This document shows positions 1-64,000 of a DNA stretch of 64,000 nucleotides, in pieces. This DNA comes from Lutibacter sp. A64 (GTDB lineage Bacteria; Bacteroidota; Bacteroidia; Flavobacteriales; Flavobacteriaceae). The notes beneath the pieces are model-generated. The model did not search any database. It had not been told where the DNA came from and worked only from the letters and a program-made list of their open reading frames with translations. Positions within the stretch are counted from its first letter, which is position 1, and every line of letters starts with the position of its first letter. Location of the stretch: positions 1,273,001 to 1,337,000 of the forward strand of contig NZ_CP092487.1 in NCBI RefSeq assembly GCF_022429565.1, given 5' to 3'. The position numbers and the translations under genes are program-made.

Positions 1-2211
1 AGCTAATCTAGATTTCACTCTGCGTTGTGTAAACACAGATACTAAAGACGTTAGCATTGCAACTCCTGCACTTGGTCCATCTTTAGGTGTTGCACCTTCT
101 GGAACGTGAATATGTACTTTGTACTCGTCTAAAATTTTAGGATCAATATCAAAATTTTCTGCATTAGCTCTTATATATTCCATTGCCAAAGTTGCAGACT
201 CTTTCATTACTTTACCAATATTACCGGTAATAGAAAGTCCTTTTCCTTTAGACACAATAGATTCTATAAACAATATATCTCCACCAACACTTGTCCAAGC
301 TAACCCAGTTACAACACCAGCAACATCGTTGCTTTCGTATTTATCGCGTTCTAGATGTGATGCTCCTAAAACTTTTTCAATAGTTTCATTGGTTATTTTA
401 ACATCGTATGCTTCTTCCATTGCAATAGATTTAGCAGCATAACGCACCATTTTAGCAATTTGCTTTTCTAAACCTCTAACTCCAGATTCACGTGTATAAG
501 CTTCTACAATTTTTTCTAATTGCTTCTTCCCTATCTGAATTTGTTTTGTTGTTAATCCGTGTTCTTTTATTTGTTTAGGTAATAAATGACGTTTGGCTAT
601 TTCTACTTTTTCTTCAATAGTATAACCAGAAACATTTATAATTTCCATTCGATCTCTTAACGCCCAAGGAATTGTAGATAAACTGTTTGCTGTTGCAACA
701 AATAACACTTTAGATAAATCGTAATCTAACTCTAAATAATTATCGTAAAAAGTAGTATTTTGTTCAGGATCTAGTACTTCTAACATCGCTGAAGATGGAT
801 CTCCATTATGACTAGATGCTGCTAATTTATCAATTTCATCCAAGACAAAAACTGGATTTGAAGTTCCTGCTTTTTTCAAATCTTTTATAATTCTTCCTGG
901 CATTGCTCCAATATATGTTTTTCTATGTCCTCTAATTTCGGCTTCATCTCTAACACCACCCAAAGACATTCTAACATATTTTCTACCTATAGATTCTGCA
1001 ATAGATTTCCCTAAAGAAGTTTTACCAACACCTGGAGGTCCGTATAAACAAATTATTGGCGATTTCATATCACCTTTTAATTTTAAAACAGCCAAATGCT
1101 CAATAATTCTTTCTTTCACTTTTTCTAAACCAAAATGATCACGATCTAATATTTTTTGAGCACGTTTTAAATCAAACTTATCTTTAGAGTACTCACCCCA
1201 AGGTAAATCTAATAATAAATCTAAATAATTACGTTGTACAGAATATTCTGCAACTTGTGGATTCATACGTTGTAAACGCCCTAATTCTTTATCAAAAGTC
1301 TCTTTTACTTCTTTACTCCATTTTTTAGATTTGGCTTTTTCTCGCATTTCATCTAACTCCTCGTCGTAAGAAACTCCACCTAATTCTTCTTGAATGGTTT
1401 TTAACTGTTGATGTAAATAATACTCACGTTGTTGCTGATCCATATCAGAACGTGTTTTAGATTGAATTACATTTCGCAACTCTAAACGTTGTAACTCTTC
1501 ATCCATCTTTTTTAAAGTAAGTAAAGCTCTTTCTTTTAGGTTTTCAACCTCTAAAAGTTCTTGTTTTTCTGAAACATTTAAGTTCATATTAGAAGAAACA
1601 AAATTGATTAAAAACGGCTTACTTTCTATATTTTTAATAGCAAAAGATGCTTCAGAAGGTAAATTAGGATTTTCTTTAATTATTCTGATAGCCATCTCTT
1701 TAATAGAGTCTATAATAGCTTCAAACTCTGGTTCTTTTTCTTCAGTTCTATCTTCTTTTCTTGGTTTTGTAATTGCCTGTAAATAAGGTTTTTCTTGTAC
1801 AAAACTATCAATTTCAAAAGGTTTTTTACCTTGAATTATAACAGTTGTGTTACCGTCAGGCATTTTTAACATACGCAAAATACGAGCTACCGTACCAACT
1901 CTATGCACATCATTTGTTGTTGGATCTTCAATAGCTTCATTCTTTTGTGCTACAACACCAATAATTTTATTTCCTTTATTTGCTTCTTTTATAAGTTGAA
2001 TAGATTTATCTCTACCGGCTGTAATAGGAATTACAACTCCTGGAAACAAGACAGTATTGCGTAAAGGTAATATTGGCAATACTTCTGGAACATCTTCTCT
2101 ATTTATCTCCTCTTCGTCTTCTGGAGTCATTAATGGTATTAAATCGGCATCTTCATCTAAGATATTCTGAAGTGACATATTGTCTAAATTTAAAAATTTT
2201 GATTTGCTCAT
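1..2211 (-). CDS. lon: Lon ATP-dependent protease, C-terminus cut by window edge
   Basis: Lon is a cytoplasmic AAA+ serine protease that degrades misfolded and regulatory proteins. Reading leftward from the ATG at 2211 gives 737 codons without a stop. Visible are an N-terminal substrate-binding domain (about residues 45-240), a coiled-coil linker, Walker [10 protein letters not shown] near residue 390, a Walker B segment with LDEIDKL near residue 450, and the protease signature PKDGPSAG with the catalytic serine at about residue 714. The catalytic lysine lies about 43 residues beyond this serine in other Lon proteins and would fall outside the window, so roughly 80 residues are missing. It is divergent from the ECF sigma gene at 2447, with 235 bases between them. 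Nothing suggests the gene is defective; the truncation is only the window boundary. Confidence 0.97.
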
Positions 2212-2446
2212 AGTTTATTTTGGGTCATTTTGTCATTTAAAAATTTTCAATTAAGAAAAACTTTTACGCAAAATAATTATATTTTCTTGATTATCAATAA
2301 TTTGAAATATAAAAATTTTTATATTCTATATATAAATTTCAATTGTTATGCCAAATTAAGAATTACCCACTAAATAAATTTTAGTAATTTTAATAGAAAA
2401 GTGTAACAGATAAATAAAGTTAAAGTCTTTTAGGTAACAATCAATT

Positions 2447-2995
2447 TTGAAAACAGTAAACCTACATAGCAACCCATTAATTGAAAAATGCAAAAAAGGC
2501 GATACATCCGCACAATTTGCAATTTACAAACAATATTATAAAGCTATGTACAACACATCTTTTAGAATTGTAAATGATTCTTTTGAAGCTGAAGATATTA
2601 TGCAAGAATCTTTTTTAGCAGCATTTACAAAATTAGATTCATTTAGTGAAACTGTAACCTTTGGAGCTTGGTTAAAAAGAATAGTAATTAACAAAAGTAT
2701 TACAGCTCTAAAAAAGAATAACAATATTCATAAAATGCCTATTGATAAGGTTTTAATTACTGAAGAAGAAATAGACACTCAAAATTATAAAAAATTAAAT
2801 ATTAACAATATTTTAGCTGCTTTAAAATCACTAAAAAACAATTATAAAATTGCATTAACCCTTTATTTAATTGAAGGTTATGATTACGAAGAAATTGCTC
2901 AAATAATGGATATTTCTTATGAAAATAGTAGAACTACCATATCAAGAGCTAAAAGCAAATTAAGACAATTTTTATCAAACAAAAATGAAAGATAA
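2447..2995 (+). CDS. ECF-type RNA polymerase sigma factor (module 1)
   Basis: A 182-residue extracytoplasmic-function sigma factor. Region 2 spans about residues 20-85 and includes the core-binding and -10 recognition helix (AEDIMQESF, then FGAWLKRIVINKSI). Region 4 with its helix-turn-helix spans about 120-178 (LYLIEGYDYEEIAQIMDIS). The start is a TTG; no ATG lies upstream in frame at a suitable place. Its last 11 bases overlap the next gene, a single-span membrane protein that is probably its anti-sigma factor, followed by an exported adhesin-like protein. The three genes look like one translationally coupled operon. It is a paralogue of the sigma factor at 9039-9575. Its promoter target is unknown; ECF systems commonly activate their own operon. 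Confidence 0.93.
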   Translation: MKTVNLHSNPLIEKCKKGDTSAQFAIYKQYYKAMYNTSFRIVNDSFEAEDIMQESFLAAFTKLDSFSETVTFGAWLKRIVINKSITALKKNNNIHKMPIDKVLITEEEIDTQNYKKLNINNILAALKSLKNNYKIALTLYLIEGYDYEEIAQIMDISYENSRTTISRAKSKLRQFLSNKNER

Positions 2996-3527
2996 TTTAG
3001 ATGACATATTTAAAAATTTAAAAGGTCAATTTGATATTGAAGCACCAAAACCTGGGCATTTTAATCGATTTAAAGATAAATTAAAACAACCTAAAAATAA
3101 GCCTAAAAAAAACAATATAAAATTGTATTCAGTTATAACAATTGCAGCGTCGATACTTTTACTTTTTGGCGTTTGGCTAGGAGCTTCTTTTTCAAACAAA
3201 GGTATGGAACTTGCTAAGGTTTCAACAGAAATGAAAGAAACCCAAAGTTATTTTGTAACTACTATTAAAAAAGAACTTTCACTTATAGAAAAAGAGCGAA
3301 ATAATACAACAGATCAACTTATAACCGATGCTCTAAAACAAATTAAAAAACTTGAAAACGAATACAATAAACTTACTTTAGAACTTAAATTAAGTACTAC
3401 AGATAAACGAATTATATATGCAATGATTTCTAATTTTCAACAACGTATTGAAATATTACAAAGTGTATTAATTCAAATAAATGAAATAAAACAATTAAAA
3501 TCAGAAGAAAATGAAAACTATGTATAA
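2985..3527 (+). CDS. Single-span membrane protein, probable anti-sigma factor (module 1)
   Basis: A 180-residue protein with a basic cytoplasmic N-terminus (1-46), one transmembrane segment at about 47-67, and a charged, helical, probably coiled-coil periplasmic part (about 75-175). It starts inside the end of the ECF sigma gene and its own end overlaps the next gene by 17 bases, so the three products are probably made together. Position, size and topology match the membrane anti-sigma factors that accompany flavobacterial ECF sigmas, but no zinc-binding anti-sigma motif is visible, so the role is inferred from context. Its C-terminal half aligns residue by residue with the remnant at 8677-9046: both contain a region ending in QINE-(I/L)-K and then ENEN close to the stop. 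Confidence 0.75.
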   Translation: MKDNLDDIFKNLKGQFDIEAPKPGHFNRFKDKLKQPKNKPKKNNIKLYSVITIAASILLLFGVWLGASFSNKGMELAKVSTEMKETQSYFVTTIKKELSLIEKERNNTTDQLITDALKQIKKLENEYNKLTLELKLSTTDKRIIYAMISNFQQRIEILQSVLIQINEIKQLKSEENENYV

Positions 3528-4590
3528 AATAATGTTTCTATTATTTTTTATTCCTCTTACAATATTTGCAACCGAAAAAAAAGGTAAATACACAAAAAGT
3601 AAAATACTTAAAAAGGAATATTCTGTAAACAAAAATGCAACTTTAAATATTACCAACAAATACGGTAATATTAGCATTGCAACTTGGAACGAAAATCGTA
3701 TTGCTATTAAAGTAACTATTACTACCAATGGATATGACGAGGAAAAAGTTGAAGAAAAATTAGAACAAATTGATGTTGATTTTAAAGGAAATTCTAACAA
3801 TGTTTCTGCTGAAACTATTATAGAAAAAACCTCACGTTCTTGGAATTTATTGCGCTGGGGAAAAAGTAATAATATAAATATTGAGATTAATTATTTAATT
3901 CAAATGCCGCTTACAAATAATGTGAATTTAACAAATGATTATGGAGCTATAACTTTAGATAGACTAGAAGGAATTTCTAAAATTAATTGCAATTATGGCA
4001 AAATAACCATTGGAGAATTGAAGAACACCAACAATTCAATAAATATTGATTACACTAACAATTCAACTATATATTTTATGGAAGATGGTATTATTAATGC
4101 TGATTACTCTACACTTCATATCGACAGATCTAAAAGAGTTAAATTAAACGCCGATTACTCTCATTTATCTTTTGAAATGATTGCCGTTTTAGATTACAAT
4201 TGCGATTATGGTAGCTTAAAAATTGGAGATTCTGGTAATATTACAGGAAATAGTGATTATATGCATACTATTGTAGAAAAATTAAGAGGACGAGGAAATT
4301 TTGATATGGATTATGGTTCTTTAAAAATTGAAGAATTAGGAAATGAATTTAAAGATATTACAGTAAAATCTTCCTATGCACATACTAAGATTGGGGTAAA
4401 ACCAACTAATAGTTTTTTGCTAAATGCAACTTTAAGTTATGGAAATTTAAACTACAAAAATGGTTTTACTTTTAATAAAGAACTTATAAAAACAACCACT
4501 AAATACTATGAAGGTTTTTACAATTCTTCAGATAGTAAAAGTAATATTACTATAAATTCTAGTTATGGATCAGTTACTTTTACTGAGTAA
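3511..4590 (+). CDS. Exported DUF4097-like repeat protein (module 1)
   Basis: A 359-residue protein with an N-terminal signal peptide (hydrophobic 6-19, cleavage near FA-TE). The mature part consists of short beta-strand repeats, many with the pattern DYG-(A/S)-(L/I)-xI or DYSxL, at about 20-30 residue spacing from residue 140 onward. This is the look of a beta-solenoid adhesin-like domain of the DUF4097/DUF2807 kind. No catalytic residues are recognisable. It is the last gene of the sigma/anti-sigma operon and may be part of the signal-sensing or output side of that system at the cell surface. It is distantly similar in architecture and early motif (a short strand followed by an I-x-I-W-(N/D) turn) to the product of 7422-8696. 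Confidence 0.7.
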   Translation: MKTMYKIMFLLFFIPLTIFATEKKGKYTKSKILKKEYSVNKNATLNITNKYGNISIATWNENRIAIKVTITTNGYDEEKVEEKLEQIDVDFKGNSNNVSAETIIEKTSRSWNLLRWGKSNNINIEINYLIQMPLTNNVNLTNDYGAITLDRLEGISKINCNYGKITIGELKNTNNSINIDYTNNSTIYFMEDGIINADYSTLHIDRSKRVKLNADYSHLSFEMIAVLDYNCDYGSLKIGDSGNITGNSDYMHTIVEKLRGRGNFDMDYGSLKIEELGNEFKDITVKSSYAHTKIGVKPTNSFLLNATLSYGNLNYKNGFTFNKELIKTTTKYYEGFYNSSDSKSNITINSSYGSVTFTE

Positions 4591-4626
4591 AAATTAAAGT
4601 TAACATTTCCCAGTTAGATAAATATA

Positions 4627-4673
4627 ATTCAGCATCACTCAGAAATCTTTCCTTATTCTGATGGATGCTGAAT
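4627..4673. terminator. Hairpin between convergent genes, candidate bidirectional terminator
   Basis: Perfect 10-base arms ATTCAGCATC (4627-4636) and GATGCTGAAT (4664-4673), with an inner CAGAA/TTCTG pairing. It lies between the rightward module-1 operon (ending 4590) and the leftward lgt (ending 4706). The flanking T-runs are weak, so termination is inferred from position and structure. Confidence 0.5.
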
Positions 4674-4705
4674 AAAGTTTAATATGATGGTTGTAACTAA
4701 AATTC

Positions 4706-5530
4706 CTATTTCGAATTTGATGTTCTAAACATAAAGTACAATCCCATTAAAACTAATGGTATGCTTAAAACTTGACCTGTATTTAAACCTAAAATCCAAT
4801 TTTCTCTACCTTCAACTTGAGCTTCTTTAAAAAATTCAATTACAAATCTGGCAAAAAACGTCAACGCAAAATACATTCCGAATAAATACCCTAATTTTTG
4901 TTTTTTATTAGTTTTCCAGTATATAAACCACAAAATAGCGAATATTATTACATAACTAATTGCTTCATATAATTGCGCTGGATGACGCGGAAAATCTTCT
5001 CCTAAACGTTGAAAAACAAAACCATAATCGGTTCCTGTAGGTTTTCCAATAATTTCAGAATTCATTAAATTACCAAGCCTTACAAATGCACCACCAATTG
5101 CTGAGACTATAACAACCCTATCTAATATAAATAGCAAGGGTTTTTTAAGTACTTTTCTACTATATAAATACATTGCTATTATTGCTCCAATTACAGCACC
5201 GTGACTAGCCAAACCGGCAAAACCTGTAAACTTAAATGTTGGAGAAAATTGAAATGGTAAAATTACTTCTAATGGTTTTCTAAATAAAAACTCTGGATCG
5301 TAAAACAAAAAATGCCCTAACCTTGCTCCTATTAAAATTGAAATCACCATATAAATAAAAAGTGAATCTAATTTTTCAAGTGGAATTTTTTCATTGATAA
5401 ATATTTTTTTCATCAAATGCAATCCTAATGTAAATGCAATAACAAACATTAAGCTGTAATAACGAACTGCAAACGAACCAATTTTAAATATTTCTGGTGC
5501 CGGATTCCAATCTATTTGAAGTAATATCAT
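4706..5530 (-). CDS. lgt: Prolipoprotein diacylglyceryl transferase
   Basis: Lgt transfers the diacylglyceryl group from phosphatidylglycerol to the lipobox cysteine of prolipoproteins in the inner membrane, the first step of lipoprotein maturation. The 274-residue product has about seven membrane segments. It contains the family signature RLGNLMNSEIIG and the conserved GARLGHFLFYDP stretch, as well as the HPAQLYEA segment. Length is normal. It is the last gene of a cysS-yidD-lgt operon, 17 bases behind yidD. Several lipoproteins with typical lipoboxes are encoded elsewhere in the window (for example at 15304, 16043, 16575 and 17681). Confidence 0.97.
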   Translation of the reverse strand: MILLQIDWNPAPEIFKIGSFAVRYYSLMFVIAFTLGLHLMKKIFINEKIPLEKLDSLFIYMVISILIGARLGHFLFYDPEFLFRKPLEVILPFQFSPTFKFTGFAGLASHGAVIGAIIAMYLYSRKVLKKPLLFILDRVVIVSAIGGAFVRLGNLMNSEIIGKPTGTDYGFVFQRLGEDFPRHPAQLYEAISYVIIFAILWFIYWKTNKKQKLGYLFGMYFALTFFARFVIEFFKEAQVEGRENWILGLNTGQVLSIPLVLMGLYFMFRTSNSK

Positions 5531-5547
5531 TTTAAAATGTATAAAAT

Positions 5548-5808
5548 TTAATTATTTTTTTCTTTTGTTTTCGGTTTTTCTGGAACTGGATCATAGCCAC
5601 TTCCACCCCAGGGATGGCAACTACCTATTCTTTTTATTGCCAACCAACCTCCTTTAAAAATTCCATGAACTTTTAAAGCTTCAAGCGTGTAACTAGAACA
5701 AGTTGGAGTATATCTACAAGCAGATGGCGTATACGGTGAAATTGCTGCTTGGTAAAAACGCACCAACCAAATAAAAGGAATTGCTAATATTTTTGCTATA
5801 CTTTTCAA
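5548..5808 (-). CDS. yidD: Membrane protein insertion efficiency factor YidD
   Basis: An 86-residue amphipathic protein of the YidD family, which assists YidC-dependent insertion of membrane proteins. Diagnostic segments are RFYQAAISP (about 17-25), the cysteine-containing [11 protein letters not shown] (31-41), and the end motif [17 protein letters not shown] (about 60-76). One base separates it from the end of cysS and 17 from lgt, so the three are co-transcribed. Length and motifs are intact. Confidence 0.96.
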
Positions 5809-5809
5809 A

Positions 5810-7288
5810 TTAATTTACTGAAAAAGTAGTTCCTTCTTTTCCATCTTTTAATTGAATTCCTAAATCTGCTAACTGATCTCTAATTTTATCAGACAATGCC
5901 CAATCTTTATTAGCTCTTGCATTTTTTCGCATTTCAATAAGCATAGATACAACACCCGATAATTTATCTGAACTATCTTCTTGCAACTCATTTTTAAGTC
6001 CTAAAACATCAAATACAAAAGCGTTAATTGTTGTTGCAAAATCTTGTAAATCTTCTTCTGAAATTGTTGCTTTCTTTTCAATTAGTAAATTAATATATTT
6101 AACAGCATCAAATAAATTAGCAATTAACATTGGAGTGTTAAAATCATCGTTCATAGCATCGTAACATTTTTGTTTCCATGCTTTAAAATCTAACGATGAA
6201 GTTTTACCTGCTTCAATTTTATCTAAACTACTTACGGCTTCCATTAATTTAATATATCCTTTTTCTGAAGCTTCTAATCCTGCATTTGTAAAATCTAAAA
6301 TACTACGGTAATTAGCTTGCAACATAAAAAAACGCGTTGCACTTGGTGAAAATGCTTTACTCAAAATTTTATTATTTCCTGAAAATATTTCATTCGGTAA
6401 AATAAAATTCCCTGTTGATTTTGCCATTTTCTGACCGTTTAAAATCAACATATTTGCATGCATCCAATAATTTACAGGATTTACACCATTATTAGTTTTA
6501 GATTGTGCTATTTCACATTCGTGATGTGGAAATTTTAAATCCATTCCACCACCGTGAATATCAAAAGTTTCACCTAAATATTTTGTACTCATAGCTGAAC
6601 ATTCTAAATGCCAACCCGGAAAACCATCGCTCCAAGGTGAAGGCCAACGCATAATATGACGTTCGTCTGCTTTTTTCCATAGTGCAAAATCTTGTGGGTT
6701 TTTCTTTTCTGATTGTCCGTCTAAAGTTCTTGTATTATGAATAGAATCTTCAATATTTCTACCTGAAAGAATACCGTAATGTTCGGTTTCATTGTATTTT
6801 AACACATCAAAATACACCGATCCATTCACTTCATAAGCTAATCCTTTAGCTAAAATATCTTTAATTATTTCAATTTGTTCAACTATATGTCCAGTTGCGG
6901 TAGGTTCTATACTTGGCGGTAAATTATTTATAGTTTGCAAAGTATTATGGAAGTCAACGGTATAACGTTGTACCACTTCCATTGGTTCAATCTGCTCTAA
7001 ACGTGCTTTTTTAGCAATACGATCTTCACCTGCATCAGCATCGTTTTCTAAATGACCAGCATCGGTAATATTACGCACATAACGTACTTTATAGCCTAAA
7101 TGTTTTAAATAACGGAAAATCATATCAAAAGACATAAATGTTCTTACATTTCCTAAATGTACATTGCTATAAACTGTAGGACCGCAAACATACATTCCAA
7201 CTTTTCCGTCTATTACGGGTTTGAAAATTTCTTTAGTTTTAGTTAAAGAATTGTATATTTTTAGCTGATTTGATTTGTATAATTCCAT
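5810..7288 (-). CDS. cysS: Cysteinyl-tRNA synthetase
   Basis: A 492-residue class I aminoacyl-tRNA synthetase that charges tRNA-Cys. The HIGH motif appears as HLGN at residues 44-47, preceded by the zinc-ligand cysteine C35 in YVCGPTVYS. Further zinc ligands lie in WHLECSAMS and FPHHECE. The KMSKS loop is KMAKSTGNF, near residue 290. The C-terminal anticodon-binding DALR-like region is present. First gene of the cysS-yidD-lgt operon. Complete and ordinary for the family. Confidence 0.98.
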
Positions 7289-7421
7289 TAATAATAGTTT
7301 GCATTTGAATCTGTAAAGATAATAACAATTATGTAACGGAAAAACTTTCTATTTGTTAATACTAAGTTATAATAATGGATTTTTTAAATCAATATTTGAA
7401 ACACACTTTAGCTAACTAATT

Positions 7422-8696
7422 TTAATTAAAAGTGATTTCACTTAAATTAGTAGATAAGTAAATAATATTTTCTGTTTTTTTACTTGAACTAAAGTTTCCT
7501 TTAATACTTGTTTCATGTGAATTTAGAACTTCTAAAAAAGAATTTTGTAAAAAATCGGTATTACTTAAATCTGTTTTAATCTTACTTTTTTTAGTATCTA
7601 ACCAAAAATTTGTAGTTATGGCCTTTAAAGGTATTTTAACCATAGCATATTCTAAATTTATTTTTAATTTTTCAAAATCTGAAATAAGTGAACTAATATA
7701 TAAACCTCCAAATTGTTGATTAAAAGTTATATTTCTACCAACTACATCTACCCCAACATAAGAATAATTTGAATCTATAAAAACGGTATTTAGTTTTCCA
7801 AAAATTGCATTACTAGCATTATTCAAGAAAACTGAACCTGAATTTAACTCTGAAATATTAATATGAGTACCTTTAAATGTTAATTTATTATCTAAACCAG
7901 TTAGTACCCCTCCAGTAAAACTACCATATTCCATATTAATTAATAATTTATTGTTAGATTTTGAAATACCAACATTTCCTTTGCTTACATTTAAATTAAA
8001 ACTTGCATTTTTTGGAACTTTAATTTTTAATTTTTTTTCAACCTTTCTAGTTTCATCAACTTCTTCTTTAGGTAATGGCATTCTATAAGTAATAGTGGCA
8101 GTATATTTATTATTTCCTAAATTTTTCGGCAACCTATTAGATTCTAATATTTTTTGTATAGAATCGTATTTTAGTTTTATAGATTTACTTCCAAATTCAT
8201 CTACAGTTTTAGCTAAAACTGCCTGGTAATTTTTTAAATAATTTGAATCGGCTTTATACTCATTAAAATCGAATGTTGGTAATTGCAAAAAATGTTGTTC
8301 AACAAAACCAAAGTCTTTTTTTAAAATATCTTCATCATCAAATGTTAAAAATGGATAAATATCATTAGAAGTTGATGCTGTTGATCTAATAAAATCTGTA
8401 TCAAAAGATGAAGTTATTTGAACCTTACTTTTGTTTGCTAATGCTTCAAATCTCCACTGTTTTAATAATAAATCAGCTTCTTTCTTTTCAACTCCTGTTA
8501 CATACATAACTGCCTCTACAGAAACTTCGTCTCTATCCCAAATTTCAATTTCAACATCTGTAAAAGAAGCACTTAATTCAATCTCAACATCACCATTGAC
8601 CTTAAAAAGCTCTGATAGTTTTTTATTAAAATTTTGTGCATTTACAACTGTTGTTAATAGAAAAAATGCTGTAATATTAAATATGAACGTTTTCAT
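7422..8696 (-). CDS. Exported DUF4097-like protein (module 2)
   Basis: About 424 residues with a clear signal peptide (FFLLTTVVNAQ, cleavage after A). The reading frame extends to a TTG at 8702, but the ATG at 8696 gives a better signal peptide start and overlaps the degenerate anti-sigma gene by 20 bases. Region 30-100 resembles the start of the module-1 exported protein (strand, then IEIWDRDEV). Residues 240-424 are predicted beta-strand repeats like those of DUF4097 proteins. No catalytic motif is visible. It is the distal gene of the second sigma operon and probably an envelope protein controlled by it. Function unknown. Confidence 0.7.
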   Translation of the reverse strand: MKTFIFNITAFFLLTTVVNAQNFNKKLSELFKVNGDVEIELSASFTDVEIEIWDRDEVSVEAVMYVTGVEKKEADLLLKQWRFEALANKSKVQITSSFDTDFIRSTASTSNDIYPFLTFDDEDILKKDFGFVEQHFLQLPTFDFNEYKADSNYLKNYQAVLAKTVDEFGSKSIKLKYDSIQKILESNRLPKNLGNNKYTATITYRMPLPKEEVDETRKVEKKLKIKVPKNASFNLNVSKGNVGISKSNNKLLINMEYGSFTGGVLTGLDNKLTFKGTHINISELNSGSVFLNNASNAIFGKLNTVFIDSNYSYVGVDVVGRNITFNQQFGGLYISSLISDFEKLKINLEYAMVKIPLKAITTNFWLDTKKSKIKTDLSNTDFLQNSFLEVLNSHETSIKGNFSSSKKTENIIYLSTNLSEITFN

Positions 8697-9046
8697 TTTC
8701 AATTGTATTTAAGTTTTTCAATTCGTTTATTTGTTCTTTTAATCGTATTAATAATTTCAAGCGTAATTGTAAATTATCAATTAATGCATTAATTGTAACA
8801 TCATTTAAACCTTGATTTTTTAAGGTTTCTGTTAAATCTTTATAATCTAAAGTTAGCTCTCCTATTTTTTTTAAATAATCATCTAATAGTTCTTTATTAT
8901 CTTTTGTTTCTTCTAAATTTGATATTTCTGTATATATACTTACTAAATAATAATTTTCAATATTTTTAAAATCAGGAGAGATTCTTTGATAATTTATTTA
9001 AACTAATTTGTTCTTTTTTTAATATTTTTTTTAAATCTTTAGACAT
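8677..9046 (-). pseudogene. Degenerate anti-sigma factor gene (internal deletion plus frameshift)
   Basis: An ATG at 9046, overlapping the end of the sigma gene by 8 bases, opens a frame coding MSKDLKKILKK... that stops after 24 codons (TGA, about 8972-8974). In another frame, from about codon 21 on, about 100 codons run to the TAA at 8677-8679 and encode YQRISPDFKNIENYYL and onward. This aligns well with residues 76-180 of the intact anti-sigma-like protein of module 1, including the QINELK and ENEN ends. The missing part corresponds to about residues 23-75 of that protein, including its whole transmembrane segment. So the gene has lost roughly 50 codons and its frame. The stretch could also reflect an assembly error, but the loss of a defined middle segment argues for a real deletion. 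Confidence 0.75.
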
Positions 9047-9575
9047 AAGTATATGTTTTTAATTTATTCTTACCTCGCATCAACTGCGATCTAGAAGTAG
9101 CTTCAGCAATATTTAAAATTTTTGAAATTTCTTTATGATCGAACCCTTCAATTAAATATAAATTTAAAACTACTTTGTATTTTTCGGGTAAATTGTTAAT
9201 TATTACAACCACAATATCTATTGTGATTTCAGTATCTACACCCCAATCATCATCCTCTAAATTTGAAATATTGTTTTCTTCAATAGAAACCAATTCAATT
9301 TTTTTCTTTTTTAAGTAGTCTATACATTGATTAATTACAATTTTTTTAATCCATGCACCTATTGAAACTTCACCTTTAAAATTGTTTATATCTTTAAAAA
9401 CCTTGATAAAAGCATCTTGCATAATATCTTCAGCTTCTATATTATTTTTAACATAACGATTAGCAATTACAAACATCGCATCACAATATAAATCATACAA
9501 CTGCATCTGTGCTTTTGCTTTATTCAACTTGCAGTTTGCAATAATTTGGTTGTGTAAATAATTAGTTTTACTCAT
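9039..9575 (-). CDS. ECF-type RNA polymerase sigma factor (module 2)
   Basis: A 178-residue ECF sigma factor. Region 2 is at about residues 22-90 (AEDIMQDAFIKVF, then IGAWIKKIVINQCIDYLKKK). Region 4 is at about 125-175 (LPEKYKVVLNLYLIEGFDHKEISKILNIAE). It is a paralogue of the sigma at 2447, with the same AEDIMQ(E/D) and LYLIEG motifs. Downstream lie a broken anti-sigma gene and an exported protein gene. The sigma itself is intact, so it may act without its membrane-bound inhibitor. Confidence 0.93.
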   Translation of the reverse strand: MSKTNYLHNQIIANCKLNKAKAQMQLYDLYCDAMFVIANRYVKNNIEAEDIMQDAFIKVFKDINNFKGEVSIGAWIKKIVINQCIDYLKKKKIELVSIEENNISNLEDDDWGVDTEITIDIVVVIINNLPEKYKVVLNLYLIEGFDHKEISKILNIAEATSRSQLMRGKNKLKTYTYV

Positions 9576-9711
9576 TTAATAATTGACTTCTATAAATAAA
9601 GACGAAACATTATTTAGTGCGTTGCATTTTTATCAAAATAAAAATTTTAAATTTACCAAAATTTTATTGAGCTCACTATTCAGCTTAAATTAATAAAAGA
9701 ATAAAATAAAA

Positions 9712-10425
9712 ATGAGTTACCAATTTACCATAATTGTTCCTGTTTATAATGAAGAAGCTAATTTAAAACGTGTAGAACAAGAACTTTCTAATTATATTAA
9801 AATTGCAACAAAAAAAACAAAAGTACTCTTTGTAAACGACGGAAGTAAAGATAACAGTCAACAATTAATTGAAGAAATTTGTGCTAACAACTCCAATTTT
9901 GAATTTATTAATTTTGAGAAAAATTGTGGCTTAAGTGCTGCAATTACTGCTGGTTTTAAAAATGTTGATACCGAATTAGTTGGTTATATAGATTCTGATT
10001 TACAAACTGCTCCTGAAGATTTTAATCTTTTATTAAAAGAAATTGAAAATTACGATTTAGTAACTGGAGTTAGAGCAAATAGAAAAGATACGTTTGTAAA
10101 AAATATGTCTTCAACCATTGCAAACGGCATTAGACGCGCTTTTACACACGATGGAATGGACGATACTGGTTGTCCGTTAAAAGTAATTAAAACCGAATTT
10201 GCTAAAAACATTCCAATGTTTAAAGGATTGCATCGCTTTTTACCAGCTATGATTTTATTACAAAATGGATCTATAAAACAAATTCCAGTACAACATTTCC
10301 CACGTATAGCTGGTGAAGCCAAATACGGCTTATGGAACCGCTTGTTAGGCCCGTTACTAGATTGCTTTGCTTATTTATGGATGAAAAAAAAATACATTAA
10401 TTACACTATTACTAAAAAAGGGTAA
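9712..10425 (+). CDS. Family 2 glycosyltransferase, polyprenyl-phosphate sugar transferase type
   Basis: A 237-residue GT2 enzyme of the DPM1/ArnC-like branch, which moves a sugar from a nucleotide donor to a polyprenyl phosphate on the cytoplasmic face of the membrane. Seen are the N-terminal nucleotide-binding segment VPVYNEEANL, FVNDGSKDNS, and the metal-binding DSD within GYIDSDLQTAPED. It lacks the C-terminal membrane spans of larger homologues. Its stop codon overlaps the start of the next gene by one base (10425). Together with the LAB_N protein and the GT39 enzyme downstream, it probably supplies a lipid-linked sugar for a periplasmic transfer. Donor and acceptor are unknown. Confidence 0.88.
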   Translation: MSYQFTIIVPVYNEEANLKRVEQELSNYIKIATKKTKVLFVNDGSKDNSQQLIEEICANNSNFEFINFEKNCGLSAAITAGFKNVDTELVGYIDSDLQTAPEDFNLLLKEIENYDLVTGVRANRKDTFVKNMSSTIANGIRRAFTHDGMDDTGCPLKVIKTEFAKNIPMFKGLHRFLPAMILLQNGSIKQIPVQHFPRIAGEAKYGLWNRLLGPLLDCFAYLWMKKKYINYTITKKG

Positions 10426-11048
10426 TGAGCGACTGGATTATCTATACCGTTGGTTTTTTTGCGCAATTATTATTTTCTGGCAGATTAATTTTACAATGGA
10501 TATTATCTGAAAAAAGCAAGAAAGTATTAACGCCTTCATTATTTTGGAAATTAAGTTTAATCGCTTCATTTCTACTATTTATTTATGGCTATTTACGAGA
10601 CGATTTTGCTATAATGTTAGGTCAAGCACTCACCTATTTTATATATATTCGAAATTTACAATTACAAGGCGAATGGCAAAAAGCACCAAAACCACTGCAA
10701 TGGTTTTTACTAATTTTTCCTATTTTATTGGTAATTTATTCCTACAATAACAATACCTACGATATAGATAAATTATTTAGAAACGATGCTATCCCTCTTT
10801 GGTTATTACTTTTAGGAAGCATAGCACAAGTAATTTTTACATTGCGTTTTGTATACCAATGGTTGTATTCTGAAAAAAACAAAAAATCATCTTTACCATT
10901 CGGATTTTGGTTATTGAGTTTAATAGGTTCTATCTTAATTTTAACGTATGCTATTTTAAGAAAAGATCCTGTTTTATTAATAGGACATTTAATGGGGTCT
11001 ATAATATATTTTAGGAATATTTTAATTTTAAGAAAACAGGTTACATAG
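10425..11048 (+). CDS. Tandem LAB_N-domain membrane protein
   Basis: A 207-residue protein made of two copies of the lipid A biosynthesis N-terminal (LAB_N) domain. Copy 1 spans about residues 5-75 (RLILQWILSEKSKK, later YFIYIRNL) and copy 2 about 130-205 (RFVYQWLYSEKNKK, later IYFRNILIL). Each copy has about three membrane helices. LAB_N units occur fused to or beside glycolipid glycosyltransferases. The gene starts on the last base of the GT2 gene, so coupling is tight. A role in passing or flipping the lipid-linked sugar is an inference from context only. Confidence 0.85.
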   Translation: MSDWIIYTVGFFAQLLFSGRLILQWILSEKSKKVLTPSLFWKLSLIASFLLFIYGYLRDDFAIMLGQALTYFIYIRNLQLQGEWQKAPKPLQWFLLIFPILLVIYSYNNNTYDIDKLFRNDAIPLWLLLLGSIAQVIFTLRFVYQWLYSEKNKKSSLPFGFWLLSLIGSILILTYAILRKDPVLLIGHLMGSIIYFRNILILRKQVT

Positions 11049-11054
11049 AAATTT

Positions 11055-11062
11055 TATATTTG
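11055..11062 (+). promoter_or_regulatory. Candidate -7 box (TATATTTG)
   Basis: TATATTTG fits the Bacteroidota sigma-A -7 consensus TAnnTTTG. It lies about 190 bases upstream of the GT39 gene in a 205-base gap with no other visible feature. I see no well-spaced -33 TTTG. If real, it would give a long leader. Confidence 0.25.
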
Positions 11063-11253
11063 TAATATTAATTACTTAACAAGTCTAAAAAATAGTCCGT
11101 ACCTCTTTTAATTAAAACTATTTAAAACTAAAAAGAACCATTATAGTAATTATACTACATAAAAATTAAAATATTGATTCAAAAAAAATTAAAATTCTTA
11201 AAAGCAACAATATCTAATTATAAAAAAGCAGTTATATTTTCAATTAAAATAAC

Positions 11254-12879
11254 ATGATAAAAACCATAGAAAATAACCCGATTGCAACATTATCAATTCT
11301 AATTGTACTTATGTTATTAATACATTTAGATGTACCAAATATTACTATTATGGAAGCACGTAATTTTATTACTGCTCGTGAAATTATACAAGATAACAAT
11401 TGGATACTAACAACTATGAATGGTGAAGCAAGATATCAAAAACCACCATTACCAACCTGGCTTACTGCAATTTCTGCTTTAGCATTTGGAACACAAAGTT
11501 TGTTTGCATTACGTTTACCAGCTGCTTTAATGGTATTATTTTTAGGGTTTTTTAGTTATTATTTTTCATTAAAATTAGAACTTTCAAAAAAACATAGCTT
11601 AAACAATAGTTTAATTTTAGTTACTTCTTTTTATGTATTTGGAATCATAAATGAAGCTCCGTGGGACATTTTTACTCACGGATTTATGTTTGCAGGTTTG
11701 TATTATTTATTTCAATTTTTTGAAACTTCAGAAAAGCAATGGAAAAGAGCTTTTATAGCTGCTCTATTTATTGGACTTTCAATTATGAGTAAAGGCCCTG
11801 TATCTTTATTTGCTGTGTTTTTACCTTTCTTAATTTCTTATGGAATTGTATTTAAATATAAAAACTTTAAACAAAAACTAGTTCCGTTTATTATAGCTGT
11901 AATCTTATTTTTAGCTATTGGAAGTTGGTGGTTTCTCTACGTTAGAATTGCAGACACCCAAGCTTTTTTAGAAATTGCTACTAAAGAAACAGGAAATTGG
12001 AGCAGTTATAACGTAAAACCTTTTTATTATTATTGGAGCTTTTTTTCACAATCTGGTTTGTGGACCATACCTGCATTTATCGGTTTACTTTACCCCTACT
12101 TAATAAAACGTGTAACTTATAAAAAAGCCTATAAATTTACTTTTTGGTGGACAATAATTGCTGTGGTTTTATTATCTGCTATTCCAGAAAAAAAAGCACG
12201 TTATTTAATGCCTGTTCTAATTCCATTAGCATTAAATACCGGTTTTTATATTCAATATTTAATACAAGAATTTTATAAACTTACAGCTAAAAAAGAAACA
12301 ATTCCAGTTTATTTTAATTTTGGACTTATTGCTCTTATCTCATTAATTTTACCAATTGGCTTATATGTAATTTTAAAAGACGACTTTAACAACTACCTAA
12401 TAAATTATGTTTTAACAGCCCTAGCTAGTTTAACAATTGGTGTATTACTTTTAAAAAATTTAATTAGAAAAAAGATTAAAAATGTATTCTACTTAACTGT
12501 TTTATTTATGGTTGCAATTTTTCTATTTGGTCTACCAATTTCAAAAACTTTAAATAAAAATAAGGATTTTAATGCTATAAATACCTTGCATACAATTGAA
12601 AACAAACAACAAATTACAACCTATTCAATTGGTGAAATTACTCCAGAATTACTTTGGGATTATAATGGAATTTTAAAAGATATTTATAAAAATGAACAAT
12701 TAGAAGTCCCTTCTGAAAGTAAATTTGGAATTTTAGTAATGAATAGTGATGTTGAAAAAATTACCGACCAACTCTCTAATGATTACAACTTAGAACTAAC
12801 AGAAACTTACAATCTAAATGTAGGCTCAAAAAATAAAGAACGTTTAATCAGACAATTTTATTTAGTATCAAAAAAATAG
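11254..12879 (+). CDS. Family 39 glycosyltransferase, ArnT-like
   Basis: A 541-residue GT-C-fold membrane glycosyltransferase. About twelve hydrophobic segments are followed by a soluble C-terminal part (about 445-541). The N-terminal periplasmic loop carries MEARNFITAREI and ARYQKPPLPTWL, the hallmark acidic residue and the QKPPL motif of ArnT/PMT-like transferases. Family members move a sugar from polyprenyl phosphate to lipid A or protein on the outer face of the inner membrane. It sits downstream of the GT2 and LAB_N genes. The sugar and acceptor cannot be read from sequence; an ArnT function (aminoarabinose) is not established, because no arn biosynthesis genes are present. Confidence 0.85.
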   Translation: MIKTIENNPIATLSILIVLMLLIHLDVPNITIMEARNFITAREIIQDNNWILTTMNGEARYQKPPLPTWLTAISALAFGTQSLFALRLPAALMVLFLGFFSYYFSLKLELSKKHSLNNSLILVTSFYVFGIINEAPWDIFTHGFMFAGLYYLFQFFETSEKQWKRAFIAALFIGLSIMSKGPVSLFAVFLPFLISYGIVFKYKNFKQKLVPFIIAVILFLAIGSWWFLYVRIADTQAFLEIATKETGNWSSYNVKPFYYYWSFFSQSGLWTIPAFIGLLYPYLIKRVTYKKAYKFTFWWTIIAVVLLSAIPEKKARYLMPVLIPLALNTGFYIQYLIQEFYKLTAKKETIPVYFNFGLIALISLILPIGLYVILKDDFNNYLINYVLTALASLTIGVLLLKNLIRKKIKNVFYLTVLFMVAIFLFGLPISKTLNKNKDFNAINTLHTIENKQQITTYSIGEITPELLWDYNGILKDIYKNEQLEVPSESKFGILVMNSDVEKITDQLSNDYNLELTETYNLNVGSKNKERLIRQFYLVSKK

Positions 12880-12935
12880 TACTTTTGACAACTAGAATTT
12901 TGTATTTAAACAAACTTCTTTAAAACAATTTCAAT

Positions 12936-13604
12936 ATGAAGACACTTACTAAAACAGACAAAATTGCTTATATTTTTTTAATTCTTGTATTTGCTTTAGG
13001 AATTTATTATGCAAATACTGACCTTCAATTTTTTGATGAAGTTTACACAAAAGAAGATGGTATTGTAGAATCTATTACTGCAATTTTATTATTATGTTCT
13101 AGCATACTGTTAATAAGTCGTTTTTTTAAACTTCAGAAATATAAAAAACCACTTTGGAAGATTGGAATTTTAGCCATTGCTTGTGTATTTATTTTTGGAG
13201 CAGGAGAAGAAATTTCCTGGGGTCAACGTATATTAAACATCGAATCCTCAGAGTTTTTTTTAGAAAATAATGCTCAAGCAGAAACCAACTTACACAATTT
13301 AGTTGTAGATGGAAAAAAAGTAAATAAAATTATCTTTAGCCAATTATTAACAGCAGTATTAGTAGTATATTTAATAATTACTCCGTTTTTATATAGAAAA
13401 TATGAAGGCATCAAAAAATTAGCAAATCTATTTGCTGTACCAATTGTACAATGGCAACATACCATTGCATTTTTAATTGTTACTGGGTTATTAGTTTTTA
13501 TGGGTTCTGAAAGAAAATGGGAAGTATACGAATTAGCTTTTGCAGCAATTTTCTTTTTAATATTTTTAAATCCGTTAAATAAAAATATTTATACTAAGCA
13601 ATAA
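12936..13604 (+). CDS. Conserved membrane protein of unknown function
   Basis: A 222-residue protein with about six membrane segments. A striking central motif GAGEEISWGQRIL (about residues 88-100) is followed by a stretch with N-x-Q-A-E-T-N-L-H-N (about 111-121). Conserved acidic and histidine residues between membrane spans suggest a membrane enzyme rather than a carrier, but I do not recognise the activity. It is 56 bases behind the GT39 gene and its end overlaps the convergent PAP2 gene by 11 bases. It probably belongs to the glycolipid module. Confidence 0.65.
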   Translation: MKTLTKTDKIAYIFLILVFALGIYYANTDLQFFDEVYTKEDGIVESITAILLLCSSILLISRFFKLQKYKKPLWKIGILAIACVFIFGAGEEISWGQRILNIESSEFFLENNAQAETNLHNLVVDGKKVNKIIFSQLLTAVLVVYLIITPFLYRKYEGIKKLANLFAVPIVQWQHTIAFLIVTGLLVFMGSERKWEVYELAFAAIFFLIFLNPLNKNIYTKQ

Positions 13605-14163
13605 ATTTACGTTCAAAAAGCTTGAATAATTTAAAACATACAATTGCATAAATTGTTCCTATAACAGCACCTGTAAGCACATCTAGTGGGAAATGAACAC
13701 CAATATAGATTCTGCTGTACGCAACAAAAAATGCCCATATTATTAAAATATAAGAAAGATATTTCACTTTATCTTTTAATAAAAAACTAAAAAAAGTAGC
13801 AACTGCAAATGAATTAGAAGCATGCGCAGAAAAATAAGAATACAAACCTCCGCAACGTGATTTTACTAATCTTACCAAATGTTGTAGAGATTCATCATGG
13901 CAAGGCCTTAATCTTTTAAAACCGTATTTAAACAAATTACTTGTTTGGTCTGAAGCTGCAATTAATAACGCAATAAATAGTACGATAATAACTGTTTTTT
14001 TTAACCCGTAATTTTTAAAAGCAAAATAAAGTAATAGTAAATATAATGGGATGGCACTAAACTTATTTGTTACAATAAGCCAAAAGCCATCCCATTGTGT
14101 TGTTCCTAAATTATTTAGGAAAATTAGTAATTCAATATCTTTATCAATAATTGATTCTATCAT
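13594..14163 (-). CDS. PAP2-family membrane phosphatase
   Basis: A 189-residue type 2 phosphatidic-acid phosphatase-like protein. All three phosphatase motifs are present: KYGFKRLRPCHD (KxxxxxxRP, about 108-119), SAHAS (the SGH motif, about 141-145), and SRIYIGVHFPLDVL (SRxxxxxHxxxD, about 178-190 counting loosely). Five to six membrane segments are predicted. Family members remove phosphate from lipids such as undecaprenyl diphosphate, phosphatidate or lipid A on the periplasmic face. Convergent with the neighbouring module and overlapping its last gene. A lipid A or polyprenyl substrate would fit the context, but this is inference. Confidence 0.88.
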   Translation of the reverse strand: MIESIIDKDIELLIFLNNLGTTQWDGFWLIVTNKFSAIPLYLLLLYFAFKNYGLKKTVIIVLFIALLIAASDQTSNLFKYGFKRLRPCHDESLQHLVRLVKSRCGGLYSYFSAHASNSFAVATFFSFLLKDKVKYLSYILIIWAFFVAYSRIYIGVHFPLDVLTGAVIGTIYAIVCFKLFKLFERKFIA

Positions 14164-14179
14164 TGACTACTAAATTTTA

Positions 14180-15304
14180 TTATTTATTATCAGGTGTACT
14201 TAACCCAACTAATTCTACTTCAAAAACCAAGTCTGTATTTGGCGGAATTACTTTACCAGCTCCTTGAGCACCATAACCTAAATGAGATGGTATAAAAAGT
14301 AGCGCTTTATCTCCAATTTTTAATTGTTGTAACCCTTCTCTAAAACCAGAAATTAAACGTGCTTCAGGACCATAAATACTAGTAAATGGTTTATATCCGT
14401 TTTTAGAATCCCTTATTTCGTCATAAACACCATAGGCTTTTGCTACCTCTTTATAATTAGTATCAAATAATTTACCATCTGTAAAATAACCAGAATACCC
14501 TACTTCAACAGAAGCTCCATTTACAGGTTTTTCACCATTTTTAGTTTCAGTTATAACAATTTTAAGTCCCGAAGATAATTCAGTTGCTTTTTCTTTGTTT
14601 TCATTAAATCTTTTTAAAGCACTAGCACTTGCTGCTTCAATTTTAGCTTGCGTTTCTTCTAATTCTTTTTGATATTTAATATAAAATTCATCAAAAATCT
14701 TAGCTGCTTTAAATTTTTTGGCAGCCTTTCCTACTTTTATAATTTCAATGGTTTTAATTGTATCATTTTGAACTATAGAATCTACCACAGATTGACCTAA
14801 AATAACATTTCCAAATACTGTATGTACCCCATCTAACCAAGGAGTATCTTTATGAGTAATAAAAAATTGACTACCATTAGTATTAGACGGTCCCCAATTT
14901 GCCATAGATAAAACACCTGCTTTATCATGTTTTAAAAGCAAATTTCCATCTTTATCTTTTGGAAATTCATCTTTAAATTTATAACCAGGGCCTCCAGTAC
15001 CATTTCCAAGAGGATCTCCTGTTTGTATCATAAAATTATTTAGTACTCTATGAAATATTAATCCGTTATAATATTTAACTCCTTGTAAAGAATCTACAAC
15101 TTGCTTATTGGTACCATTGGCTAATGAAACAAAATTTGCAACCGTAATTGGTGTTTTTTCAAATTCAAGTTTTAATAAAATTGCTCCCTTATTAGTTTCT
15201 ACATCAGCATACATTCCATCATCTAAATCTGTATATTTAGTTGGTTTACAAGCTGATAAAGTTAAAACTAAAACAATTACAACTAGTTGTAATACTCTCA
15301 TCAT
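14180..15304 (-). CDS. Lipoprotein peptidyl-prolyl isomerase: cyclophilin-FKBP fusion
   Basis: About 374 residues with a lipoprotein signal (VLVLTLSAC; the cysteine is the acylation site). The frame continues to an ATG at 15325, but the two adjacent ATGs at 15304 and 15301 place the signal peptide correctly. A cyclophilin domain follows (about 25-210) with [23 protein letters not shown] and [10 protein letters not shown]. After an alpha-helical linker comes an FKBP domain (about 265-370) with [18 protein letters not shown] and LVFEVELV. Both classes of prolyl isomerase in one periplasmic lipoprotein suggests a folding catalyst for exported proteins. It is the third gene of an isomerase operon with an FKBP and GldI. 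The gap to the upstream gene is 10 bases. Confidence 0.93.
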
Positions 15305-15314
15305 ATTGTTATTA

Positions 15315-16043
15315 TTATTTAACAATTTCTAATAATTCTACTTCAAAAATTAATACATCAAATGGTTTAATTGCACCACCTGAACGTGGTGTAGCTCCAT
15401 AACCTAATTCTTGAGGAATAAAGAATTTATATTTTGAACCAACAGGCATTAATTGTAAACCTTCTGTCCACCCTTTAATTACCTGATTTGCAAAAAACTC
15501 AGTAGGTTCTCCTCTATCAACAGAACTGTCAAATACAGTACCATCTATTAAAGTCCCATGGTAGTGTACTTTTACTTTTGAAGTTGAAACTGGTTTTTCT
15601 CCATTTCCTTCTTTCATTACAATATATTGTAAACCACTATCTGTAGTTACAACACCTTCTTTTGTTTTATTTTCTTCTAAGAACTTTTCACCAGCAGCTT
15701 TAGATTCAGCAAAATCAGTTTCAGCTTTTTTTGCAGCTGCTTCTTGTGCTTCTTTCATTTTTTGTTGTTGTAACTTTTGAAAATAGGTATTAATTACTGT
15801 ACCAATATTTTTTGTATCTAACAACATGTTTGTTGAGTCTATTCCGTTTTTCATTCCTTGAACATAAGCATCTTGATTAATATCATCAAAATTAGCATTG
15901 ATTTTAAGACCCATATCTAATCCTAAAGCATAACTTACAGAATCAATTTCAGAATCTAATGATTTTAATTTGGTTGCTTGATTATTACAAGAAGCTAGTG
16001 AAATTACTAGTGCACCAAGAAATAAGAATTTAATTACTTTCAT
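15315..16043 (-). CDS. FKBP-type peptidyl-prolyl isomerase lipoprotein
   Basis: A 242-residue FkpA/Mip-like protein. A lipobox (VISLASC, about residue 19) indicates lipid anchoring. A helical dimerisation domain (25-125) is followed by an FKBP catalytic domain (about 145-240) with [28 protein letters not shown] and YGATPRSGG. Acts in the periplasm on proline isomerisation. Its start overlaps the end of gldI by 14 bases, so the two are coupled. Confidence 0.94.
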
Positions 16044-16575
16044 TTTGTTTATTTATTTTAATTAATTGAACTTTATATATTAAAGGTTGATTTACCTCAA
16101 TGTTTTTTTGATCCCCCAAATATCCAAAAACTTTATGAGATGGAAATAAAAAAGTTACATCATCTCCTGCATTCATTAATTTTAGACCTTCTCTTAATCC
16201 ATCTACAATTTCTTGCTGATCTACAATATACTTTTGAACACCGATTTGGTTTTTAGTATAAATAGGTTGCATATTTATATCATAAACCTCATAAGTATAG
16301 GTTATTTCATCTCCCTTTTTTGGATAATAATTGGTTGAAGCTTTTGTATTAATTTTATATTTAAAACCAAAGTTGCTTAAAAAATAAGTGCTTACCGAAT
16401 CTTGTTTTATAAACTTTTCAAAGGCATTTTCTTGAGCTGCAATTAATGCCTTATTAAATTCTATAGACTCTTGCATTACAGAAGAACTTTTTCTTAAAAC
16501 AGGTTTTCTTGCTTCAGGATTAACACAAGAAAACATAGATAATAATATAATAAAACTAAAAAATTTAGGCTTCAT
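16030..16575 (-). CDS. gldI: Gliding-motility peptidyl-prolyl isomerase GldI
   Basis: A 181-residue lipoprotein (MFSCVNPEARKP; lipobox cysteine at about residue 17) with a C-terminal FKBP-like domain (about 85-178: GDEITYTYEVYD, VDGLREGLKLMNAGD, PSHKVFGYLGD). GldI is required for gliding and for type IX secretion in Flavobacterium, presumably through folding of Gld proteins. The short length, the divergent FKBP domain and the position between a DHH phosphoesterase and another FKBP lipoprotein match known flavobacterial gldI loci. Overlaps both neighbours. The PorV/PorQ-like gene at 63392 gives a second hint that this organism has type IX secretion. Confidence 0.9.
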   Translation of the reverse strand: MKPKFFSFIILLSMFSCVNPEARKPVLRKSSSVMQESIEFNKALIAAQENAFEKFIKQDSVSTYFLSNFGFKYKINTKASTNYYPKKGDEITYTYEVYDINMQPIYTKNQIGVQKYIVDQQEIVDGLREGLKLMNAGDDVTFLFPSHKVFGYLGDQKNIEVNQPLIYKVQLIKINKQNESN

Positions 16576-17596
16576 AAGAATTTAATAATTCGGTTTTATA
16601 ATCTGATAATACATTTAAAAATTTAGAGACAGTTTCATCTAAAGATATTTCAGATCTACCTCCAGCAGCATTGTCATGTCCTCCTCCATTAAAATGATTT
16701 CTAGCAAATTTATTTACTGAAAAACTTCCTTTAGATCTAAAGGAAATTTTAATAATTTTTTGTTCTACATCTTCAATAAAAATAACAGCAAAAATAACAC
16801 CATCTAAAGATAAGGCATAATTTACGACACCTTCTGTATCTCCTTTTTGGTAATTAAATTCGTCTAATTCTTGTTGTGTTAACGTAATATAAGCTGTTTT
16901 TAACTCGGTTTCAACCTTTAAATTACTTAAAGCACGACCTAAAAGTTGTAATCTACTATACGAATTAGTATCGTATACATTATTATGTATCAATGCATTA
17001 TTTGCTCCTTTATCTATTAAATCAGCAATAATTCTATGTGTAGTACTAGTGGTTGAAGCAAATCTAAACGAGCCAGTATCTGTCATTATTCCTGTATATA
17101 AAGACGTTGCAATTACTTTATCTATGGCATCAACTTCATCAATATTTTCTAAAAAATGATATACCATTTGACATGTTGAACAAATAGATGTATCAGAAAA
17201 TAAATAAGTTGCAATAGTATCTGGTTGTTGATGGTGGTCTACCATTATAAAAGTACCTTTAAACTCTTTTAATGTATTTTCCATATCTGAACCAACACGG
17301 TGTAACGCATTAAAATCTAATAAAAATATAATTGAAGCTTCATCTATTACTGCTTTAGACTGCCTATTTTGCATATCAAATTTTAAAACATCTTTAGACT
17401 GTGGCATCCATTTTAAAAAATCTGGATAATCATTTGGTGCAACAACAGTTACGTGATGTCCTTTCTTTTGTAAATAATGGTACATTGCTAAACAAGCTCC
17501 AATAGCATCTCCATCAGGATTTCTATGTGGTACCAATACAATATCTTTTTTGCTAGAAAGCAGCTCTTTTACTTCCTTAAACTCTCTTACATCCAT
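16565..17596 (-). CDS. DHH/DHHA1-family phosphoesterase (NrnA-like)
   Basis: A 343-residue protein of the NrnA type, which degrades short oligoribonucleotides and/or 3'-phosphoadenosine 5'-phosphate. Metal-binding motifs are PHRNPDGDAIG (N-terminal), LLDFNALHRVG, VDHHQQP (the DHH motif) and TGIMTDTGSFRF. The C-terminal DHHA1 domain has the NGGGHDNAAGG substrate loop. The frame reaches back to a TTG, but the ATG at 17596 (MDVREF) is preferred. The end overlaps gldI by 11 bases, so this gene leads the isomerase operon. A -7 box lies only six bases before the ATG. Confidence 0.9.
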   Translation of the reverse strand: MDVREFKEVKELLSSKKDIVLVPHRNPDGDAIGACLAMYHYLQKKGHHVTVVAPNDYPDFLKWMPQSKDVLKFDMQNRQSKAVIDEASIIFLLDFNALHRVGSDMENTLKEFKGTFIMVDHHQQPDTIATYLFSDTSICSTCQMVYHFLENIDEVDAIDKVIATSLYTGIMTDTGSFRFASTTSTTHRIIADLIDKGANNALIHNNVYDTNSYSRLQLLGRALSNLKVETELKTAYITLTQQELDEFNYQKGDTEGVVNYALSLDGVIFAVIFIEDVEQKIIKISFRSKGSFSVNKFARNHFNGGGHDNAAGGRSEISLDETVSKFLNVLSDYKTELLNSYEA

Positions 17597-17602
17597 AAGC
17601 AG

Positions 17603-17610
17603 CAAATATA
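17603..17610 (-). promoter_or_regulatory. Candidate -7 box (TATATTTG) for DHH-gldI operon
   Basis: On the minus strand TATATTTG occurs with six bases between its G and the ATG at 17596. In Bacteroidota transcription starts a few bases after this element, so the message would be leaderless or almost so. No correctly spaced -33 element is obvious. Confidence 0.4.
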
Positions 17611-17680
17611 CAATTTATTAACCTATTTTTTTTCATTATACTCCTCATATTTCCTTAAATTAGTCCCAAAATTTTATTTT

Positions 17681-18697
17681 ATGAAATATGTCTTCCCATT
17701 TTTAATTTTAATATTAAGTGTTACTTCTTGTCAAAAAAAAGAAATAGACAACAATTTTACAATCGCATTTGGCTCATGTAATAATCAAGTTCTAGAAAAT
17801 GCTTTATGGAAAGAAATAGAAAAAAACAAACCGGATATTTGGATTTGGGGTGGTGATATAATTTATACAGATACAGAGGACATGGCTTTTATGGAAAAAA
17901 ACTATAGCAAACAAAAAAATGATTCTAACTATTCAAATTTTGCTAAAAAAGTTGAAATTCTAGCTACTTGGGATGATCACGATTATGGTTTAAATGATGG
18001 AGGTACAGAATATCCTAAAAAAAAGGAAGCTCAACAATTATTTTTAAATTTTTTAGATGTTCCAAAAAACGATGCTCGTAGAAAACAAGAAGGTATTTAC
18101 TATTCTAAAGATTATAAAATTAATAATACACAAAGCATAAAAATTATTTTATTAGATACACGTTATTTTAGAACAGCTCTAACTACAGATACAATAAGCA
18201 AAAAAAGATACCAACCGAACAACTATGGAGAAGGTTCAATGTTAGGCAACAAACAATGGAATTGGTTAACAAATCAACTTAAAAATTCAACAGCAACCTA
18301 TAATATTATTGTTAGCAGTATTCAATTTCTATCATCTGAACACGGTTTTGAAAGTTGGGGAAATATGCCACACGAAGTAACTAAATTAGAAAACCTAATT
18401 AAAACATCTAAAGCCAAAAATACCATTATACTTTCTGGCGACCGACATATTTCTGAATTTTCAAAAAAAGAAATTGAAGGCCTAAATTATCCTTTAATCG
18501 ATTTTACGTCTAGCGGACTTACACATTCTTACACCAGCTACAAAGGTGAACCCAATAAATATAGAATAGGCAATGTAGTTTCTAAAAAAAGTTTTGGAAT
18601 TCTTAAATTTGATTTACTTACAGAAACAGTTATAATGGAAATTAGAGGCGAAAACAATACAGTTTATAGTACTATTAACCACACGTACAACCCATAA
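17681..18697 (+). CDS. PhoD-like alkaline phosphatase/phosphodiesterase lipoprotein
   Basis: A 338-residue protein with a lipoprotein signal (LILSVTSC). The frame is open further upstream to 17525, but that part overlaps the divergent DHH gene; the ATG at 17681 starts the signal peptide. Metallophosphoesterase motifs are FGSCNNQ, WGGDIIYTD, ATWDDHDYGLNDGG, and SGDRHISEF. These are the metal-binding residues of the PhoD-like family, which hydrolyses phosphate mono- or diesters, usually outside the cytoplasm. It lies between the DHH phosphoesterase and ndk. The exact substrate is unknown. Confidence 0.88.
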   Translation: MKYVFPFLILILSVTSCQKKEIDNNFTIAFGSCNNQVLENALWKEIEKNKPDIWIWGGDIIYTDTEDMAFMEKNYSKQKNDSNYSNFAKKVEILATWDDHDYGLNDGGTEYPKKKEAQQLFLNFLDVPKNDARRKQEGIYYSKDYKINNTQSIKIILLDTRYFRTALTTDTISKKRYQPNNYGEGSMLGNKQWNWLTNQLKNSTATYNIIVSSIQFLSSEHGFESWGNMPHEVTKLENLIKTSKAKNTIILSGDRHISEFSKKEIEGLNYPLIDFTSSGLTHSYTSYKGEPNKYRIGNVVSKKSFGILKFDLLTETVIMEIRGENNTVYSTINHTYNP

Positions 18698-18719
18698 CTT
18701 AACTTTGTTTATAAAATAC

Positions 18720-18727
18720 TATATTTG
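18720..18727 (+). promoter_or_regulatory. Candidate -7 box (TATATTTG) for ndk
   Basis: TATATTTG fits the TAnnTTTG consensus, 31 bases before the ndk start. A TTTG at 18704-18707 is present upstream but only 12 bases away, shorter than the usual spacing of about 19. Confidence 0.4.
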
Positions 18728-18758
18728 CGACAATTAAAAATACTAAACTAAAATTATA

Positions 18759-19178
18759 ATGGCAACAAACAGAACATTTACAATGTTAAAACCTGATTCT
18801 GTAGAAAAAGGATATATTGGAGCAATATTAGAAAAAATAAATGCTGCTGGTTTTAAAATTGTAGCTTTAAAAATGACCCGATTAAGTGTAGCACATGCTG
18901 AACAGTTTTATGCAATTCACAAAGAGCGTCCATTTTTTGGAGAGCTTGTAGAATATATGACTCGCGGTCCAATAGTAGCAGCAATACTTGAAAAAGAAAA
19001 TGCGGTTGAAGACTTTAGGGTATTAATTGGTGCTACAAATCCGGAAGAAGCTGCCGAAGGCACCATTAGAAAAATATATGCAGAATCAATAGGTTGTAAT
19101 GCAATACATGGATCTGATAGTGATGAAAATGCTGAAATTGAAAGTAATTTTCATTTTTCTGGAAGACAAATGTTCTAA
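18759..19178 (+). CDS. ndk: Nucleoside diphosphate kinase
   Basis: A 139-residue enzyme that balances nucleoside triphosphate pools by transferring the gamma phosphate through a phosphohistidine. The signature NAIHGSDS carries the active histidine at about residue 116. The N-terminal [11 protein letters not shown] and the [10 protein letters not shown] segment are also typical. Length is normal. A monocistronic unit, with a strong terminator immediately after it. Confidence 0.98.
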
Positions 19179-19197
19179 AATTCTTTTATAAAATTAT

Positions 19198-19240
19198 AAA
19201 AAAAAGCGGCTGTTTAAAATTTTAAACAACCGCTTTTTTT
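19198..19240. terminator. Bidirectional intrinsic terminator between ndk and DUF721 gene
   Basis: A long near-perfect hairpin. The A-run and AGCGG on the left pair with CCGCT and a T-run on the right, with TGTTTAAA/TTTAAACA inside and one C-A mismatch. A- and T-tracts on both sides allow termination in both directions between convergent genes. It ends at the stop of the DUF721 gene. Confidence 0.85.
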
Positions 19241-19535
19241 AACACAATAGTATTTTTGAAATTAAGGGTTCTCCTAATTCCTCATTCATCATTTTAACTA
19301 TTTTTTCTTTTCCATAACTTAATTCTTCTCTTAAAACTGAAGATTTTAAACTAACTATTAATGTTTTACGTTGTAATTCTATAGAGTTTGTATAAGAAAC
19401 TACACCTGTACCCATTATTTTAGACCAGGCTTCGTTTACAGATAATTGGTGCATTCCTTTAGTTAGCTTATTTTCTTTAATTACATCTTTCATTAAATCT
19501 TGAATAGAATGAAATTCGTTCTGTCTTTTTGCCAT
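19239..19535 (-). CDS. DUF721-family protein (DciA-like)
   Basis: A 98-residue protein of the DUF721 family, which includes DciA, a loader of the replicative helicase in bacteria lacking DnaC. Typical features are the short helical N-terminus, WSKIMGTGVVSYTNS, and a C-terminal strand-rich part with LIVSLKSSVLREEL. It follows recF with a one-base overlap (19535), a linkage often seen for this family. Replication-related function is inferred from family and neighbour. Confidence 0.85.
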   Translation of the reverse strand: MAKRQNEFHSIQDLMKDVIKENKLTKGMHQLSVNEAWSKIMGTGVVSYTNSIELQRKTLIVSLKSSVLREELSYGKEKIVKMMNEELGEPLISKILLC

Positions 19536-20614
19536 TATAATTTAAATATTTTATAAGATTGTTGAGTTCTTTTTACAACTTCTTCTGTTCTTTCTTCGTG
19601 GGTATCACTTATAAATAATTGCCCAAAATGATCGTTATTTACTAAGTTTATTAATTGCTCTACACGTAAATCATCTAATTTATCAAAAATATCATCTAAT
19701 AAAAGAATGGGCTTTACATTTGATTTAGATTTCATAAAATCGAATTGTGCTAATTTTAATGCAATTAAATACGATTTCTGTTGACCTTGAGAACCAAATT
19801 TTTTAACTGGATATCCATTTATTTCAAAAATTAAATCATCTTTATGTGTTCCAACGCTTGTATACTGCAAAACACGGTCTCTTTCTAAATTCTTCTCTAA
19901 TAAATCTAATATATTTCCTTCTTTTAGTTGTGATTTGTAAAACATATCTACAACTTCTTTACTATTAGAAATTGATTGGTATCTTTCTCTAAAAATTGGT
20001 ATAAAAGCATCTAAAAAAGTAGTTCTCTTTTCAAAAATTACAGAACCATAAATTTTTAATTGTTCATCATATACTTTTAAATTTAACGCATCAAAAGTTC
20101 TATTTGCTGCAAAATATTTTAAAAGTGAATTGCGTTGCGCTAATACTTTATTGTATTTTAAAATTATTTGAAGATACTCTTTATCTGATTGTGAAATAAC
20201 ATTATCTATAAATTTTCTACGCGTATCACTCCCTTCAATAATTAAATCTCTATCTGCTGGAGAAATAATCACCAAAGGTAAATGCCCAATATGGTCCGAA
20301 AATTTCTCATATACTTTTCCATTTTTCTTTAAAACTTTTTTATTACCACGTTTTAAACTACACACAACAGTCGCTATTTTTTCTTCCAAAAAGTACTCTC
20401 CTTGGATCATAAAAAACTCCTGACCGTGTCTTATATTCTGAATTGCAACCGGATTAAAGTAACTTTTAGCAAAAGATAGATAATAAATTGCATCTAGTAC
20501 ATTGGTTTTTCCTACACCATTATTACCGACAAAACAATTTATTTTATCCTCAAAATCAAAACTTTGCGACTCAAAATTCTTAAAATTAACTAATGTAATT
20601 TTCTGTAAATGCAT
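19535..20614 (-). CDS. recF: DNA replication and repair protein RecF
   Basis: A 359-residue SMC-like ATPase that helps RecOR load RecA at gaps. Walker A is [17 protein letters not shown] (about 30-46), the ABC signature is [11 protein letters not shown] (about 274-284), and Walker B is [12 protein letters not shown] (about 308-319). N-terminal [14 protein letters not shown] is typical. Co-transcribed with the DUF721 gene and divergent from the TPR gene at 20727. Confidence 0.97.
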
Positions 20615-20697
20615 CTAATTTTTTATAAAGTTTAAAATTATTCAAAATAAATGAAAATTTAGACACAATTGCATTTTTACTTTCCAATTAAAAATTC

Positions 20698-20705
20698 TAT
20701 TTTTG
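20698..20705 (+). promoter_or_regulatory. Candidate -7 box (TATTTTTG)
   Basis: TATTTTTG, 21 bases upstream of the TPR gene start at 20727, fits TAnnTTTG. A clear -33 partner is not visible. Confidence 0.35.
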
Positions 20706-20726
20706 CGCCTACAAATTTTATAACAA

Positions 20727-21491
20727 ATGGCAACATATAAAAAGAAAGCGAGTAAAGCAAAAAAGACTCAAAGTGCTATAGAGAATAATTCTACAACTGC
20801 AGAAGTGTTCAACACCTTAGATGAAACTGCATCTAAATCAGAACAATTTATTATAAAAAACCAAAAAACAATATTTATTGTATTAGGGTTAATTGTAGTT
20901 GGAATTTTAGGTTTTTTAGCTTTTCAAAAATTTGTAAAAGCTCCTAAAGAAAAATTAGCTGCTGATGAATTAGCTTATCCAAAAGCGTATTTTGAAGATG
21001 CATTAACAAATTCTGTTGCTGTAGATTCTTTATTAGTTTTAGGTTTAGAAGGTGCTGATGGAAAATATGGATTTGTTGATATTGCTAGTGAATTTAGTGG
21101 TACTAAAGCAGGAAATCTTGCAAACTACTACGCTGGTATATCTCACTTAAAATTAAAAAACTACAAAGAAGCAATAGATTATTTAGAAGATTTCTCTTCA
21201 GATGATGAATTATTAGGACCTACTGCTAAAGGTGCTATTGGAGATGCTTTTGCAGATATTAATCAACCAGAAGATGCGTTAGATTATTATTTAAAAGCTG
21301 CAAAATTAAGAGAAAACAACTTCTCTACTCCATTATATTTATTTAAGGCAGCAAATACTGCTATGGAATTAGAAAACTATAGTAAAGCTTTAGATCTTTT
21401 CAATACAATTAAAAAAGAGTATCCTACTTCAACTGAAGCTAGAAATATTGATATTTATATTAATAAAGCAACATTTGCATCTAAAAACTAA
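20727..21491 (+). CDS. Membrane-anchored TPR protein (YfgM-like)
   Basis: A 254-residue protein. A lysine-rich cytoplasmic N-terminus leads into one membrane span (about 47-67), then a region of tetratricopeptide-type helices (about 120-250; for example GNLANYYAGISHLKLKNYKEA and ALDYYLKAAKL). The arrangement resembles YfgM, which links the Sec translocon with periplasmic chaperones, although flavobacterial members are uncharacterised. It is only six bases from ribH, so the two are co-transcribed. Confidence 0.8.
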   Translation: MATYKKKASKAKKTQSAIENNSTTAEVFNTLDETASKSEQFIIKNQKTIFIVLGLIVVGILGFLAFQKFVKAPKEKLAADELAYPKAYFEDALTNSVAVDSLLVLGLEGADGKYGFVDIASEFSGTKAGNLANYYAGISHLKLKNYKEAIDYLEDFSSDDELLGPTAKGAIGDAFADINQPEDALDYYLKAAKLRENNFSTPLYLFKAANTAMELENYSKALDLFNTIKKEYPTSTEARNIDIYINKATFASKN

Positions 21492-21497
21492 GCTGTA

Positions 21498-21977
21498 ATG
21501 GCAACAACAGATTTATCTTATTACGATAAAGCAACAATCCCAAATGCGAACAAGTTTCGATTTGGGATTGTTGTTTCTGAATGGAATTCAGACATCACAG
21601 AAAACCTATATTTAGGTGCTGTAGAAGCATTAATTGAAAATGGCGCAACTAAAGAAAACATTGTAAAATGGAATGTTCCTGGTAGTTTTGAACTAGTTTT
21701 TGGTTGCAAAAAAATGATTGAATCTCAAAATGTAGATGCTATTATTGCTATTGGAAATGTAATACAAGGCGAAACAAAACATTTCGATTTTGTTTGTGAT
21801 GGCGTTACTCAAGGAATAAAAGATTTAAATGTTAAATATAATATTCCAGTTATTTTTTGCGTGTTAACAGACAATAACAAGCAACAATCTATCGATCGTT
21901 CTGGTGGAATACACGGAAATAAAGGTGTAGAAAGTGCCATTGCTGCTATAAAAATGGCTGCTTTAAGAGAGTTTTAA
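21498..21977 (+). CDS. ribH: 6,7-dimethyl-8-ribityllumazine synthase
   Basis: A 159-residue enzyme condensing 5-amino-6-ribitylaminouracil with 3,4-dihydroxybutanone phosphate in riboflavin synthesis. Conserved segments are VVSEWNSDITENL, WNVPGSFELVF, AIGNVIQGETKHFDFVCDGVTQG and FCVLTDNNKQQSIDRSGG. Normal length. No other rib gene is in the window. Confidence 0.97.
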   Translation: MATTDLSYYDKATIPNANKFRFGIVVSEWNSDITENLYLGAVEALIENGATKENIVKWNVPGSFELVFGCKKMIESQNVDAIIAIGNVIQGETKHFDFVCDGVTQGIKDLNVKYNIPVIFCVLTDNNKQQSIDRSGGIHGNKGVESAIAAIKMAALREF

Positions 21978-22055
21978 CAACCTCTTTTTTTAAAAAACTT
22001 GACCACAACTATATAATTCAGTAATTTTGGAAATTACTGTATAACCCATTTTTTT

Positions 22056-22346
22056 ATGTTTGGTAAATTATTTAAGCCTCGTGCCCATTATGTTTTTGAT
22101 TATAAGCCTCGTTATTATGACGAGCGTAAAGAACGTTTGGAAAAATTAGAGGATAAATATCATAAAAATAAAAAGCAAGATGAAGATAGTCCAAAAATAA
22201 CTTTATCTAAAAACAACCTTAAAAACGATTGGGTTAAAAATAAAAGAAGCGCTACAGATAAAAGTACTAATTTAAGGTTAGCAATAATAATTGCTATTTT
22301 AGTTGGAATTGTAGCCTATATTTTTGAATTACATAAATTATTTTAA
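22056..22346 (+). CDS. Small conserved membrane protein of unknown function
   Basis: A 96-residue protein with a very basic, charged N-terminal part (YDERKERLEKLEDKYHK) and one C-terminal membrane span (about 74-92). Its last base overlaps the mutL start. Genes like this recur between ribH and mutL in flavobacteria and are sometimes mislabelled as riboflavin synthase, but nothing in the sequence supports an enzymatic role. Confidence 0.7.
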   Translation: MFGKLFKPRAHYVFDYKPRYYDERKERLEKLEDKYHKNKKQDEDSPKITLSKNNLKNDWVKNKRSATDKSTNLRLAIIIAILVGIVAYIFELHKLF

Positions 22347-24160
22347 TGTCGGATATAATTCAGTTACTTCCTGACCATGTTGCAAATCAAATTGCTGCTG
22401 GAGAAGTTGTTCAGCGACCTGCTTCTGTAGTAAAAGAGCTACTAGAAAATGCTATTGATGCTGGAGCTACAGATATTAAATTAATAATAAAAGATGCTGG
22501 TAAAATACTTATTCAGGTAATAGACAATGGTAAAGGAATGAGCCAAACAGATGCCAGACTAAGTTTTGAACGCCACGCAACTTCTAAAATTAAAAAAGCT
22601 GAAGACTTATTTAATTTACATACCAAAGGTTTTAGAGGTGAAGCCTTAGCTTCTATCGCTGCCATTGCACATGTAGAATTAAAAACAAAAGAAGAAAATG
22701 CCGATTTAGGAACTTCAATAAAAATTGAAGGAAGCACTTTAGTTTCTCAAGAGTCTATTGCTACAACCACAGGTACTTCTATTGCTGTTAAAAATTTATT
22801 TTACAACATTCCAGCACGTAGAAATTTTTTAAAATCAAATACTATTGAAACACGTCATATTGTAAACGAGTTTCAACGTGTTGCATTAGCACACCCAACT
22901 ATTTCTTTTTCATTTTATCATAATGATAGTGAACTATATAACCTAATCTCTAGCAATTTACGTCAGCGTATTGTTGCAATTTTAGGCAAAAAAACAAATG
23001 AAAAATTAGTTCCAATTAATGAAACTACTGATGTGGTAGAAATTAACGGATTTGTTACAAAACCAGAATTTGCAAAGAAAAAAAGAGGCGAACAATTCTT
23101 TTTTGTAAATAACCGTTTTATTAAAAATGCATATTTAAACCACGCTGTTACTAGTGCTTTTGAAAATTTACTTTCTTCAGGTCATTTTCCAACATATTTT
23201 TTATTTTTAACAGTACCAACAAAAAGTATTGATATTAATATTCATCCAACAAAAACTGAAATTAAGTTTGATGATGAAAAAACCTTATATGCTATTTTAC
23301 GTTCTACAATTAAACATAGCTTAGGACAATACAACGTTGCACCTGTATTAGATTTTGAAAGAAGTCCTTCGTTTGATACACCTTATAATTTTAAAGATAA
23401 AAAAACAAGTACACCAAAAGTACAAGTAGATCCAAATTTTAATCCTTTTAAATCTGAAGAGCAAAAAGCTATTAAATTTCCTTTTAAACGTGAAAAACCA
23501 GCACAATGGGAAAGTTTATATGCCGATATTGATGTAAACAATATTGAAGTTGAATCGAAACCAATAAATACTTCATTATTTACAGAAGAAAAAACAACAA
23601 ATAAAACATACCAAATTCATAATAAATATATTGTAAGTAGTATTAAATCTGGAATTGTATATATAAATCAGAATTTAGCACACCAACGTATATTATATGA
23701 AGAATTTTTAGAGAATATTACCGTTAAAGAAGCAATGAGCCAACAATTGTTATTTCCTCTAGAAATTTCTTTTAACACCTCAGATATTGAGTTAATTAAA
23801 AATATTAAAGAAGATTTAGAAAACATTGGCTTTTTATTTGATAGCATTTTAGATGATACAATTATAGTAAAAGGAATGCCTGTAACTATAGTTGAAAGTC
23901 AAATAACAACAATTTTAGAAGAATTATTAGAAGCTATAAAAAATGACATTCCAGATACAAGTTTTAGTCAATTAGACATTATGTCTAAAAGTTTAGCTAA
24001 AAGTTTAGCCATTAAAACAGGAAGTAAATTAGATTTAAAAGAACAAGAAGAATTGGTAAATAAGCTGTTTTCTTGTAAACAACCCGATTTATCTCCCTTT
24101 GGAAAAACAACTTTTGTAACTATTAATATTGATGAAATAGATAAAAAATTTAACAACTAA
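22346..24160 (+). CDS. mutL: DNA mismatch repair protein MutL
   Basis: A 604-residue mismatch repair ATPase. The GHKL ATPase motifs are complete: NQIAAGEVVQRPASVVKELLENAIDAG split over residues 14-40, DNGKGM, and TKGFRGEALASIAA. The C-terminal dimerisation domain runs from about 415. The endonuclease motif DQHAxxExxE is replaced by NQNLAHQRILYEEF, and the CPHGRP-type metal site reads DLSPFGKTTF. This copy therefore probably lacks endonuclease activity. One-base overlap with the upstream small gene and 22 bases before the first rhomboid. Confidence 0.96.
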   Translation: MSDIIQLLPDHVANQIAAGEVVQRPASVVKELLENAIDAGATDIKLIIKDAGKILIQVIDNGKGMSQTDARLSFERHATSKIKKAEDLFNLHTKGFRGEALASIAAIAHVELKTKEENADLGTSIKIEGSTLVSQESIATTTGTSIAVKNLFYNIPARRNFLKSNTIETRHIVNEFQRVALAHPTISFSFYHNDSELYNLISSNLRQRIVAILGKKTNEKLVPINETTDVVEINGFVTKPEFAKKKRGEQFFFVNNRFIKNAYLNHAVTSAFENLLSSGHFPTYFLFLTVPTKSIDINIHPTKTEIKFDDEKTLYAILRSTIKHSLGQYNVAPVLDFERSPSFDTPYNFKDKKTSTPKVQVDPNFNPFKSEEQKAIKFPFKREKPAQWESLYADIDVNNIEVESKPINTSLFTEEKTTNKTYQIHNKYIVSSIKSGIVYINQNLAHQRILYEEFLENITVKEAMSQQLLFPLEISFNTSDIELIKNIKEDLENIGFLFDSILDDTIIVKGMPVTIVESQITTILEELLEAIKNDIPDTSFSQLDIMSKSLAKSLAIKTGSKLDLKEQEELVNKLFSCKQPDLSPFGKTTFVTINIDEIDKKFNN

Positions 24161-24182
24161 CACTTGTTAAAAAATGTAAATT

Positions 24183-24917
24183 ATGGGAAGAATTACTGAA
24201 GCTGTTAAGCACATTATAATTATAAATGTAATTTTATTTATTGCACCACAACTTATTCAAGGATTTGACTTGCAAAGTATGTTTGCGCTCTATTTTCCTG
24301 AAAATGAAAAATTTGGGTTTTGGCAATTTGCAACACATATGTTTATGCACGGAGGATTCTCTCATATACTTTTTAATATGTACGGTTTATGGGCTTTTGG
24401 TACGCCTTTAGAACAAATGTGGGGACGAAATAAATTTATATTTTTCTATCTTTCTGCAGGTTTAGGTGCTGGTATTATTTATACTTTAGTTAATTATTAC
24501 CAATTTAACGGAGTTTATGATCAACTAATAAATATGGGATTATCAAGTTCAGATATTCAAAATATTTTAAATACTGGTAGTTATGATAACCGTATTTTAG
24601 AAACGCTTTCAGAATCTAAATTGAGTGAATTTTATGCAACCTACCACACTCCTGCAGTTGGTGCATCTGGTGCAGTTTACGGAATTTTGGTTGCTTTTGG
24701 AATGAGTTTTCCAAATGCTAAATTAGCATTGATATTTTTTCCTGTACCTATTGCTGCTAAATACTTTATTCCTGCAATTATTTTAGGAGATTTATTTTTT
24801 GGAATGACTAAATATTCTATTGGAAATGTAGCACATTTTGCACACGTTGGTGGTGCTTTAATCGGATTTTTAATTGCTTGGTATTGGAAACAAAACCAAT
24901 TTAAACGCTGGGATTAA
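24183..24917 (+). CDS. Rhomboid-family intramembrane serine protease (first copy)
   Basis: A 244-residue rhomboid with about six membrane segments. The catalytic serine is in VGASGAVYGILVAFG (about residue 162) and the histidine in HFAHVGGALIGF (about 221). The HMFMHGGFSHILFNMYGLWAFG region is also typical. Between spans two and three is an unusually long polar loop (about 103-150). Rhomboids cleave membrane-embedded substrates; the target is unknown. It is followed directly by a second rhomboid. Confidence 0.93.
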   Translation: MGRITEAVKHIIIINVILFIAPQLIQGFDLQSMFALYFPENEKFGFWQFATHMFMHGGFSHILFNMYGLWAFGTPLEQMWGRNKFIFFYLSAGLGAGIIYTLVNYYQFNGVYDQLINMGLSSSDIQNILNTGSYDNRILETLSESKLSEFYATYHTPAVGASGAVYGILVAFGMSFPNAKLALIFFPVPIAAKYFIPAIILGDLFFGMTKYSIGNVAHFAHVGGALIGFLIAWYWKQNQFKRWD

Positions 24918-24918
24918 C

Positions 24919-25764
24919 TTGAATATAATTAACGACATAAAAGAAGCCTTTAATAAAGCTAATATTGTAGAAAAAATAATTTATATAAATGTATTTTTAT
25001 TCTTAATTACAGTGCTCTCAGTTGCTTTTAAGAGTAATTTTATCATACAATGGTTTGCTTTGCCTACAAATTTTGAAAGTTTTTTATACAAACCATGGAC
25101 TTTAATTTCGTATGCATTTATACACGAAAGGTTACTACATATACTTTCTAACCTGCTTATACTCTATTATATTGGAAATTTATTTTTAGATTTTTTCACA
25201 AAAAAACAATTTTTAAATTTCTACTTTTTAGGAGCTATTATAGGTGGTATTGCTTTTTTAACTTATAATTATTTTACAGTAAAAAACGGGGCTCCTTTAG
25301 GAGGTGCTTCTGCAGCTGTTAGTACTATTTTTGTTGCTATTGCTACAAAAATTCCAAGATATGCTATACAACTACGCTTTATTGGTAGTGTAGAGTTATG
25401 GGTACTTGCGGCAATATGGGTTTCTATGAGTATACTGCAATTAACAAATCCAGACAATGGTGGAGCAATTGCGCATTTAAGCGGTGCTTTGTTTGGATTT
25501 ATTTATGCCAATCAATTACAAAAAGGGAACGATATAGGTAAATGGTTTGAAAATATTATAAATTATTTTACTAATTTTATAAAACCTAAAAAAAATTCGC
25601 CTTTAAAAACAGTTTATAAATCTAAAGGCCGTTATTCTAAAAATGATGTATCAATACCTAAACAACGAAAAATTGATCTTATTTTAGATAAAATCAGTAA
25701 ATCTGGTTACGAAAGTTTAACACAAGAAGAAAAAGATTTTTTATTTAGGGCTGGAAAAAATTAA
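24919..25764 (+). CDS. Rhomboid-family protein (second copy)
   Basis: About 281 residues. The frame extends to an ATG at 24874 inside the first rhomboid, but the TTG at 24919, one base after the first gene stops, gives a sensible start (LNIINDIKEAF). Six membrane spans lie in the first 200 residues, then a cytoplasmic C-terminal tail ending in a helical SGYESLTQEEKDFLFRAGKN motif common in Bacteroidota rhomboids. The serine motif is GGASAAVS instead of GxSG, and the histidine is in AHLSGALFGF. Serine and histidine are kept, so activity is plausible but less certain than for the first copy. Confidence 0.85.
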   Translation: MNIINDIKEAFNKANIVEKIIYINVFLFLITVLSVAFKSNFIIQWFALPTNFESFLYKPWTLISYAFIHERLLHILSNLLILYYIGNLFLDFFTKKQFLNFYFLGAIIGGIAFLTYNYFTVKNGAPLGGASAAVSTIFVAIATKIPRYAIQLRFIGSVELWVLAAIWVSMSILQLTNPDNGGAIAHLSGALFGFIYANQLQKGNDIGKWFENIINYFTNFIKPKKNSPLKTVYKSKGRYSKNDVSIPKQRKIDLILDKISKSGYESLTQEEKDFLFRAGKN

Positions 25765-25766
25765 GT

Positions 25767-26798
25767 ATGAAAAAGCTTTCAATATTAGATAAATTACTTT
25801 TTAGCATCAATTCTATATTGGCTGCTTTATTACTTATTTCTTATTTAGGAATTTATATTTCTCCAAATACATTTTCGTTTTTTTCATTTTTAAGTCTGAC
25901 TGTACCATTTTTAATAATTATTAACCTACTTTTTGTATGTTACTGGTTGCTAAAATTGAAAAAACAATTTCTGCTTTCAACAATTATATTACTTATTGGT
26001 TTTCAATACATTGCTAAATTTTATAGCTTTTCTGAAAAAAAAGTACTGTTGAGTAAAGATATTAAAATTATGAGCTACAATGTACGAATGTTTAATTTGT
26101 ACAATTGGATTGATGAAAAAGATGTAGATAAAAAAATATACGATTTTATCAATGAAAAATCTCCTGATATTTTATGTGTTCAAGAATTTCATCCATCTAA
26201 AAAATTGGATTTAAATTATCCTTACAAACATATTAAAATAAGTAAAAATCAAAATAATTTCGGACACGCAATTTTTTCAAAATATAAAATTATTAATTCG
26301 GGTTCTTTAAATTTCTCAAACAGTAGTAACAATGCTATTTTTGTTGATTTAGTTAAAGAAAAAGATACTTTTAGAGTGTATAATGTTCATTTAGAATCTC
26401 TAAAAATAAATCCTCAAAAAGAAACTTTAACACAAGAAAATTCAGAAAAATTAAAAAACAGAGTAGAAAATGCTTTTAAAAAACAAGCCAATCAAGCTAC
26501 TTTATTATTAGAACATCAACAAAAAAGCAAGTATAAATCTATTATTTCAGGCGATTTTAACAACAATGCGTTTTCTTGGGTATATAACACGCTTAAAACC
26601 AATAAAAATGATGCCTTTGAAATAGCAGGTAAAGGTTTTGGAAATACGTTTGATTATAAATTTGCTTTTAGAATAGACTTTATTTTAACCGACAAAAATA
26701 TTGAGGTAAACAATTATAAAACCTATCCTGTAAAATACTCAGATCATTTTCCAATAATGGCTCGTTTTAATTTTAAAAAAACACCAAGTGAACTTTAA
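25767..26798 (+). CDS. Endonuclease/exonuclease/phosphatase-family membrane protein
   Basis: A 343-residue protein with three N-terminal membrane segments (about 8-90) and a C-terminal EEP domain (about 95-340). Catalytic motifs visible are IMSYNVRMFN, CVQEF, VHLESL, ISGDFNN and YSDHFPIMARF. EEP enzymes cleave phosphodiesters in nucleic acids, sphingolipids or inositol phosphates; the substrate is not predictable here. It starts two bases after the second rhomboid, so the three genes form one unit. Confidence 0.88.
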   Translation: MKKLSILDKLLFSINSILAALLLISYLGIYISPNTFSFFSFLSLTVPFLIIINLLFVCYWLLKLKKQFLLSTIILLIGFQYIAKFYSFSEKKVLLSKDIKIMSYNVRMFNLYNWIDEKDVDKKIYDFINEKSPDILCVQEFHPSKKLDLNYPYKHIKISKNQNNFGHAIFSKYKIINSGSLNFSNSSNNAIFVDLVKEKDTFRVYNVHLESLKINPQKETLTQENSEKLKNRVENAFKKQANQATLLLEHQQKSKYKSIISGDFNNNAFSWVYNTLKTNKNDAFEIAGKGFGNTFDYKFAFRIDFILTDKNIEVNNYKTYPVKYSDHFPIMARFNFKKTPSEL

Positions 26799-26950
26799 GC
26801 AGTAGCAATTGACTGTTCAATTAACAGTTTTGGAGTTGCAGTTTGTGATAATTAATTTTACTAAGACATTTGATATTTAAATCAAAAAAAGATTAAAAAG
26901 GAACTGAAATATTTAACTTTACTTATTTATAACAAAAACCATAATTTCCA

Positions 26951-29077
26951 ATGAAAAAATTACTTTCGTTTTTATTTATTTGCACCTTTATTTTAGGGTA
27001 TTCTCAACAAAAAGAACTATCTATAGAAGATGCTGTTTTAGGCTATTATAAAGGATTGTATCCAAGTTCGCTATCCAATTTACAATGGGTAAAAAACAGC
27101 ACTAATTATGTTTTTCTAAAAGAAAATGAGTATGTTTTTACAAGTGCCAAAACTGGTGATATTGTTGAAAAAACTAACTTAAATGATTTAAAAGAAGCAT
27201 ATCCTCAATTACAAAGAATGCCATACATTCAAGAAATTAATGCTAGTTCTTTAGCTTTTAGAACTAGAAACTCTATAGAAATTTTTAATTACAAAACAAA
27301 TACAAAACAAGCAAGCATTACTTTTGATGACAATGCTGAAAATAACGAATATAATTCTAAAGCAAATGCTGTTGCCTACACAATTGACAATAATTTATAC
27401 ATTGCAACTGCTTCAAACCCAAAAATTACCGTAACAGAAATTGAAGATAAAAATATAGTTTCTGGACAAGCGATACACAGAAGTGAATTTGGAATTACAA
27501 AAGGAACTTTTTGGAGTCCGGAAGGAAATTATTTAGCATTTTATCAAAAAGATGAAAGTAATGTAACAGATTATCCTCTGGTAGATATTAACACCTACCC
27601 TGCTTCATTAAAAAATATAAAATACCCAATGGCAGGACAAGCTAGTGAACAAGCTAAAATTGGTATATTTAACCTAAAAACTCAAAAAACCACCTATTTA
27701 GATATTGATACTACAGACGAACATTATTTAACTAATTTGTCTTGGACACCAGACGAAAAATATGTGTTGATTGCTGAAATAAACAGAGGTCAAAATCACG
27801 TTTGGTACAATACATACAATATAACAACTGGCAAAAAAGTTGCTACACTTTTTGAAGAAACTAGTGATAAGTGGACAGAACCAGAACACGATGCAGTGTT
27901 TTTACCAAATAGTACAACTAACTTTTTATGGTTTAGCGAACGTGATGGCTTTATGAATTTATACCATTACACAACAGCAGGTAAATTAGTGAAACAACTT
28001 ACAAAATTTAAATGGGTAGTAACTGATATTTTGGGTTTTGATGAAAAAGGAAAAAATGTTTTTATTACTGGAACTGGTGAAGATGCGAGAGAATCTCACA
28101 CCTACAAAGTAAATATTAAAAATGGAAAATATACAAAATTAACTTCTGAAAACGGTTCTCATAGAACTAAATTAAGTACAAACGGTGCTTATTTAATTGA
28201 CAGTTATAGCAATTTAGAAACTCCAAACAATACTTTAATAATTGACACCAAAAAAGAAACATCTACTCAAATATATACAGCTAAAAATCCTTTAGAAGAT
28301 TATGCCATTGGAACTACAGAGTTTATAACTCTAAAAGGAAATGATGGAACAGATTTATATTCTAGAGTAATAAAACCTGCAAATTTTGATCCTTCAAAAA
28401 AATACCCTGTTTTAATTTATGTTTATGGAGGTCCACATGCACAAATGAATACAAATACGTGGCTTGGAGGTGCTAGTTTATGGATGCCTGCTTTTGCTAC
28501 TTTAGAAAATTATATCATTTTTACTTTAGACAATAGAGGATCTGCAAATAGAGGTTTTGCTTTTGAAAGCAGTATCCACAGAAATTTAGGAGATCTAGAA
28601 ATAGAAGATCAATTAACTGGTGTTGAGTATTTAAAATCTTTAAACTACGTAGATGCTAATAGAATTGCTGTAAATGGCTGGAGTTTTGGCGGATTTATGA
28701 CTACAAGTTTAATGCTTCGAAACCCAGGAATGTTTACAACCGCTGTTGCTGGTGGACCTGTAATTGATTGGAAATATTATGAAGTTATGTATGGCGAACG
28801 CTATATGGATACCCCACAAGAAAACCCTGAAGGTTATAAAAAAGCAAAAGTTAGCAATTACATTAAAAATTTAGATGGTAAAATGCTAATCATACACGGA
28901 AGTGTAGATCCAGTAGTTGTACCACAACACAGTATGAGTTTATTACAAGAAGCTGTAAAACAAAAAACTCAAATAGACTTTTTTACTTACCCAATGCACG
29001 AACATAATGTAGGTGGATTAGACAGAGTACATTTAATTAAAAAAATGACGCAATATATTGTTGAAAACAACAAATAA
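26951..29077 (+). CDS. Dipeptidyl peptidase IV-like S9 peptidase
   Basis: A 708-residue exported serine peptidase (signal peptide ending near LGYSQQ). An N-terminal beta-propeller DPP IV domain (about 40-440) is followed by the alpha/beta hydrolase domain (about 465-705). Catalytic serine in GWSFGGFMTTS (near 581), aspartate in IHGSVDPVV and histidine in PMHEHNVGG. The double-glutamate-like entry is not checked in detail. It removes N-terminal dipeptides, often Xaa-Pro, from peptides in the periplasm. Single-gene unit with a strong terminator after it. Confidence 0.93.
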   Translation: MKKLLSFLFICTFILGYSQQKELSIEDAVLGYYKGLYPSSLSNLQWVKNSTNYVFLKENEYVFTSAKTGDIVEKTNLNDLKEAYPQLQRMPYIQEINASSLAFRTRNSIEIFNYKTNTKQASITFDDNAENNEYNSKANAVAYTIDNNLYIATASNPKITVTEIEDKNIVSGQAIHRSEFGITKGTFWSPEGNYLAFYQKDESNVTDYPLVDINTYPASLKNIKYPMAGQASEQAKIGIFNLKTQKTTYLDIDTTDEHYLTNLSWTPDEKYVLIAEINRGQNHVWYNTYNITTGKKVATLFEETSDKWTEPEHDAVFLPNSTTNFLWFSERDGFMNLYHYTTAGKLVKQLTKFKWVVTDILGFDEKGKNVFITGTGEDARESHTYKVNIKNGKYTKLTSENGSHRTKLSTNGAYLIDSYSNLETPNNTLIIDTKKETSTQIYTAKNPLEDYAIGTTEFITLKGNDGTDLYSRVIKPANFDPSKKYPVLIYVYGGPHAQMNTNTWLGGASLWMPAFATLENYIIFTLDNRGSANRGFAFESSIHRNLGDLEIEDQLTGVEYLKSLNYVDANRIAVNGWSFGGFMTTSLMLRNPGMFTTAVAGGPVIDWKYYEVMYGERYMDTPQENPEGYKKAKVSNYIKNLDGKMLIIHGSVDPVVVPQHSMSLLQEAVKQKTQIDFFTYPMHEHNVGGLDRVHLIKKMTQYIVENNK

Positions 29078-29112
29078 TTACGCTTACAACATTATAAGTA
29101 GAATTTTGCAAT

Positions 29113-29150
29113 AAAAAAGAGGAAATCTAACATTAGATTTCCTCTTTTTT
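29113..29150. terminator. Bidirectional intrinsic terminator
   Basis: Perfect 18-base arms separated by CA: an A-run with GAGGAAATCTAA pairs with TTAGATTTCCTC and a T-run. It lies between the peptidase gene and the convergent YeeE-rhodanese gene, and has T-tracts on both strands. Confidence 0.9.
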
Positions 29151-29198
29151 ATAGAATATTTAGTTTAAAAGCTCATTAAAAACTAAATCAAATACTGT

Positions 29199-30395
29199 TT
29201 AACAACCTCCTTGAATTTTAACCTCTTTTACCTTTATTGGAGCCGATAAATTTTTAAGTGATTCTGTTAAAATATTCATTTTAATAATTAAATCCTTTCT
29301 GTAATTATAAATCTGCATTTCAGATTTTAAATCTTCATTTGGCATTTTAATATCAGTAGAAAATTTTTCTTTAAACGTTTTAGAATTTTCAGTTAATATA
29401 AAATTTTCAGAATTTCCAAGATAACTTGCCCACACATAAGTTTTTCTTACTAAACTTTCATCATCTGCATAAAAATAATTTGCTTTTAAGTTTTGGGTAA
29501 ATACTTTATGCCATTCTCTATTTCCAAGCTCTTCAAACGGAATATTTATTGCCATAGGTAAATGATACGCTTCATATTCTTCTGGCGAACGAACATCAAT
29601 TACATTAATTTTATAATAGTTATTTGCAATTTCAAACGCAAGGGCATCTGAATCAACTTCATTAAAAATAATATTTTGTTGTATTTTAGGATCTTCTATT
29701 TTTTGGGCAATAACTTCCTCTTTTGAAGGAGTTATTGTAATTAACACCAACGTTATAAATGCTAATGAAATACCCGATATATAAACTATTATTTTCTTTT
29801 TAGAAAAATTAGATTGACGCTTACTAACTTTATCTTCAATTTTATGTGTAAAGTAGAAAGCTAAAAAAGCAATTGCCGTAAGAAGAAATGCAAAAGCCAA
29901 CTTAGACATACCAAGCATTTCATTCATTAATACGGGTCCCCAATTTTCAGCTAAATAAATAGTTTCAAAAAACGGATATGCTTCTGCAAATATTATAATT
30001 CCAATAGCAGATCCAAAAACAAATGCTAATCCGTCAATTTTGCCAATTGCAGCTGCACAAACACTTGTTCCTGGACAAAACCCTCCAATAACAAATCCTA
30101 AGCCCATAATGGCTCCACCAACCAATGCTGACCACAAAAAAGTAGGGTTTACATAGATTAAATTTAAATCTAAAAATCCAAAATGTGATAATAACAACAC
30201 ACCAATCATAGCAGTTACTCCTGCTGTAAAAAACACTTTAAGAACCGTAAAATCGTATCCGTAAAATAATCCTACTAATTTTTTTGTGGATGAAAATCCT
30301 GCTTGTTCTAATGCAAATCCAAAGCCTATACCCGATAAAAGTGCTATTACAAGGCTAAATTCGTTACTAAAAATGTAAGGTACTAATGGTCCCAT
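29199..30395 (-). CDS. YeeE/YedE half-transporter fused to a rhodanese-like domain
   Basis: About 398 residues from the ATG at 30395 (the frame goes on to a TTG at 30416). Residues 1-180 are YeeE/YedE (thiosulfate/sulfur transporter) membrane helices with the conserved GGFCPGTSVCAAA. After another span (about 205-222) comes a periplasmic rhodanese-like domain (about 240-345: INVIDVRSPEEYEAYHLP). At the place of the catalytic cysteine the sequence reads YFYADDESLVRK, with alanine, so sulfur transfer through a persulfide is unlikely. The C-terminus is helical and ends GGC, which may offer another cysteine. Last gene of an operon with a second YeeE, a cytochrome b and an octaheme cytochrome c. 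Confidence 0.88.
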   Translation of the reverse strand: MGPLVPYIFSNEFSLVIALLSGIGFGFALEQAGFSSTKKLVGLFYGYDFTVLKVFFTAGVTAMIGVLLLSHFGFLDLNLIYVNPTFLWSALVGGAIMGLGFVIGGFCPGTSVCAAAIGKIDGLAFVFGSAIGIIIFAEAYPFFETIYLAENWGPVLMNEMLGMSKLAFAFLLTAIAFLAFYFTHKIEDKVSKRQSNFSKKKIIVYISGISLAFITLVLITITPSKEEVIAQKIEDPKIQQNIIFNEVDSDALAFEIANNYYKINVIDVRSPEEYEAYHLPMAINIPFEELGNREWHKVFTQNLKANYFYADDESLVRKTYVWASYLGNSENFILTENSKTFKEKFSTDIKMPNEDLKSEMQIYNYRKDLIIKMNILTESLKNLSAPIKVKEVKIQGGC

Positions 30396-30403
30396 ATTAT
30401 AAA

Positions 30404-30919
30404 TTATTTTAACCAAAGATTTCTAAAAAAATATGCAAATGCGTATGCAGACCCAAATATGGCCAACATTGTAATTATGCCTCCAAACGACATCACTCCC
30501 ATTCCGCTTAAAGCAGAACCACTGGTACAACCTCTTCCTAATTGTGAACCAAGTCCAAATAATAAACCTCCAAGTATGGCAGTTCCAATACGTGTAACTT
30601 CGCTTACTTTAGCTCCACGTTCTAGCTGTAAGCCAACACGATTAGATAAAACACCTGAAAAAAAAGCACCAATAACAACTCCTATAACTTCCCAAACAAG
30701 CCAATCTTTTAAGGGACCATCATGAGTTTCTGAAAATTCTTTCAAATATGTAGTGTTTGCTGTATGTTCTGGCGCTAATTCAACAATAGAACTTAGTGCT
30801 ACACTTTTTACAGCTCCACTTGCACCTAAGCCTCTACCTGTAATATATATAGTTCCCAATAAAACTAATCCTAAAATTAAACCCGCCAAATACGGATTCA
30901 TGTATGCTTTTGATTTCAT
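30404..30919 (-). CDS. YeeE/YedE-family half-transporter
   Basis: A 171-residue membrane protein of the YeeE/YedE family, about half the size of fused TsuA-type thiosulfate transporters. The hallmark LGRGCTSGSALSGMG is at about residues 123-137. The second hallmark, GFCPGT, is on the partner protein encoded next, so the two probably form one heteromeric transporter. A polar loop of about 40 residues (44-82) lies between spans one and two. It starts within an ATGA overlap with the cytochrome b gene. Confidence 0.88.
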   Translation of the reverse strand: MKSKAYMNPYLAGLILGLVLLGTIYITGRGLGASGAVKSVALSSIVELAPEHTANTTYLKEFSETHDGPLKDWLVWEVIGVVIGAFFSGVLSNRVGLQLERGAKVSEVTRIGTAILGGLLFGLGSQLGRGCTSGSALSGMGVMSFGGIITMLAIFGSAYAFAYFFRNLWLK

Positions 30920-31590
30920 TGTTTTACTTTTTTAGTTGGGTTAACATCATTCTTTTCTTCTTCTTTTTTCTCACTAGTTTTAGGCGTATCTTCCAAATCT
31001 TCATAACCTGTAATCATTGCATTTATGTTCGATGTTGGAGTTTCACCAGTAGTTGTCATATACACATGTACAATTAAAAATACGATCAATAAAATAGCTC
31101 CTAAAGTGTGCCAAAAGGCAATATCTTCTAGTGGATAATCTTCTACAATTACAATATTATTTTCATCAAAAGATTTATATAACATATACATAATTCCAGA
31201 AATTAAAGTCATTGGAATTAATACCAATTTAAAAGATAAGTACACCAAACGCTGTAGTGGATTTAATTTTCTTAGCTGTGTTTTTTTAGTAGGATGCTGT
31301 TTTCCTCTAAACATATCTACTAAATAATATCTTAGCTGTTCTTTTAAATTTTTTGTTGTTGGAATGTATTGTCGCCATTCTCCAGTAGTAAAATGCCAAA
31401 AAATAGAAATTACAATAAGCCCCAAAAGCAACCAAGAAGCAGTTCTATGAAATGCTACAGCTTTTTCAAATCCAAAAATATCAAAAGTGCCATGTACTTC
31501 GAAACCTGTAACGGCTAAAAACATAATTAATGAAGCTTGAGACCAATGCCAAAACCTCTCAAATCCTTTATAAATATATACTTTACTCAT
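30916..31590 (-). CDS. Cytochrome b/b6-type membrane subunit
   Basis: A 224-residue di-heme cytochrome b-like protein with four membrane segments. Candidate heme-ligand histidines sit in GFERFWHWSQ (about 11-20), AVAFHRTASW, WHTLGAILL and LIVHVYMTTTGE. The family (NarI/thiosulfate reductase cytochrome b, Ni/Fe-hydrogenase b) passes electrons between quinones and periplasmic cytochromes. The tail (190-224) is charged and lysine-rich. It lies 20 bases after the octaheme cytochrome gene and is the likely quinone link for it. Confidence 0.9.
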   Translation of the reverse strand: MSKVYIYKGFERFWHWSQASLIMFLAVTGFEVHGTFDIFGFEKAVAFHRTASWLLLGLIVISIFWHFTTGEWRQYIPTTKNLKEQLRYYLVDMFRGKQHPTKKTQLRKLNPLQRLVYLSFKLVLIPMTLISGIMYMLYKSFDENNIVIVEDYPLEDIAFWHTLGAILLIVFLIVHVYMTTTGETPTSNINAMITGYEDLEDTPKTSEKKEEEKNDVNPTKKVKQ

Positions 31591-31609
31591 ACTATTAATT
31601 TTAAACTTT

Positions 31610-33226
31610 TTATGAATCTAACCTATCTGGTTGTTCTTCTTTATTATGATCTATTACTTGTTTTTTATACCTGTTATGTTTAAGATCTTGCCCTATGCGT
31701 AACCCTGCATGACTTACTACTCCAAAAACGGCAAATATCAACAACCATTTACCAACTGCGTCTAACGTTTTATTAGTGTCTCTTCCTGGTAAATAAAAAC
31801 CTGTTAAATTTTCTAAACGTCCACCAGTACGTGTATGGCAATCTACACAGCTTAATGCTTTATCTTTTGGTGAAACCATGTGATTTAAAGGCCAATAACT
31901 TTCAGTTTTTATAAAATCGAATTTACCACTATAAGGTTGACCTGCTATTTCCATTCCCTTTTTAGCCGCTGTTACCCAATTAAAATCGTTCCAATATGCA
32001 CTATCACCTTTTTTATCACCATATAATAAAGGTTGAATTATACGCTTATATTCAGTGTCGTAAATTTGATTTCCTCTATGTATTTTTACAGGAATAATTT
32101 TTGAATTTCTATCGTTATAAGAACCATGAAGGGTATTCATTTTAACAACATCAGTAGTAATACTATCACCTAATCTATATTGTTCGGCTGTTCCATTAAA
32201 CCATACATAATCTGGTTTTACATTTCTTTGCCAATCAAAAGATCCTTTAATTGATAGATAACTATGATTACCTAATGAATCTTCTATAGAATAAGGTTCA
32301 CCATCTTTTAATTTTCCTGCATCAGACCAATTCCAAGACATTTTTGTTGAATTAACCTTAGCATACTCTGGAATATGGCAGGTTTGACAAGCTATTTTTG
32401 AACCATGACGGTTTAAAACATCGTTAAAATGAGGTGTTGTAGTATGACAATCTTGACATTTAGCGCGGTTAATATTGTTTGTTGATACCGAATAAAGTTT
32501 CCCTTTAATTTGATGATTTGTTGCTGTATGGCAAGCAACACACTCCATATTCATACCGTTTGTAGCCATATGAACATCTACTTCTCTATCGCATGAAAGT
32601 TGTGCCACTTCTAAATCTCCGTGTTTTACATTGTTTCCTCCTCCACTAAAAAAGTGACAAGAACCACAGTTATTTCTAGTTGGTAAACCAACACTTTGCG
32701 CTACATTTTCTAAATTAACTGTTCTATCTGGATAACCAGCCATTGAAGAACCTTTAAAATATTCTTCACTATTATCATGACAAACCATACAATCTACATT
32801 TCGTGCATTTGTAAAATCGTAATGGTTACTATCCATTCCAAAACCAATATGGCATTTAGCACAAGATTTTTCATTCGAATTAGCTCCAATACAAAAATTA
32901 TTTAACACATTTTTTTTACCTGAAGCATAAACACCTTTACCCTTTACATACGAAAGTCTATCCCAATTCCAGTGAGATGAAGCCATTACTTCTTTATGAG
33001 TTTCTGTATGACAAGTAAGACACGTTTCTGTAACTTCTTGAGGTGTTTCAAACTTTTTATGTAAAACATCTAACTTATGATGATCAACTGATGGAACAGC
33101 TTTAAATGCATATTTTTGCTTTAACTGTTCTAATTTTAAATTAGCTGGCTCATCTTCATGAGAAACATTTACCGCTACTAACGTTGCAATTATAATCACA
33201 ATTACAATAATTATAGATTTATACAT
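31610..33226 (-). CDS. Octaheme c-type cytochrome, tetrathionate reductase (OTR) family
   Basis: A 538-residue exported multiheme cytochrome. Eight CxxCH motifs are visible: CLTCH, CAKCH, CMVCH, CGSCH, CVACH, CQDCH, CQTCH and CVDCH. The spacing and the CMVCHDNSEEYFKG segment match the octaheme tetrathionate reductase family, whose Shewanella member reduces tetrathionate, nitrite and hydroxylamine in vitro. An N-terminal signal anchor (4-19) and a C-terminal membrane span (about 493-510) with a charged tail anchor it to the membrane. It leads an operon with cytochrome b and two YeeE proteins, one carrying a rhodanese-like domain, which points to a sulfur-oxyanion role. The direction of electron flow cannot be decided from sequence. 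Confidence 0.92.
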   Translation of the reverse strand: MYKSIIIVIVIIIATLVAVNVSHEDEPANLKLEQLKQKYAFKAVPSVDHHKLDVLHKKFETPQEVTETCLTCHTETHKEVMASSHWNWDRLSYVKGKGVYASGKKNVLNNFCIGANSNEKSCAKCHIGFGMDSNHYDFTNARNVDCMVCHDNSEEYFKGSSMAGYPDRTVNLENVAQSVGLPTRNNCGSCHFFSGGGNNVKHGDLEVAQLSCDREVDVHMATNGMNMECVACHTATNHQIKGKLYSVSTNNINRAKCQDCHTTTPHFNDVLNRHGSKIACQTCHIPEYAKVNSTKMSWNWSDAGKLKDGEPYSIEDSLGNHSYLSIKGSFDWQRNVKPDYVWFNGTAEQYRLGDSITTDVVKMNTLHGSYNDRNSKIIPVKIHRGNQIYDTEYKRIIQPLLYGDKKGDSAYWNDFNWVTAAKKGMEIAGQPYSGKFDFIKTESYWPLNHMVSPKDKALSCVDCHTRTGGRLENLTGFYLPGRDTNKTLDAVGKWLLIFAVFGVVSHAGLRIGQDLKHNRYKKQVIDHNKEEQPDRLDS

Positions 33227-33519
33227 GTTTACAAATTTTTAATTCACTTTATTAAAATTCTATAGTTCTGCATTCCGATTTAAAAAAGATAAAAAACCAT
33301 ATTTATATCTTTAATTATTATTTTTTATCGCTGTATCTTAAATTCAAAATATTTATAAGTCTAAATGTCTTAATACTTTACACATTGTTTTTATACAAAT
33401 GTTACATAAAAAAAAGAGTAAAAATGTAGAAGCCTATTTTCTAATGATTTAGCTATATTTTGAAAATCTAATTTAAAATGATTCTAAAATAAAGTGGAAT
33501 TTAAAACCTAAAAAAGATG

Positions 33520-33547
33520 AATTTTACACCTTTTAAGCTGTAAAATT
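33520..33547. promoter_or_regulatory. Inverted repeat, possible operator
   Basis: Perfect 9-base arms AATTTTACA and TGTAAAATT around a 10-base spacer. No T-run follows, so it is not a typical terminator. It could be a binding site for a dimeric regulator of the octaheme cytochrome operon or of the rightward gene. The function is inferred only. Confidence 0.3.
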
Positions 33548-33643
33548 GATTTAAAAAATTAATATTATAATGTATTTTCAACTTAAAGTTAAATTAAAAT
33601 TTAAACATGGTTTTAAGTTTTATTAATTAATAAAATGATAGCT

Positions 33644-33651
33644 TATATTTG
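33644..33651 (+). promoter_or_regulatory. Candidate -7 box (TATATTTG)
   Basis: TATATTTG 35 bases before the aldose epimerase-like start fits TAnnTTTG; no clear -33 partner. Confidence 0.35.
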
Positions 33652-33686
33652 TATTTCAAAAAATAATTTTAGTCATTTTAAATACT

Positions 33687-34475
33687 ATGATATTAATTAG
33701 CGAAGACAAAAACTCAATTATAAAAATTGATAAAGGAGAATTAATTAGCTATAAAAAAAATGGCGAAGAATTAATTCATCAAAAAAAGAATCCAGGTTGG
33801 AAAAATTCTGATACAGAAATGTTCCCAATAATTGGTCCAACTAACGCTAATAATTTTATAGTTTCTACTCCAAAAGGAAACTACAATCAAGACCAACATG
33901 GTCTTTTACGAGAATTAGAATATACGCTTTTTCATCAAGATGATACTAGTTTTGTTTTTCAAAAAAAATATGCCGCTTATACTGCCGTAGAAAACTCTAA
34001 ATATCCCGATAAATCTACTGTCCGTTTAATTTCTTGGCCTTATAGTTTTAGTTTTCAAAAAAAAATTGAATTAGAAAATAATGGCTTAAAAATTTCATTT
34101 AAAATTAATACTGAAAAAGGAATGCCTTTTATGCTTGGTTACCATCCTGCTTTTATGTTAAATGGTAATTTAGATGAAGTAATTGAATCTAAAAACCAAC
34201 AAATAACTATTCCTACAATTATTGAAGGTGGTAGTAAAGCCTTTTCAATTTTAAATACTAACGAAGTTAAATTAATTAAAAAAGAAGGTTATAATCTAGC
34301 TATTAAAACTAAAGGCTTTAACAATTTTATGTTGTGGACAGAGGTTTCTAATATGTTATGTATTGAGCCAATTACTGCGTATCCATATGTTGGTAAAGAA
34401 ATGCTTTCAGAAAAATTATTTAACAAATCTAATGGATTAGATCAATTTGAAGTTTCAATCACACCTTACAGTTAA
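33687..34475 (+). CDS. Aldose 1-epimerase-family protein
   Basis: A 262-residue protein of the galactose mutarotase / glucose-6-phosphate epimerase fold. Seen are PIIGPTN, the DQHGLLRELEY segment with the first conserved histidine, and LGYHPAFML with the second. The C-terminal ITAYPYVGKEM carries an acidic/aromatic region. It probably interconverts sugar anomers in the cytoplasm (no signal peptide). The sugar is unknown. Single gene. Confidence 0.88.
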   Translation: MILISEDKNSIIKIDKGELISYKKNGEELIHQKKNPGWKNSDTEMFPIIGPTNANNFIVSTPKGNYNQDQHGLLRELEYTLFHQDDTSFVFQKKYAAYTAVENSKYPDKSTVRLISWPYSFSFQKKIELENNGLKISFKINTEKGMPFMLGYHPAFMLNGNLDEVIESKNQQITIPTIIEGGSKAFSILNTNEVKLIKKEGYNLAIKTKGFNNFMLWTEVSNMLCIEPITAYPYVGKEMLSEKLFNKSNGLDQFEVSITPYS

Positions 34476-34581
34476 CTTTCTAAAAGTGTTTAGATTACAA
34501 TTAATTTAAACTTTATAAATTTTATAAAACTAGAAGGTGTTTTTGATAAATCGCTAATCCTATTATAAAAATAAAATTCTG

Positions 34582-34589
34582 TACTTTTG
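34582..34589 (+). promoter_or_regulatory. Candidate -7 box (TACTTTTG) for mtaB
   Basis: TACTTTTG, 19 bases upstream of the mtaB start, fits TAnnTTTG. The nearest TTTTG upstream (34551-34555) is spaced too far. Confidence 0.4.
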
Positions 34590-34608
34590 CGCTCCTAAAA
34601 GTACAAGA

Positions 34609-35943
34609 ATGAGCACACAAAAAAAAGTAGCATTTTACACACTAGGTTGTAAACTAAATTTTTCTGAAACTTCTACCATTGCGCGTAACTTTCAAAATGA
34701 AGGTTTTAAACGTGTAGAATTTGAAGAAAAGGCTGATATATATGTAATTAATACGTGTTCTGTAACCGATAACGCAGACAAACGTTTTAAATCAATTGTT
34801 AAAAATGCACTAAAGAAAAATGAAAATGCTTTTTTAATTGCAATTGGTTGTTACGCCCAGTTAAAACCAGAAGAATTAGCTGCAGTTGATGGTGTAGATA
34901 TGGTTTTAGGTGCTACTGAAAAATTTAAGGTTACCGATTATATTAACGACTTGTCTAAAAATGAAATGGGCGAAGTGCATTCGTGTGAAATTGAAGAAGC
35001 CGATTTTTATGTAGGTTCATATTCAATTGGTGATAGAACACGCGCCTTTCTAAAAGTTCAAGATGGTTGCGATTATAAATGCACCTATTGTACCATACCT
35101 TTAGCTCGTGGAATTTCTAGAAGTGATGCTTTAGAAAATGTATTGAAAAATGCACAAGAAATTTCAGAAAAAGGAATTAAAGAAATTGTACTTACTGGTG
35201 TAAATATTGGTGATTATGGTAAAGGTGAATTTGGAAATAAAAAACACGAACACACCTTTTTTCAATTAGTAGAAGCATTGGATACGGTTGAAGGTATTCA
35301 CCGTTTACGAATCTCTTCAATAGAACCAAATTTATTGACAAATGAAACTATAGATTTTGTTTCAAAATCCAATAGTTTTGTACCACATTTTCACATTCCA
35401 TTACAAAGCGGTAGCGATACATTATTAAAATTAATGAAACGCCGCTATTTAAAAGATACATACACCAATAGAGTTGAAGCAATAAAGAAAATAATGCCAA
35501 ATGCTTGTATTGGCGTTGATGTAATTGTTGGTTTTCCTGGAGAAACTGATGAATTATTTTTAGAAACCTACAACTATTTAAATGAATTAGACATTTCATA
35601 TTTACATGTGTTCACCTATTCTGAAAGGCCAAATACAGAGGCTATTAAAATGGATGGTGTAGTCGCTAAAAGAACACGAACAAAACACAGTAAAATGCTT
35701 AGAGGTTTATCTGTTAAAAAAAGAAGAGCTTTTTATGAAAGTCAGATAGGTAATAAATTAACTGTTTTATTTGAAAGTGAAAATAAAGAAGGTTTTATTC
35801 ACGGATTTACCGAAAATTATGTAAAAGTAAAAACTCCGTGGAACCCAGAATTGGTAAATACACTTCATGAAATTAAACTAACAAAAATAGATGAAGACGG
35901 AATTGTACGTTTTGAATGGGTAAATGTGCCTCAATTAAATTAA
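34609..35943 (+). CDS. mtaB: tRNA t6A37 methylthiotransferase MtaB
   Basis: A 444-residue radical SAM enzyme that converts t6A at position 37 of tRNA to ms2t6A. The N-terminal UPF0004 domain has three cluster cysteines (LGCKLN, NTCSVTDNAD, IGCYAQL). The radical SAM triad is CDYKCTYC (about residue 152). A C-terminal TRAM domain (about 375-440) follows. The pattern LGCKLN with the short N-terminus points to MtaB rather than MiaB or RimO. It is nine bases from marC, so probably co-transcribed. Confidence 0.93.
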   Translation: MSTQKKVAFYTLGCKLNFSETSTIARNFQNEGFKRVEFEEKADIYVINTCSVTDNADKRFKSIVKNALKKNENAFLIAIGCYAQLKPEELAAVDGVDMVLGATEKFKVTDYINDLSKNEMGEVHSCEIEEADFYVGSYSIGDRTRAFLKVQDGCDYKCTYCTIPLARGISRSDALENVLKNAQEISEKGIKEIVLTGVNIGDYGKGEFGNKKHEHTFFQLVEALDTVEGIHRLRISSIEPNLLTNETIDFVSKSNSFVPHFHIPLQSGSDTLLKLMKRRYLKDTYTNRVEAIKKIMPNACIGVDVIVGFPGETDELFLETYNYLNELDISYLHVFTYSERPNTEAIKMDGVVAKRTRTKHSKMLRGLSVKKRRAFYESQIGNKLTVLFESENKEGFIHGFTENYVKVKTPWNPELVNTLHEIKLTKIDEDGIVRFEWVNVPQLN

Positions 35944-35952
35944 AAAGTTAAA

Positions 35953-36603
35953 ATGACTGAAATTAACGATTTATATACATTTGGTTTACTGGCTTTTACG
36001 GCATTTTTCACCATTATAAACCCTTTGGGTACAATGCCTATTTTTATGTCTATGACTTCTACGTTAAATAAACAACGAAGAAAACAAACGGCTAAAAAAG
36101 CAACTTTAGTGGCTTTTTTCACCATTATTGCATTCGCGTTTTCAGGTCAGGTATTGTTTAACTTTTTTGGTATTTCTGTAAATAGTTTTAGAGTTGTTGG
36201 TGGTTTAATATTTTTTATGATGGGTTGGGATATGTTACAAGCCAGATTAGGACAATTTAAACACACAAAAGAAGAAGATGAAATTGATGCTTACGTTGAA
36301 GATATTTCTATTACCCCACTAGCTATTCCTATGATTTGTGGCCCAGGAGCAATTAGTAATGCAATTATTTTAATGGAAGATGCACATACTATTTCTCAAA
36401 AAATAGTTTTAATTTCTATAATAGGTTTTGTACTTTTACTAACCTATATAATTTTAATTGGTGCAAGCAAAATAAGTGATAAATTAGGCTCTACAGGAAA
36501 CAAAGTAATGATGCGTTTGATGGGGTTAATAGTTATGGTAATTGCTGTAGAATTTTTCTTTAGTGGCTTAAAACCAATTATTCTTGGAATATTAGAACAT
36601 TAA
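35953..36603 (+). CDS. MarC-family membrane protein
   Basis: A 216-residue six-span membrane protein of the MarC family (older name UPF0056). Characteristic segments are FFTIINPLGTMPIF, GLIFFMMGWDMLQA, and SITPLAIPMICGPGAIS. The family has no established transport substrate. Its stop overlaps the following hydrolase gene start by one base. Confidence 0.9.
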   Translation: MTEINDLYTFGLLAFTAFFTIINPLGTMPIFMSMTSTLNKQRRKQTAKKATLVAFFTIIAFAFSGQVLFNFFGISVNSFRVVGGLIFFMMGWDMLQARLGQFKHTKEEDEIDAYVEDISITPLAIPMICGPGAISNAIILMEDAHTISQKIVLISIIGFVLLLTYIILIGASKISDKLGSTGNKVMMRLMGLIVMVIAVEFFFSGLKPIILGILEH

Positions 36604-37265
36604 TGGAACAAAAAAAAACTCATATTTATTTTGTACCTGGATTGGCAGCTAGTTCAAAGATATTTGAATTTTTAAAATTTCCAGAAGACAGTTTTAAATT
36701 ACATTTTTTAGAATGGTTATTACCCGTTTCTGAAAAAGAAAAAATTGAAGACTACGCCAAAAGAATGTGCAATTTAGTTACTAAAGAAAACCCTGTTTTA
36801 GTGGGTGTTTCTTTTGGAGGCATTATTGTGCAAGAAATGAGTAAACACATACAGGTTAAAAAAATAATTTTAATTTCTAGCGTTAAAAATAAATACGAGC
36901 TACCCAAACGTTTAAAATTAATTAAAAACACCAAAGCTTATAAATTATTCCCTTCACATTCTATTAAAAACTTTGAAGATTTCTCTTCTTATGCATTTGG
37001 TGATTTTGCAAAAAAAAGAGTAAAATTATATAAAGAATATTTATCGGTAAGAAATGCCAACTATTTAGATTGGTCCATATACAATGTTCTGCATTGGAAA
37101 CAAGAAGAAACCCTTGAAAATATATTACACATACAAGGTGAAGATGACCATATTTTCCCTATTAAACATATAAAAAACTGTATTCCAATTAAAAACGGAA
37201 CACACATAATGGTTATAAATAAAGCAAAGTCTATAAGTAAAATAATTATTGAAGCTCTAACTTAA
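36603..37265 (+). CDS. Small alpha/beta hydrolase
   Basis: A 220-residue alpha/beta-hydrolase-fold protein without signal peptide. The nucleophile elbow is VGVSFGGIIVQEM (serine near residue 71), and a C-terminal histidine candidate is in NGTHIMV. The acid is probably in EDDHIFP. Substrate unknown. Last gene of the mtaB-marC-hydrolase unit, followed by a terminator. Confidence 0.82.
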   Translation: MEQKKTHIYFVPGLAASSKIFEFLKFPEDSFKLHFLEWLLPVSEKEKIEDYAKRMCNLVTKENPVLVGVSFGGIIVQEMSKHIQVKKIILISSVKNKYELPKRLKLIKNTKAYKLFPSHSIKNFEDFSSYAFGDFAKKRVKLYKEYLSVRNANYLDWSIYNVLHWKQEETLENILHIQGEDDHIFPIKHIKNCIPIKNGTHIMVINKAKSISKIIIEALT

Positions 37266-37300
37266 ACAATATAAAACTCAATTAAAAGCTATTAATTTTT

Positions 37301-37345
37301 AGAAGTAAAAAGCCTATAATACTTAAATTTAGACTTTTTACTTCT
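37301..37345. terminator. Hairpin between convergent genes, candidate terminator
   Basis: Perfect 12-base arms, AGAAGTAAAAAG (37301-37312) and CTTTTTACTTCT (37334-37345), with a 21-base loop. Short T/A tracts lie on both sides. Lies between the hydrolase gene and ftcD. Confidence 0.6.
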
Positions 37346-37365
37346 ATTATTTTTACTTAATTACA

Positions 37366-39057
37366 CTACATTTTAGAATCAATATAGCTCATTACTTCTT
37401 TTTCAATTTTAATTGTTTTAGTATAGACCGTTTTAGCTTTGTTTAAAATTTCTTCTGCATACATACGATCTTTTATGTCTTTTGCATTAATTCTAACATT
37501 AAAATAAGCACCAATTACCGCAGTTCTAGCACATAAAATTCCAACTCCAGCATCAGAAAGAGACGTTTGCAGTCCTTCAGCAATCATAGCCTGCATAACT
37601 TCCATAGAATTATAAGCGGTTTCCATTACCTGATATGGAATTTCGGTAGCATATTTAGTAGCGTTTTCAATAGCTTCTTTACGTGCTTCAATTTCTTCTG
37701 CATTAGATTTTGGCATTCTAAAACCTTCAATTATTTTATTAAAAGCATTGGTATCTTCATCAACCAAAAACAGCAATTTATTCTTATAAGCTTGTCCTTT
37801 CACAGCCCAATCTGAATAAAATTCCCATTTAGCATCCCAACCAGCTTTATGTGCTGAAAGGTTTGCAACCATAGTTCCTAAAGAAACTCCCAAAGCACCA
37901 ACATATGCAGAAATAGATCCTCCACCTGGAGCCATAGATTCTCCTGCAGTTTCTTCAGCAAAATCTTTTACCGTTAAATCAATTAATTTTTTTGAAGTTG
38001 TATCTTCTAATAAATATTCAATAATTTTTTCCTTTGGATTAAAAGGTTTTAAATCGTCTAAGCCCAAAGATTTTACTGCTATTTTTATTTTTTCTTCTTC
38101 TGATATTCCTAAAGAACGCTCTTGTTTTTTCAAGAAATAATCAGCTGCATCTAGCATTGCTTTTAACGGAATTAAACCAATTAACTCCGACCCTATTACC
38201 CGTAAGCCTCGTTTGGTAGCAGATTTAACTGTTTCATCAAAAGCAACGTGCATTGAGGTAATATTAATATTGGTTAAATTATATGAAATTTGTGCAATTC
38301 CATATTCTTCAATAAACCACCCCATACCTTTTACTGCTTTTAATTTTCCTGGAATACGTACAGGTTGTCCATTTGCATCTAAAACTTTTTTTCCAGTAAT
38401 TCCATTTTCATATTTAACACGCCCAGCTTCTCTAATATCAAAAGCAATTGCATTTGCTCTTCTGATTGAAGTTGTATTTAAATTTATATTATAAGCAATT
38501 AAAAAATCTCGTGCAGAAATTGCTATAGCTCCAGTTTTTGCAACAGTAGCATTAAATTCTGCAGGACCAAAATCTGGTTTCCAATCTGGATTCACCAATT
38601 TTTCTTTTAAGCCTTCATATTCGCCAGCTCTACAACTTGCTAAATTTTTTCTTTTTTCTTGTTTCGCTGCATTTTCATAAAAATAACCTGGAATACCAAG
38701 CTCCTTTCCTACTCTTTCGCCCAATTTATGTGCAAAAACTGCAGTTTCTTCTAAGGTAATTCCTGAAATTGGCACTAGCGGACAAACATCTGTAGCTCCA
38801 AAACGAGGATGTTCTCCGGTATGTTTACTCATATCAATCAATTCAGCCGCTTTTTTAATCAGTAAAAATGCCGCTTCAATTACATTTTCTGGCTCACCAA
38901 CAAAAGTAATTACAGTTCTATTTGTGGCCTTTCCCGGATCTACATCTAATAATTTTACACCTTCAACCGTTTCTACAACCGAAGAGATTGCTTTAATTTT
39001 AGTAGTATCGCGTCCTTCACTAATATTTGGTACACATTCTATTAATTGTCTATTCAT
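37366..39057 (-). CDS. ftcD: Bifunctional glutamate formimidoyltransferase / formimidotetrahydrofolate cyclodeaminase
   Basis: A 563-residue fusion. The N-terminal formiminotransferase domain (about 1-325) contains ECVPNISEGRD, DVDPGKATNRTV and HPRFGATDVCPLVP. The C-terminal cyclodeaminase domain (about 345-560) begins with FAEETAGESMAPGGGSISAYVGALG. It moves the formimino group of formiminoglutamate, a histidine-degradation product, to tetrahydrofolate and then releases ammonia. No hut genes are close by in the window. Single gene facing left. Confidence 0.96.
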   Translation of the reverse strand: MNRQLIECVPNISEGRDTTKIKAISSVVETVEGVKLLDVDPGKATNRTVITFVGEPENVIEAAFLLIKKAAELIDMSKHTGEHPRFGATDVCPLVPISGITLEETAVFAHKLGERVGKELGIPGYFYENAAKQEKRKNLASCRAGEYEGLKEKLVNPDWKPDFGPAEFNATVAKTGAIAISARDFLIAYNINLNTTSIRRANAIAFDIREAGRVKYENGITGKKVLDANGQPVRIPGKLKAVKGMGWFIEEYGIAQISYNLTNINITSMHVAFDETVKSATKRGLRVIGSELIGLIPLKAMLDAADYFLKKQERSLGISEEEKIKIAVKSLGLDDLKPFNPKEKIIEYLLEDTTSKKLIDLTVKDFAEETAGESMAPGGGSISAYVGALGVSLGTMVANLSAHKAGWDAKWEFYSDWAVKGQAYKNKLLFLVDEDTNAFNKIIEGFRMPKSNAEEIEARKEAIENATKYATEIPYQVMETAYNSMEVMQAMIAEGLQTSLSDAGVGILCARTAVIGAYFNVRINAKDIKDRMYAEEILNKAKTVYTKTIKIEKEVMSYIDSKM

Positions 39058-39485
39058 TTTTAATATGGTTTAGTAACTCAAATTTAAGGAGATATTTTAA
39101 TAATTACTGATACCATTTCAAAATAAATACTGCATATATAATCCATTATTAGAATCTTTCTTTTTTAATGTTTTTTTTAACTTTTTATTTAAATTTAAAC
39201 ACACTTTTAACCCCATAAATACGTTGAAAAATAATACTGTTTAAAATAAAAAATACAACCTAAAAGTATTTATTTAAACAATTATTTTAACTTAAAAAAG
39301 TTAAGTTTTTAAATAAAATTTACACAAAAAACAATGTTGTTAAAGTGTTGTTAAATACATTTAAATAGTTTTGAAATTATCTAAATTGCACTGCCTAACA
39401 GACCTAACAATTTTAGATAAAAATCCAGCAAAAAAATGAAATAAAATAGTTTATTAAACAACTACTGCACAACATATAAAGTAAT
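39058..39485. other. Intergenic region upstream of DUF748 gene
   Basis: 428 bases between divergent ftcD and the DUF748 gene, extremely AT-rich. No open reading frame of note. One imperfect hairpin is seen: ATCTAAATTG (39379-39388) against CAATTTTAGAT (39408-39418), with one bulged base. It may be a structured leader or chance. Nothing else stands out. Confidence 0.5.
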
Positions 39486-42323
39486 ATGCAATCTAAAAAA
39501 AAACTGATAATTGGCGGATTAGTTTTACTAATTCTAATAACAATATTTCTATTACTATCTCCTGCTGGTATTAAAAATTACGTTATAAAAAACAGTAAAT
39601 CTCTTGTTGGAAGACAAATTGATATTGATAAATTGAATTTAAATTATTTTACTGGTACTATAAAGCTTATCGATTTTAAAATGTTTGAAAACGATGGCAC
39701 TACAGAATTTATAAAATTTGACACCTTAATTTTAAATACTGAACCCTATAAATACATAAATAACAAAATTGTTATTGAACAGTTTTTACTCTCTGGTTTA
39801 ACAGTTAATACCATTCAAAAAGATAGTATTTTTAATTTTAATGATTTATTAGAATTTTATAAATCTGAACCAGATACACTTCAAACTAAAGAAGAAGACC
39901 TTGAACCTATTAAGTATTATTTAAATAATCTTGAACTTAAAGGTGCAAACTTTATTTATAATGATAAAAATATTAATCAAATAACAACTATTGAAGATTT
40001 TTCTTTCTTTATTCCTTTTATTGGCTGGAATCAAACAGAAAAAACAAATGCTGATTTAAAATTTAGTTTAAACGAAGATAGCACACTTAAAACTAAAATA
40101 AATATAAATCCTATTGATGGAGAATTTGATTCTGATTTAATCATCAGCAATTTGCACTTAAATTCGTTTTACAATTATATTGCACCTTATGCTGAAATAA
40201 ATAGTTTTGAAGGTCAATTAAATTCGCATCTTAAAATTGAAGGTAATATTTACGATGCTTTAAAATCGATTGTATCTGGAAATATTTCTATACAGGATTT
40301 TGAAATAACAGACACTTCAAACAAAAAATTTATTACAGCTAAAGAAATAGGAACTCAATTGCAAAAAATTGATTATATCAACAATTCTTACACTATAGAT
40401 TCTTTATATATAAATGAACCTTACACCTATTTTAAATTAGATTCCATATCTAATAATTTTTCAAAAGTGTTTAAATTAAACGATACTACTAAAGTTGAAG
40501 AAATAGCAACTGAAAATAGTACAACAGATACAATTCAAGAAACTTTTCAAAAAAACAAATTGTATTATGCCATAAATCATTTTAATATGACCAATGGACT
40601 AATAGATTTTAATGACAATTCTAGCAGTGAAAAATTCAACTATCTCTTAAGTTCAATTCAAATAAATTCTGATAGTATTTCTAATGATTCTGAATTAATA
40701 ACTGTCAATTCTAATTTAGTTTTAAATGAAAAGGGAAAACTAAATACAGAGCTAAACGTAAATCCTTCAACCTTAAAATTTGATTCAGACTTAAACATTG
40801 ATAATTTATACTTAGATACATTTTACAATTATATTACCCCTTTTGCTGAAATAAATAGTTTTAAAGGTCAAGTAAATACTGAAATTAAAATTAAAGGTAA
40901 TTTTAACGATGCTTTAAAATCAACAGTATCTGGAAATGTATCTGTAAATAATTTTGAAATGACTGACACTTCAAATAAGAAATTTATTGCAGCTAAAAAC
41001 ATTGACGCTCAACTTCAAAATATAGATTATACCAACAATTTATACAAATTAAAGTCTTTAACAATAAATGAACCTTATACGTATTTTCAATTAGATTCTA
41101 TAACCAATAATTTTTTTAAAATATTTAAACTTGATGAAACAAGGAATACAGAAAACGTAGAAAACAGTCAAAAAAAGGCTAAAGAAAACGAACTGTATTA
41201 TGCTATAAAAAAACTTAATGTTTCTAAAGGACAATTGGATTATTCTGATAATTTAACCGGAGAAAAATTCGATTATCATTTAAGTAATATTCAAATAGAT
41301 ACAGATAGTATTTATAGCAATTTTGACTTGATTAATATCTATTCTAATATGCGCTTAAACAAGCGAGGAAAACTTAACGCCAAATTAAGTATAAACCCTA
41401 CAGACTTTAAAAATGCAGAAATAGCTATTACTGTAGAAAGGTTTTTATTGTCAGATATCAATATTTATTCTCGGTATTATATGGGACACGATATTTTAGA
41501 AGGTGATTTTTTCTACAATACTAAAACAAATATTACCGACGGCAATTTAACCAGCGAAAACAAATTATTAGTAAAAAATGCTTCGGTTTCAAGTACAGCA
41601 AAAGGCTTAAATAAGCTTCCTTTAAAATTTGCGCTGTTTCTTTTAAAAGATAAAAATGGAGATGTTGAATTAGATGTACCTGTACGTGGTGATTTAAACG
41701 ACCCGTCAGTAAATATTAGTGGAATTGTTTGGACAACTTTTAAAAATCTAATTTTAAAAACTGTTGCTAGTCCCGTTAACTTTTTAGCAGATTTTATTGG
41801 TGTTGAACCTAAAGAATTAGAAGAAATTGAATTGAATTATACAGATACCATTCCTAGTACAAAGAACCAACAGCAATTAAATAAACTTATAGATTTAGAG
41901 ACCAAAAAGAAAGGACTTAAAATTGAATTATTACATTTTGTAGATTTAAACCTTCAAAAAGAAGCTGTTGCTCTAAAAACTATAGGTGCACAATTTAATG
42001 CAGAAACTCAGAAAGATTATATAAAAAACGACAATCAATTTAAAAATTATTTAATAGCTAAAACCGCCCCAGATACATTAAGTGTAAAAGACGCCGTTTT
42101 AAAATTAAGTGCTAACATAAATTTAGATTCTATAGTTTCTACAAATAATTCTAAATTATTAAAAAATACCAAGGCTTATTTAATTGAGAAAAATCCTTTT
42201 ACTAGAATTAAAGTTTTAACTGCAGACCCTAAAGAACCTGAACATTTAGGTTCAAAATCTAAATTTAACATTAAGTACAATCTGTTAGAAGATCGCATTA
42301 AAATAAAAAAAGATTCTCTTTAG
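39486..42323 (+). CDS. Large DUF748/AsmA-like envelope protein with internal duplication
   Basis: A 945-residue protein with an N-terminal membrane anchor (about 7-25) and a long periplasmic part of the DUF748/AsmA-like type. AsmA-like proteins are thought to bridge the envelope and move lipids, but this member is uncharacterised. A unit of about 218 residues occurs twice in tandem (starting near 215 and 433), with shared phrases such as AEINSF-(E/K)-GQ, TDTSNKKFI and INEPYTYF. A third, partial copy follows. The C-terminal part (about 680-945) has VDLNLQKEAVAL and GDLNDPSVNISGIVWTTF, usual in the family. Single gene with long upstream and downstream gaps. Confidence 0.85.
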   Translation: MQSKKKLIIGGLVLLILITIFLLLSPAGIKNYVIKNSKSLVGRQIDIDKLNLNYFTGTIKLIDFKMFENDGTTEFIKFDTLILNTEPYKYINNKIVIEQFLLSGLTVNTIQKDSIFNFNDLLEFYKSEPDTLQTKEEDLEPIKYYLNNLELKGANFIYNDKNINQITTIEDFSFFIPFIGWNQTEKTNADLKFSLNEDSTLKTKININPIDGEFDSDLIISNLHLNSFYNYIAPYAEINSFEGQLNSHLKIEGNIYDALKSIVSGNISIQDFEITDTSNKKFITAKEIGTQLQKIDYINNSYTIDSLYINEPYTYFKLDSISNNFSKVFKLNDTTKVEEIATENSTTDTIQETFQKNKLYYAINHFNMTNGLIDFNDNSSSEKFNYLLSSIQINSDSISNDSELITVNSNLVLNEKGKLNTELNVNPSTLKFDSDLNIDNLYLDTFYNYITPFAEINSFKGQVNTEIKIKGNFNDALKSTVSGNVSVNNFEMTDTSNKKFIAAKNIDAQLQNIDYTNNLYKLKSLTINEPYTYFQLDSITNNFFKIFKLDETRNTENVENSQKKAKENELYYAIKKLNVSKGQLDYSDNLTGEKFDYHLSNIQIDTDSIYSNFDLINIYSNMRLNKRGKLNAKLSINPTDFKNAEIAITVERFLLSDINIYSRYYMGHDILEGDFFYNTKTNITDGNLTSENKLLVKNASVSSTAKGLNKLPLKFALFLLKDKNGDVELDVPVRGDLNDPSVNISGIVWTTFKNLILKTVASPVNFLADFIGVEPKELEEIELNYTDTIPSTKNQQQLNKLIDLETKKKGLKIELLHFVDLNLQKEAVALKTIGAQFNAETQKDYIKNDNQFKNYLIAKTAPDTLSVKDAVLKLSANINLDSIVSTNNSKLLKNTKAYLIEKNPFTRIKVLTADPKEPEHLGSKSKFNIKYNLLEDRIKIKKDSL
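40128..41435 (+). repeat. In-frame tandem duplication, period 654 bases (218 codons)
   Basis: The codons for FDSD at about 40128 recur at 40782, exactly 654 bases later, and similarity continues through AEINSF, TDTSNKKF, INEPYTYF and LYYAI. The copies are clearly diverged in sequence, so this is not a recent duplication. Copy borders are approximate. Confidence 0.75.
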
Positions 42324-42485
42324 TACCTAAAGCTTATTTACTAACTTAAGATTAATAAAATTAAACATATTTTAATACTTCTATTAATAATATCTAATTT
42401 TACATTAATTTTAGCCTCAACTAACACTTAATAACTTTAAAACTGATTGTAACAATCAAAAACTCAGAAAAAACTAAAATATCAA

Positions 42486-43553
42486 ATGAATTTAGATAAT
42501 AAAAAGAAAGTACTTATTACTGGAATGGCTGGTTTTATTGGTCATCATTTGGCTAAATTATTACTAAAAAACAATTTTACAGTTGTAGGTTTAGATAATA
42601 TTAATAATTATTACGATGTAAACTTAAAGCTAGCTCGTTTAAAAGATTTGGGTTTTAACACTTCAGAAATAGCATACAACACACTTTTAAAAACAGGTGA
42701 TATCTCTTTTATAAAATTAGATTTAACCGATTTAGATAATTTAAAACAATTATTTAAAGAACAACAATTTAATTATGTTGTTAATTTGGCAGCACAAGCA
42801 GGTGTACGTTATTCGTTAGAAAACCCACAATCGTACGTAGATAGTAATATTACAGGGTTTTTAAATATTTTAGAAAGTTGTAGAGCGTATCCTGTAGAAC
42901 ATTTAGTATTTGCTTCATCAAGTTCTGTTTATGGCTTAAGCGAAGACATTCCTTTTAAAGAAGATAATTGTACAGACCACCCGTTAGCAATTTATGCTGC
43001 AAGTAAAAAAGCGAATGAAATGATGGCACATTCGTATGCCAATTTATTTAATGTTCCTGCAACTGGATTACGTTTCTTTACAGTTTACGGACCTTGGGGA
43101 AGACCAGATATGGCCTTGCATATTTTTACAAAAGCAATGGTTGAAGATAAAGAATTTGAAGTTTTTAACAATGGTGATATGAGTAGAGATTTTACTTATG
43201 TAGGCGATATTGTTGAAAGTATAAAACGATTATTACCTTTAGCTCCAAAAGAAAACAACCCTGCATTTAATCCTAAAAAACCAACTTCTTCTAAAAGTTC
43301 AAAAGCATATCAAATTTTTAATATTGGAAATAATAGTCCTGTAGCTTTAATGGACTATGTAAAAGCTTTAGAAAAAGTATTAAATAAAAAAGGAAAAATT
43401 ATATTTAAACCAATGCAACCTGGTGATGTAAAATCTACCTATGCAAATGTTGAAAGCTTATTTAATTATATAGATTTTAAACCTAAAACTACTATAGAAG
43501 AAGGTGTAAAAGCATTTGTTGAAAAATATTTAGAATTGGAAAATAAAAAATAG
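42486..43553 (+). CDS. NAD-dependent sugar-nucleotide epimerase, UDP-glucuronate 4-epimerase type
   Basis: A 355-residue short-chain dehydrogenase-like epimerase. The NAD-binding motif is GMAGFIGHHLAK (13-24), the catalytic YxxxK is YAASKKANE (near 170) and the serine triplet is FASSSSVYG. Segment YSLENPQSYVDSN and the RPDMALHIFTKAM region match UDP-glucuronate 4-epimerases, which make UDP-galacturonate for surface polysaccharides. It stands alone, with no polysaccharide cluster around it. Substrate assignment is by similarity of motifs only. Confidence 0.88.
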   Translation: MNLDNKKKVLITGMAGFIGHHLAKLLLKNNFTVVGLDNINNYYDVNLKLARLKDLGFNTSEIAYNTLLKTGDISFIKLDLTDLDNLKQLFKEQQFNYVVNLAAQAGVRYSLENPQSYVDSNITGFLNILESCRAYPVEHLVFASSSSVYGLSEDIPFKEDNCTDHPLAIYAASKKANEMMAHSYANLFNVPATGLRFFTVYGPWGRPDMALHIFTKAMVEDKEFEVFNNGDMSRDFTYVGDIVESIKRLLPLAPKENNPAFNPKKPTSSKSSKAYQIFNIGNNSPVALMDYVKALEKVLNKKGKIIFKPMQPGDVKSTYANVESLFNYIDFKPKTTIEEGVKAFVEKYLELENKK

Positions 43554-43645
43554 TAGCAAAGGTTTAAAGGCTCAAAGTTTGAATCACTCTTATTAAACTA
43601 AAATCAATACCAGATACCAGATATTAAATACCAAATTTAACACTT

Positions 43646-46357
43646 ATGAAGAAAACATTTTTAGCTACTACTCTATTGTTACTTTTCACAGTTTCAATAC
43701 AGCTTAAAGCTCAAGAAAAAGACCAAAAAAAAGATAAAACACGTTGGACTCCTAAAGATATTATTAATACAGAATCTATGCGTTCGGTTTCAATTTCTCC
43801 TGATGAAACTATGGTAGTTTGGACTAAAAATAAAGCTGTAAAAGAAAAAGATAAATTTGTTTCAGACATCTATTTAACACGTTTAGACCTTCCAGAAAAA
43901 AATAGTTTTAAAACAATTCAGCTAACAAATGAAAACGAAAACGACTACAGTCCTATTTTTTCAAAAGATGGTGAATTTATTTATTTTTTATCATCTCGAG
44001 AAAAAGGTAAAAAACTCTGGAAATTAAGTATTTATGGTGGTGAACCTAAAGAAGTTAAAGAATTTAAAAATGGTATATCTAGTATTGCTTGGTTAAACAA
44101 AAACACCTTACTTTATAAATCTAATGAAGGACAAACCTTATATGAAAGTCAACTAAAAGAAACAAAAGATGATGTAATTGTTGTTGAAGATTCTTTACAT
44201 TGGAAACCTTCTAGAGTTTATGCCTATAATTTAAAAGATAAATCAATTAAGAGAATTACAGATAATAAAAAACCATTAGAAAGTTATACTGTTTCACCTG
44301 ATGGAAAATGGTTAATTTATAGTGTTAGTAGGAGTAGAAGTTATAATTCTGATGCTCAAAAAGACCCTTTTTACTTTCTTAAAAATCTAGAAACTAATAC
44401 AAAAATTCAAATTTTAAAACCTTTGGAATTTCCATCAAATGGTTTTAATTTTAGTCAAGACAATAAAGGTTTTTACTTTACATCAACACACGCTTCAGAT
44501 CCAAAATGGAATGGCGCTGGTATTTCAGAATTGTATTATTACACATTAGAAACTAATAGCTACAAAAAAGTAGATTTAGAATGGGATTTAGGCATAGGTC
44601 GTGGCTATAATCTTGTTGGTAACGATGTAATTGTTACACTTGCCAATAAAGCTTATTACAAATTAGCATACTATAAAAAAAATGGTAACTCTTGGTCTAA
44701 AAAATCAATAGATTTAGATAAAAAAAACAATCATACCACCTTATTAAACGTTTCGGAAAACGGTTCTAAAGTAATTTATCAATATTCTACAGCTTCAAAA
44801 TTACCTAAATTTTATGTTGCAGATATCTCAAAAAATAAATTTATTAATGAAAAAGAAGTTGTTTCATTAAATAAAAATTTAGCTAAAAAAACTATTACTA
44901 AAAGTGAAGTTTTAGTTTGGAAAGGTTATAATAATGAAGAAGTTACTGGTATCTTATACTACCCAGAAAAATATGAAGCCGGCAAACGTTATCCACTAAT
45001 TTTATCTATTCACGGTGGCCCTTCTGGAGTTGATACAGATACTTGGAGTGAACGTTGGAGTACCTATCCAAATATTTTAGCGCAACGCGGTTCTTTTGTT
45101 TTAAAACCAAATTACCATGGTTCATCTAACCACGGACTTTCTTTTGTTGAAAGTATTAAGGGTAATTATTACGAACCAGAATTAGAGGATATAACCAAAG
45201 CAATAAATCTGTTAGACGAAAAAGGAATGATTGATAAAAATCAATTAGGAACTATGGGCTGGTCTAACGGAGCAATTATTACAACTATGTTAACGGTTCG
45301 CTATCCTGATATGTTCAAATTTGCTGCGCCAGGTGCAGGTGATGTTAACTGGACATCTGATTATGGAACCTGTAGATTTGGAGTAAGTTTTGACCAATCG
45401 TATTTTGGTGGTGCTCCTTGGGATGATATAAATGGCAAATTTTACAATGAAAATTATATTATAAAATCTCCTTTATTTGAAATTGAAAAAATAAAAACAC
45501 CAACCATTATTTTCCACGGAAGTGAAGACAGAGCAGTTCCACGTGACCAAGGTTGGGAATATTATAGAGGATTACAGCAAGTAAATAAAGCTCCAGTTCG
45601 TTTTTTATGGTTTCCAGGTCAGCCACATGGTTTAGGTAAAATTACGCATCAATTACGTAAAATGAATGAAGAACTAGCTTGGATAGACACCTATTTATTT
45701 AACAAGCCTTCAACTAAAAATGAAGCATTTAAAAAAGACAGTCCGTTAGCTAATTTATTAAAAATTGATAAAGCTAAAGTTACAGAAACTGGTAATTTTG
45801 GAGAATTGTACAATTCTAATCTAATTCCAGAAGCAGTACTTGTAAAAAAAGATTCTATAGCTATTGGTAAGTTTGAAATTACCAATGCACAATTTAAAGC
45901 TTACAAACCTGAATTTAAATTTGATGCTGGTTTAGATAATTATCCTGTAACAACTTCTAAAGAAGAAGCTATAAAATATGTACAATGGTTAAGTAAAATA
46001 ACTGGAGATAATTATAGATTGCCAAATGCAAAAGAAGCTGAAAAACTTCAAAAGGCTGCACATAAAGCCGCTGCAAAAGAAAACACTTTAAATTATTGGG
46101 CCGGTTATGCTATTACTATTGATGAAATTGAAGTTCTAAATAAAAAAGTTTCAACCTTAAAATCGCACTTATTTAAAAAAGTAGGTAAAAACAGTCCTAC
46201 AAAAATTGGAGATGCTTCCGTTTACGATTTAGGTGGAAATGTGGCCGAATATTTTGAAAATGGAATTTACGGCTATAGTGCTTATGATTTTTACGATGCG
46301 AATAACTCTAAAATGATTTCTAGTAAACACGTAGGAATTAGAGTTATTAAAGAATAA
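43646..46357 (+). CDS. S9 prolyl oligopeptidase fused to a formylglycine-generating-enzyme-like domain
   Basis: A 903-residue exported protein (signal peptide ends near LKAQEK). A beta-propeller (about 40-400) is followed by an S9 alpha/beta hydrolase (about 420-685) with catalytic serine in MGWSNGAIITT, aspartate in HGSEDRAVP and histidine in FPGQPHGLGK. Residues about 730-903 resemble an FGE/SUMF1 domain: IAIGKFEITNAQFKAY, NYRLPNAKEAEKL, VYDLGGNVAEYF and HVGIRVIKE. That domain has no cysteine, so it cannot be an active formylglycine-generating enzyme and is perhaps a ligand-binding module. Single gene, followed by a cluster of inverted repeats. Confidence 0.88.
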   Translation: MKKTFLATTLLLLFTVSIQLKAQEKDQKKDKTRWTPKDIINTESMRSVSISPDETMVVWTKNKAVKEKDKFVSDIYLTRLDLPEKNSFKTIQLTNENENDYSPIFSKDGEFIYFLSSREKGKKLWKLSIYGGEPKEVKEFKNGISSIAWLNKNTLLYKSNEGQTLYESQLKETKDDVIVVEDSLHWKPSRVYAYNLKDKSIKRITDNKKPLESYTVSPDGKWLIYSVSRSRSYNSDAQKDPFYFLKNLETNTKIQILKPLEFPSNGFNFSQDNKGFYFTSTHASDPKWNGAGISELYYYTLETNSYKKVDLEWDLGIGRGYNLVGNDVIVTLANKAYYKLAYYKKNGNSWSKKSIDLDKKNNHTTLLNVSENGSKVIYQYSTASKLPKFYVADISKNKFINEKEVVSLNKNLAKKTITKSEVLVWKGYNNEEVTGILYYPEKYEAGKRYPLILSIHGGPSGVDTDTWSERWSTYPNILAQRGSFVLKPNYHGSSNHGLSFVESIKGNYYEPELEDITKAINLLDEKGMIDKNQLGTMGWSNGAIITTMLTVRYPDMFKFAAPGAGDVNWTSDYGTCRFGVSFDQSYFGGAPWDDINGKFYNENYIIKSPLFEIEKIKTPTIIFHGSEDRAVPRDQGWEYYRGLQQVNKAPVRFLWFPGQPHGLGKITHQLRKMNEELAWIDTYLFNKPSTKNEAFKKDSPLANLLKIDKAKVTETGNFGELYNSNLIPEAVLVKKDSIAIGKFEITNAQFKAYKPEFKFDAGLDNYPVTTSKEEAIKYVQWLSKITGDNYRLPNAKEAEKLQKAAHKAAAKENTLNYWAGYAITIDEIEVLNKKVSTLKSHLFKKVGKNSPTKIGDASVYDLGGNVAEYFENGIYGYSAYDFYDANNSKMISSKHVGIRVIKE

Positions 46358-46362
46358 AAAAA

Positions 46363-46509
46363 TAACGTCATTACAATTTTTAATTATCAATTCTCTTAAG
46401 AAAAAAAGATTACTTTAAATTGTAATGACGTTAAAATTATCATTATTGTGTTTAACGTCAACCTGAAATAGATTCCGAATGACGATTATATAACATAGTA
46501 GTTATATAA
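46363..46509. repeat. Cluster of inverted repeats between convergent genes
   Basis: Three elements are visible. The first has 18-base arms with one mismatch, TAACGTCATTACAATTTT (46363-46380) and its partner at 46416-46433. The second is a CGTCA...TGACG pair at about 46456-46484. The third has arms TTATATAAC (46486-46494) and GTTATATAA (46501-46509). The CGTCA/TGACG ends recall short extragenic repeats found in Bacteroidota. Could serve as terminator for both neighbours or be a small mobile-type repeat; a genome search is needed to tell. Confidence 0.5.
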
Positions 46510-46523
46510 ATCACTTTATAAAT

Positions 46524-48005
<1,482 letters not shown>

Positions 48006-48023
48006 TTAGAAATTAATTGCGTG

Positions 48024-48031
48024 CAAATTTA
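48024..48031 (-). promoter_or_regulatory. Candidate -7 box (TAAATTTG) for guaB
   Basis: Minus-strand TAAATTTG, 30 bases before the guaB start, fits TAnnTTTG; -33 not evident. Confidence 0.35.
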
Positions 48032-48195
48032 AACTATTTAATTTAAAAAGACGTAAAATATTAATTTGTTTGCTTTTTTAGAAATAAAAAATTTGTAAAT
48101 CACTGAAAATATGACAGATAATAAACAGAATAATATTATGAAATTATACTATTAGAACTAAATAAAATAATTAAATAAAAAAAATAATTAATATC

Positions 48196-49059
48196 TTATA
48201 GAGCATTAAATATCTTTAAGGCCTCATTATATGCGCTTTCAAAACTCATAGCGCTAATACTTGTAGTTGCTTTTTGCTGATTAAAATATGAAATAAGTTT
48301 TTCTGTTGGCATATTTCCTGTAAGTTCATCTTTAGCCATTGGGCACCCCCCATACCCTTTTATAGCACCATCAAATCTATTGCAACCTGCCTTATAAGCT
48401 GCATCAACTTTTTCGAACCATTTAGTAGGTGCGGTATGTAAATGTGCGCCAAACTCAATATTGGTATACTGCGGAATTAAATTTGAAAAAAGATAGGTAA
48501 TAATTTTGGGTGTAGAACTTCCAATGGTGTCTGATAATGAAATAATTTTAACACCCATTTTAGCTAATTTTTCGGTCCATTTGGCTACAATTTCTACATT
48601 CCACGGGTCTCCATAAGGATTTCCAAATCCCATAGATAAATAGGTAACTACTTCTTTATTTGTTTTTGAAGCAATGTTTAAAATTTCTTTTAAAGCAATA
48701 ATAGATTCTGAAATTGTTTTACCCGTATTACGCATTTGAAAATTTTCTGAAATAGAAAAAGGATATCCTAAATAATTTATTTCTTCAAATTTTGAAGCAT
48801 CCTCAGCTCCTCTAACATTTGCTACAATTGCCAATAATTTACTCTCCGTTTTACTTAAATCTAATTTTGAAAGTACTTGCGCCGTATCTCGCATTTGAGG
48901 AATGGCTTTTGGCGAAACAAAACTTCCAAAATCTATAGTATCAAAACCAACACGTAACAGCGCATTTATATACTGTTCTTTAGCCTCAGTTGGAATAAAA
49001 TGTGATTTTATTCCTTGCATTGCATCACGTGGACATTCTATAAGTTTTACGGTTTTCAT
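48196..49059 (-). CDS. Hydroxymethylglutaryl-CoA lyase
   Basis: A 287-residue HMGL-like TIM-barrel enzyme cleaving 3-hydroxy-3-methylglutaryl-CoA to acetoacetate and acetyl-CoA in leucine breakdown. Features are IECPRDAMQG (substrate/metal site), SLSDTIGSSTP, FGAHLHTAP (metal histidines) and the signature GGCPMAKDELTGN with the catalytic cysteine. The frame extends to a TTG just upstream, but the ATG at 49059 is used here. A -7 box lies six bases upstream, within the intergenic gap to the LysE gene. Confidence 0.92.
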   Translation of the reverse strand: MKTVKLIECPRDAMQGIKSHFIPTEAKEQYINALLRVGFDTIDFGSFVSPKAIPQMRDTAQVLSKLDLSKTESKLLAIVANVRGAEDASKFEEINYLGYPFSISENFQMRNTGKTISESIIALKEILNIASKTNKEVVTYLSMGFGNPYGDPWNVEIVAKWTEKLAKMGVKIISLSDTIGSSTPKIITYLFSNLIPQYTNIEFGAHLHTAPTKWFEKVDAAYKAGCNRFDGAIKGYGGCPMAKDELTGNMPTEKLISYFNQQKATTSISAMSFESAYNEALKIFNAL

Positions 49060-49065
49060 ACAGTT

Positions 49066-49073
49066 CAAATATA
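49066..49073 (-). promoter_or_regulatory. Candidate -7 box (TATATTTG) for HMG-CoA lyase
   Basis: Minus-strand TATATTTG with six bases between its G and the ATG at 49059, the same spacing as at 17603-17610. Suggests a near-leaderless message. Confidence 0.4.
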
Positions 49074-49079
49074 CAATAT

Positions 49080-49694
49080 CTACTCAGAAAAAAGTATAAA
49101 AATAGCAATACCAATAAAAACAATAATTTTAAACCACTTAATGTTTGAATTAAATCTTGGATGTTTTTTTAAATAACCTTCAAAACTCCCTGAAAGCAAA
49201 GAAACTACTATAAAAATAGCTAATGCTTGTAACATAAAAAGCAGCCCTAATACATAAAATTGAACAACAGTACTTTGTGTATCTGAATATAAAAACCCAG
49301 GGAAAAATGCTAAAAAGAAAATAGATACTTTCGGATTTAAAACATTCATTATAAAGCCTTGTTTGAACAATTGCAATAATCCTTTTTTACCAGTTTTATT
49401 TTGCAATAATAACTCTTCATTAGAAATATAAGCTGTATAAGCCAAATATAATAAGTACAATGCTCCAAATAACTTAATTGCAAAAAATAGATTTTCAGAT
49501 TGTTTTATAATTGCTGAAACACCAAAAGCAACTAAAGTAGTATGTACTATAATTCCTGAAACCAAACCTAATGCAGTTGCTATTCCATATTTTTTACCAT
49601 TAGTTATACTTTGCACCAATACATAAATTATGTCTGGACCTGGTGAAATGGTTAATAGCATAGATGCAGCAATAAATGAAATAAGAGTTTCCAA
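49080..49694 (-). CDS. LysE-family amino acid exporter
   Basis: A 204-residue inner-membrane protein with six hydrophobic segments. The N-terminal TISPGPDIIYVLVQS and GIATALGLVSGIIVHT segments are characteristic of the LysE/RhtB family, as is the mid-protein FIMNVLNPKVSIFFLAFFPGFL. Family members export amino acids or homoserine derivatives; substrate unknown. Upstream of and co-directional with the HMG-CoA lyase gene. Confidence 0.9.
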   Translation of the reverse strand: METLISFIAASMLLTISPGPDIIYVLVQSITNGKKYGIATALGLVSGIIVHTTLVAFGVSAIIKQSENLFFAIKLFGALYLLYLAYTAYISNEELLLQNKTGKKGLLQLFKQGFIMNVLNPKVSIFFLAFFPGFLYSDTQSTVVQFYVLGLLFMLQALAIFIVVSLLSGSFEGYLKKHPRFNSNIKWFKIIVFIGIAIFILFSE

Positions 49695-49737
49695 ATTAAA
49701 TTATAGTTACAATTGTTGATTTAAAAGGTATTTATAT

Positions 49738-50301
49738 TTAAAATCGATAGCCAATTCGTACATGTAGGTTTACTGCTACCTCACCTTCATTTTCTAAAAA
49801 TCCAGCATTTTTTGCAAAATAATAAATGTAGCCAATTCCAATTCCTGTTTCATATAAAAAATGGTTTCCTATATTTCTTCTTATTCCCCAGGTAGGAACT
49901 ACAGAAATATCACTCACTATTTTTATGTTATTATAATTAGATATTTCAAACCAACTAGGATGATAACTTGTTTTTAACGAAATAAAATTTCCGCTATTTC
50001 CAGCAATTTTACGTGATTTTTTCACTCTTTTTTTAAGGTTGTAGTAGAGTCTAGGTTCTAATGTTAGAACAGGTATCATTAAAAAACCATTGTTATCATA
50101 AAAATCTCCACCCCAAATTCCAGCGTCTAAACCCAATTCAGTTCTCAAAGCTATATTATTAGATAATTTAGACTCATTATGCCCCCAAATACCTAAAAAC
50201 CCAGATTGTATTCCATAAATAGATTTTTCTACACTCACTGTTTGAGAATTAACAATAAAGCACAATCCACAAAAAACTAACGTGAATATTATTTTTTTCA
50301 T
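49738..50301 (-). CDS. Exported protein, probable outer-membrane beta-barrel
   Basis: A 187-residue protein with a signal peptide (cleavage near VNSQ). The mature part shows alternating hydrophobic strands rich in aromatic and glycine residues and ends in a phenylalanine after HVRIGYRF, as outer-membrane barrels do. No family recognised. Its gene starts about 26 bases after the end of pyrD, so it may be co-transcribed with it. Confidence 0.6.
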   Translation of the reverse strand: MKKIIFTLVFCGLCFIVNSQTVSVEKSIYGIQSGFLGIWGHNESKLSNNIALRTELGLDAGIWGGDFYDNNGFLMIPVLTLEPRLYYNLKKRVKKSRKIAGNSGNFISLKTSYHPSWFEISNYNNIKIVSDISVVPTWGIRRNIGNHFLYETGIGIGYIYYFAKNAGFLENEGEVAVNLHVRIGYRF

Positions 50302-50327
50302 TTATTTAAAAATTAGTTTTTTTAGTA

Positions 50328-51362
50328 TTATTCCACATTAAGAATAGCATCATTAATTCGTTTAATCAATCCTGGACCTTCATAAATAAAACCCGTATAA
50401 ATTTGAACTAAATCTGCGCCTGCATTTAATTTTTCTAAAGCATCTTCTGCTGAATGTATACCTCCTACACCAATAATTGAAAAGGCTTTATTCGATTTTT
50501 CTGCTAAATATTTAATAACTTTTGTACTTCTATCTTTTACTGGTTTTCCACTTAAACCTCCGTTTCCAATAACTTCTAATTGTTCTTTTGAAGCTTGTAA
50601 TCCTTCTCTATTTACAGATGTATTAGACGCTATTACACCATCTATTTTAGTTTCAGCAACAATTTCAATTACTTCATCTAACTGAATTTCATTTAAATCC
50701 GGTGCAATTTTTAATAAAATTGGTTTTTGCTTGCTAAATGTTTTGTTTGAGTTTTGAACTTTAGTTATCAATTCTATCAAATAATCTTTATCGGTTAATT
50801 TTGCGTGACTACCAACATTAGGACAACTAACATTTAGCACAAAATAATCTACATACGGATGTAATTCTACAAAACATTTTAAATAATCATCGGTATAACC
50901 AGCAGGCATTGTACTTGTGTTTTTACCAATATTCCCCCCAATAATAAGTTTTCCTTTGTTCTTTTTTAGTTGTTTAATTGCAGCTTCTAAACCTTCATTA
51001 TTAAAACCCATTCGGTTAATAATACCATTGTCTGCTTTTAATCTAAACAAACGTTTTTTAGGATTTCCTGGTTGTGGTTTTGGTGTAACTGTCCCTATTT
51101 CAATAAAACCGAAACCAAAATTTGCCAACTCATTAAACAAAACTGCATTTTTATCAAAACCAGCAGCTAAACCTACTGGATTTTTAAATGTTAATCCAAA
51201 TAAGTTTCGTTCTAATTTTTTATCATTAGTTTGATATAAACTTCTAAAAATAGCTGGAATTCCAGGAATTTTACAAGAAAATTTGATAAATGAAAATGTA
51301 AAATGATGAATTTTTTCTGGATCAAAAAGAAAAAATAATGGACGGATAAAAATTTTGTACAT
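50328..51362 (-). CDS. pyrD: Dihydroorotate dehydrogenase (quinone), class 2
   Basis: A 344-residue FMN enzyme converting dihydroorotate to orotate in pyrimidine synthesis. The N-terminal helix with [14 protein letters not shown] is the membrane-association region of class 2 enzymes. [30 protein letters not shown] and the C-terminal [13 protein letters not shown] and [11 protein letters not shown] match the family. At the active-site base position the sequence is NVSCPNVG with cysteine 180, where the E. coli class 2 enzyme has serine. Confidence 0.95.
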
Positions 51363-51491
51363 AGTATTATGTTTATGTAAAATTAATAAAAGTGATTTGA
51401 TTCAAAAGAAATAATTTTAAAGAAATTAAAAACGCCATATTAAATCTAGTTCAACATGATGCTTCTTATATATTTAAAAATCAATGTTAAT

Positions 51492-52691
51492 TTACTCTTT
51501 GTCTATTTTATTAGAATCAATATTCTCATAATTTTTAAGTTTTTTGGCTTTTTTACTTCCTTCATAAATATCATATCTCACATAAACACAATCTAAATCA
51601 CCATTTTTTAAAGGAATTCTTTTTGAAGTTCTTAAACCAACATGTTTAATTGCTTCTTTATTAGATGTTATAAACCAAACTGTAGAATCTGGGTAACCTC
51701 CTTTTAAAGTATCTCCAATTTTTTTATAAAATTCATTGATATTTATATCCAAACGTTCTCCATATGGAGGATTAAATAATATAGTAGTTTTACCAAAAAC
51801 TTCTTTTACTGAATTAAAGAAGTTTATATGATGTACACCTATAAACTCCGATAAATTAGCATTTTCTACATTCTCTTTTGCTTTTCTAACCGCTGAAGGT
51901 GCTTTATCAAATCCCATAATTTTAAAATGAGAGCTGGTTATTTTTTTCAACAAAGAATCTTGAATTTTAAAATACAAATCTTCATCATAATCTTCCCAGT
52001 TTTCAAAACCAAACTCTTTTCTATTAATATTTGCTGGTATATTATTAGCAATCATAGCTGCTTCAATTAAAATGGTTCCAGAACCACACATTGGATCTAT
52101 AAAATTACAATCTCCGGTATAACCAGACAGTAATACTAAACCAGCTGCTAAAACTTCATTTATTGGGGCTATATTGGTTAAATTTCTATACCCACGCTTA
52201 TGTAAAGAATCTCCTGAACTATCTAAAGAAATTGAACAAAAATCTTTTTGAATATGCACATGTATTTTTAAATCTGGATGTTTTACATCTACATTTGGGC
52301 GTTTATGGTATTTATGCCTAAAATAATCTGCAATAGCATCTTTAGATTTTAATGAAATATAATGCGAATTTGTAGTAAAATGCTTAGAATTTACCACCGC
52401 ACCAATTGCAAAAGTACTATCCACAGTCATAAAACGCTCCCATTCTATCTGTTGAATTTTTTTGTACAAATCATCTTCATCAAAAACCTTAAAACGCTTT
52501 ATTGGTTTTAAAATTCTAATTGCTGTTCTTAATGCAATATTTGCTTTGTACATAAAGCCTTTATCACCAACAAAAGAAACATTTCTTACGCCTACAACAA
52601 CATTTTGTGCCCCTAAATTGGTAAGTTCGGTTGCTAAAACTTCTTCTAAACCAAACATAGTGGTAGCAACCATTTTAAAATTGTGATACAT
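51492..52691 (-). CDS. THUMP-domain rRNA/RNA methyltransferase (RlmL-like)
   Basis: A 399-residue SAM-dependent methyltransferase. A THUMP RNA-binding domain (about 45-165) precedes the Rossmann methyltransferase (about 165-385). DPMCGSGTILIEAAMI is motif I and ILFNPPYGERLD the catalytic NPPY motif for an N-methylated base. It resembles the N-terminal half of E. coli RlmL (23S rRNA m2G2445). The specificity is not certain. It stands alone with a -7 box close upstream. Confidence 0.9.
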   Translation of the reverse strand: MYHNFKMVATTMFGLEEVLATELTNLGAQNVVVGVRNVSFVGDKGFMYKANIALRTAIRILKPIKRFKVFDEDDLYKKIQQIEWERFMTVDSTFAIGAVVNSKHFTTNSHYISLKSKDAIADYFRHKYHKRPNVDVKHPDLKIHVHIQKDFCSISLDSSGDSLHKRGYRNLTNIAPINEVLAAGLVLLSGYTGDCNFIDPMCGSGTILIEAAMIANNIPANINRKEFGFENWEDYDEDLYFKIQDSLLKKITSSHFKIMGFDKAPSAVRKAKENVENANLSEFIGVHHINFFNSVKEVFGKTTILFNPPYGERLDININEFYKKIGDTLKGGYPDSTVWFITSNKEAIKHVGLRTSKRIPLKNGDLDCVYVRYDIYEGSKKAKKLKNYENIDSNKIDKE

Positions 52692-52707
52692 ACTCTTTTA
52701 CTTTTTG

Positions 52708-52715
52708 CAAAAGTA
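52708..52715 (-). promoter_or_regulatory. Candidate -7 box (TACTTTTG)
   Basis: Minus-strand TACTTTTG 16 bases before the THUMP methyltransferase start fits TAnnTTTG. Confidence 0.4.
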
Positions 52716-52926
52716 CTTAAATAATAAGTAAAGTACTGAAAGTATTTACAAGAAGACTTCAAAAAATGCTTTTTAACTATAAAAATGAACCTAAAAACTA
52801 CATATTTTAATCTTATTTTTTATGAATTATATCATTCTGGTAATTTTAAACACAAGTAACTTACTGATAATCAACAAACATATAAATTAAAGGCTCTACT
52901 ACTAAACAAAACAATTTCAAAATGAT

Positions 52927-52934
52927 TATTTTTG
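52927..52934 (+). promoter_or_regulatory. Candidate -7 box (TATTTTTG)
   Basis: TATTTTTG 16 bases before the methyltransferase start at 52951 fits TAnnTTTG; no clear -33 element. Confidence 0.35.
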
Positions 52935-52950
52935 TGCCAATTTTAGAATT

Positions 52951-53679
52951 ATGAATAAGAAAACAGAATGGTTTGCTTCTTGGTTTGATACCAGCTATTA
53001 CCATATATTATACAAACACAGAGACGATACTGAAGCTCAAGAATTTATAAGAAATATAGTAGCTTTATTAACTATAAAAAAAGAAAATAAACTCTTAGAT
53101 TTAGCTTGTGGAAAAGGAAGACACTCTATTTTTTTAAACAAATTAGGCTATGATGTTGTTGGAGCAGATTTATCTAAAAACAGCATAAACATTGCTAAAA
53201 AGTTTGAAAATGAAAGGTTGCGTTTTCTTAAACACGATATGCGAAACCCTCTTAAAAATAAATTTGATGTCATTTTAAATTTATTTACAAGTTTTGGTTT
53301 CTTTGAAGATGATAATGAAGATATTAAAATTTTAAAAAACATTAAAAACGGGTTACATACAAACGGAATTGCTATTATAGATTTTATGAATTCTAAAAAG
53401 GTAATAAACAATTTAGTACCTGAAGAAGTTCAAAAAATTGATGGAATTACCTTTAAATTAACTAGATACATTGAAAATGGTTTTGTTATTAAAAAAATAA
53501 ATTTTGATGCAGATGGAGAAAATCATACCTATTTTGAAAAAGTAAAATGTTTAGATCTAACAAAAATTAATTTATACTTAAACACTGTTGATTTTAAAAT
53601 AAAACATACTTTTGGAAATTATCAATTAGATCCTTTTAACGAAAACACTTCAGACCGTTTAATTTTAGTATTAGAATGA
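52951..53679 (+). CDS. Class I SAM-dependent methyltransferase
   Basis: A 242-residue cytoplasmic protein with a Rossmann methyltransferase fold. Motif I is LLDLACGKGRHSIFL, followed by VVGADLSKNSI, and the post-I acidic region. A central NLFTSFGFFEDDNED segment and a C-terminal strand domain occur in small-molecule methyltransferases. Substrate unknown. Its end overlaps the ZIP transporter gene by four bases. Confidence 0.85.
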   Translation: MNKKTEWFASWFDTSYYHILYKHRDDTEAQEFIRNIVALLTIKKENKLLDLACGKGRHSIFLNKLGYDVVGADLSKNSINIAKKFENERLRFLKHDMRNPLKNKFDVILNLFTSFGFFEDDNEDIKILKNIKNGLHTNGIAIIDFMNSKKVINNLVPEEVQKIDGITFKLTRYIENGFVIKKINFDADGENHTYFEKVKCLDLTKINLYLNTVDFKIKHTFGNYQLDPFNENTSDRLILVLE

Positions 53680-54347
53680 CATATATAGTTCTTATTTTAT
53701 CAGTTTTAATTGGAATGGTTATTGTTTATGGCTTAAAACCAAATGCAAAAACCGTACAATTATTATTAGCTTTTAGTGGTGCTTATTTATTATCAATCAC
53801 CATACTACATTTATTCCCAGAAGTTTACATTTCAGATAAGCCAAAAATTGGATTATTTATACTTGCCGGACTGTTATTACAATTAATCTTAGATTTTTTC
53901 TCAAAAGGAGCTGAACACGGACATATTCATGTTAAAGATAGTATTGATTTTCCTTGGGCATTATTTGTTAGTTTAGGAATTCATTCATTTATGGAAGGTA
54001 TTCCTTTAGCACACGACCACCACCACGAACATTTATTATGGGCAATTGTAATACATAAAATTCCGATTGCAGTTATTTTAGGGACCTTTTTTGTAAAATC
54101 TAATATTTCAAAATTTAAAGCTATACTATTTTTATTAGTATTTTCTTTAATGTCTCCTTTGGGTACTTTTGCTGGAGGAAATATTCCTTTTTTACTAACT
54201 TATAAAACTGAAATTACTGCAATAATAATTGGTGTATTATTACATATCTCAACTATAATTTTGTTTGAAACATCTAAAGACCATAAGTTTAATCTCTATA
54301 AATTTATTGCAATTTTAATTGGTATGGTTGTAGCTTATTTAGCTTAG
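53676..54347 (+). CDS. ZIP-family divalent metal transporter
   Basis: A 223-residue membrane protein with about eight short spans. The metal-binding signature HSFMEGIPLAHDHHHEHLL (span four, about 106-124) and HKIPIAVILG (span five) are characteristic of ZIP transporters, which carry zinc or related ions into the cytoplasm. Other histidines occur in the loop GAEHGHIHVKD. Coupled with the methyltransferase upstream. Convergent with, and overlapping by nine bases, the gene at 54339. Confidence 0.9.
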   Translation: MTYIVLILSVLIGMVIVYGLKPNAKTVQLLLAFSGAYLLSITILHLFPEVYISDKPKIGLFILAGLLLQLILDFFSKGAEHGHIHVKDSIDFPWALFVSLGIHSFMEGIPLAHDHHHEHLLWAIVIHKIPIAVILGTFFVKSNISKFKAILFLLVFSLMSPLGTFAGGNIPFLLTYKTEITAIIIGVLLHISTIILFETSKDHKFNLYKFIAILIGMVVAYLA

Positions 54348-55526
54348 GGTTATTAAATAATAAATTATAATATAACTATAATGCGCAACTACACCTGCAC
54401 AAATACCTCCAATAGTATGAGAAATTAATGCTTTAGAAGTTAATTCTCTAAACTTTAAGGTATCTAACATTGCAGTGTGTGTACTTAAATAACCGCTCCA
54501 ACACATTCCCATAGCTGTAAATACAGCAATAGTATCTCCTGTAACAATACCATCATCTATAAATGCTTTAACTAAAGAAAGTGAGGCTCCAACAGCACCT
54601 AATGATGTAATTGGAAATGCAATTAATTCTGGATTTTTAAAACCAAATAAACCTTCAAAAAGCCACCAAATTTTACCAGCTAATTCTGGAAGTAATGGCA
54701 CACCTTCATATGCTAAGCCCTGATACCCTATAGTTGGGTCGTTTACTCCAAATGTTAACATCATTACCATTGTAGATATTATTAACACTCCAGGTATAAT
54801 TGCTAAGCCTAAACTTACACCAGATTTTCCACCATCTAAAATTGAATTTAAAAACCTTATAAATACACTTCCTTCACTTTTAAAACTTAAATTTTCTTTG
54901 ACTTTAAAATTAACAGAATCACTAACTTCTTTAACTTTATCTTTAATTAAATACTGCATTAATCGTGTAGAAATAACGGCTCCTGTTAAAGCCCCAAAAA
55001 GACCAATCATTGCTGCTAAAAATAAGTTTTCTGTATTCCCTGGAATTTTTAAAGTAGACATAAAGGTAATAACAATTAACCCCATTCCAAATGCAGTTCC
55101 AAAATTAGTTAATGAGATAAGTTCAAACTTTTTAAAATATTTGTTAAAATTTTTATCGTTAGATAAACTAACAATCGCTGGATTATCTGATAAAAAAGTT
55201 AAAACACCTGCTAAAGATGCTACTCCTGGTAAATTAAATAATGGTCGCATTAATGGTGCTAAAATTATTTCTAACAACCGTACTACTCCAAATTCTATTA
55301 ATAATTTACCTAACGCACCAGATAATACGGTTATACCCATAATATAAAATACGGTATTCATTAATAAATCCCAGGCGGTATTCATAATTGTATTTAGCAT
55401 ATTTGAAACTCCCATAGTTGATCCCATGTATCCGAATATTCCAAAAAACACTATTAAAAATAAAATTGCTTCGTAACGTCTTTGTAGTAAAAAATCGGAT
55501 TTCTTTATAGATTTTAGAGCGTTCAT
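54339..55526 (-). CDS. Nucleoside-recognition (Gate) domain membrane protein, YjiH-like
   Basis: A 395-residue membrane protein with about nine segments and two Gate-type nucleoside-recognition domains (about 65-185 and 230-390), similar to YjiH and the spore-maturation SpmA/SpmB proteins. Conserved features are FLSDNPAIVSLSNDKNF and TAMGMCWSGYLSTHTAML. The family probably carries small solutes; no substrate is established. Its gene overlaps the convergent ZIP gene, with no terminator between. Confidence 0.82.
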   Translation of the reverse strand: MNALKSIKKSDFLLQRRYEAILFLIVFFGIFGYMGSTMGVSNMLNTIMNTAWDLLMNTVFYIMGITVLSGALGKLLIEFGVVRLLEIILAPLMRPLFNLPGVASLAGVLTFLSDNPAIVSLSNDKNFNKYFKKFELISLTNFGTAFGMGLIVITFMSTLKIPGNTENLFLAAMIGLFGALTGAVISTRLMQYLIKDKVKEVSDSVNFKVKENLSFKSEGSVFIRFLNSILDGGKSGVSLGLAIIPGVLIISTMVMMLTFGVNDPTIGYQGLAYEGVPLLPELAGKIWWLFEGLFGFKNPELIAFPITSLGAVGASLSLVKAFIDDGIVTGDTIAVFTAMGMCWSGYLSTHTAMLDTLKFRELTSKALISHTIGGICAGVVAHYSYIIIYYLITLS

Positions 55527-55605
55527 TAATTAAATTTTATGAGGTGTTATTTTAACCATAATTTGCTCATAAATTTAAAATTATTATAAAAATAAACGTA
55601 TAAAA

Positions 55606-55629
55606 AAAACCCTTAAAAATAAGGGTTTT
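55606..55629 (-). terminator. Intrinsic terminator downstream of recQ
   Basis: AAAACCCTT (55606-55614) pairs with AAGGGTTTT (55621-55629) over a six-base loop. Reading leftward, the stem is followed by a run of T. It ends the recQ transcript. Confidence 0.8.
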
Positions 55630-55750
55630 AATGTTTTACACATTTCTAATTGAACTTTAATTTTATATATAAATATTATGGTTTTTTTAAAAAAACACTA
55701 TATATAATTTATTAAAAATAATAATTACTTATCAAATAAAAATACTTTTT

Positions 55751-57949
55751 CTAATTTGCAACTTGGCTAATAAACTTGATACGCATTAATCTTAATTCTT
55801 CTTCATCATAATCTCCATCAAATTCGTCTAAAGCATTTTGAATACTATCGTTTTCAGCTTCCATAAAATATTCAAAAATTTCTTCTTGTTGTTCTTCATC
55901 TAACAGCTCATCTATACTATAATCTATATTAATTTTTGTACCGCTGTACACAATGCGTTGCATTTCTTCAATAAGCTCATTAAATTCTAATCCTTTAGAT
56001 TTTGCAATGTCTTCTAAAGGTAATTTTCTATCAGTATTTTGAATAATATATAATTTTAATCCAGAATTAATACCTGTACTTTTTACAACAAAATCATCAG
56101 GTCTAACAATATCATTCTCTTCAACATATTTTGCTATTAATTGCACAAAAGGTTTACCAAATTTTCTAGCTTTTCCATCTCCTACTCCATAAATATTTTT
56201 TAATTCATCTATAGTTATTGGATATTTTAAAGCCATATCATCTAAAGAAGTTTCTTGAAAAACGGCATAAGGTGGAACTCCATTTCTTTTTGCTACAGAT
56301 TTTTGTAAATCTTTTAATAATTTTACCAATACCTCATCTGCAGCAGAACCATTGCTTTTTGCATTAGAAATTATAGATTTATCTTCGGTTTCATCATATT
56401 TATGATCTTCAGTCATTAAAAAACTTGTAGGTTTAAGTATGTAATTTAAACCTGCCTCTGTAATTTTAACAACTCCATATTGTTCAATTTCTTTTCTTAT
56501 AAACCCTGCGACTAAAGCTTGTCTAATAAGAGCCATCCAATATTGCCCTTCATGATTAGATCCAGATCCAAAAAATGATTGTTCATCTGTTTTATGAGAT
56601 TTTAATAGTGCATTTACCTTTCCAACAAGTGTATTTACAAGTTCTTTAGCTTTGTATTTTTGGTTGGTTGCTTTTACAACTTCCAATAATAATTTTAAAT
56701 CTTCTTTAGCTTCTGTTTTTTTCTTTGGATTTACAACATTATCATCCATTTTAGCACCTAAACCGTTTACTTCATCAAATTCTTCTCCAAAATAATGTAA
56801 TAAATATTTTCTACGAGACATAGATGTTTCTGCATAACCAACAACTTCTTGAAGCAATGCATTTCCAATTTCTTGTTCTGCTATTGGTTTTCCTGATAAG
56901 AATTTTTCTAATTTCTCTATGTCTTTATACGCATAATAAGCTAAACAATACCCTTCTCCTCCATCACGTCCAGCTCTACCAGTTTCTTGATAATAGCTTT
57001 CTAGACTTTTAGGTATATCGTGGTGAATAACAAAACGCACATCTGGTTTGTCTATTCCCATTCCAAAGGCAATAGTAGCAACAACAACATCTACATCTTC
57101 CATTAAAAACATGTCTTGATGTTTAGATCTAGTTTTAGCATCTAAACCAGCGTGATATGGAACTGCTTTTATTCCGTTAACTTGTAGAACTTGTGCTATT
57201 TCTTCAACTTTTTTTCTACTTAAACAGTAAATAATACCAGATTTGTTCATATGCAAACGAATAAATCTAATAATATCTGAATTTACATTTGCTGTTTTTG
57301 GTCTAACATCATAAAATAAATTGGGTCTATTAAATGAAGCTTTAAACGTTTTAGCATCAGACATTCCTAGTGTTTTAAGAATATCTTCCTGCACTTTCTC
57401 TGTAGCAGTTGCTGTTAACCCTATAATAGGTACCTTGTTTATTTTTTCTATAATATTTCTTAAATTTCTATATTCTGGTCTAAAATCGTGCCCCCATTCA
57501 GAAATACAATGCGCTTCATCTATTGCTACAAATGAAATTTTTTGATTTTTTAAAAAATCTATATATTCTTCTTTAATCAAGGATTCTGGAGCAACATAAA
57601 GCAATTTAGTAATTCCATTTTCTATATCACTTTTAACCTGCGCTACTTCAGCTTTATTTAAAGATGAGTTTAGTACATGTGCAATTCCACTATTTGCAGA
57701 AATACCTCTAATTGCATCTACTTGATTTTTCATTAATGCAATTAACGGTGAAACCACAATTGCAGTTCCATCTTTTATTAAGGCTGGTAATTGATAACAA
57801 AGAGATTTACCCCCTCCAGTAGGCATAATTACAAAAGTGTCATTACCTTCAATTAAACTTTTTATAACTTGTTCTTGTAATCCTTTGAACTCATTAAAAC
57901 CAAAATAGTTTTTTAGTTCTTTGTGTAAATCAACACTTATTTTGCTCAT
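55751..57949 (-). CDS. recQ: ATP-dependent DNA helicase RecQ
   Basis: A 732-residue superfamily 2 helicase. Walker A is PTGGGKSLCYQLPAL (near residue 45), the DEAH box is AIDEAHCISEWGHDFRPEY and motif VI is QETGRAGRDGG. An HRDC domain lies at about 525-605, followed by an acidic helical tail. The usual four zinc-binding cysteines after the helicase core are absent: YAETSMSRRKYLLHYFGE runs on into NGLGAKMDDN. Such proteins are still called RecQ in flavobacteria. Divergent from kdsD. Confidence 0.94.
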   Translation of the reverse strand: MSKISVDLHKELKNYFGFNEFKGLQEQVIKSLIEGNDTFVIMPTGGGKSLCYQLPALIKDGTAIVVSPLIALMKNQVDAIRGISANSGIAHVLNSSLNKAEVAQVKSDIENGITKLLYVAPESLIKEEYIDFLKNQKISFVAIDEAHCISEWGHDFRPEYRNLRNIIEKINKVPIIGLTATATEKVQEDILKTLGMSDAKTFKASFNRPNLFYDVRPKTANVNSDIIRFIRLHMNKSGIIYCLSRKKVEEIAQVLQVNGIKAVPYHAGLDAKTRSKHQDMFLMEDVDVVVATIAFGMGIDKPDVRFVIHHDIPKSLESYYQETGRAGRDGGEGYCLAYYAYKDIEKLEKFLSGKPIAEQEIGNALLQEVVGYAETSMSRRKYLLHYFGEEFDEVNGLGAKMDDNVVNPKKKTEAKEDLKLLLEVVKATNQKYKAKELVNTLVGKVNALLKSHKTDEQSFFGSGSNHEGQYWMALIRQALVAGFIRKEIEQYGVVKITEAGLNYILKPTSFLMTEDHKYDETEDKSIISNAKSNGSAADEVLVKLLKDLQKSVAKRNGVPPYAVFQETSLDDMALKYPITIDELKNIYGVGDGKARKFGKPFVQLIAKYVEENDIVRPDDFVVKSTGINSGLKLYIIQNTDRKLPLEDIAKSKGLEFNELIEEMQRIVYSGTKINIDYSIDELLDEEQQEEIFEYFMEAENDSIQNALDEFDGDYDEEELRLMRIKFISQVAN

Positions 57950-58112
57950 TTTTTATAGTTAATTATCATTAAAAAAATAAGATTGTATTTATTATGTTAA
58001 AAATACAACTCAAATTTTTATTTTTTTGATACTTTATTCAATTTCTAATTAAATAAATATATTTTTGTTTAAAACTAAAGATAGAACTTTTTTAATCGTA
58101 AAACTTAATCTT

Positions 58113-59078
58113 TTGAAAAATAAAAATACAATTATTGAGATTGCCAAGCAAACAATTATTGAAGAAAGCAACGCAATTGCGAATTTAATAAATTTTGTTG
58201 ACGAAAATTTCACAAAAACTGTTAATTATATCCTAACATCAAATGGAAGGGTAATAGTTACAGGTATTGGTAAAAGTGCCAACATAGCAACTAAAATTGT
58301 TGCAACCCTAAATTCTACAGGTACGCCTGCTATTTTTATGCACGCTGCAGACGCCATTCATGGTGATTTAGGTAATATTCAAGAAAATGATACTGTAATA
58401 TGTATCTCAAAAAGCGGAAATACACCTGAAATTAAAGTTTTAGTGCCATTAATTAAAAATTATGGCAATACAATTGTTGCAATTACGGGTAACTCAAAAT
58501 CTTTTTTAGGTACTCATGCCGATTTTGTACTAAGCTCTTTTGTAGAAAAAGAAGCTTGCCCTAATAATTTAGCTCCAACTTCTAGCACAACAGCACAATT
58601 AGTAATTGGAGATGCTCTAGCTGTTTGTTTATTAGAAAAAAATCATTTTTCTATTCAAGACTTTGCCAGATACCATCCTGGTGGTGCGCTTGGTAAAAAA
58701 CTATATTTAAGAGTTAACGACTTAATTATAAATAACGAACTTCCAATTGTAACACCAACAACACCTATTAAAGATGTTATTATAGAAATATCTAAAAAAC
58801 GTTTAGGAACTACTGCTGTTATTGAAAATAATAAAATTGTTGGAATTATAACAGATGGAGATTTAAGACGTATGCTAACAAACAATCCAGATATTAGCAA
58901 GCTTGTAGCTAAAGATATTATGAGTAAAAACCCTAAAACAATTGCAGCAGATGCAATGGCTATTCAAGCTTTAAAAACAATGGAAAGTAATAATATTACT
59001 CAAATTTTAGTAGAAGATGGCAAAGAATACGTAGGAGTTGTACATTTGCATGATTTATTAAAAGAAGGAATTTTTTAA
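58113..59078 (+). CDS. kdsD: Arabinose-5-phosphate isomerase (KdsD/KpsF family)
   Basis: About 321 residues. The frame starts at a TTG (58065), but a second TTG at 58113 gives the usual MKNKNTIIEIAKQTI start. A SIS domain (about 30-165) contains VTGIGKSANIATK, ISKSGNTPEI and the conserved E-A-C-P-N-N-L-A-P-T-S-S region. Two CBS domains follow (about 190-320). The enzyme makes arabinose 5-phosphate for KDO, part of lipopolysaccharide. It is one base from tatC, so co-transcribed. Confidence 0.92.
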   Translation: MKNKNTIIEIAKQTIIEESNAIANLINFVDENFTKTVNYILTSNGRVIVTGIGKSANIATKIVATLNSTGTPAIFMHAADAIHGDLGNIQENDTVICISKSGNTPEIKVLVPLIKNYGNTIVAITGNSKSFLGTHADFVLSSFVEKEACPNNLAPTSSTTAQLVIGDALAVCLLEKNHFSIQDFARYHPGGALGKKLYLRVNDLIINNELPIVTPTTPIKDVIIEISKKRLGTTAVIENNKIVGIITDGDLRRMLTNNPDISKLVAKDIMSKNPKTIAADAMAIQALKTMESNNITQILVEDGKEYVGVVHLHDLLKEGIF

Positions 59079-59079
59079 A

Positions 59080-59898
59080 ATGGCGGAAGCAGAAAAAGAA
59101 ATGTCGTTTTTAGACCACGTTGAAGAACTAAGGTGGCATCTTGTAAGATCTAGTTTAGCAATAATCTTCTTCGGAATTATAGCATTTATCTTTAAAGGTT
59201 TTATTTTTAATACTATTTTATTTGCACCAAAAGATGCAAATTTTTTAACATATAGAGTTTTTTGTAGCATTTCTCAATTTTTTGGTACTGACGGACTTTG
59301 TATTGAAGAAATACCTTTTACCTTTCAAAGTTTAGCAATGGCCGAACAGTTTAGTGTCCATATTTGGACTTCCATAACTGTTGGTTTTATTGTTGCATTT
59401 CCATTTATAATATGGGAAGTTTGGAAATTTATAAGTCCTGGATTGTACGAAAAAGAACGAAAAAGTGCCAAAAGTTTCATTATCATCTCTTCATTTTTAT
59501 TTTTTATTGGAGTTTTATTTGGATACTACGTAGTTACACCTCTTTCAGTAAACTTTCTAGGAAACTATTCTGTTAGTGATGCTGTTGAAAGAAATATAAA
59601 AATTGGTTCTTATATATCTTTAGTACGTTCATCTTTATTGGCTTCTGGCTTAATTTTTGAATTGCCTATAGTTATGTATTTTTTAACTAAAATGGGCTTA
59701 ATTACTCCAGATTTTTTAAAAAAATACAGAAAACATGCTTTGGTTTTAGTACTAATACTAGCCGCTGTAATAACACCACCAGATATTATCAGTCAAATAA
59801 TTGTAGCAATTCCAATACTACTGTTATATGAAGTTAGTATCTATATTTCTAAAGTTGTAATTAAACGTGAACTTAAAAAAAGTAAACAAAATGCCTAA
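59080..59898 (+). CDS. tatC: Twin-arginine translocase subunit TatC
   Basis: A 272-residue inner-membrane protein with six spans, the receptor for twin-arginine signal peptides. Typical are the N-terminal FLDHVEELRWHLVRS (residues 8-22) and the EVWKFISPGLYEKERK stretch. A periplasmic loop insert of about 40 residues (48-85) with two cysteines is slightly longer than in proteobacteria. No TatA is visible in the window. Confidence 0.97.
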   Translation: MAEAEKEMSFLDHVEELRWHLVRSSLAIIFFGIIAFIFKGFIFNTILFAPKDANFLTYRVFCSISQFFGTDGLCIEEIPFTFQSLAMAEQFSVHIWTSITVGFIVAFPFIIWEVWKFISPGLYEKERKSAKSFIIISSFLFFIGVLFGYYVVTPLSVNFLGNYSVSDAVERNIKIGSYISLVRSSLLASGLIFELPIVMYFLTKMGLITPDFLKKYRKHALVLVLILAAVITPPDIISQIIVAIPILLLYEVSIYISKVVIKRELKKSKQNA

Positions 59899-60247
59899 TC
59901 AAGTTGAAGAATTTAACGCATATCGTTTAAAAATGAACGATAAAATTTTAGCTGATAACAATAAAGTTATAAAACGTATTTTTAATTTAGATACAAACGC
60001 ATTTAAAGAAGGTCATTTAGATGTAAAAACTAAAGAATTATTAGGCTTAGTAGCATCAACCGTTTTAAGATGCGATGATTGTGTAAAATACCATTTAGAA
60101 ACTTGTTTTAAAGAAGGAATTTCTAAAGAAGAAGTGATGGAAACTCTATCTATAGCAACATTAATAGGTGGTACAATTGTAATTCCTCACCTAAGAAAAG
60201 CCTATGAATTTTGGGAAGAATTGGAATTAATAAAAAATGAAGAATAG
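59891..60247 (+). CDS. Carboxymuconolactone decarboxylase-family protein (AhpD-like)
   Basis: A 118-residue protein with the CMD motif RCDDCVKYHLETCFKEG (CxxC followed by histidine, near residues 64-80). In AhpD-like members, these cysteines are redox active. Start chosen at the ATG at 59891, overlapping tatC by eight bases; the longer frame reaches to 59867 inside tatC. Its role beside tatC and lptB is not known. Confidence 0.88.
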   Translation: MPNQVEEFNAYRLKMNDKILADNNKVIKRIFNLDTNAFKEGHLDVKTKELLGLVASTVLRCDDCVKYHLETCFKEGISKEEVMETLSIATLIGGTIVIPHLRKAYEFWEELELIKNEE

Positions 60248-60292
60248 AAATTTAATCTCCTTCACAATGGGAAGGATTAAAGATGGAAAACA

Positions 60293-61027
60293 ATGAAATT
60301 AAGAGCTGAAAATATTAAGAAAAAATACGGTAGCAGATATGTAGTTAAAGGAATTTCTGTTGAAGTTGAACAAGGTGAAATTGTTGGTTTATTGGGACCA
60401 AACGGTGCTGGAAAAACCACCTCTTTTTATATGATTGTTGGAATGATAAGACCCAACGAAGGTGATATTTTTCTAGACGATGAAAAAATTACCGACTTCC
60501 CAATGTACAAAAGAGCTCAAAAAGGTGTTGGATATTTAGCGCAAGAAGCTTCTGTTTTTAGAAAATTATCTGTTGAAGATAATATAATGTCTGTTTTACA
60601 ATTTACAGGACTTTCAAAAAAAGAACAAAAAGTAAAATTAGAATCGCTTATTGAAGAATTTAGTTTAGACCATGTACGTAAAAACCGTGGAGATTTACTT
60701 TCTGGTGGAGAACGTAGAAGAACAGAAATTGCTCGTGCTTTGGCTTCAGATCCTAAATTTATTTTATTAGATGAACCTTTTGCAGGTGTTGACCCTATTG
60801 CTGTTGAAGACATACAAAGTATTGTAGCTCATTTAAAAGATAGAAATATTGGTATTTTAATTACAGACCACAACGTACAAGAAACTTTAGCAATTACAGA
60901 CAAAACCTATTTAATGTTTGAAGGTGGTATTTTAAAAGAGGGAACTCCTGAAGAATTAGCTGCCGATGAAACAGTAAGACGTGTATATTTAGGTAAAGAT
61001 TTTGAATTAAAGAAAAAAAAGTTTTAG
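60293..61027 (+). CDS. lptB: Lipopolysaccharide export ABC ATPase LptB
   Basis: A 244-residue cytoplasmic ABC ATPase that powers LPS extraction through LptFG. Walker A is [14 protein letters not shown], the Q-loop sits in [13 protein letters not shown], the signature is [17 protein letters not shown] and Walker B is [13 protein letters not shown], with the switch histidine in ITDHNVQE. Downstream of kdsD and tatC, which suits a role in LPS. The long LptB-like sequence with [12 protein letters not shown] is typical. Confidence 0.96.
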
Positions 61028-61150
61028 ATTTTTTTTAGTTTGTTTAATCATAACTTAACTCTTAAAGTAATATAAATCACATTATGTTTAAATGAAAATC
61101 CTTAAATTCGGATAACTTAAAACAATTGTGTAATTTTTAGTTCATTATTT

Positions 61151-61531
61151 ATGCCTTTTAAAACAGTTTGGGAAGAAAATGGAGTTTATCAAGCTTTTGA
61201 AGGTATTCCAACTCAACTTGAAAGGAAAAAAGCTGATAATGAAGTTTTGCAATCTCCACAATTTGATACTATAAAGTATTGGATAGTTGACTCCACTGAT
61301 ATAACAGAGTACAATATAAATAAAAGTCAAACTATAGATGCTGCTGCCTTTAATATTGGAGCTTCAAAAACCAACAAAAATATTTACAAACTGTTTATTA
61401 CAAAAAACCCGAAAATTATAAAAAACATTACTATTTATAGTAACTTATTTGAAGAAACTAAAAGCCCATGGGTTGTAAAAACTTTTAATAATTTAAAAGA
61501 TGCTAGGGATTTTATTTACAATAACATATAA
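61151..61531 (+). CDS. Small protein of unknown function (STAS/SpoIIAA-like at best)
   Basis: A 126-residue soluble protein without signal peptide or membrane span. It has a possible alternation of strands and helices, including KYWIVDSTDITEYNIN in the middle and a helix near the C-terminus (FNNLKDARDFIYNN). This recalls SpoIIAA/STAS-like folds, but similarity is weak and I would not assign a function. Stands between lptB and the convergent pssA, 19 bases from the latter. Confidence 0.6.
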   Translation: MPFKTVWEENGVYQAFEGIPTQLERKKADNEVLQSPQFDTIKYWIVDSTDITEYNINKSQTIDAAAFNIGASKTNKNIYKLFITKNPKIIKNITIYSNLFEETKSPWVVKTFNNLKDARDFIYNNI

Positions 61532-61550
61532 TTTTTTCACAAAAAAATCC

Positions 61551-62291
61551 TTACCTTTTAATATTGTTAGAAATTATTGATAGAACAATATACATTATAA
61601 TAATAAGTGGTACTGCTACAAATTGCATAACAGCGAGTAATATAAATGTAGTTATTAAAAATACATACTTTATCTGATTGTTTTTCCAACTATAATCTTT
61701 AAACTTTAAAGAAAATAACGGAATTTCAACATTCATTAAAATACTTAAAACTAGTGTTAATCCTATTAAAAACCACTTATTCTCAATTATAGTTGTTACA
61801 ACTTCCAAAGTACTATAATTTAAAATTAAAGGTAAAGATAATACCACTAAAGCTGCTGCTGGTGTTGGTAAACCAATAAAAGAACTCGTTTGTCGTTCAT
61901 CAATATTAAATTTTGCTAATCTATAAGCTGCAGCTAACGTAATTAACAAACCAAAAAATGGTAATAGCTCTATTTTTTGTGTTTCCCAAGAAGCTATTTC
62001 TGTGTTTAAAATTCCAATTGTTTCTTTTGTTTGTAATAATTTGTAAACAACAATTCCTGGTGCTACTCCACTTGTAACAACATCTGCTAAAGAATCTAAT
62101 TGCTTTCCTAATTCGCCTTGTACTTTAAGAATACGTGCAGCTAATCCATCAAAAAAATCAAAAAATATACCTAAAAACACAAAATAAGCTGCCATTTCTA
62201 GCTCGTTGTTTACAGCAAAAATTACTGCAACTGTTCCTGAAAATAAATTTAATAGCGTAATTAAATTTGGAATGTGTTTTTTAAACGTCAT
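61551..62291 (-). CDS. pssA: CDP-diacylglycerol-serine O-phosphatidyltransferase
   Basis: A 246-residue membrane enzyme making phosphatidylserine. The CDP-alcohol phosphotransferase motif is complete: DFFDGLAARILKVQGELGKQ followed by LDSLADVV (D-G-x2-A-R-x8-G-x3-D-x3-D, near residues 44-66). Seven to eight membrane segments. N-terminal HIPNLITLLNLFSGTVAV is typical of Gram-negative-type PssA. Divergent from the YheT-like gene. Confidence 0.94.
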   Translation of the reverse strand: MTFKKHIPNLITLLNLFSGTVAVIFAVNNELEMAAYFVFLGIFFDFFDGLAARILKVQGELGKQLDSLADVVTSGVAPGIVVYKLLQTKETIGILNTEIASWETQKIELLPFFGLLITLAAAYRLAKFNIDERQTSSFIGLPTPAAALVVLSLPLILNYSTLEVVTTIIENKWFLIGLTLVLSILMNVEIPLFSLKFKDYSWKNNQIKYVFLITTFILLAVMQFVAVPLIIIMYIVLSIISNNIKR

Positions 62292-62368
62292 CTTTTATAT
62301 TTTTTGTAAATTTAGCAAATTGTTTTCAGTAAATAAATGTATCGTTATTTTTTAATATTTTATACTAA

Positions 62369-63340
62369 ATGCCAATAATAGAATCTAGCTACAAACCTTC
62401 TTTTCTTTTTAAAAATGTACATTTAAACACCGTTCATAAAACTTTATTTTATTCTAGAAAAAACAGCTATAGAAGAGAGCAAATTAGAACAGATGATAAC
62501 GACTTTTTAGATTTAGATTTTTCTATAATTAATTCTGAAACTATTGTAGTTGCACTTCACGGACTAGAAGGAAGTTCTAAATCTAAGTACATAATATCCG
62601 TTGTTAATCATTTAAACAAGAACAATATAGATTGTATAGCTATCAATTTTAGAGGTTGTAGTGGAGAAGACAATAACAATATGTATTCTTATAACAGTGG
62701 TCAAACAGAAGATGTTACAACAATAATTAATTACATTTTAAACAATTACAACTATAAAAACATAGTACTTTTAGGTTATAGTATGGGTGGAAATATTACT
62801 TTAAAATATTTAGGTGAAACTTGTAAAATTCCATCTCAAATTAAAGGTGGAATTGCTATTTCTACACCCTGTGATTTAGAAGGTTCTTCTATTGCTCTAT
62901 CGAGTTGGTACAATACCATTTATATTAAACGATTTATGAGAAGCCTAAAAAAGAAGACTTTATTAAAACTAGAAAAATTTCCAGATTGCAAACTCGATAA
63001 AAAAGCAATTGCAAAAGCCAAAACATTTACCGATTTTGACAATGCTGTAACCGCACCACTTTTTGGTTATAAAAATGCTCAAGATTACTGGAGGCAATGC
63101 AGTTCTAAACAATTTCTGAAAGATATAAAGCTTCCAACATTAATTATTAATGCTTTAGACGACACATTTCTATCTGAAAGCTGTTATCCTTTTAATGAAG
63201 CCAAAACTAATAATAACTTATTTTTAGAAACGCCTAAATACGGAGGTCATGTTGGTTTTAATACTTCGTATTTTGGTAATGACTTATTATGGAGCGAAAA
63301 CAGAATTTTAAACTATATAAATCATATTATTTCTAAATAA
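62369..63340 (+). CDS. YheT-like alpha/beta hydrolase
   Basis: A 323-residue cytoplasmic hydrolase of the YheT/AB-hydrolase-4 group. The oxyanion segment ALHGLEGSSKSKYI, the nucleophile elbow GYSMGGNITLKYLGE (serine near 142), the acid in NALDDTFLS and the histidine in YGGHVGF are all present. RGCSGEDNN fits the group. Natural substrate not known. Confidence 0.9.
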   Translation: MPIIESSYKPSFLFKNVHLNTVHKTLFYSRKNSYRREQIRTDDNDFLDLDFSIINSETIVVALHGLEGSSKSKYIISVVNHLNKNNIDCIAINFRGCSGEDNNNMYSYNSGQTEDVTTIINYILNNYNYKNIVLLGYSMGGNITLKYLGETCKIPSQIKGGIAISTPCDLEGSSIALSSWYNTIYIKRFMRSLKKKTLLKLEKFPDCKLDKKAIAKAKTFTDFDNAVTAPLFGYKNAQDYWRQCSSKQFLKDIKLPTLIINALDDTFLSESCYPFNEAKTNNNLFLETPKYGGHVGFNTSYFGNDLLWSENRILNYINHIISK

Positions 63341-63391
63341 TTAACATTTACTTATAAAGTTTTTTTACTTTCGTTTTAAATATATAGCAAC

Positions 63392-64000
63392 TTGAAAAAA
63401 TACTTAGTACTCTTTTTGTTTTCTGCACAATTAATTACAGCACAATCTGTTCGTAAATATTCTAATGAATTTTTAAACATTGGCATAGATGCAGCTGCTT
63501 TTGGAATGAGCAAAGCTGTAGTAGCAACTAGTAATGATGTTAATTCTAACTATTGGAACCCTGCTGGATTAGTTGGTATTAAAAATTATGAAGGCTCTAT
63601 TATGCACGCAGAATATTTTGAAGGAATTGCAAAATACGATTATGCTGCTTTTGCAATGCCAATAGATGCTAGAAGCGCTGTTGGTGTTTCAATAATAAGA
63701 TTTGGTGTAGATGATATTTTAAACACTACAGAGCTTATAGATAGTGAAGGAAATATAGATTACAATAGAATTAGCTTGTTTTCTGCGGCAGATTATGCTT
63801 TAAATTTATCATATGCAAGAAATTTAAATATTAAAGGATTAAATATTGGAATAAACACTAAAATTATTAGAAGAATTATTGGTGATTTTGCTACTTCTTG
63901 GGGTTTTGGTTTAGACGCTGGAGTACAATACGAAAAAAATGATTGGATGTACGGATTAATGTTAAGAGACATTACAACAACCTATAATTCTTGGAGTATC
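63392..64000 (+). CDS. PorV/PorQ-family outer-membrane protein, cut by window edge
   Basis: 203 codons from a TTG at 63392 to the window end. Signal peptide (LVLFLFSAQLITAQ) followed by LNIGIDAAAFGMSKAVVA and NSNYWNPAGLVGIKN, the N-terminal signature of PorV/PorQ (UPF0164) barrels, which take part in type IX secretion in Bacteroidota. The residues that follow look like barrel strands. The rest is outside the window, so PorQ and PorV cannot be told apart with certainty. Confidence 0.85.
   Translation, partial: MKKYLVLFLFSAQLITAQSVRKYSNEFLNIGIDAAAFGMSKAVVATSNDVNSNYWNPAGLVGIKNYEGSIMHAEYFEGIAKYDYAAFAMPIDARSAVGVSIIRFGVDDILNTTELIDSEGNIDYNRISLFSAADYALNLSYARNLNIKGLNIGINTKIIRRIIGDFATSWGFGLDAGVQYEKNDWMYGLMLRDITTTYNSWSI

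Follow-up and report, generated by a model that had tools for sequence, protein, structure and literature searches.

The octaheme tetrathionate reductase (OTR) of Shewanella oneidensis (PDB 1sp3; family model TIGR04315) accepts tetrathionate, nitrite, and hydroxylamine as substrates, has the periplasmic tetraheme STC as its partner, and is assigned to nitrite ammonification (PMC4484225). For a recombinant OTR from Beggiatoaceae, the rate with tetrathionate reached 93 umol per min per mg, significantly above that with nitrite (PMC6449678). The substrates named for OTRs are thus tetrathionate, nitrite, and hydroxylamine (PMC4484225, PMC6449678). As to genomic settings, the soxY gene adjoins otr and soxZ in the sulfide-oxidizing symbionts of lucinids (PMC11237559), while the genome of Caldithrix encodes Psr/Phs near two single-domain sulfurtransferases as well as an OTR; this organism did not respire sulfur or thiosulfate, although it reduced both to sulfide during growth on peptone (PMC5317091). 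Full-length YeeE/TsuA proteins are thiosulfate transporters (PMC13047784, PMC11582611), as the annotation of E. coli tsuA likewise states, and the half transporters PmpA and PmpB are two short Sulf_transp proteins with one conserved key Cys each (PMC11582611). Among the matches listed and passages covered by literature searches, which lay mostly outside subscription journals, neither an OTR-YeeE-rhodanese cassette nor a rhodanese with a GGC end was described, and the matches listed for sulfur compounds in Lutibacter, Draconibacterium, or Marinilabilia gave nothing usable.

Such a cassette lies in the window, the 64,000-nucleotide stretch of Lutibacter sp. A64 DNA analyzed here (Table 1). Its genes encode, in this order, an OTR, a b-type cytochrome, a first YeeE half (YeeE-A), and a second YeeE half fused to a rhodanese-fold domain (YeeE-B/rhodanese; 29199-30395). 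The junctions in cassette order are a 19-nt gap, a 4-nt overlap, and an 8-nt gap, a spacing that suggests co-transcription of all four genes. The last gene probably starts at ATG 30395 rather than at TTG 30416 because relatives begin MGPLVP or MAPLVP. The hairpin behind it (-22.8 kcal/mol, z -8.41, with 0 of 200 shuffles as good) is probably a bidirectional terminator and is absent from the output of a terminator consensus scan. A promoter consensus scan gave 28 promoter-like sites vs 27.1 expected, and a tRNA scan of the window gave none.

Table 1. Features of the cassette and its downstream boundary (positions in the window)
Feature	Position	Strand	Basis
Four-gene unit (OTR, b-type cytochrome, two YeeE halves)	29199-33226	-	
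OTR-family octaheme cytochrome c, 538 aa	31610..33226	-	TIGR04315, 1sp3 match, hydropathy
b561-type membrane cytochrome b, PhsC-like, 224 aa	30916..31590	-	PF01292, PhsC model NF011582
YeeE/YedE half with GRGCTSG, 171 aa, PmpA/PmpB-like half transporter (YeeE-A)	30404..30919	-	PF04143
YeeE/YedE half with GFCPGT (YeeE-B), the membrane part at the N-terminus of the fused protein (398 aa, of which about residues 1-191)	29823..30395	-	PF04143, model
Basic loop, sixth TM-like stretch, rhodanese-fold domain, and Gly-Gly-Cys tail of the fused protein	29199..29822	-	PF00581, model
19-bp hairpin in the interval between the cassette and a convergent S9 peptidase gene	29105..29160	.	Folding energy vs shuffles

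An earlier note on this DNA proposed an octaheme cytochrome of the OTR family that carries its own C-terminal anchor, beside a cytochrome b and a YeeE protein split into two halves; these family assignments were all confirmed. The OTR scored 561.6 bits against TIGR04315 (curated cut-off 375) and matched 1sp3 with an E of 6.7e-125, and its eight CXXCH motifs are all kept in 130/130 strong homologues (3 weak ones were left out). K201, likewise a lysine in 130/130, aligns with residue 153 of 1sp3, which is reported to be the lysine ligand of the catalytic heme there (Mowat 2004). Family, eight hemes, and this lysine are thus common to the Shewanella and window OTRs. Unlike its Shewanella relative, the window OTR has a predicted C-terminal transmembrane anchor and its own cytochrome b and sits in a putative sulfur-transporter operon; the hydropathy profile displays hydrophobic stretches at residues 1-25 and 487-506, of which the former appears signal- or anchor-like and the latter would be the anchor. 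The cytochrome b reached 87.6 bits with PF01292, and its best NCBIfam model was NF011582 for PhsC, the thiosulfate reductase cytochrome b, at 106.8 bits and thus below the cut-off of 204; seven His are kept in 102/102 cassettes. Against PF04143 (cut-off 27), YeeE-A scored 62.8 bits and the YeeE-B half 51 bits, with GRGCTSG and GFCPGT split between them; Cys131 of YeeE-A is kept in 102/102 and the Cys of GFCPGT in 99/99 proteins. The pair resembles PmpA/PmpB in being two short Sulf_transp proteins with one conserved key Cys each, but a rhodanese-fold domain bearing a cysteine tail extends one of the halves, and this fused protein has six TM-like stretches vs the four given for PmpA/PmpB halves (PMC11582611).

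This fused domain, a C-terminal pseudo-rhodanese with a terminal GGC that was missing from the description in the earlier note, is the best clue to the mechanism. The region scored 26.2 bits against PF00581 (cut-off 22.2), and residues 240-345 of the predicted model gave Z values of up to 15.8 vs rhodaneses, in VIA-align comparisons that cover mainly the rhodanese part (residues 238-347). The rhodanese fold is therefore present in the predicted model, but the catalytic-loop Cys of an active rhodanese is missing: none of 103 fused homologues has a Cys at the catalytic loop or one residue away, vs 2 of 26 separate rhodaneses with a catalytic-loop Cys. A tail Cys is instead found in 101/103 fused and 24/26 separate rhodaneses. 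The window protein ends ...IQGGC, with a tail of pLDDT <50 in the predicted model, and 96/99 fused homologues end in GGC while the remaining 3 look broken; among the 1848 other closed ORFs of the same loci (>=150 aa), 6 have such an end.

Gly-Gly-Cys is also the C-terminal arm motif of SoxY, and the window tail is like SoxYZ in placing a Cys at a Gly-rich C-terminus, the proposed swinging arm of a protein whose gene is also found next to otr. Unlike in SoxYZ, the arm sits on a rhodanese fold joined to a transporter, with no SoxY domain and no soxZ among the four genes. In a Pfam scan of the fused protein to E 1, Sulf_transp and Rhodanese passed their cut-offs, whereas SoxY (PF13501) was absent; a SoxY profile search of the genome gave 0 matches, with a control that also matched nowhere. 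In Wolinella, a periplasmic rhodanese of the Sud type feeds polysulfide reductase. The window shares with it a sulfurtransferase-fold protein next to a putative sulfur reductase; unlike Sud, the window domain has lost the catalytic-loop Cys, has a C-terminal Cys, and is membrane tethered.

After dereplication, 120 OTR loci offered at least 2500 nt beyond the OTR for comparison. Of these, 98 show the arrangement OTR > cytochrome b > YeeE-A > YeeE-B/rhodanese, namely 68/69 named loci, 29/50 others, and the window, with the reservation that the window's own OTR was used to draw the 80 named loci, a sample that favors cassette-type OTRs. Heme count, family scores, and this conserved gene order exclude a chance assembly of neighbors. 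The linkage of OTR and YeeE in relatives, whose absence the earlier note had named as grounds for refutation, therefore exists, and in several phyla: the same order is found in Bacteroidota and in loci labeled Ignavibacteria, Zixiibacteriota, Fibrobacteria, Planctomycetales, Acidobacteria, and Bdellovibrio, which rules out an oddity confined to Lutibacter. The cultured Draconibacterium orientale, Marinilabilia salmonicolor, and Thermophagus xiamenensis are among the bearers, and many named ones are labeled Prolixibacteraceae or Marinilabiliaceae. Protein distances of the other three genes co-vary with those of the OTR (Mantel 0.85, 0.73, and 0.79; best of 200 permutations 0.14).

The linkage has exceptions. 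In an even draw of the phylum, the transporter-rhodanese module lies beside the OTR in 36/55 OTR genomes; the other 19, of which 13 belong to a single family and 6 have unlinked OTRs only, rule out a universal link. Since OTRs occur without the module, their core reaction does not depend on the arm. On a Photobacterium plasmid, the OTR is followed by a cytochrome b only, and the annotated plasmid regions of Photobacterium and Paracoccus versutus hold no features in their annotation. Downstream of the OTR of Paracoccus ferrooxidans lies an unannotated cytochrome-b-like stretch that is seemingly interrupted in frame.

The module in turn occurs without the OTR. In 15 of 20 loci without an adjacent OTR it stands behind genes for a PhsA-like molybdoenzyme, an FeS protein, and an NrfD-like protein, and each of these 15 has all six genes (PhsA-like, FeS, NrfD-like, YeeE-A, YeeE-B, and a Cys-ended rhodanese); three further loci have a two-domain rhodanese in place of the PhsA-like set, so that a mandatory partnership with the OTR is ruled out. 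The rhodanese ends in GGC, EGC, or MGC in all 20. The molybdenum-gene profiles behind these counts derive from only a few proteins, all encoded near OTR cassettes. For two loci beside such cassettes the PhsA model gave 451-460 bits, below its cut-off of 694, and one locus unites the OTR and PhsA-like sets in one run of genes. The window thus resembles Phs/Psr reductases in that the same carrier-transporter module follows a PhsA-like set elsewhere and that its cytochrome b is nearest to PhsC, but it has an octaheme cytochrome instead of a molybdenum subunit. The Lutibacter genome itself gave 0 matches to the molybdopterin oxidoreductase family PF00384 (control 11/14).

The reading that we favor, with a probability of about 0.5, is a periplasmic sulfur carrier with a tail cysteine that is served by interchangeable quinol-linked reductases, the OTR being one of them. 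The four genes would then form one membrane-bound periplasmic sulfur machine, in which the GGC tail acts as a SoxY-like swinging arm carrying a sulfur atom or a thiosulfonate group. The cytochrome b would oxidize quinol and pass the electrons to the OTR, which would reduce an oxidized sulfur species, be it tetrathionate, thiosulfate, or the sulfonate end of an arm-bound group. The arm may shuttle sulfane sulfur between the OTR and the YeeE cysteines, which may in turn pass it across the membrane or into it. Together, the OTR and the cytochrome b would do without molybdenum what a PhsA/PsrA-type reductase does for this module in related bacteria, an analogy that suggests a reductive direction of the pathway. 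The neighbors of the cassette OTR point to a sulfur species as its substrate, and free tetrathionate or thiosulfate is possible. In favor of this reading are the conserved gene order, the GGC tail, the exchange of the OTR for a PhsA-like set, the soxY gene beside otr in lucinid symbionts, the tetrathionate activity of the Beggiatoaceae OTR, and a genome that lacks PF00384 matches but has a separate NrfA-family protein. Against it count the assignment of the Shewanella OTR to nitrite ammonification, the OTRs without the module, the missing TusA match, and the failure of Caldithrix to respire sulfur or thiosulfate. We propose more tentatively, at less than even odds, that the fused protein founds a class of sulfur carriers of its own: a pseudo-rhodanese, tethered to a transporter, in which the sulfur-bearing Cys has left the loop for the tip of a flexible tail. 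It would present a protein-bound sulfur group to interchangeable respiratory reductases, with the anchored OTR acting on arm-bound sulfonate or polysulfane and not on free tetrathionate or nitrite.

The pathway could also run in the oxidative direction, with the OTR oxidizing the sulfane sulfur that the GGC arm carries, much as SoxCD acts on SoxY, and electrons flowing via the cytochrome b to the quinone pool, which we consider unlikely. The tail does resemble the SoxY arm, and six-electron chemistry on a bound group is typical of octaheme enzymes, but the swap partner of the OTR is a PhsA/PsrA-like reductase set, and the Prolixibacteraceae and Marinilabiliaceae, to which many named bearers are assigned, are largely anaerobic fermenters. 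From the literature, the adjacency of soxY and soxZ to otr in sulfide-oxidizing symbionts favors oxidation (PMC11237559), while the thiosulfate/tetrathionate couple at +198 mV would be awkward for quinone reduction (PMC9562282).

Somewhat less probable still is a role in nitrogen metabolism, in which the in vivo substrate of the OTR is nitrite or hydroxylamine and the purpose of the YeeE and rhodanese genes is unrelated or protective. The Shewanella OTR does reduce nitrite and hydroxylamine (PMC4484225) and that of Beggiatoaceae nitrite (PMC6449678), but genes for sulfur transport and a rhodanese adjoin the OTR in those 98/120 loci, and for nitrite the genome already has an NrfA-family protein of its own (585.8 bits). 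In a comparison of gene clusters, no other neighbor was common to more than 15 dereplicated loci, which also rules out a conserved fifth gene.

The earlier note had further suggested that the unit ties the turnover of a sulfur oxyanion such as tetrathionate or thiosulfate both to the respiratory chain and to sulfur uptake. Its first part, sulfur chemistry linked to the quinone pool, is strengthened by the gene order conserved across phyla and by the linkage of the same module to a PhsA-like molybdoenzyme; cytoplasmic uptake as the purpose is not. TusA is the usual cytoplasmic partner of YeeE-type uptake, and the genome gave 0 matches to the TusA family PF01206 (control 11/14). We see little chance that the unit scavenges thiosulfate-type sulfur for biosynthesis, with the OTR only conditioning the substrate for YeeE: the thiosulfate transport by full-length YeeE/TsuA would agree with this (PMC13047784, PMC11582611), but the genome has no TusA/TsuB-family partner, the expense of an octaheme reductase plus a dedicated cytochrome b seems high for this purpose, and an OTR over the cut-off occurs in only 3/38 genomes of the genus. 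Selenium or another chalcogen or metalloid oxyanion as the true substrate is very improbable. Weak matches of the YeeE half to two YedE selenium-transporter models speak for it (24.7 bits with a cut-off of 350, and 23.2 bits with one of 200), but no SelD in the genome exceeded its cut-off (73.9 vs 125 bits), for which a selenium transporter was dropped, and the swap partner is PhsA-like.

If cassette OTRs do serve a periplasmic carrier with a tail cysteine, the near-universal cysteine arm beside them, which PhsA-like molybdenum reductases share, offers a direct test, the reduction of the loaded arm by the OTR. The architecture suggests a route from a rhodanese to a SoxY-like carrier, and the cassette may serve as a marker by which to recognize sulfur respiration that needs no molybdenum, in Bacteroidota of sediments as well as in other phyla.

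Profile scores bear out the earlier note's description of the cassette as an octaheme cytochrome of the octaheme tetrathionate reductase (OTR) family, a cytochrome b and two YeeE halves that divide the hallmark motifs between them. The 538-aa OTR scores 561.6 bits with TIGR04315 (cut-off 375), aligns over residues 50-472 to the Shewanella OTR 1sp3 and has hydrophobic stretches at both ends (1-25 and 487-506, by hydropathy). The cytochrome b reaches 87.6 bits with PF01292, its closest named model being PhsC, the cytochrome b of thiosulfate reductase (106.8 bits, under the cut-off of 204), and PF04143 matches the first YeeE half (YeeE-A, with GRGCTSG) with 62.8 bits and the second (YeeE-B, with GFCPGT) with 51 bits. 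Going from OTR to the last gene, the junctions are a gap of 19 nt, an overlap of 4 nt and another gap of 8 nt. The last gene, previously described as the GFCPGT half, is indeed that but also more, as a rhodanese domain is added to it; its start has been corrected, most likely to the ATG at 30395, because relatives begin with MGPLVP or MAPLVP at that place.

Coordinates of the cassette, its neighbours and other features discussed (L-numbers are fetched loci)
Feature	Locus	Position (nt)	Strand	Remark
Two tandem rhomboid-like genes	window	24183-25764		named from ORF reading only
S9 peptidase gene	window	26951-29077		
OTR / cytochrome b / YeeE half / YeeE half-rhodanese	window	29199-33226	-	four consecutive genes
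Aldose-epimerase-like gene	window	33687-34475		
Second, different split YeeE-like pair	L001 (own genome, ~2.67 Mb)	936-1914		motifs GGCTSG and GACPGP
Multiheme c gene	L071	5256-7154		
suf/cysteine desulfurase cluster and OTR gene	L179 (Paracoccus ferrooxidans megaplasmid)	415-9530		OTR gene after the cluster
Large multiheme cytochrome	L080	11014-12909		near molybdenum-type module
Large multiheme cytochrome	L214	14954-16858		near molybdenum-type module
Large multiheme cytochrome	L217	1433-4150		near molybdenum-type module
Large multiheme cytochrome	L229	1337-4126		near molybdenum-type module

The YeeE half of the YeeE-B protein is followed by a basic loop; next come the protein's sixth hydrophobic stretch (200-224) and the rhodanese domain (Pfam Rhodanese, 26.2 bits, cut-off 22.2), and the chain ends in IQGGC. 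The AlphaFold model has a pLDDT of 81-92 over the rhodanese part (residues 241-350, in blocks of ten) and below 50 for the final four residues; in VIA-align, residues 240-345 of the model match a protein of rhodanese fold (Z 15.8, 2.7 Å, 103 residues). Basic loops of membrane proteins tend to stay cytoplasmic, and this positive-inside rule puts the loop in the cytoplasm and predicts a periplasmic rhodanese domain. The latter placement fits the hydrophobic, signal-anchor-like stretch with which the stand-alone homologues from these loci begin.

The OTR-YeeE linkage, for which a survey had been proposed, is conserved in relatives. OTR matches from phylum, family and genus genome draws and the best 80 of 102 confirmed loci (a set with organism labels, drawn with the window OTR as query and favouring cassette-type OTRs) gave 141 OTR-bearing loci including the window and three weak OTR-like ones (L075-L077); 134 were left after dropping OTRs at least 97% identical. 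Cytochrome b, both YeeE halves and rhodanese follow downstream on the same strand in 100 of these 134, and the full cassette is found in 98 of the 120 loci having at least 2500 nt downstream (the window, 68/69 of the best-80 set and 29/50 from the three draws). L171, whose rhodanese was missed by the first query (Pfam 37.5 bits), would bring this to 99. The remaining 21 comprise 11 loci without any partner, 8 with cytochrome b only and 2 (L071 and L072) with both YeeE halves and no cassette-type cytochrome b; in L071, the OTR, YeeE and YeeE/rhodanese genes, the rhodanese ending in GGLCS, are followed by a gene for a multiheme c protein whose membrane part weakly resembles b561 (22.4 bits, cut-off 30.1). 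By a hydropathy rule, the OTR is membrane-anchored in 99/100 full cassettes, the exception (L123) having a short C-terminus. The organism labels of cassette loci in the best-80 set include Lutibacter (where the contig ends early), Prolixibacteraceae, Marinilabiliaceae, Ignavibacteria, Zixiibacteriota, Fibrobacteria, Planctomycetales, Acidobacteria and Bdellovibrio, and MAG labels among them may err.

A fairer linkage figure than that of the query-biased best-80 set comes from the even phylum draw, where an OTR scored over the cut-off in 55 of 395 genomes and the fused YeeE-B/rhodanese protein was matched in 67. Comparison of match positions places the transporter-rhodanese module (YeeE-A, YeeE-B and rhodanese) next to the OTR in 36 of the 55; six have solely unlinked OTRs, and 13, all of one family (f18; 7/13 neighbourhoods read), have no module match. 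Across 102 loci, pairwise OTR distances correlate with those of cytochrome b (0.85), YeeE-A (0.73) and YeeE-B/rhodanese (0.79), the best of 200 permutations reaching 0.14. Related organisms give correlated distances anyway, and the correlations therefore show that the unit was inherited together, not that its proteins are in contact.

A GGC followed by no more than two residues closes 96 of the 99 fused homologues from dereplicated OTR loci (GGC 61, GGCS 25, GGCA 5, GGCG 3, GGCT 1, GGCGI 1); the other three (L123, L141 and L155) stop early or enter unrelated sequence, and are apparently broken or mis-assembled. A GGC end is found in 102/115 closed ORFs matching the YeeE-B or rhodanese query and in 6/1848 of the remaining closed ORFs (150 aa or longer) from the same loci, two of these six being two-domain rhodaneses adjoining OTR. 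In an alignment where an active-type rhodanese domain marks the catalytic-cysteine column, the 103 fused proteins have A (67), G (22), S (12), D (1) or a gap (1) at this place; none of them has a cysteine at this column or one residue off, and 101 have a tail cysteine. The 26 separate rhodaneses, which include the L123 fragment (a split fused gene) and the near-identical pair L212/L213, have S (18), G (4), A (2) or C (2) at the column and, in three cases, a cysteine within one residue of it. Their tails, mostly a lysine-rich stretch plus GGC or EGC, or else RMGC, carry the cysteine in 24 cases; the two without it are additional copies found in L080 and L140. The tail cysteine is also missing from rhodanese matches that do not lie near YeeE genes, among them the 758-aa proteins of L113 and L115. 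All these searches used a model built from fused rhodaneses, so that weaker relatives may have been missed. Judged from these alignments, the rhodanese has lost its loop cysteine and has one on its tail.

In the window, the cassette sits between the S9 peptidase and aldose-epimerase-like genes. An OTR scores over the cut-off in 3/38 genomes of the genus and 2/299 of the family draw (own genome counted in both), and the OTR of the window shares 84% identity with that of Lutibacter record L098 and at most 72% with the rest of the best-80 set. The OTR adjoins the aldose-epimerase-like gene in all three OTR-positive genomes of the genus, the two others likewise having the cassette beside this gene. 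In 19 of 28 genus loci with the aldose-epimerase-like gene, the S9 peptidase gene adjoins it (<200 nt end-to-start) and no OTR is present; six of the 28 are uninformative or different. From this OTR-free adjacency, the simpler reading is acquisition of the cassette between two genes that were already neighbours; many losses would account for the pattern less simply. The host genome encodes an NrfA-family protein and has no match to PF00384 or TusA and none over the cut-off for SelD. Its second YeeE-like pair has a GACPGP member over the DUF6691 cut-off and an adjoining Crp-like regulator, with no redox genes beside it in the 3.4 kb examined.

All 130 strong OTR homologues have eight heme motifs and a lysine at the position of 1sp3 residue 153, the ligand of the catalytic heme. 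Passages of a study on a Beggiatoaceae OTR (PMC6449678) give tetrathionate reduction of up to 93 µmol per min per mg, significantly above nitrite, together with the authors' caution that a tree alone cannot predict the substrate. A Photobacterium plasmid has an anchored OTR followed by a PF01292 cytochrome b, with no YeeE or rhodanese recognised among the ORFs listed, and in Paracoccus ferrooxidans an interrupted cytochrome-b-like stretch comes after the OTR. SoxY is a cysteine-arm sulfur carrier, and Sauve in 2007 reportedly ascribed a peptide swinging arm to the SoxYZ carrier, as does PMC5336275. The window's pseudo-rhodanese, borne on a transporter, has its cysteine on a SoxY-like tail. Passages of PMC11237559 place soxY-S3 and soxZ beside otr in lucinid symbionts. 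This would be another case of a cysteine-arm carrier encoded next to an OTR.

Every cassette part belongs to a known family, and the literature searched holds no description of the OTR-YeeE-rhodanese combination or of a transporter-borne rhodanese with its cysteine moved to a SoxY-like tail. We infer the substrate, the direction, the function of the arm and the fate of the sulfur as follows: electrons would pass from quinol via cytochrome b to the OTR, which would reduce an oxidised sulfur species, and the tethered pseudo-rhodanese may use its GGC arm to ferry sulfur between OTR and the YeeE cysteines. The genome has no TusA match that could stand for a cytoplasmic acceptor, and the YeeE pair might be a membrane relay rather than an importer.

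The module also occurs with another reductase. A fused-protein match without an adjacent OTR was present in 31 genomes; 19 of these were fetched, which with a second locus of genome G312 gave 20 loci. In 15 of them, six genes for a molybdopterin subunit, an FeS protein, an NrfD-like protein, YeeE-A, YeeE-B and rhodanese lie together on one strand within 7 kb, the molybdopterin subunits being recognised by a profile built from the L080/L101-type group. Those of L080 and L101, the sole two that were model-scanned and both adjoining OTR cassettes, have the thiosulfate reductase subunit PhsA as best model (451 and 460 bits, under the cut-off of 694). The rhodanese is Cys-ended in all 20 loci (GGC 5, EGC 11, MGC 4). 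One contig (L213) is too short to judge the reductase, and neither OTR nor the molybdenum set was found around the module in four loci, three of which have a two-domain rhodanese beside it, the fourth being L220. OTR and molybdenum cassettes stand side by side in L101, L140 and L142, and a single same-strand run in L080 comprises molybdenum genes, module, two-domain GGC-ended rhodanese, OTR and cytochrome b. The large multiheme cytochrome of L080 is ExtM-like (234 bits, under the cut-off of 800). Because the module stands beside either one, OTR with cytochrome b and the PhsA-like complex seem to be alternative engines serving the same carrier-transporter module, and no other finding argues as strongly for a sulfur substrate as this exchange.
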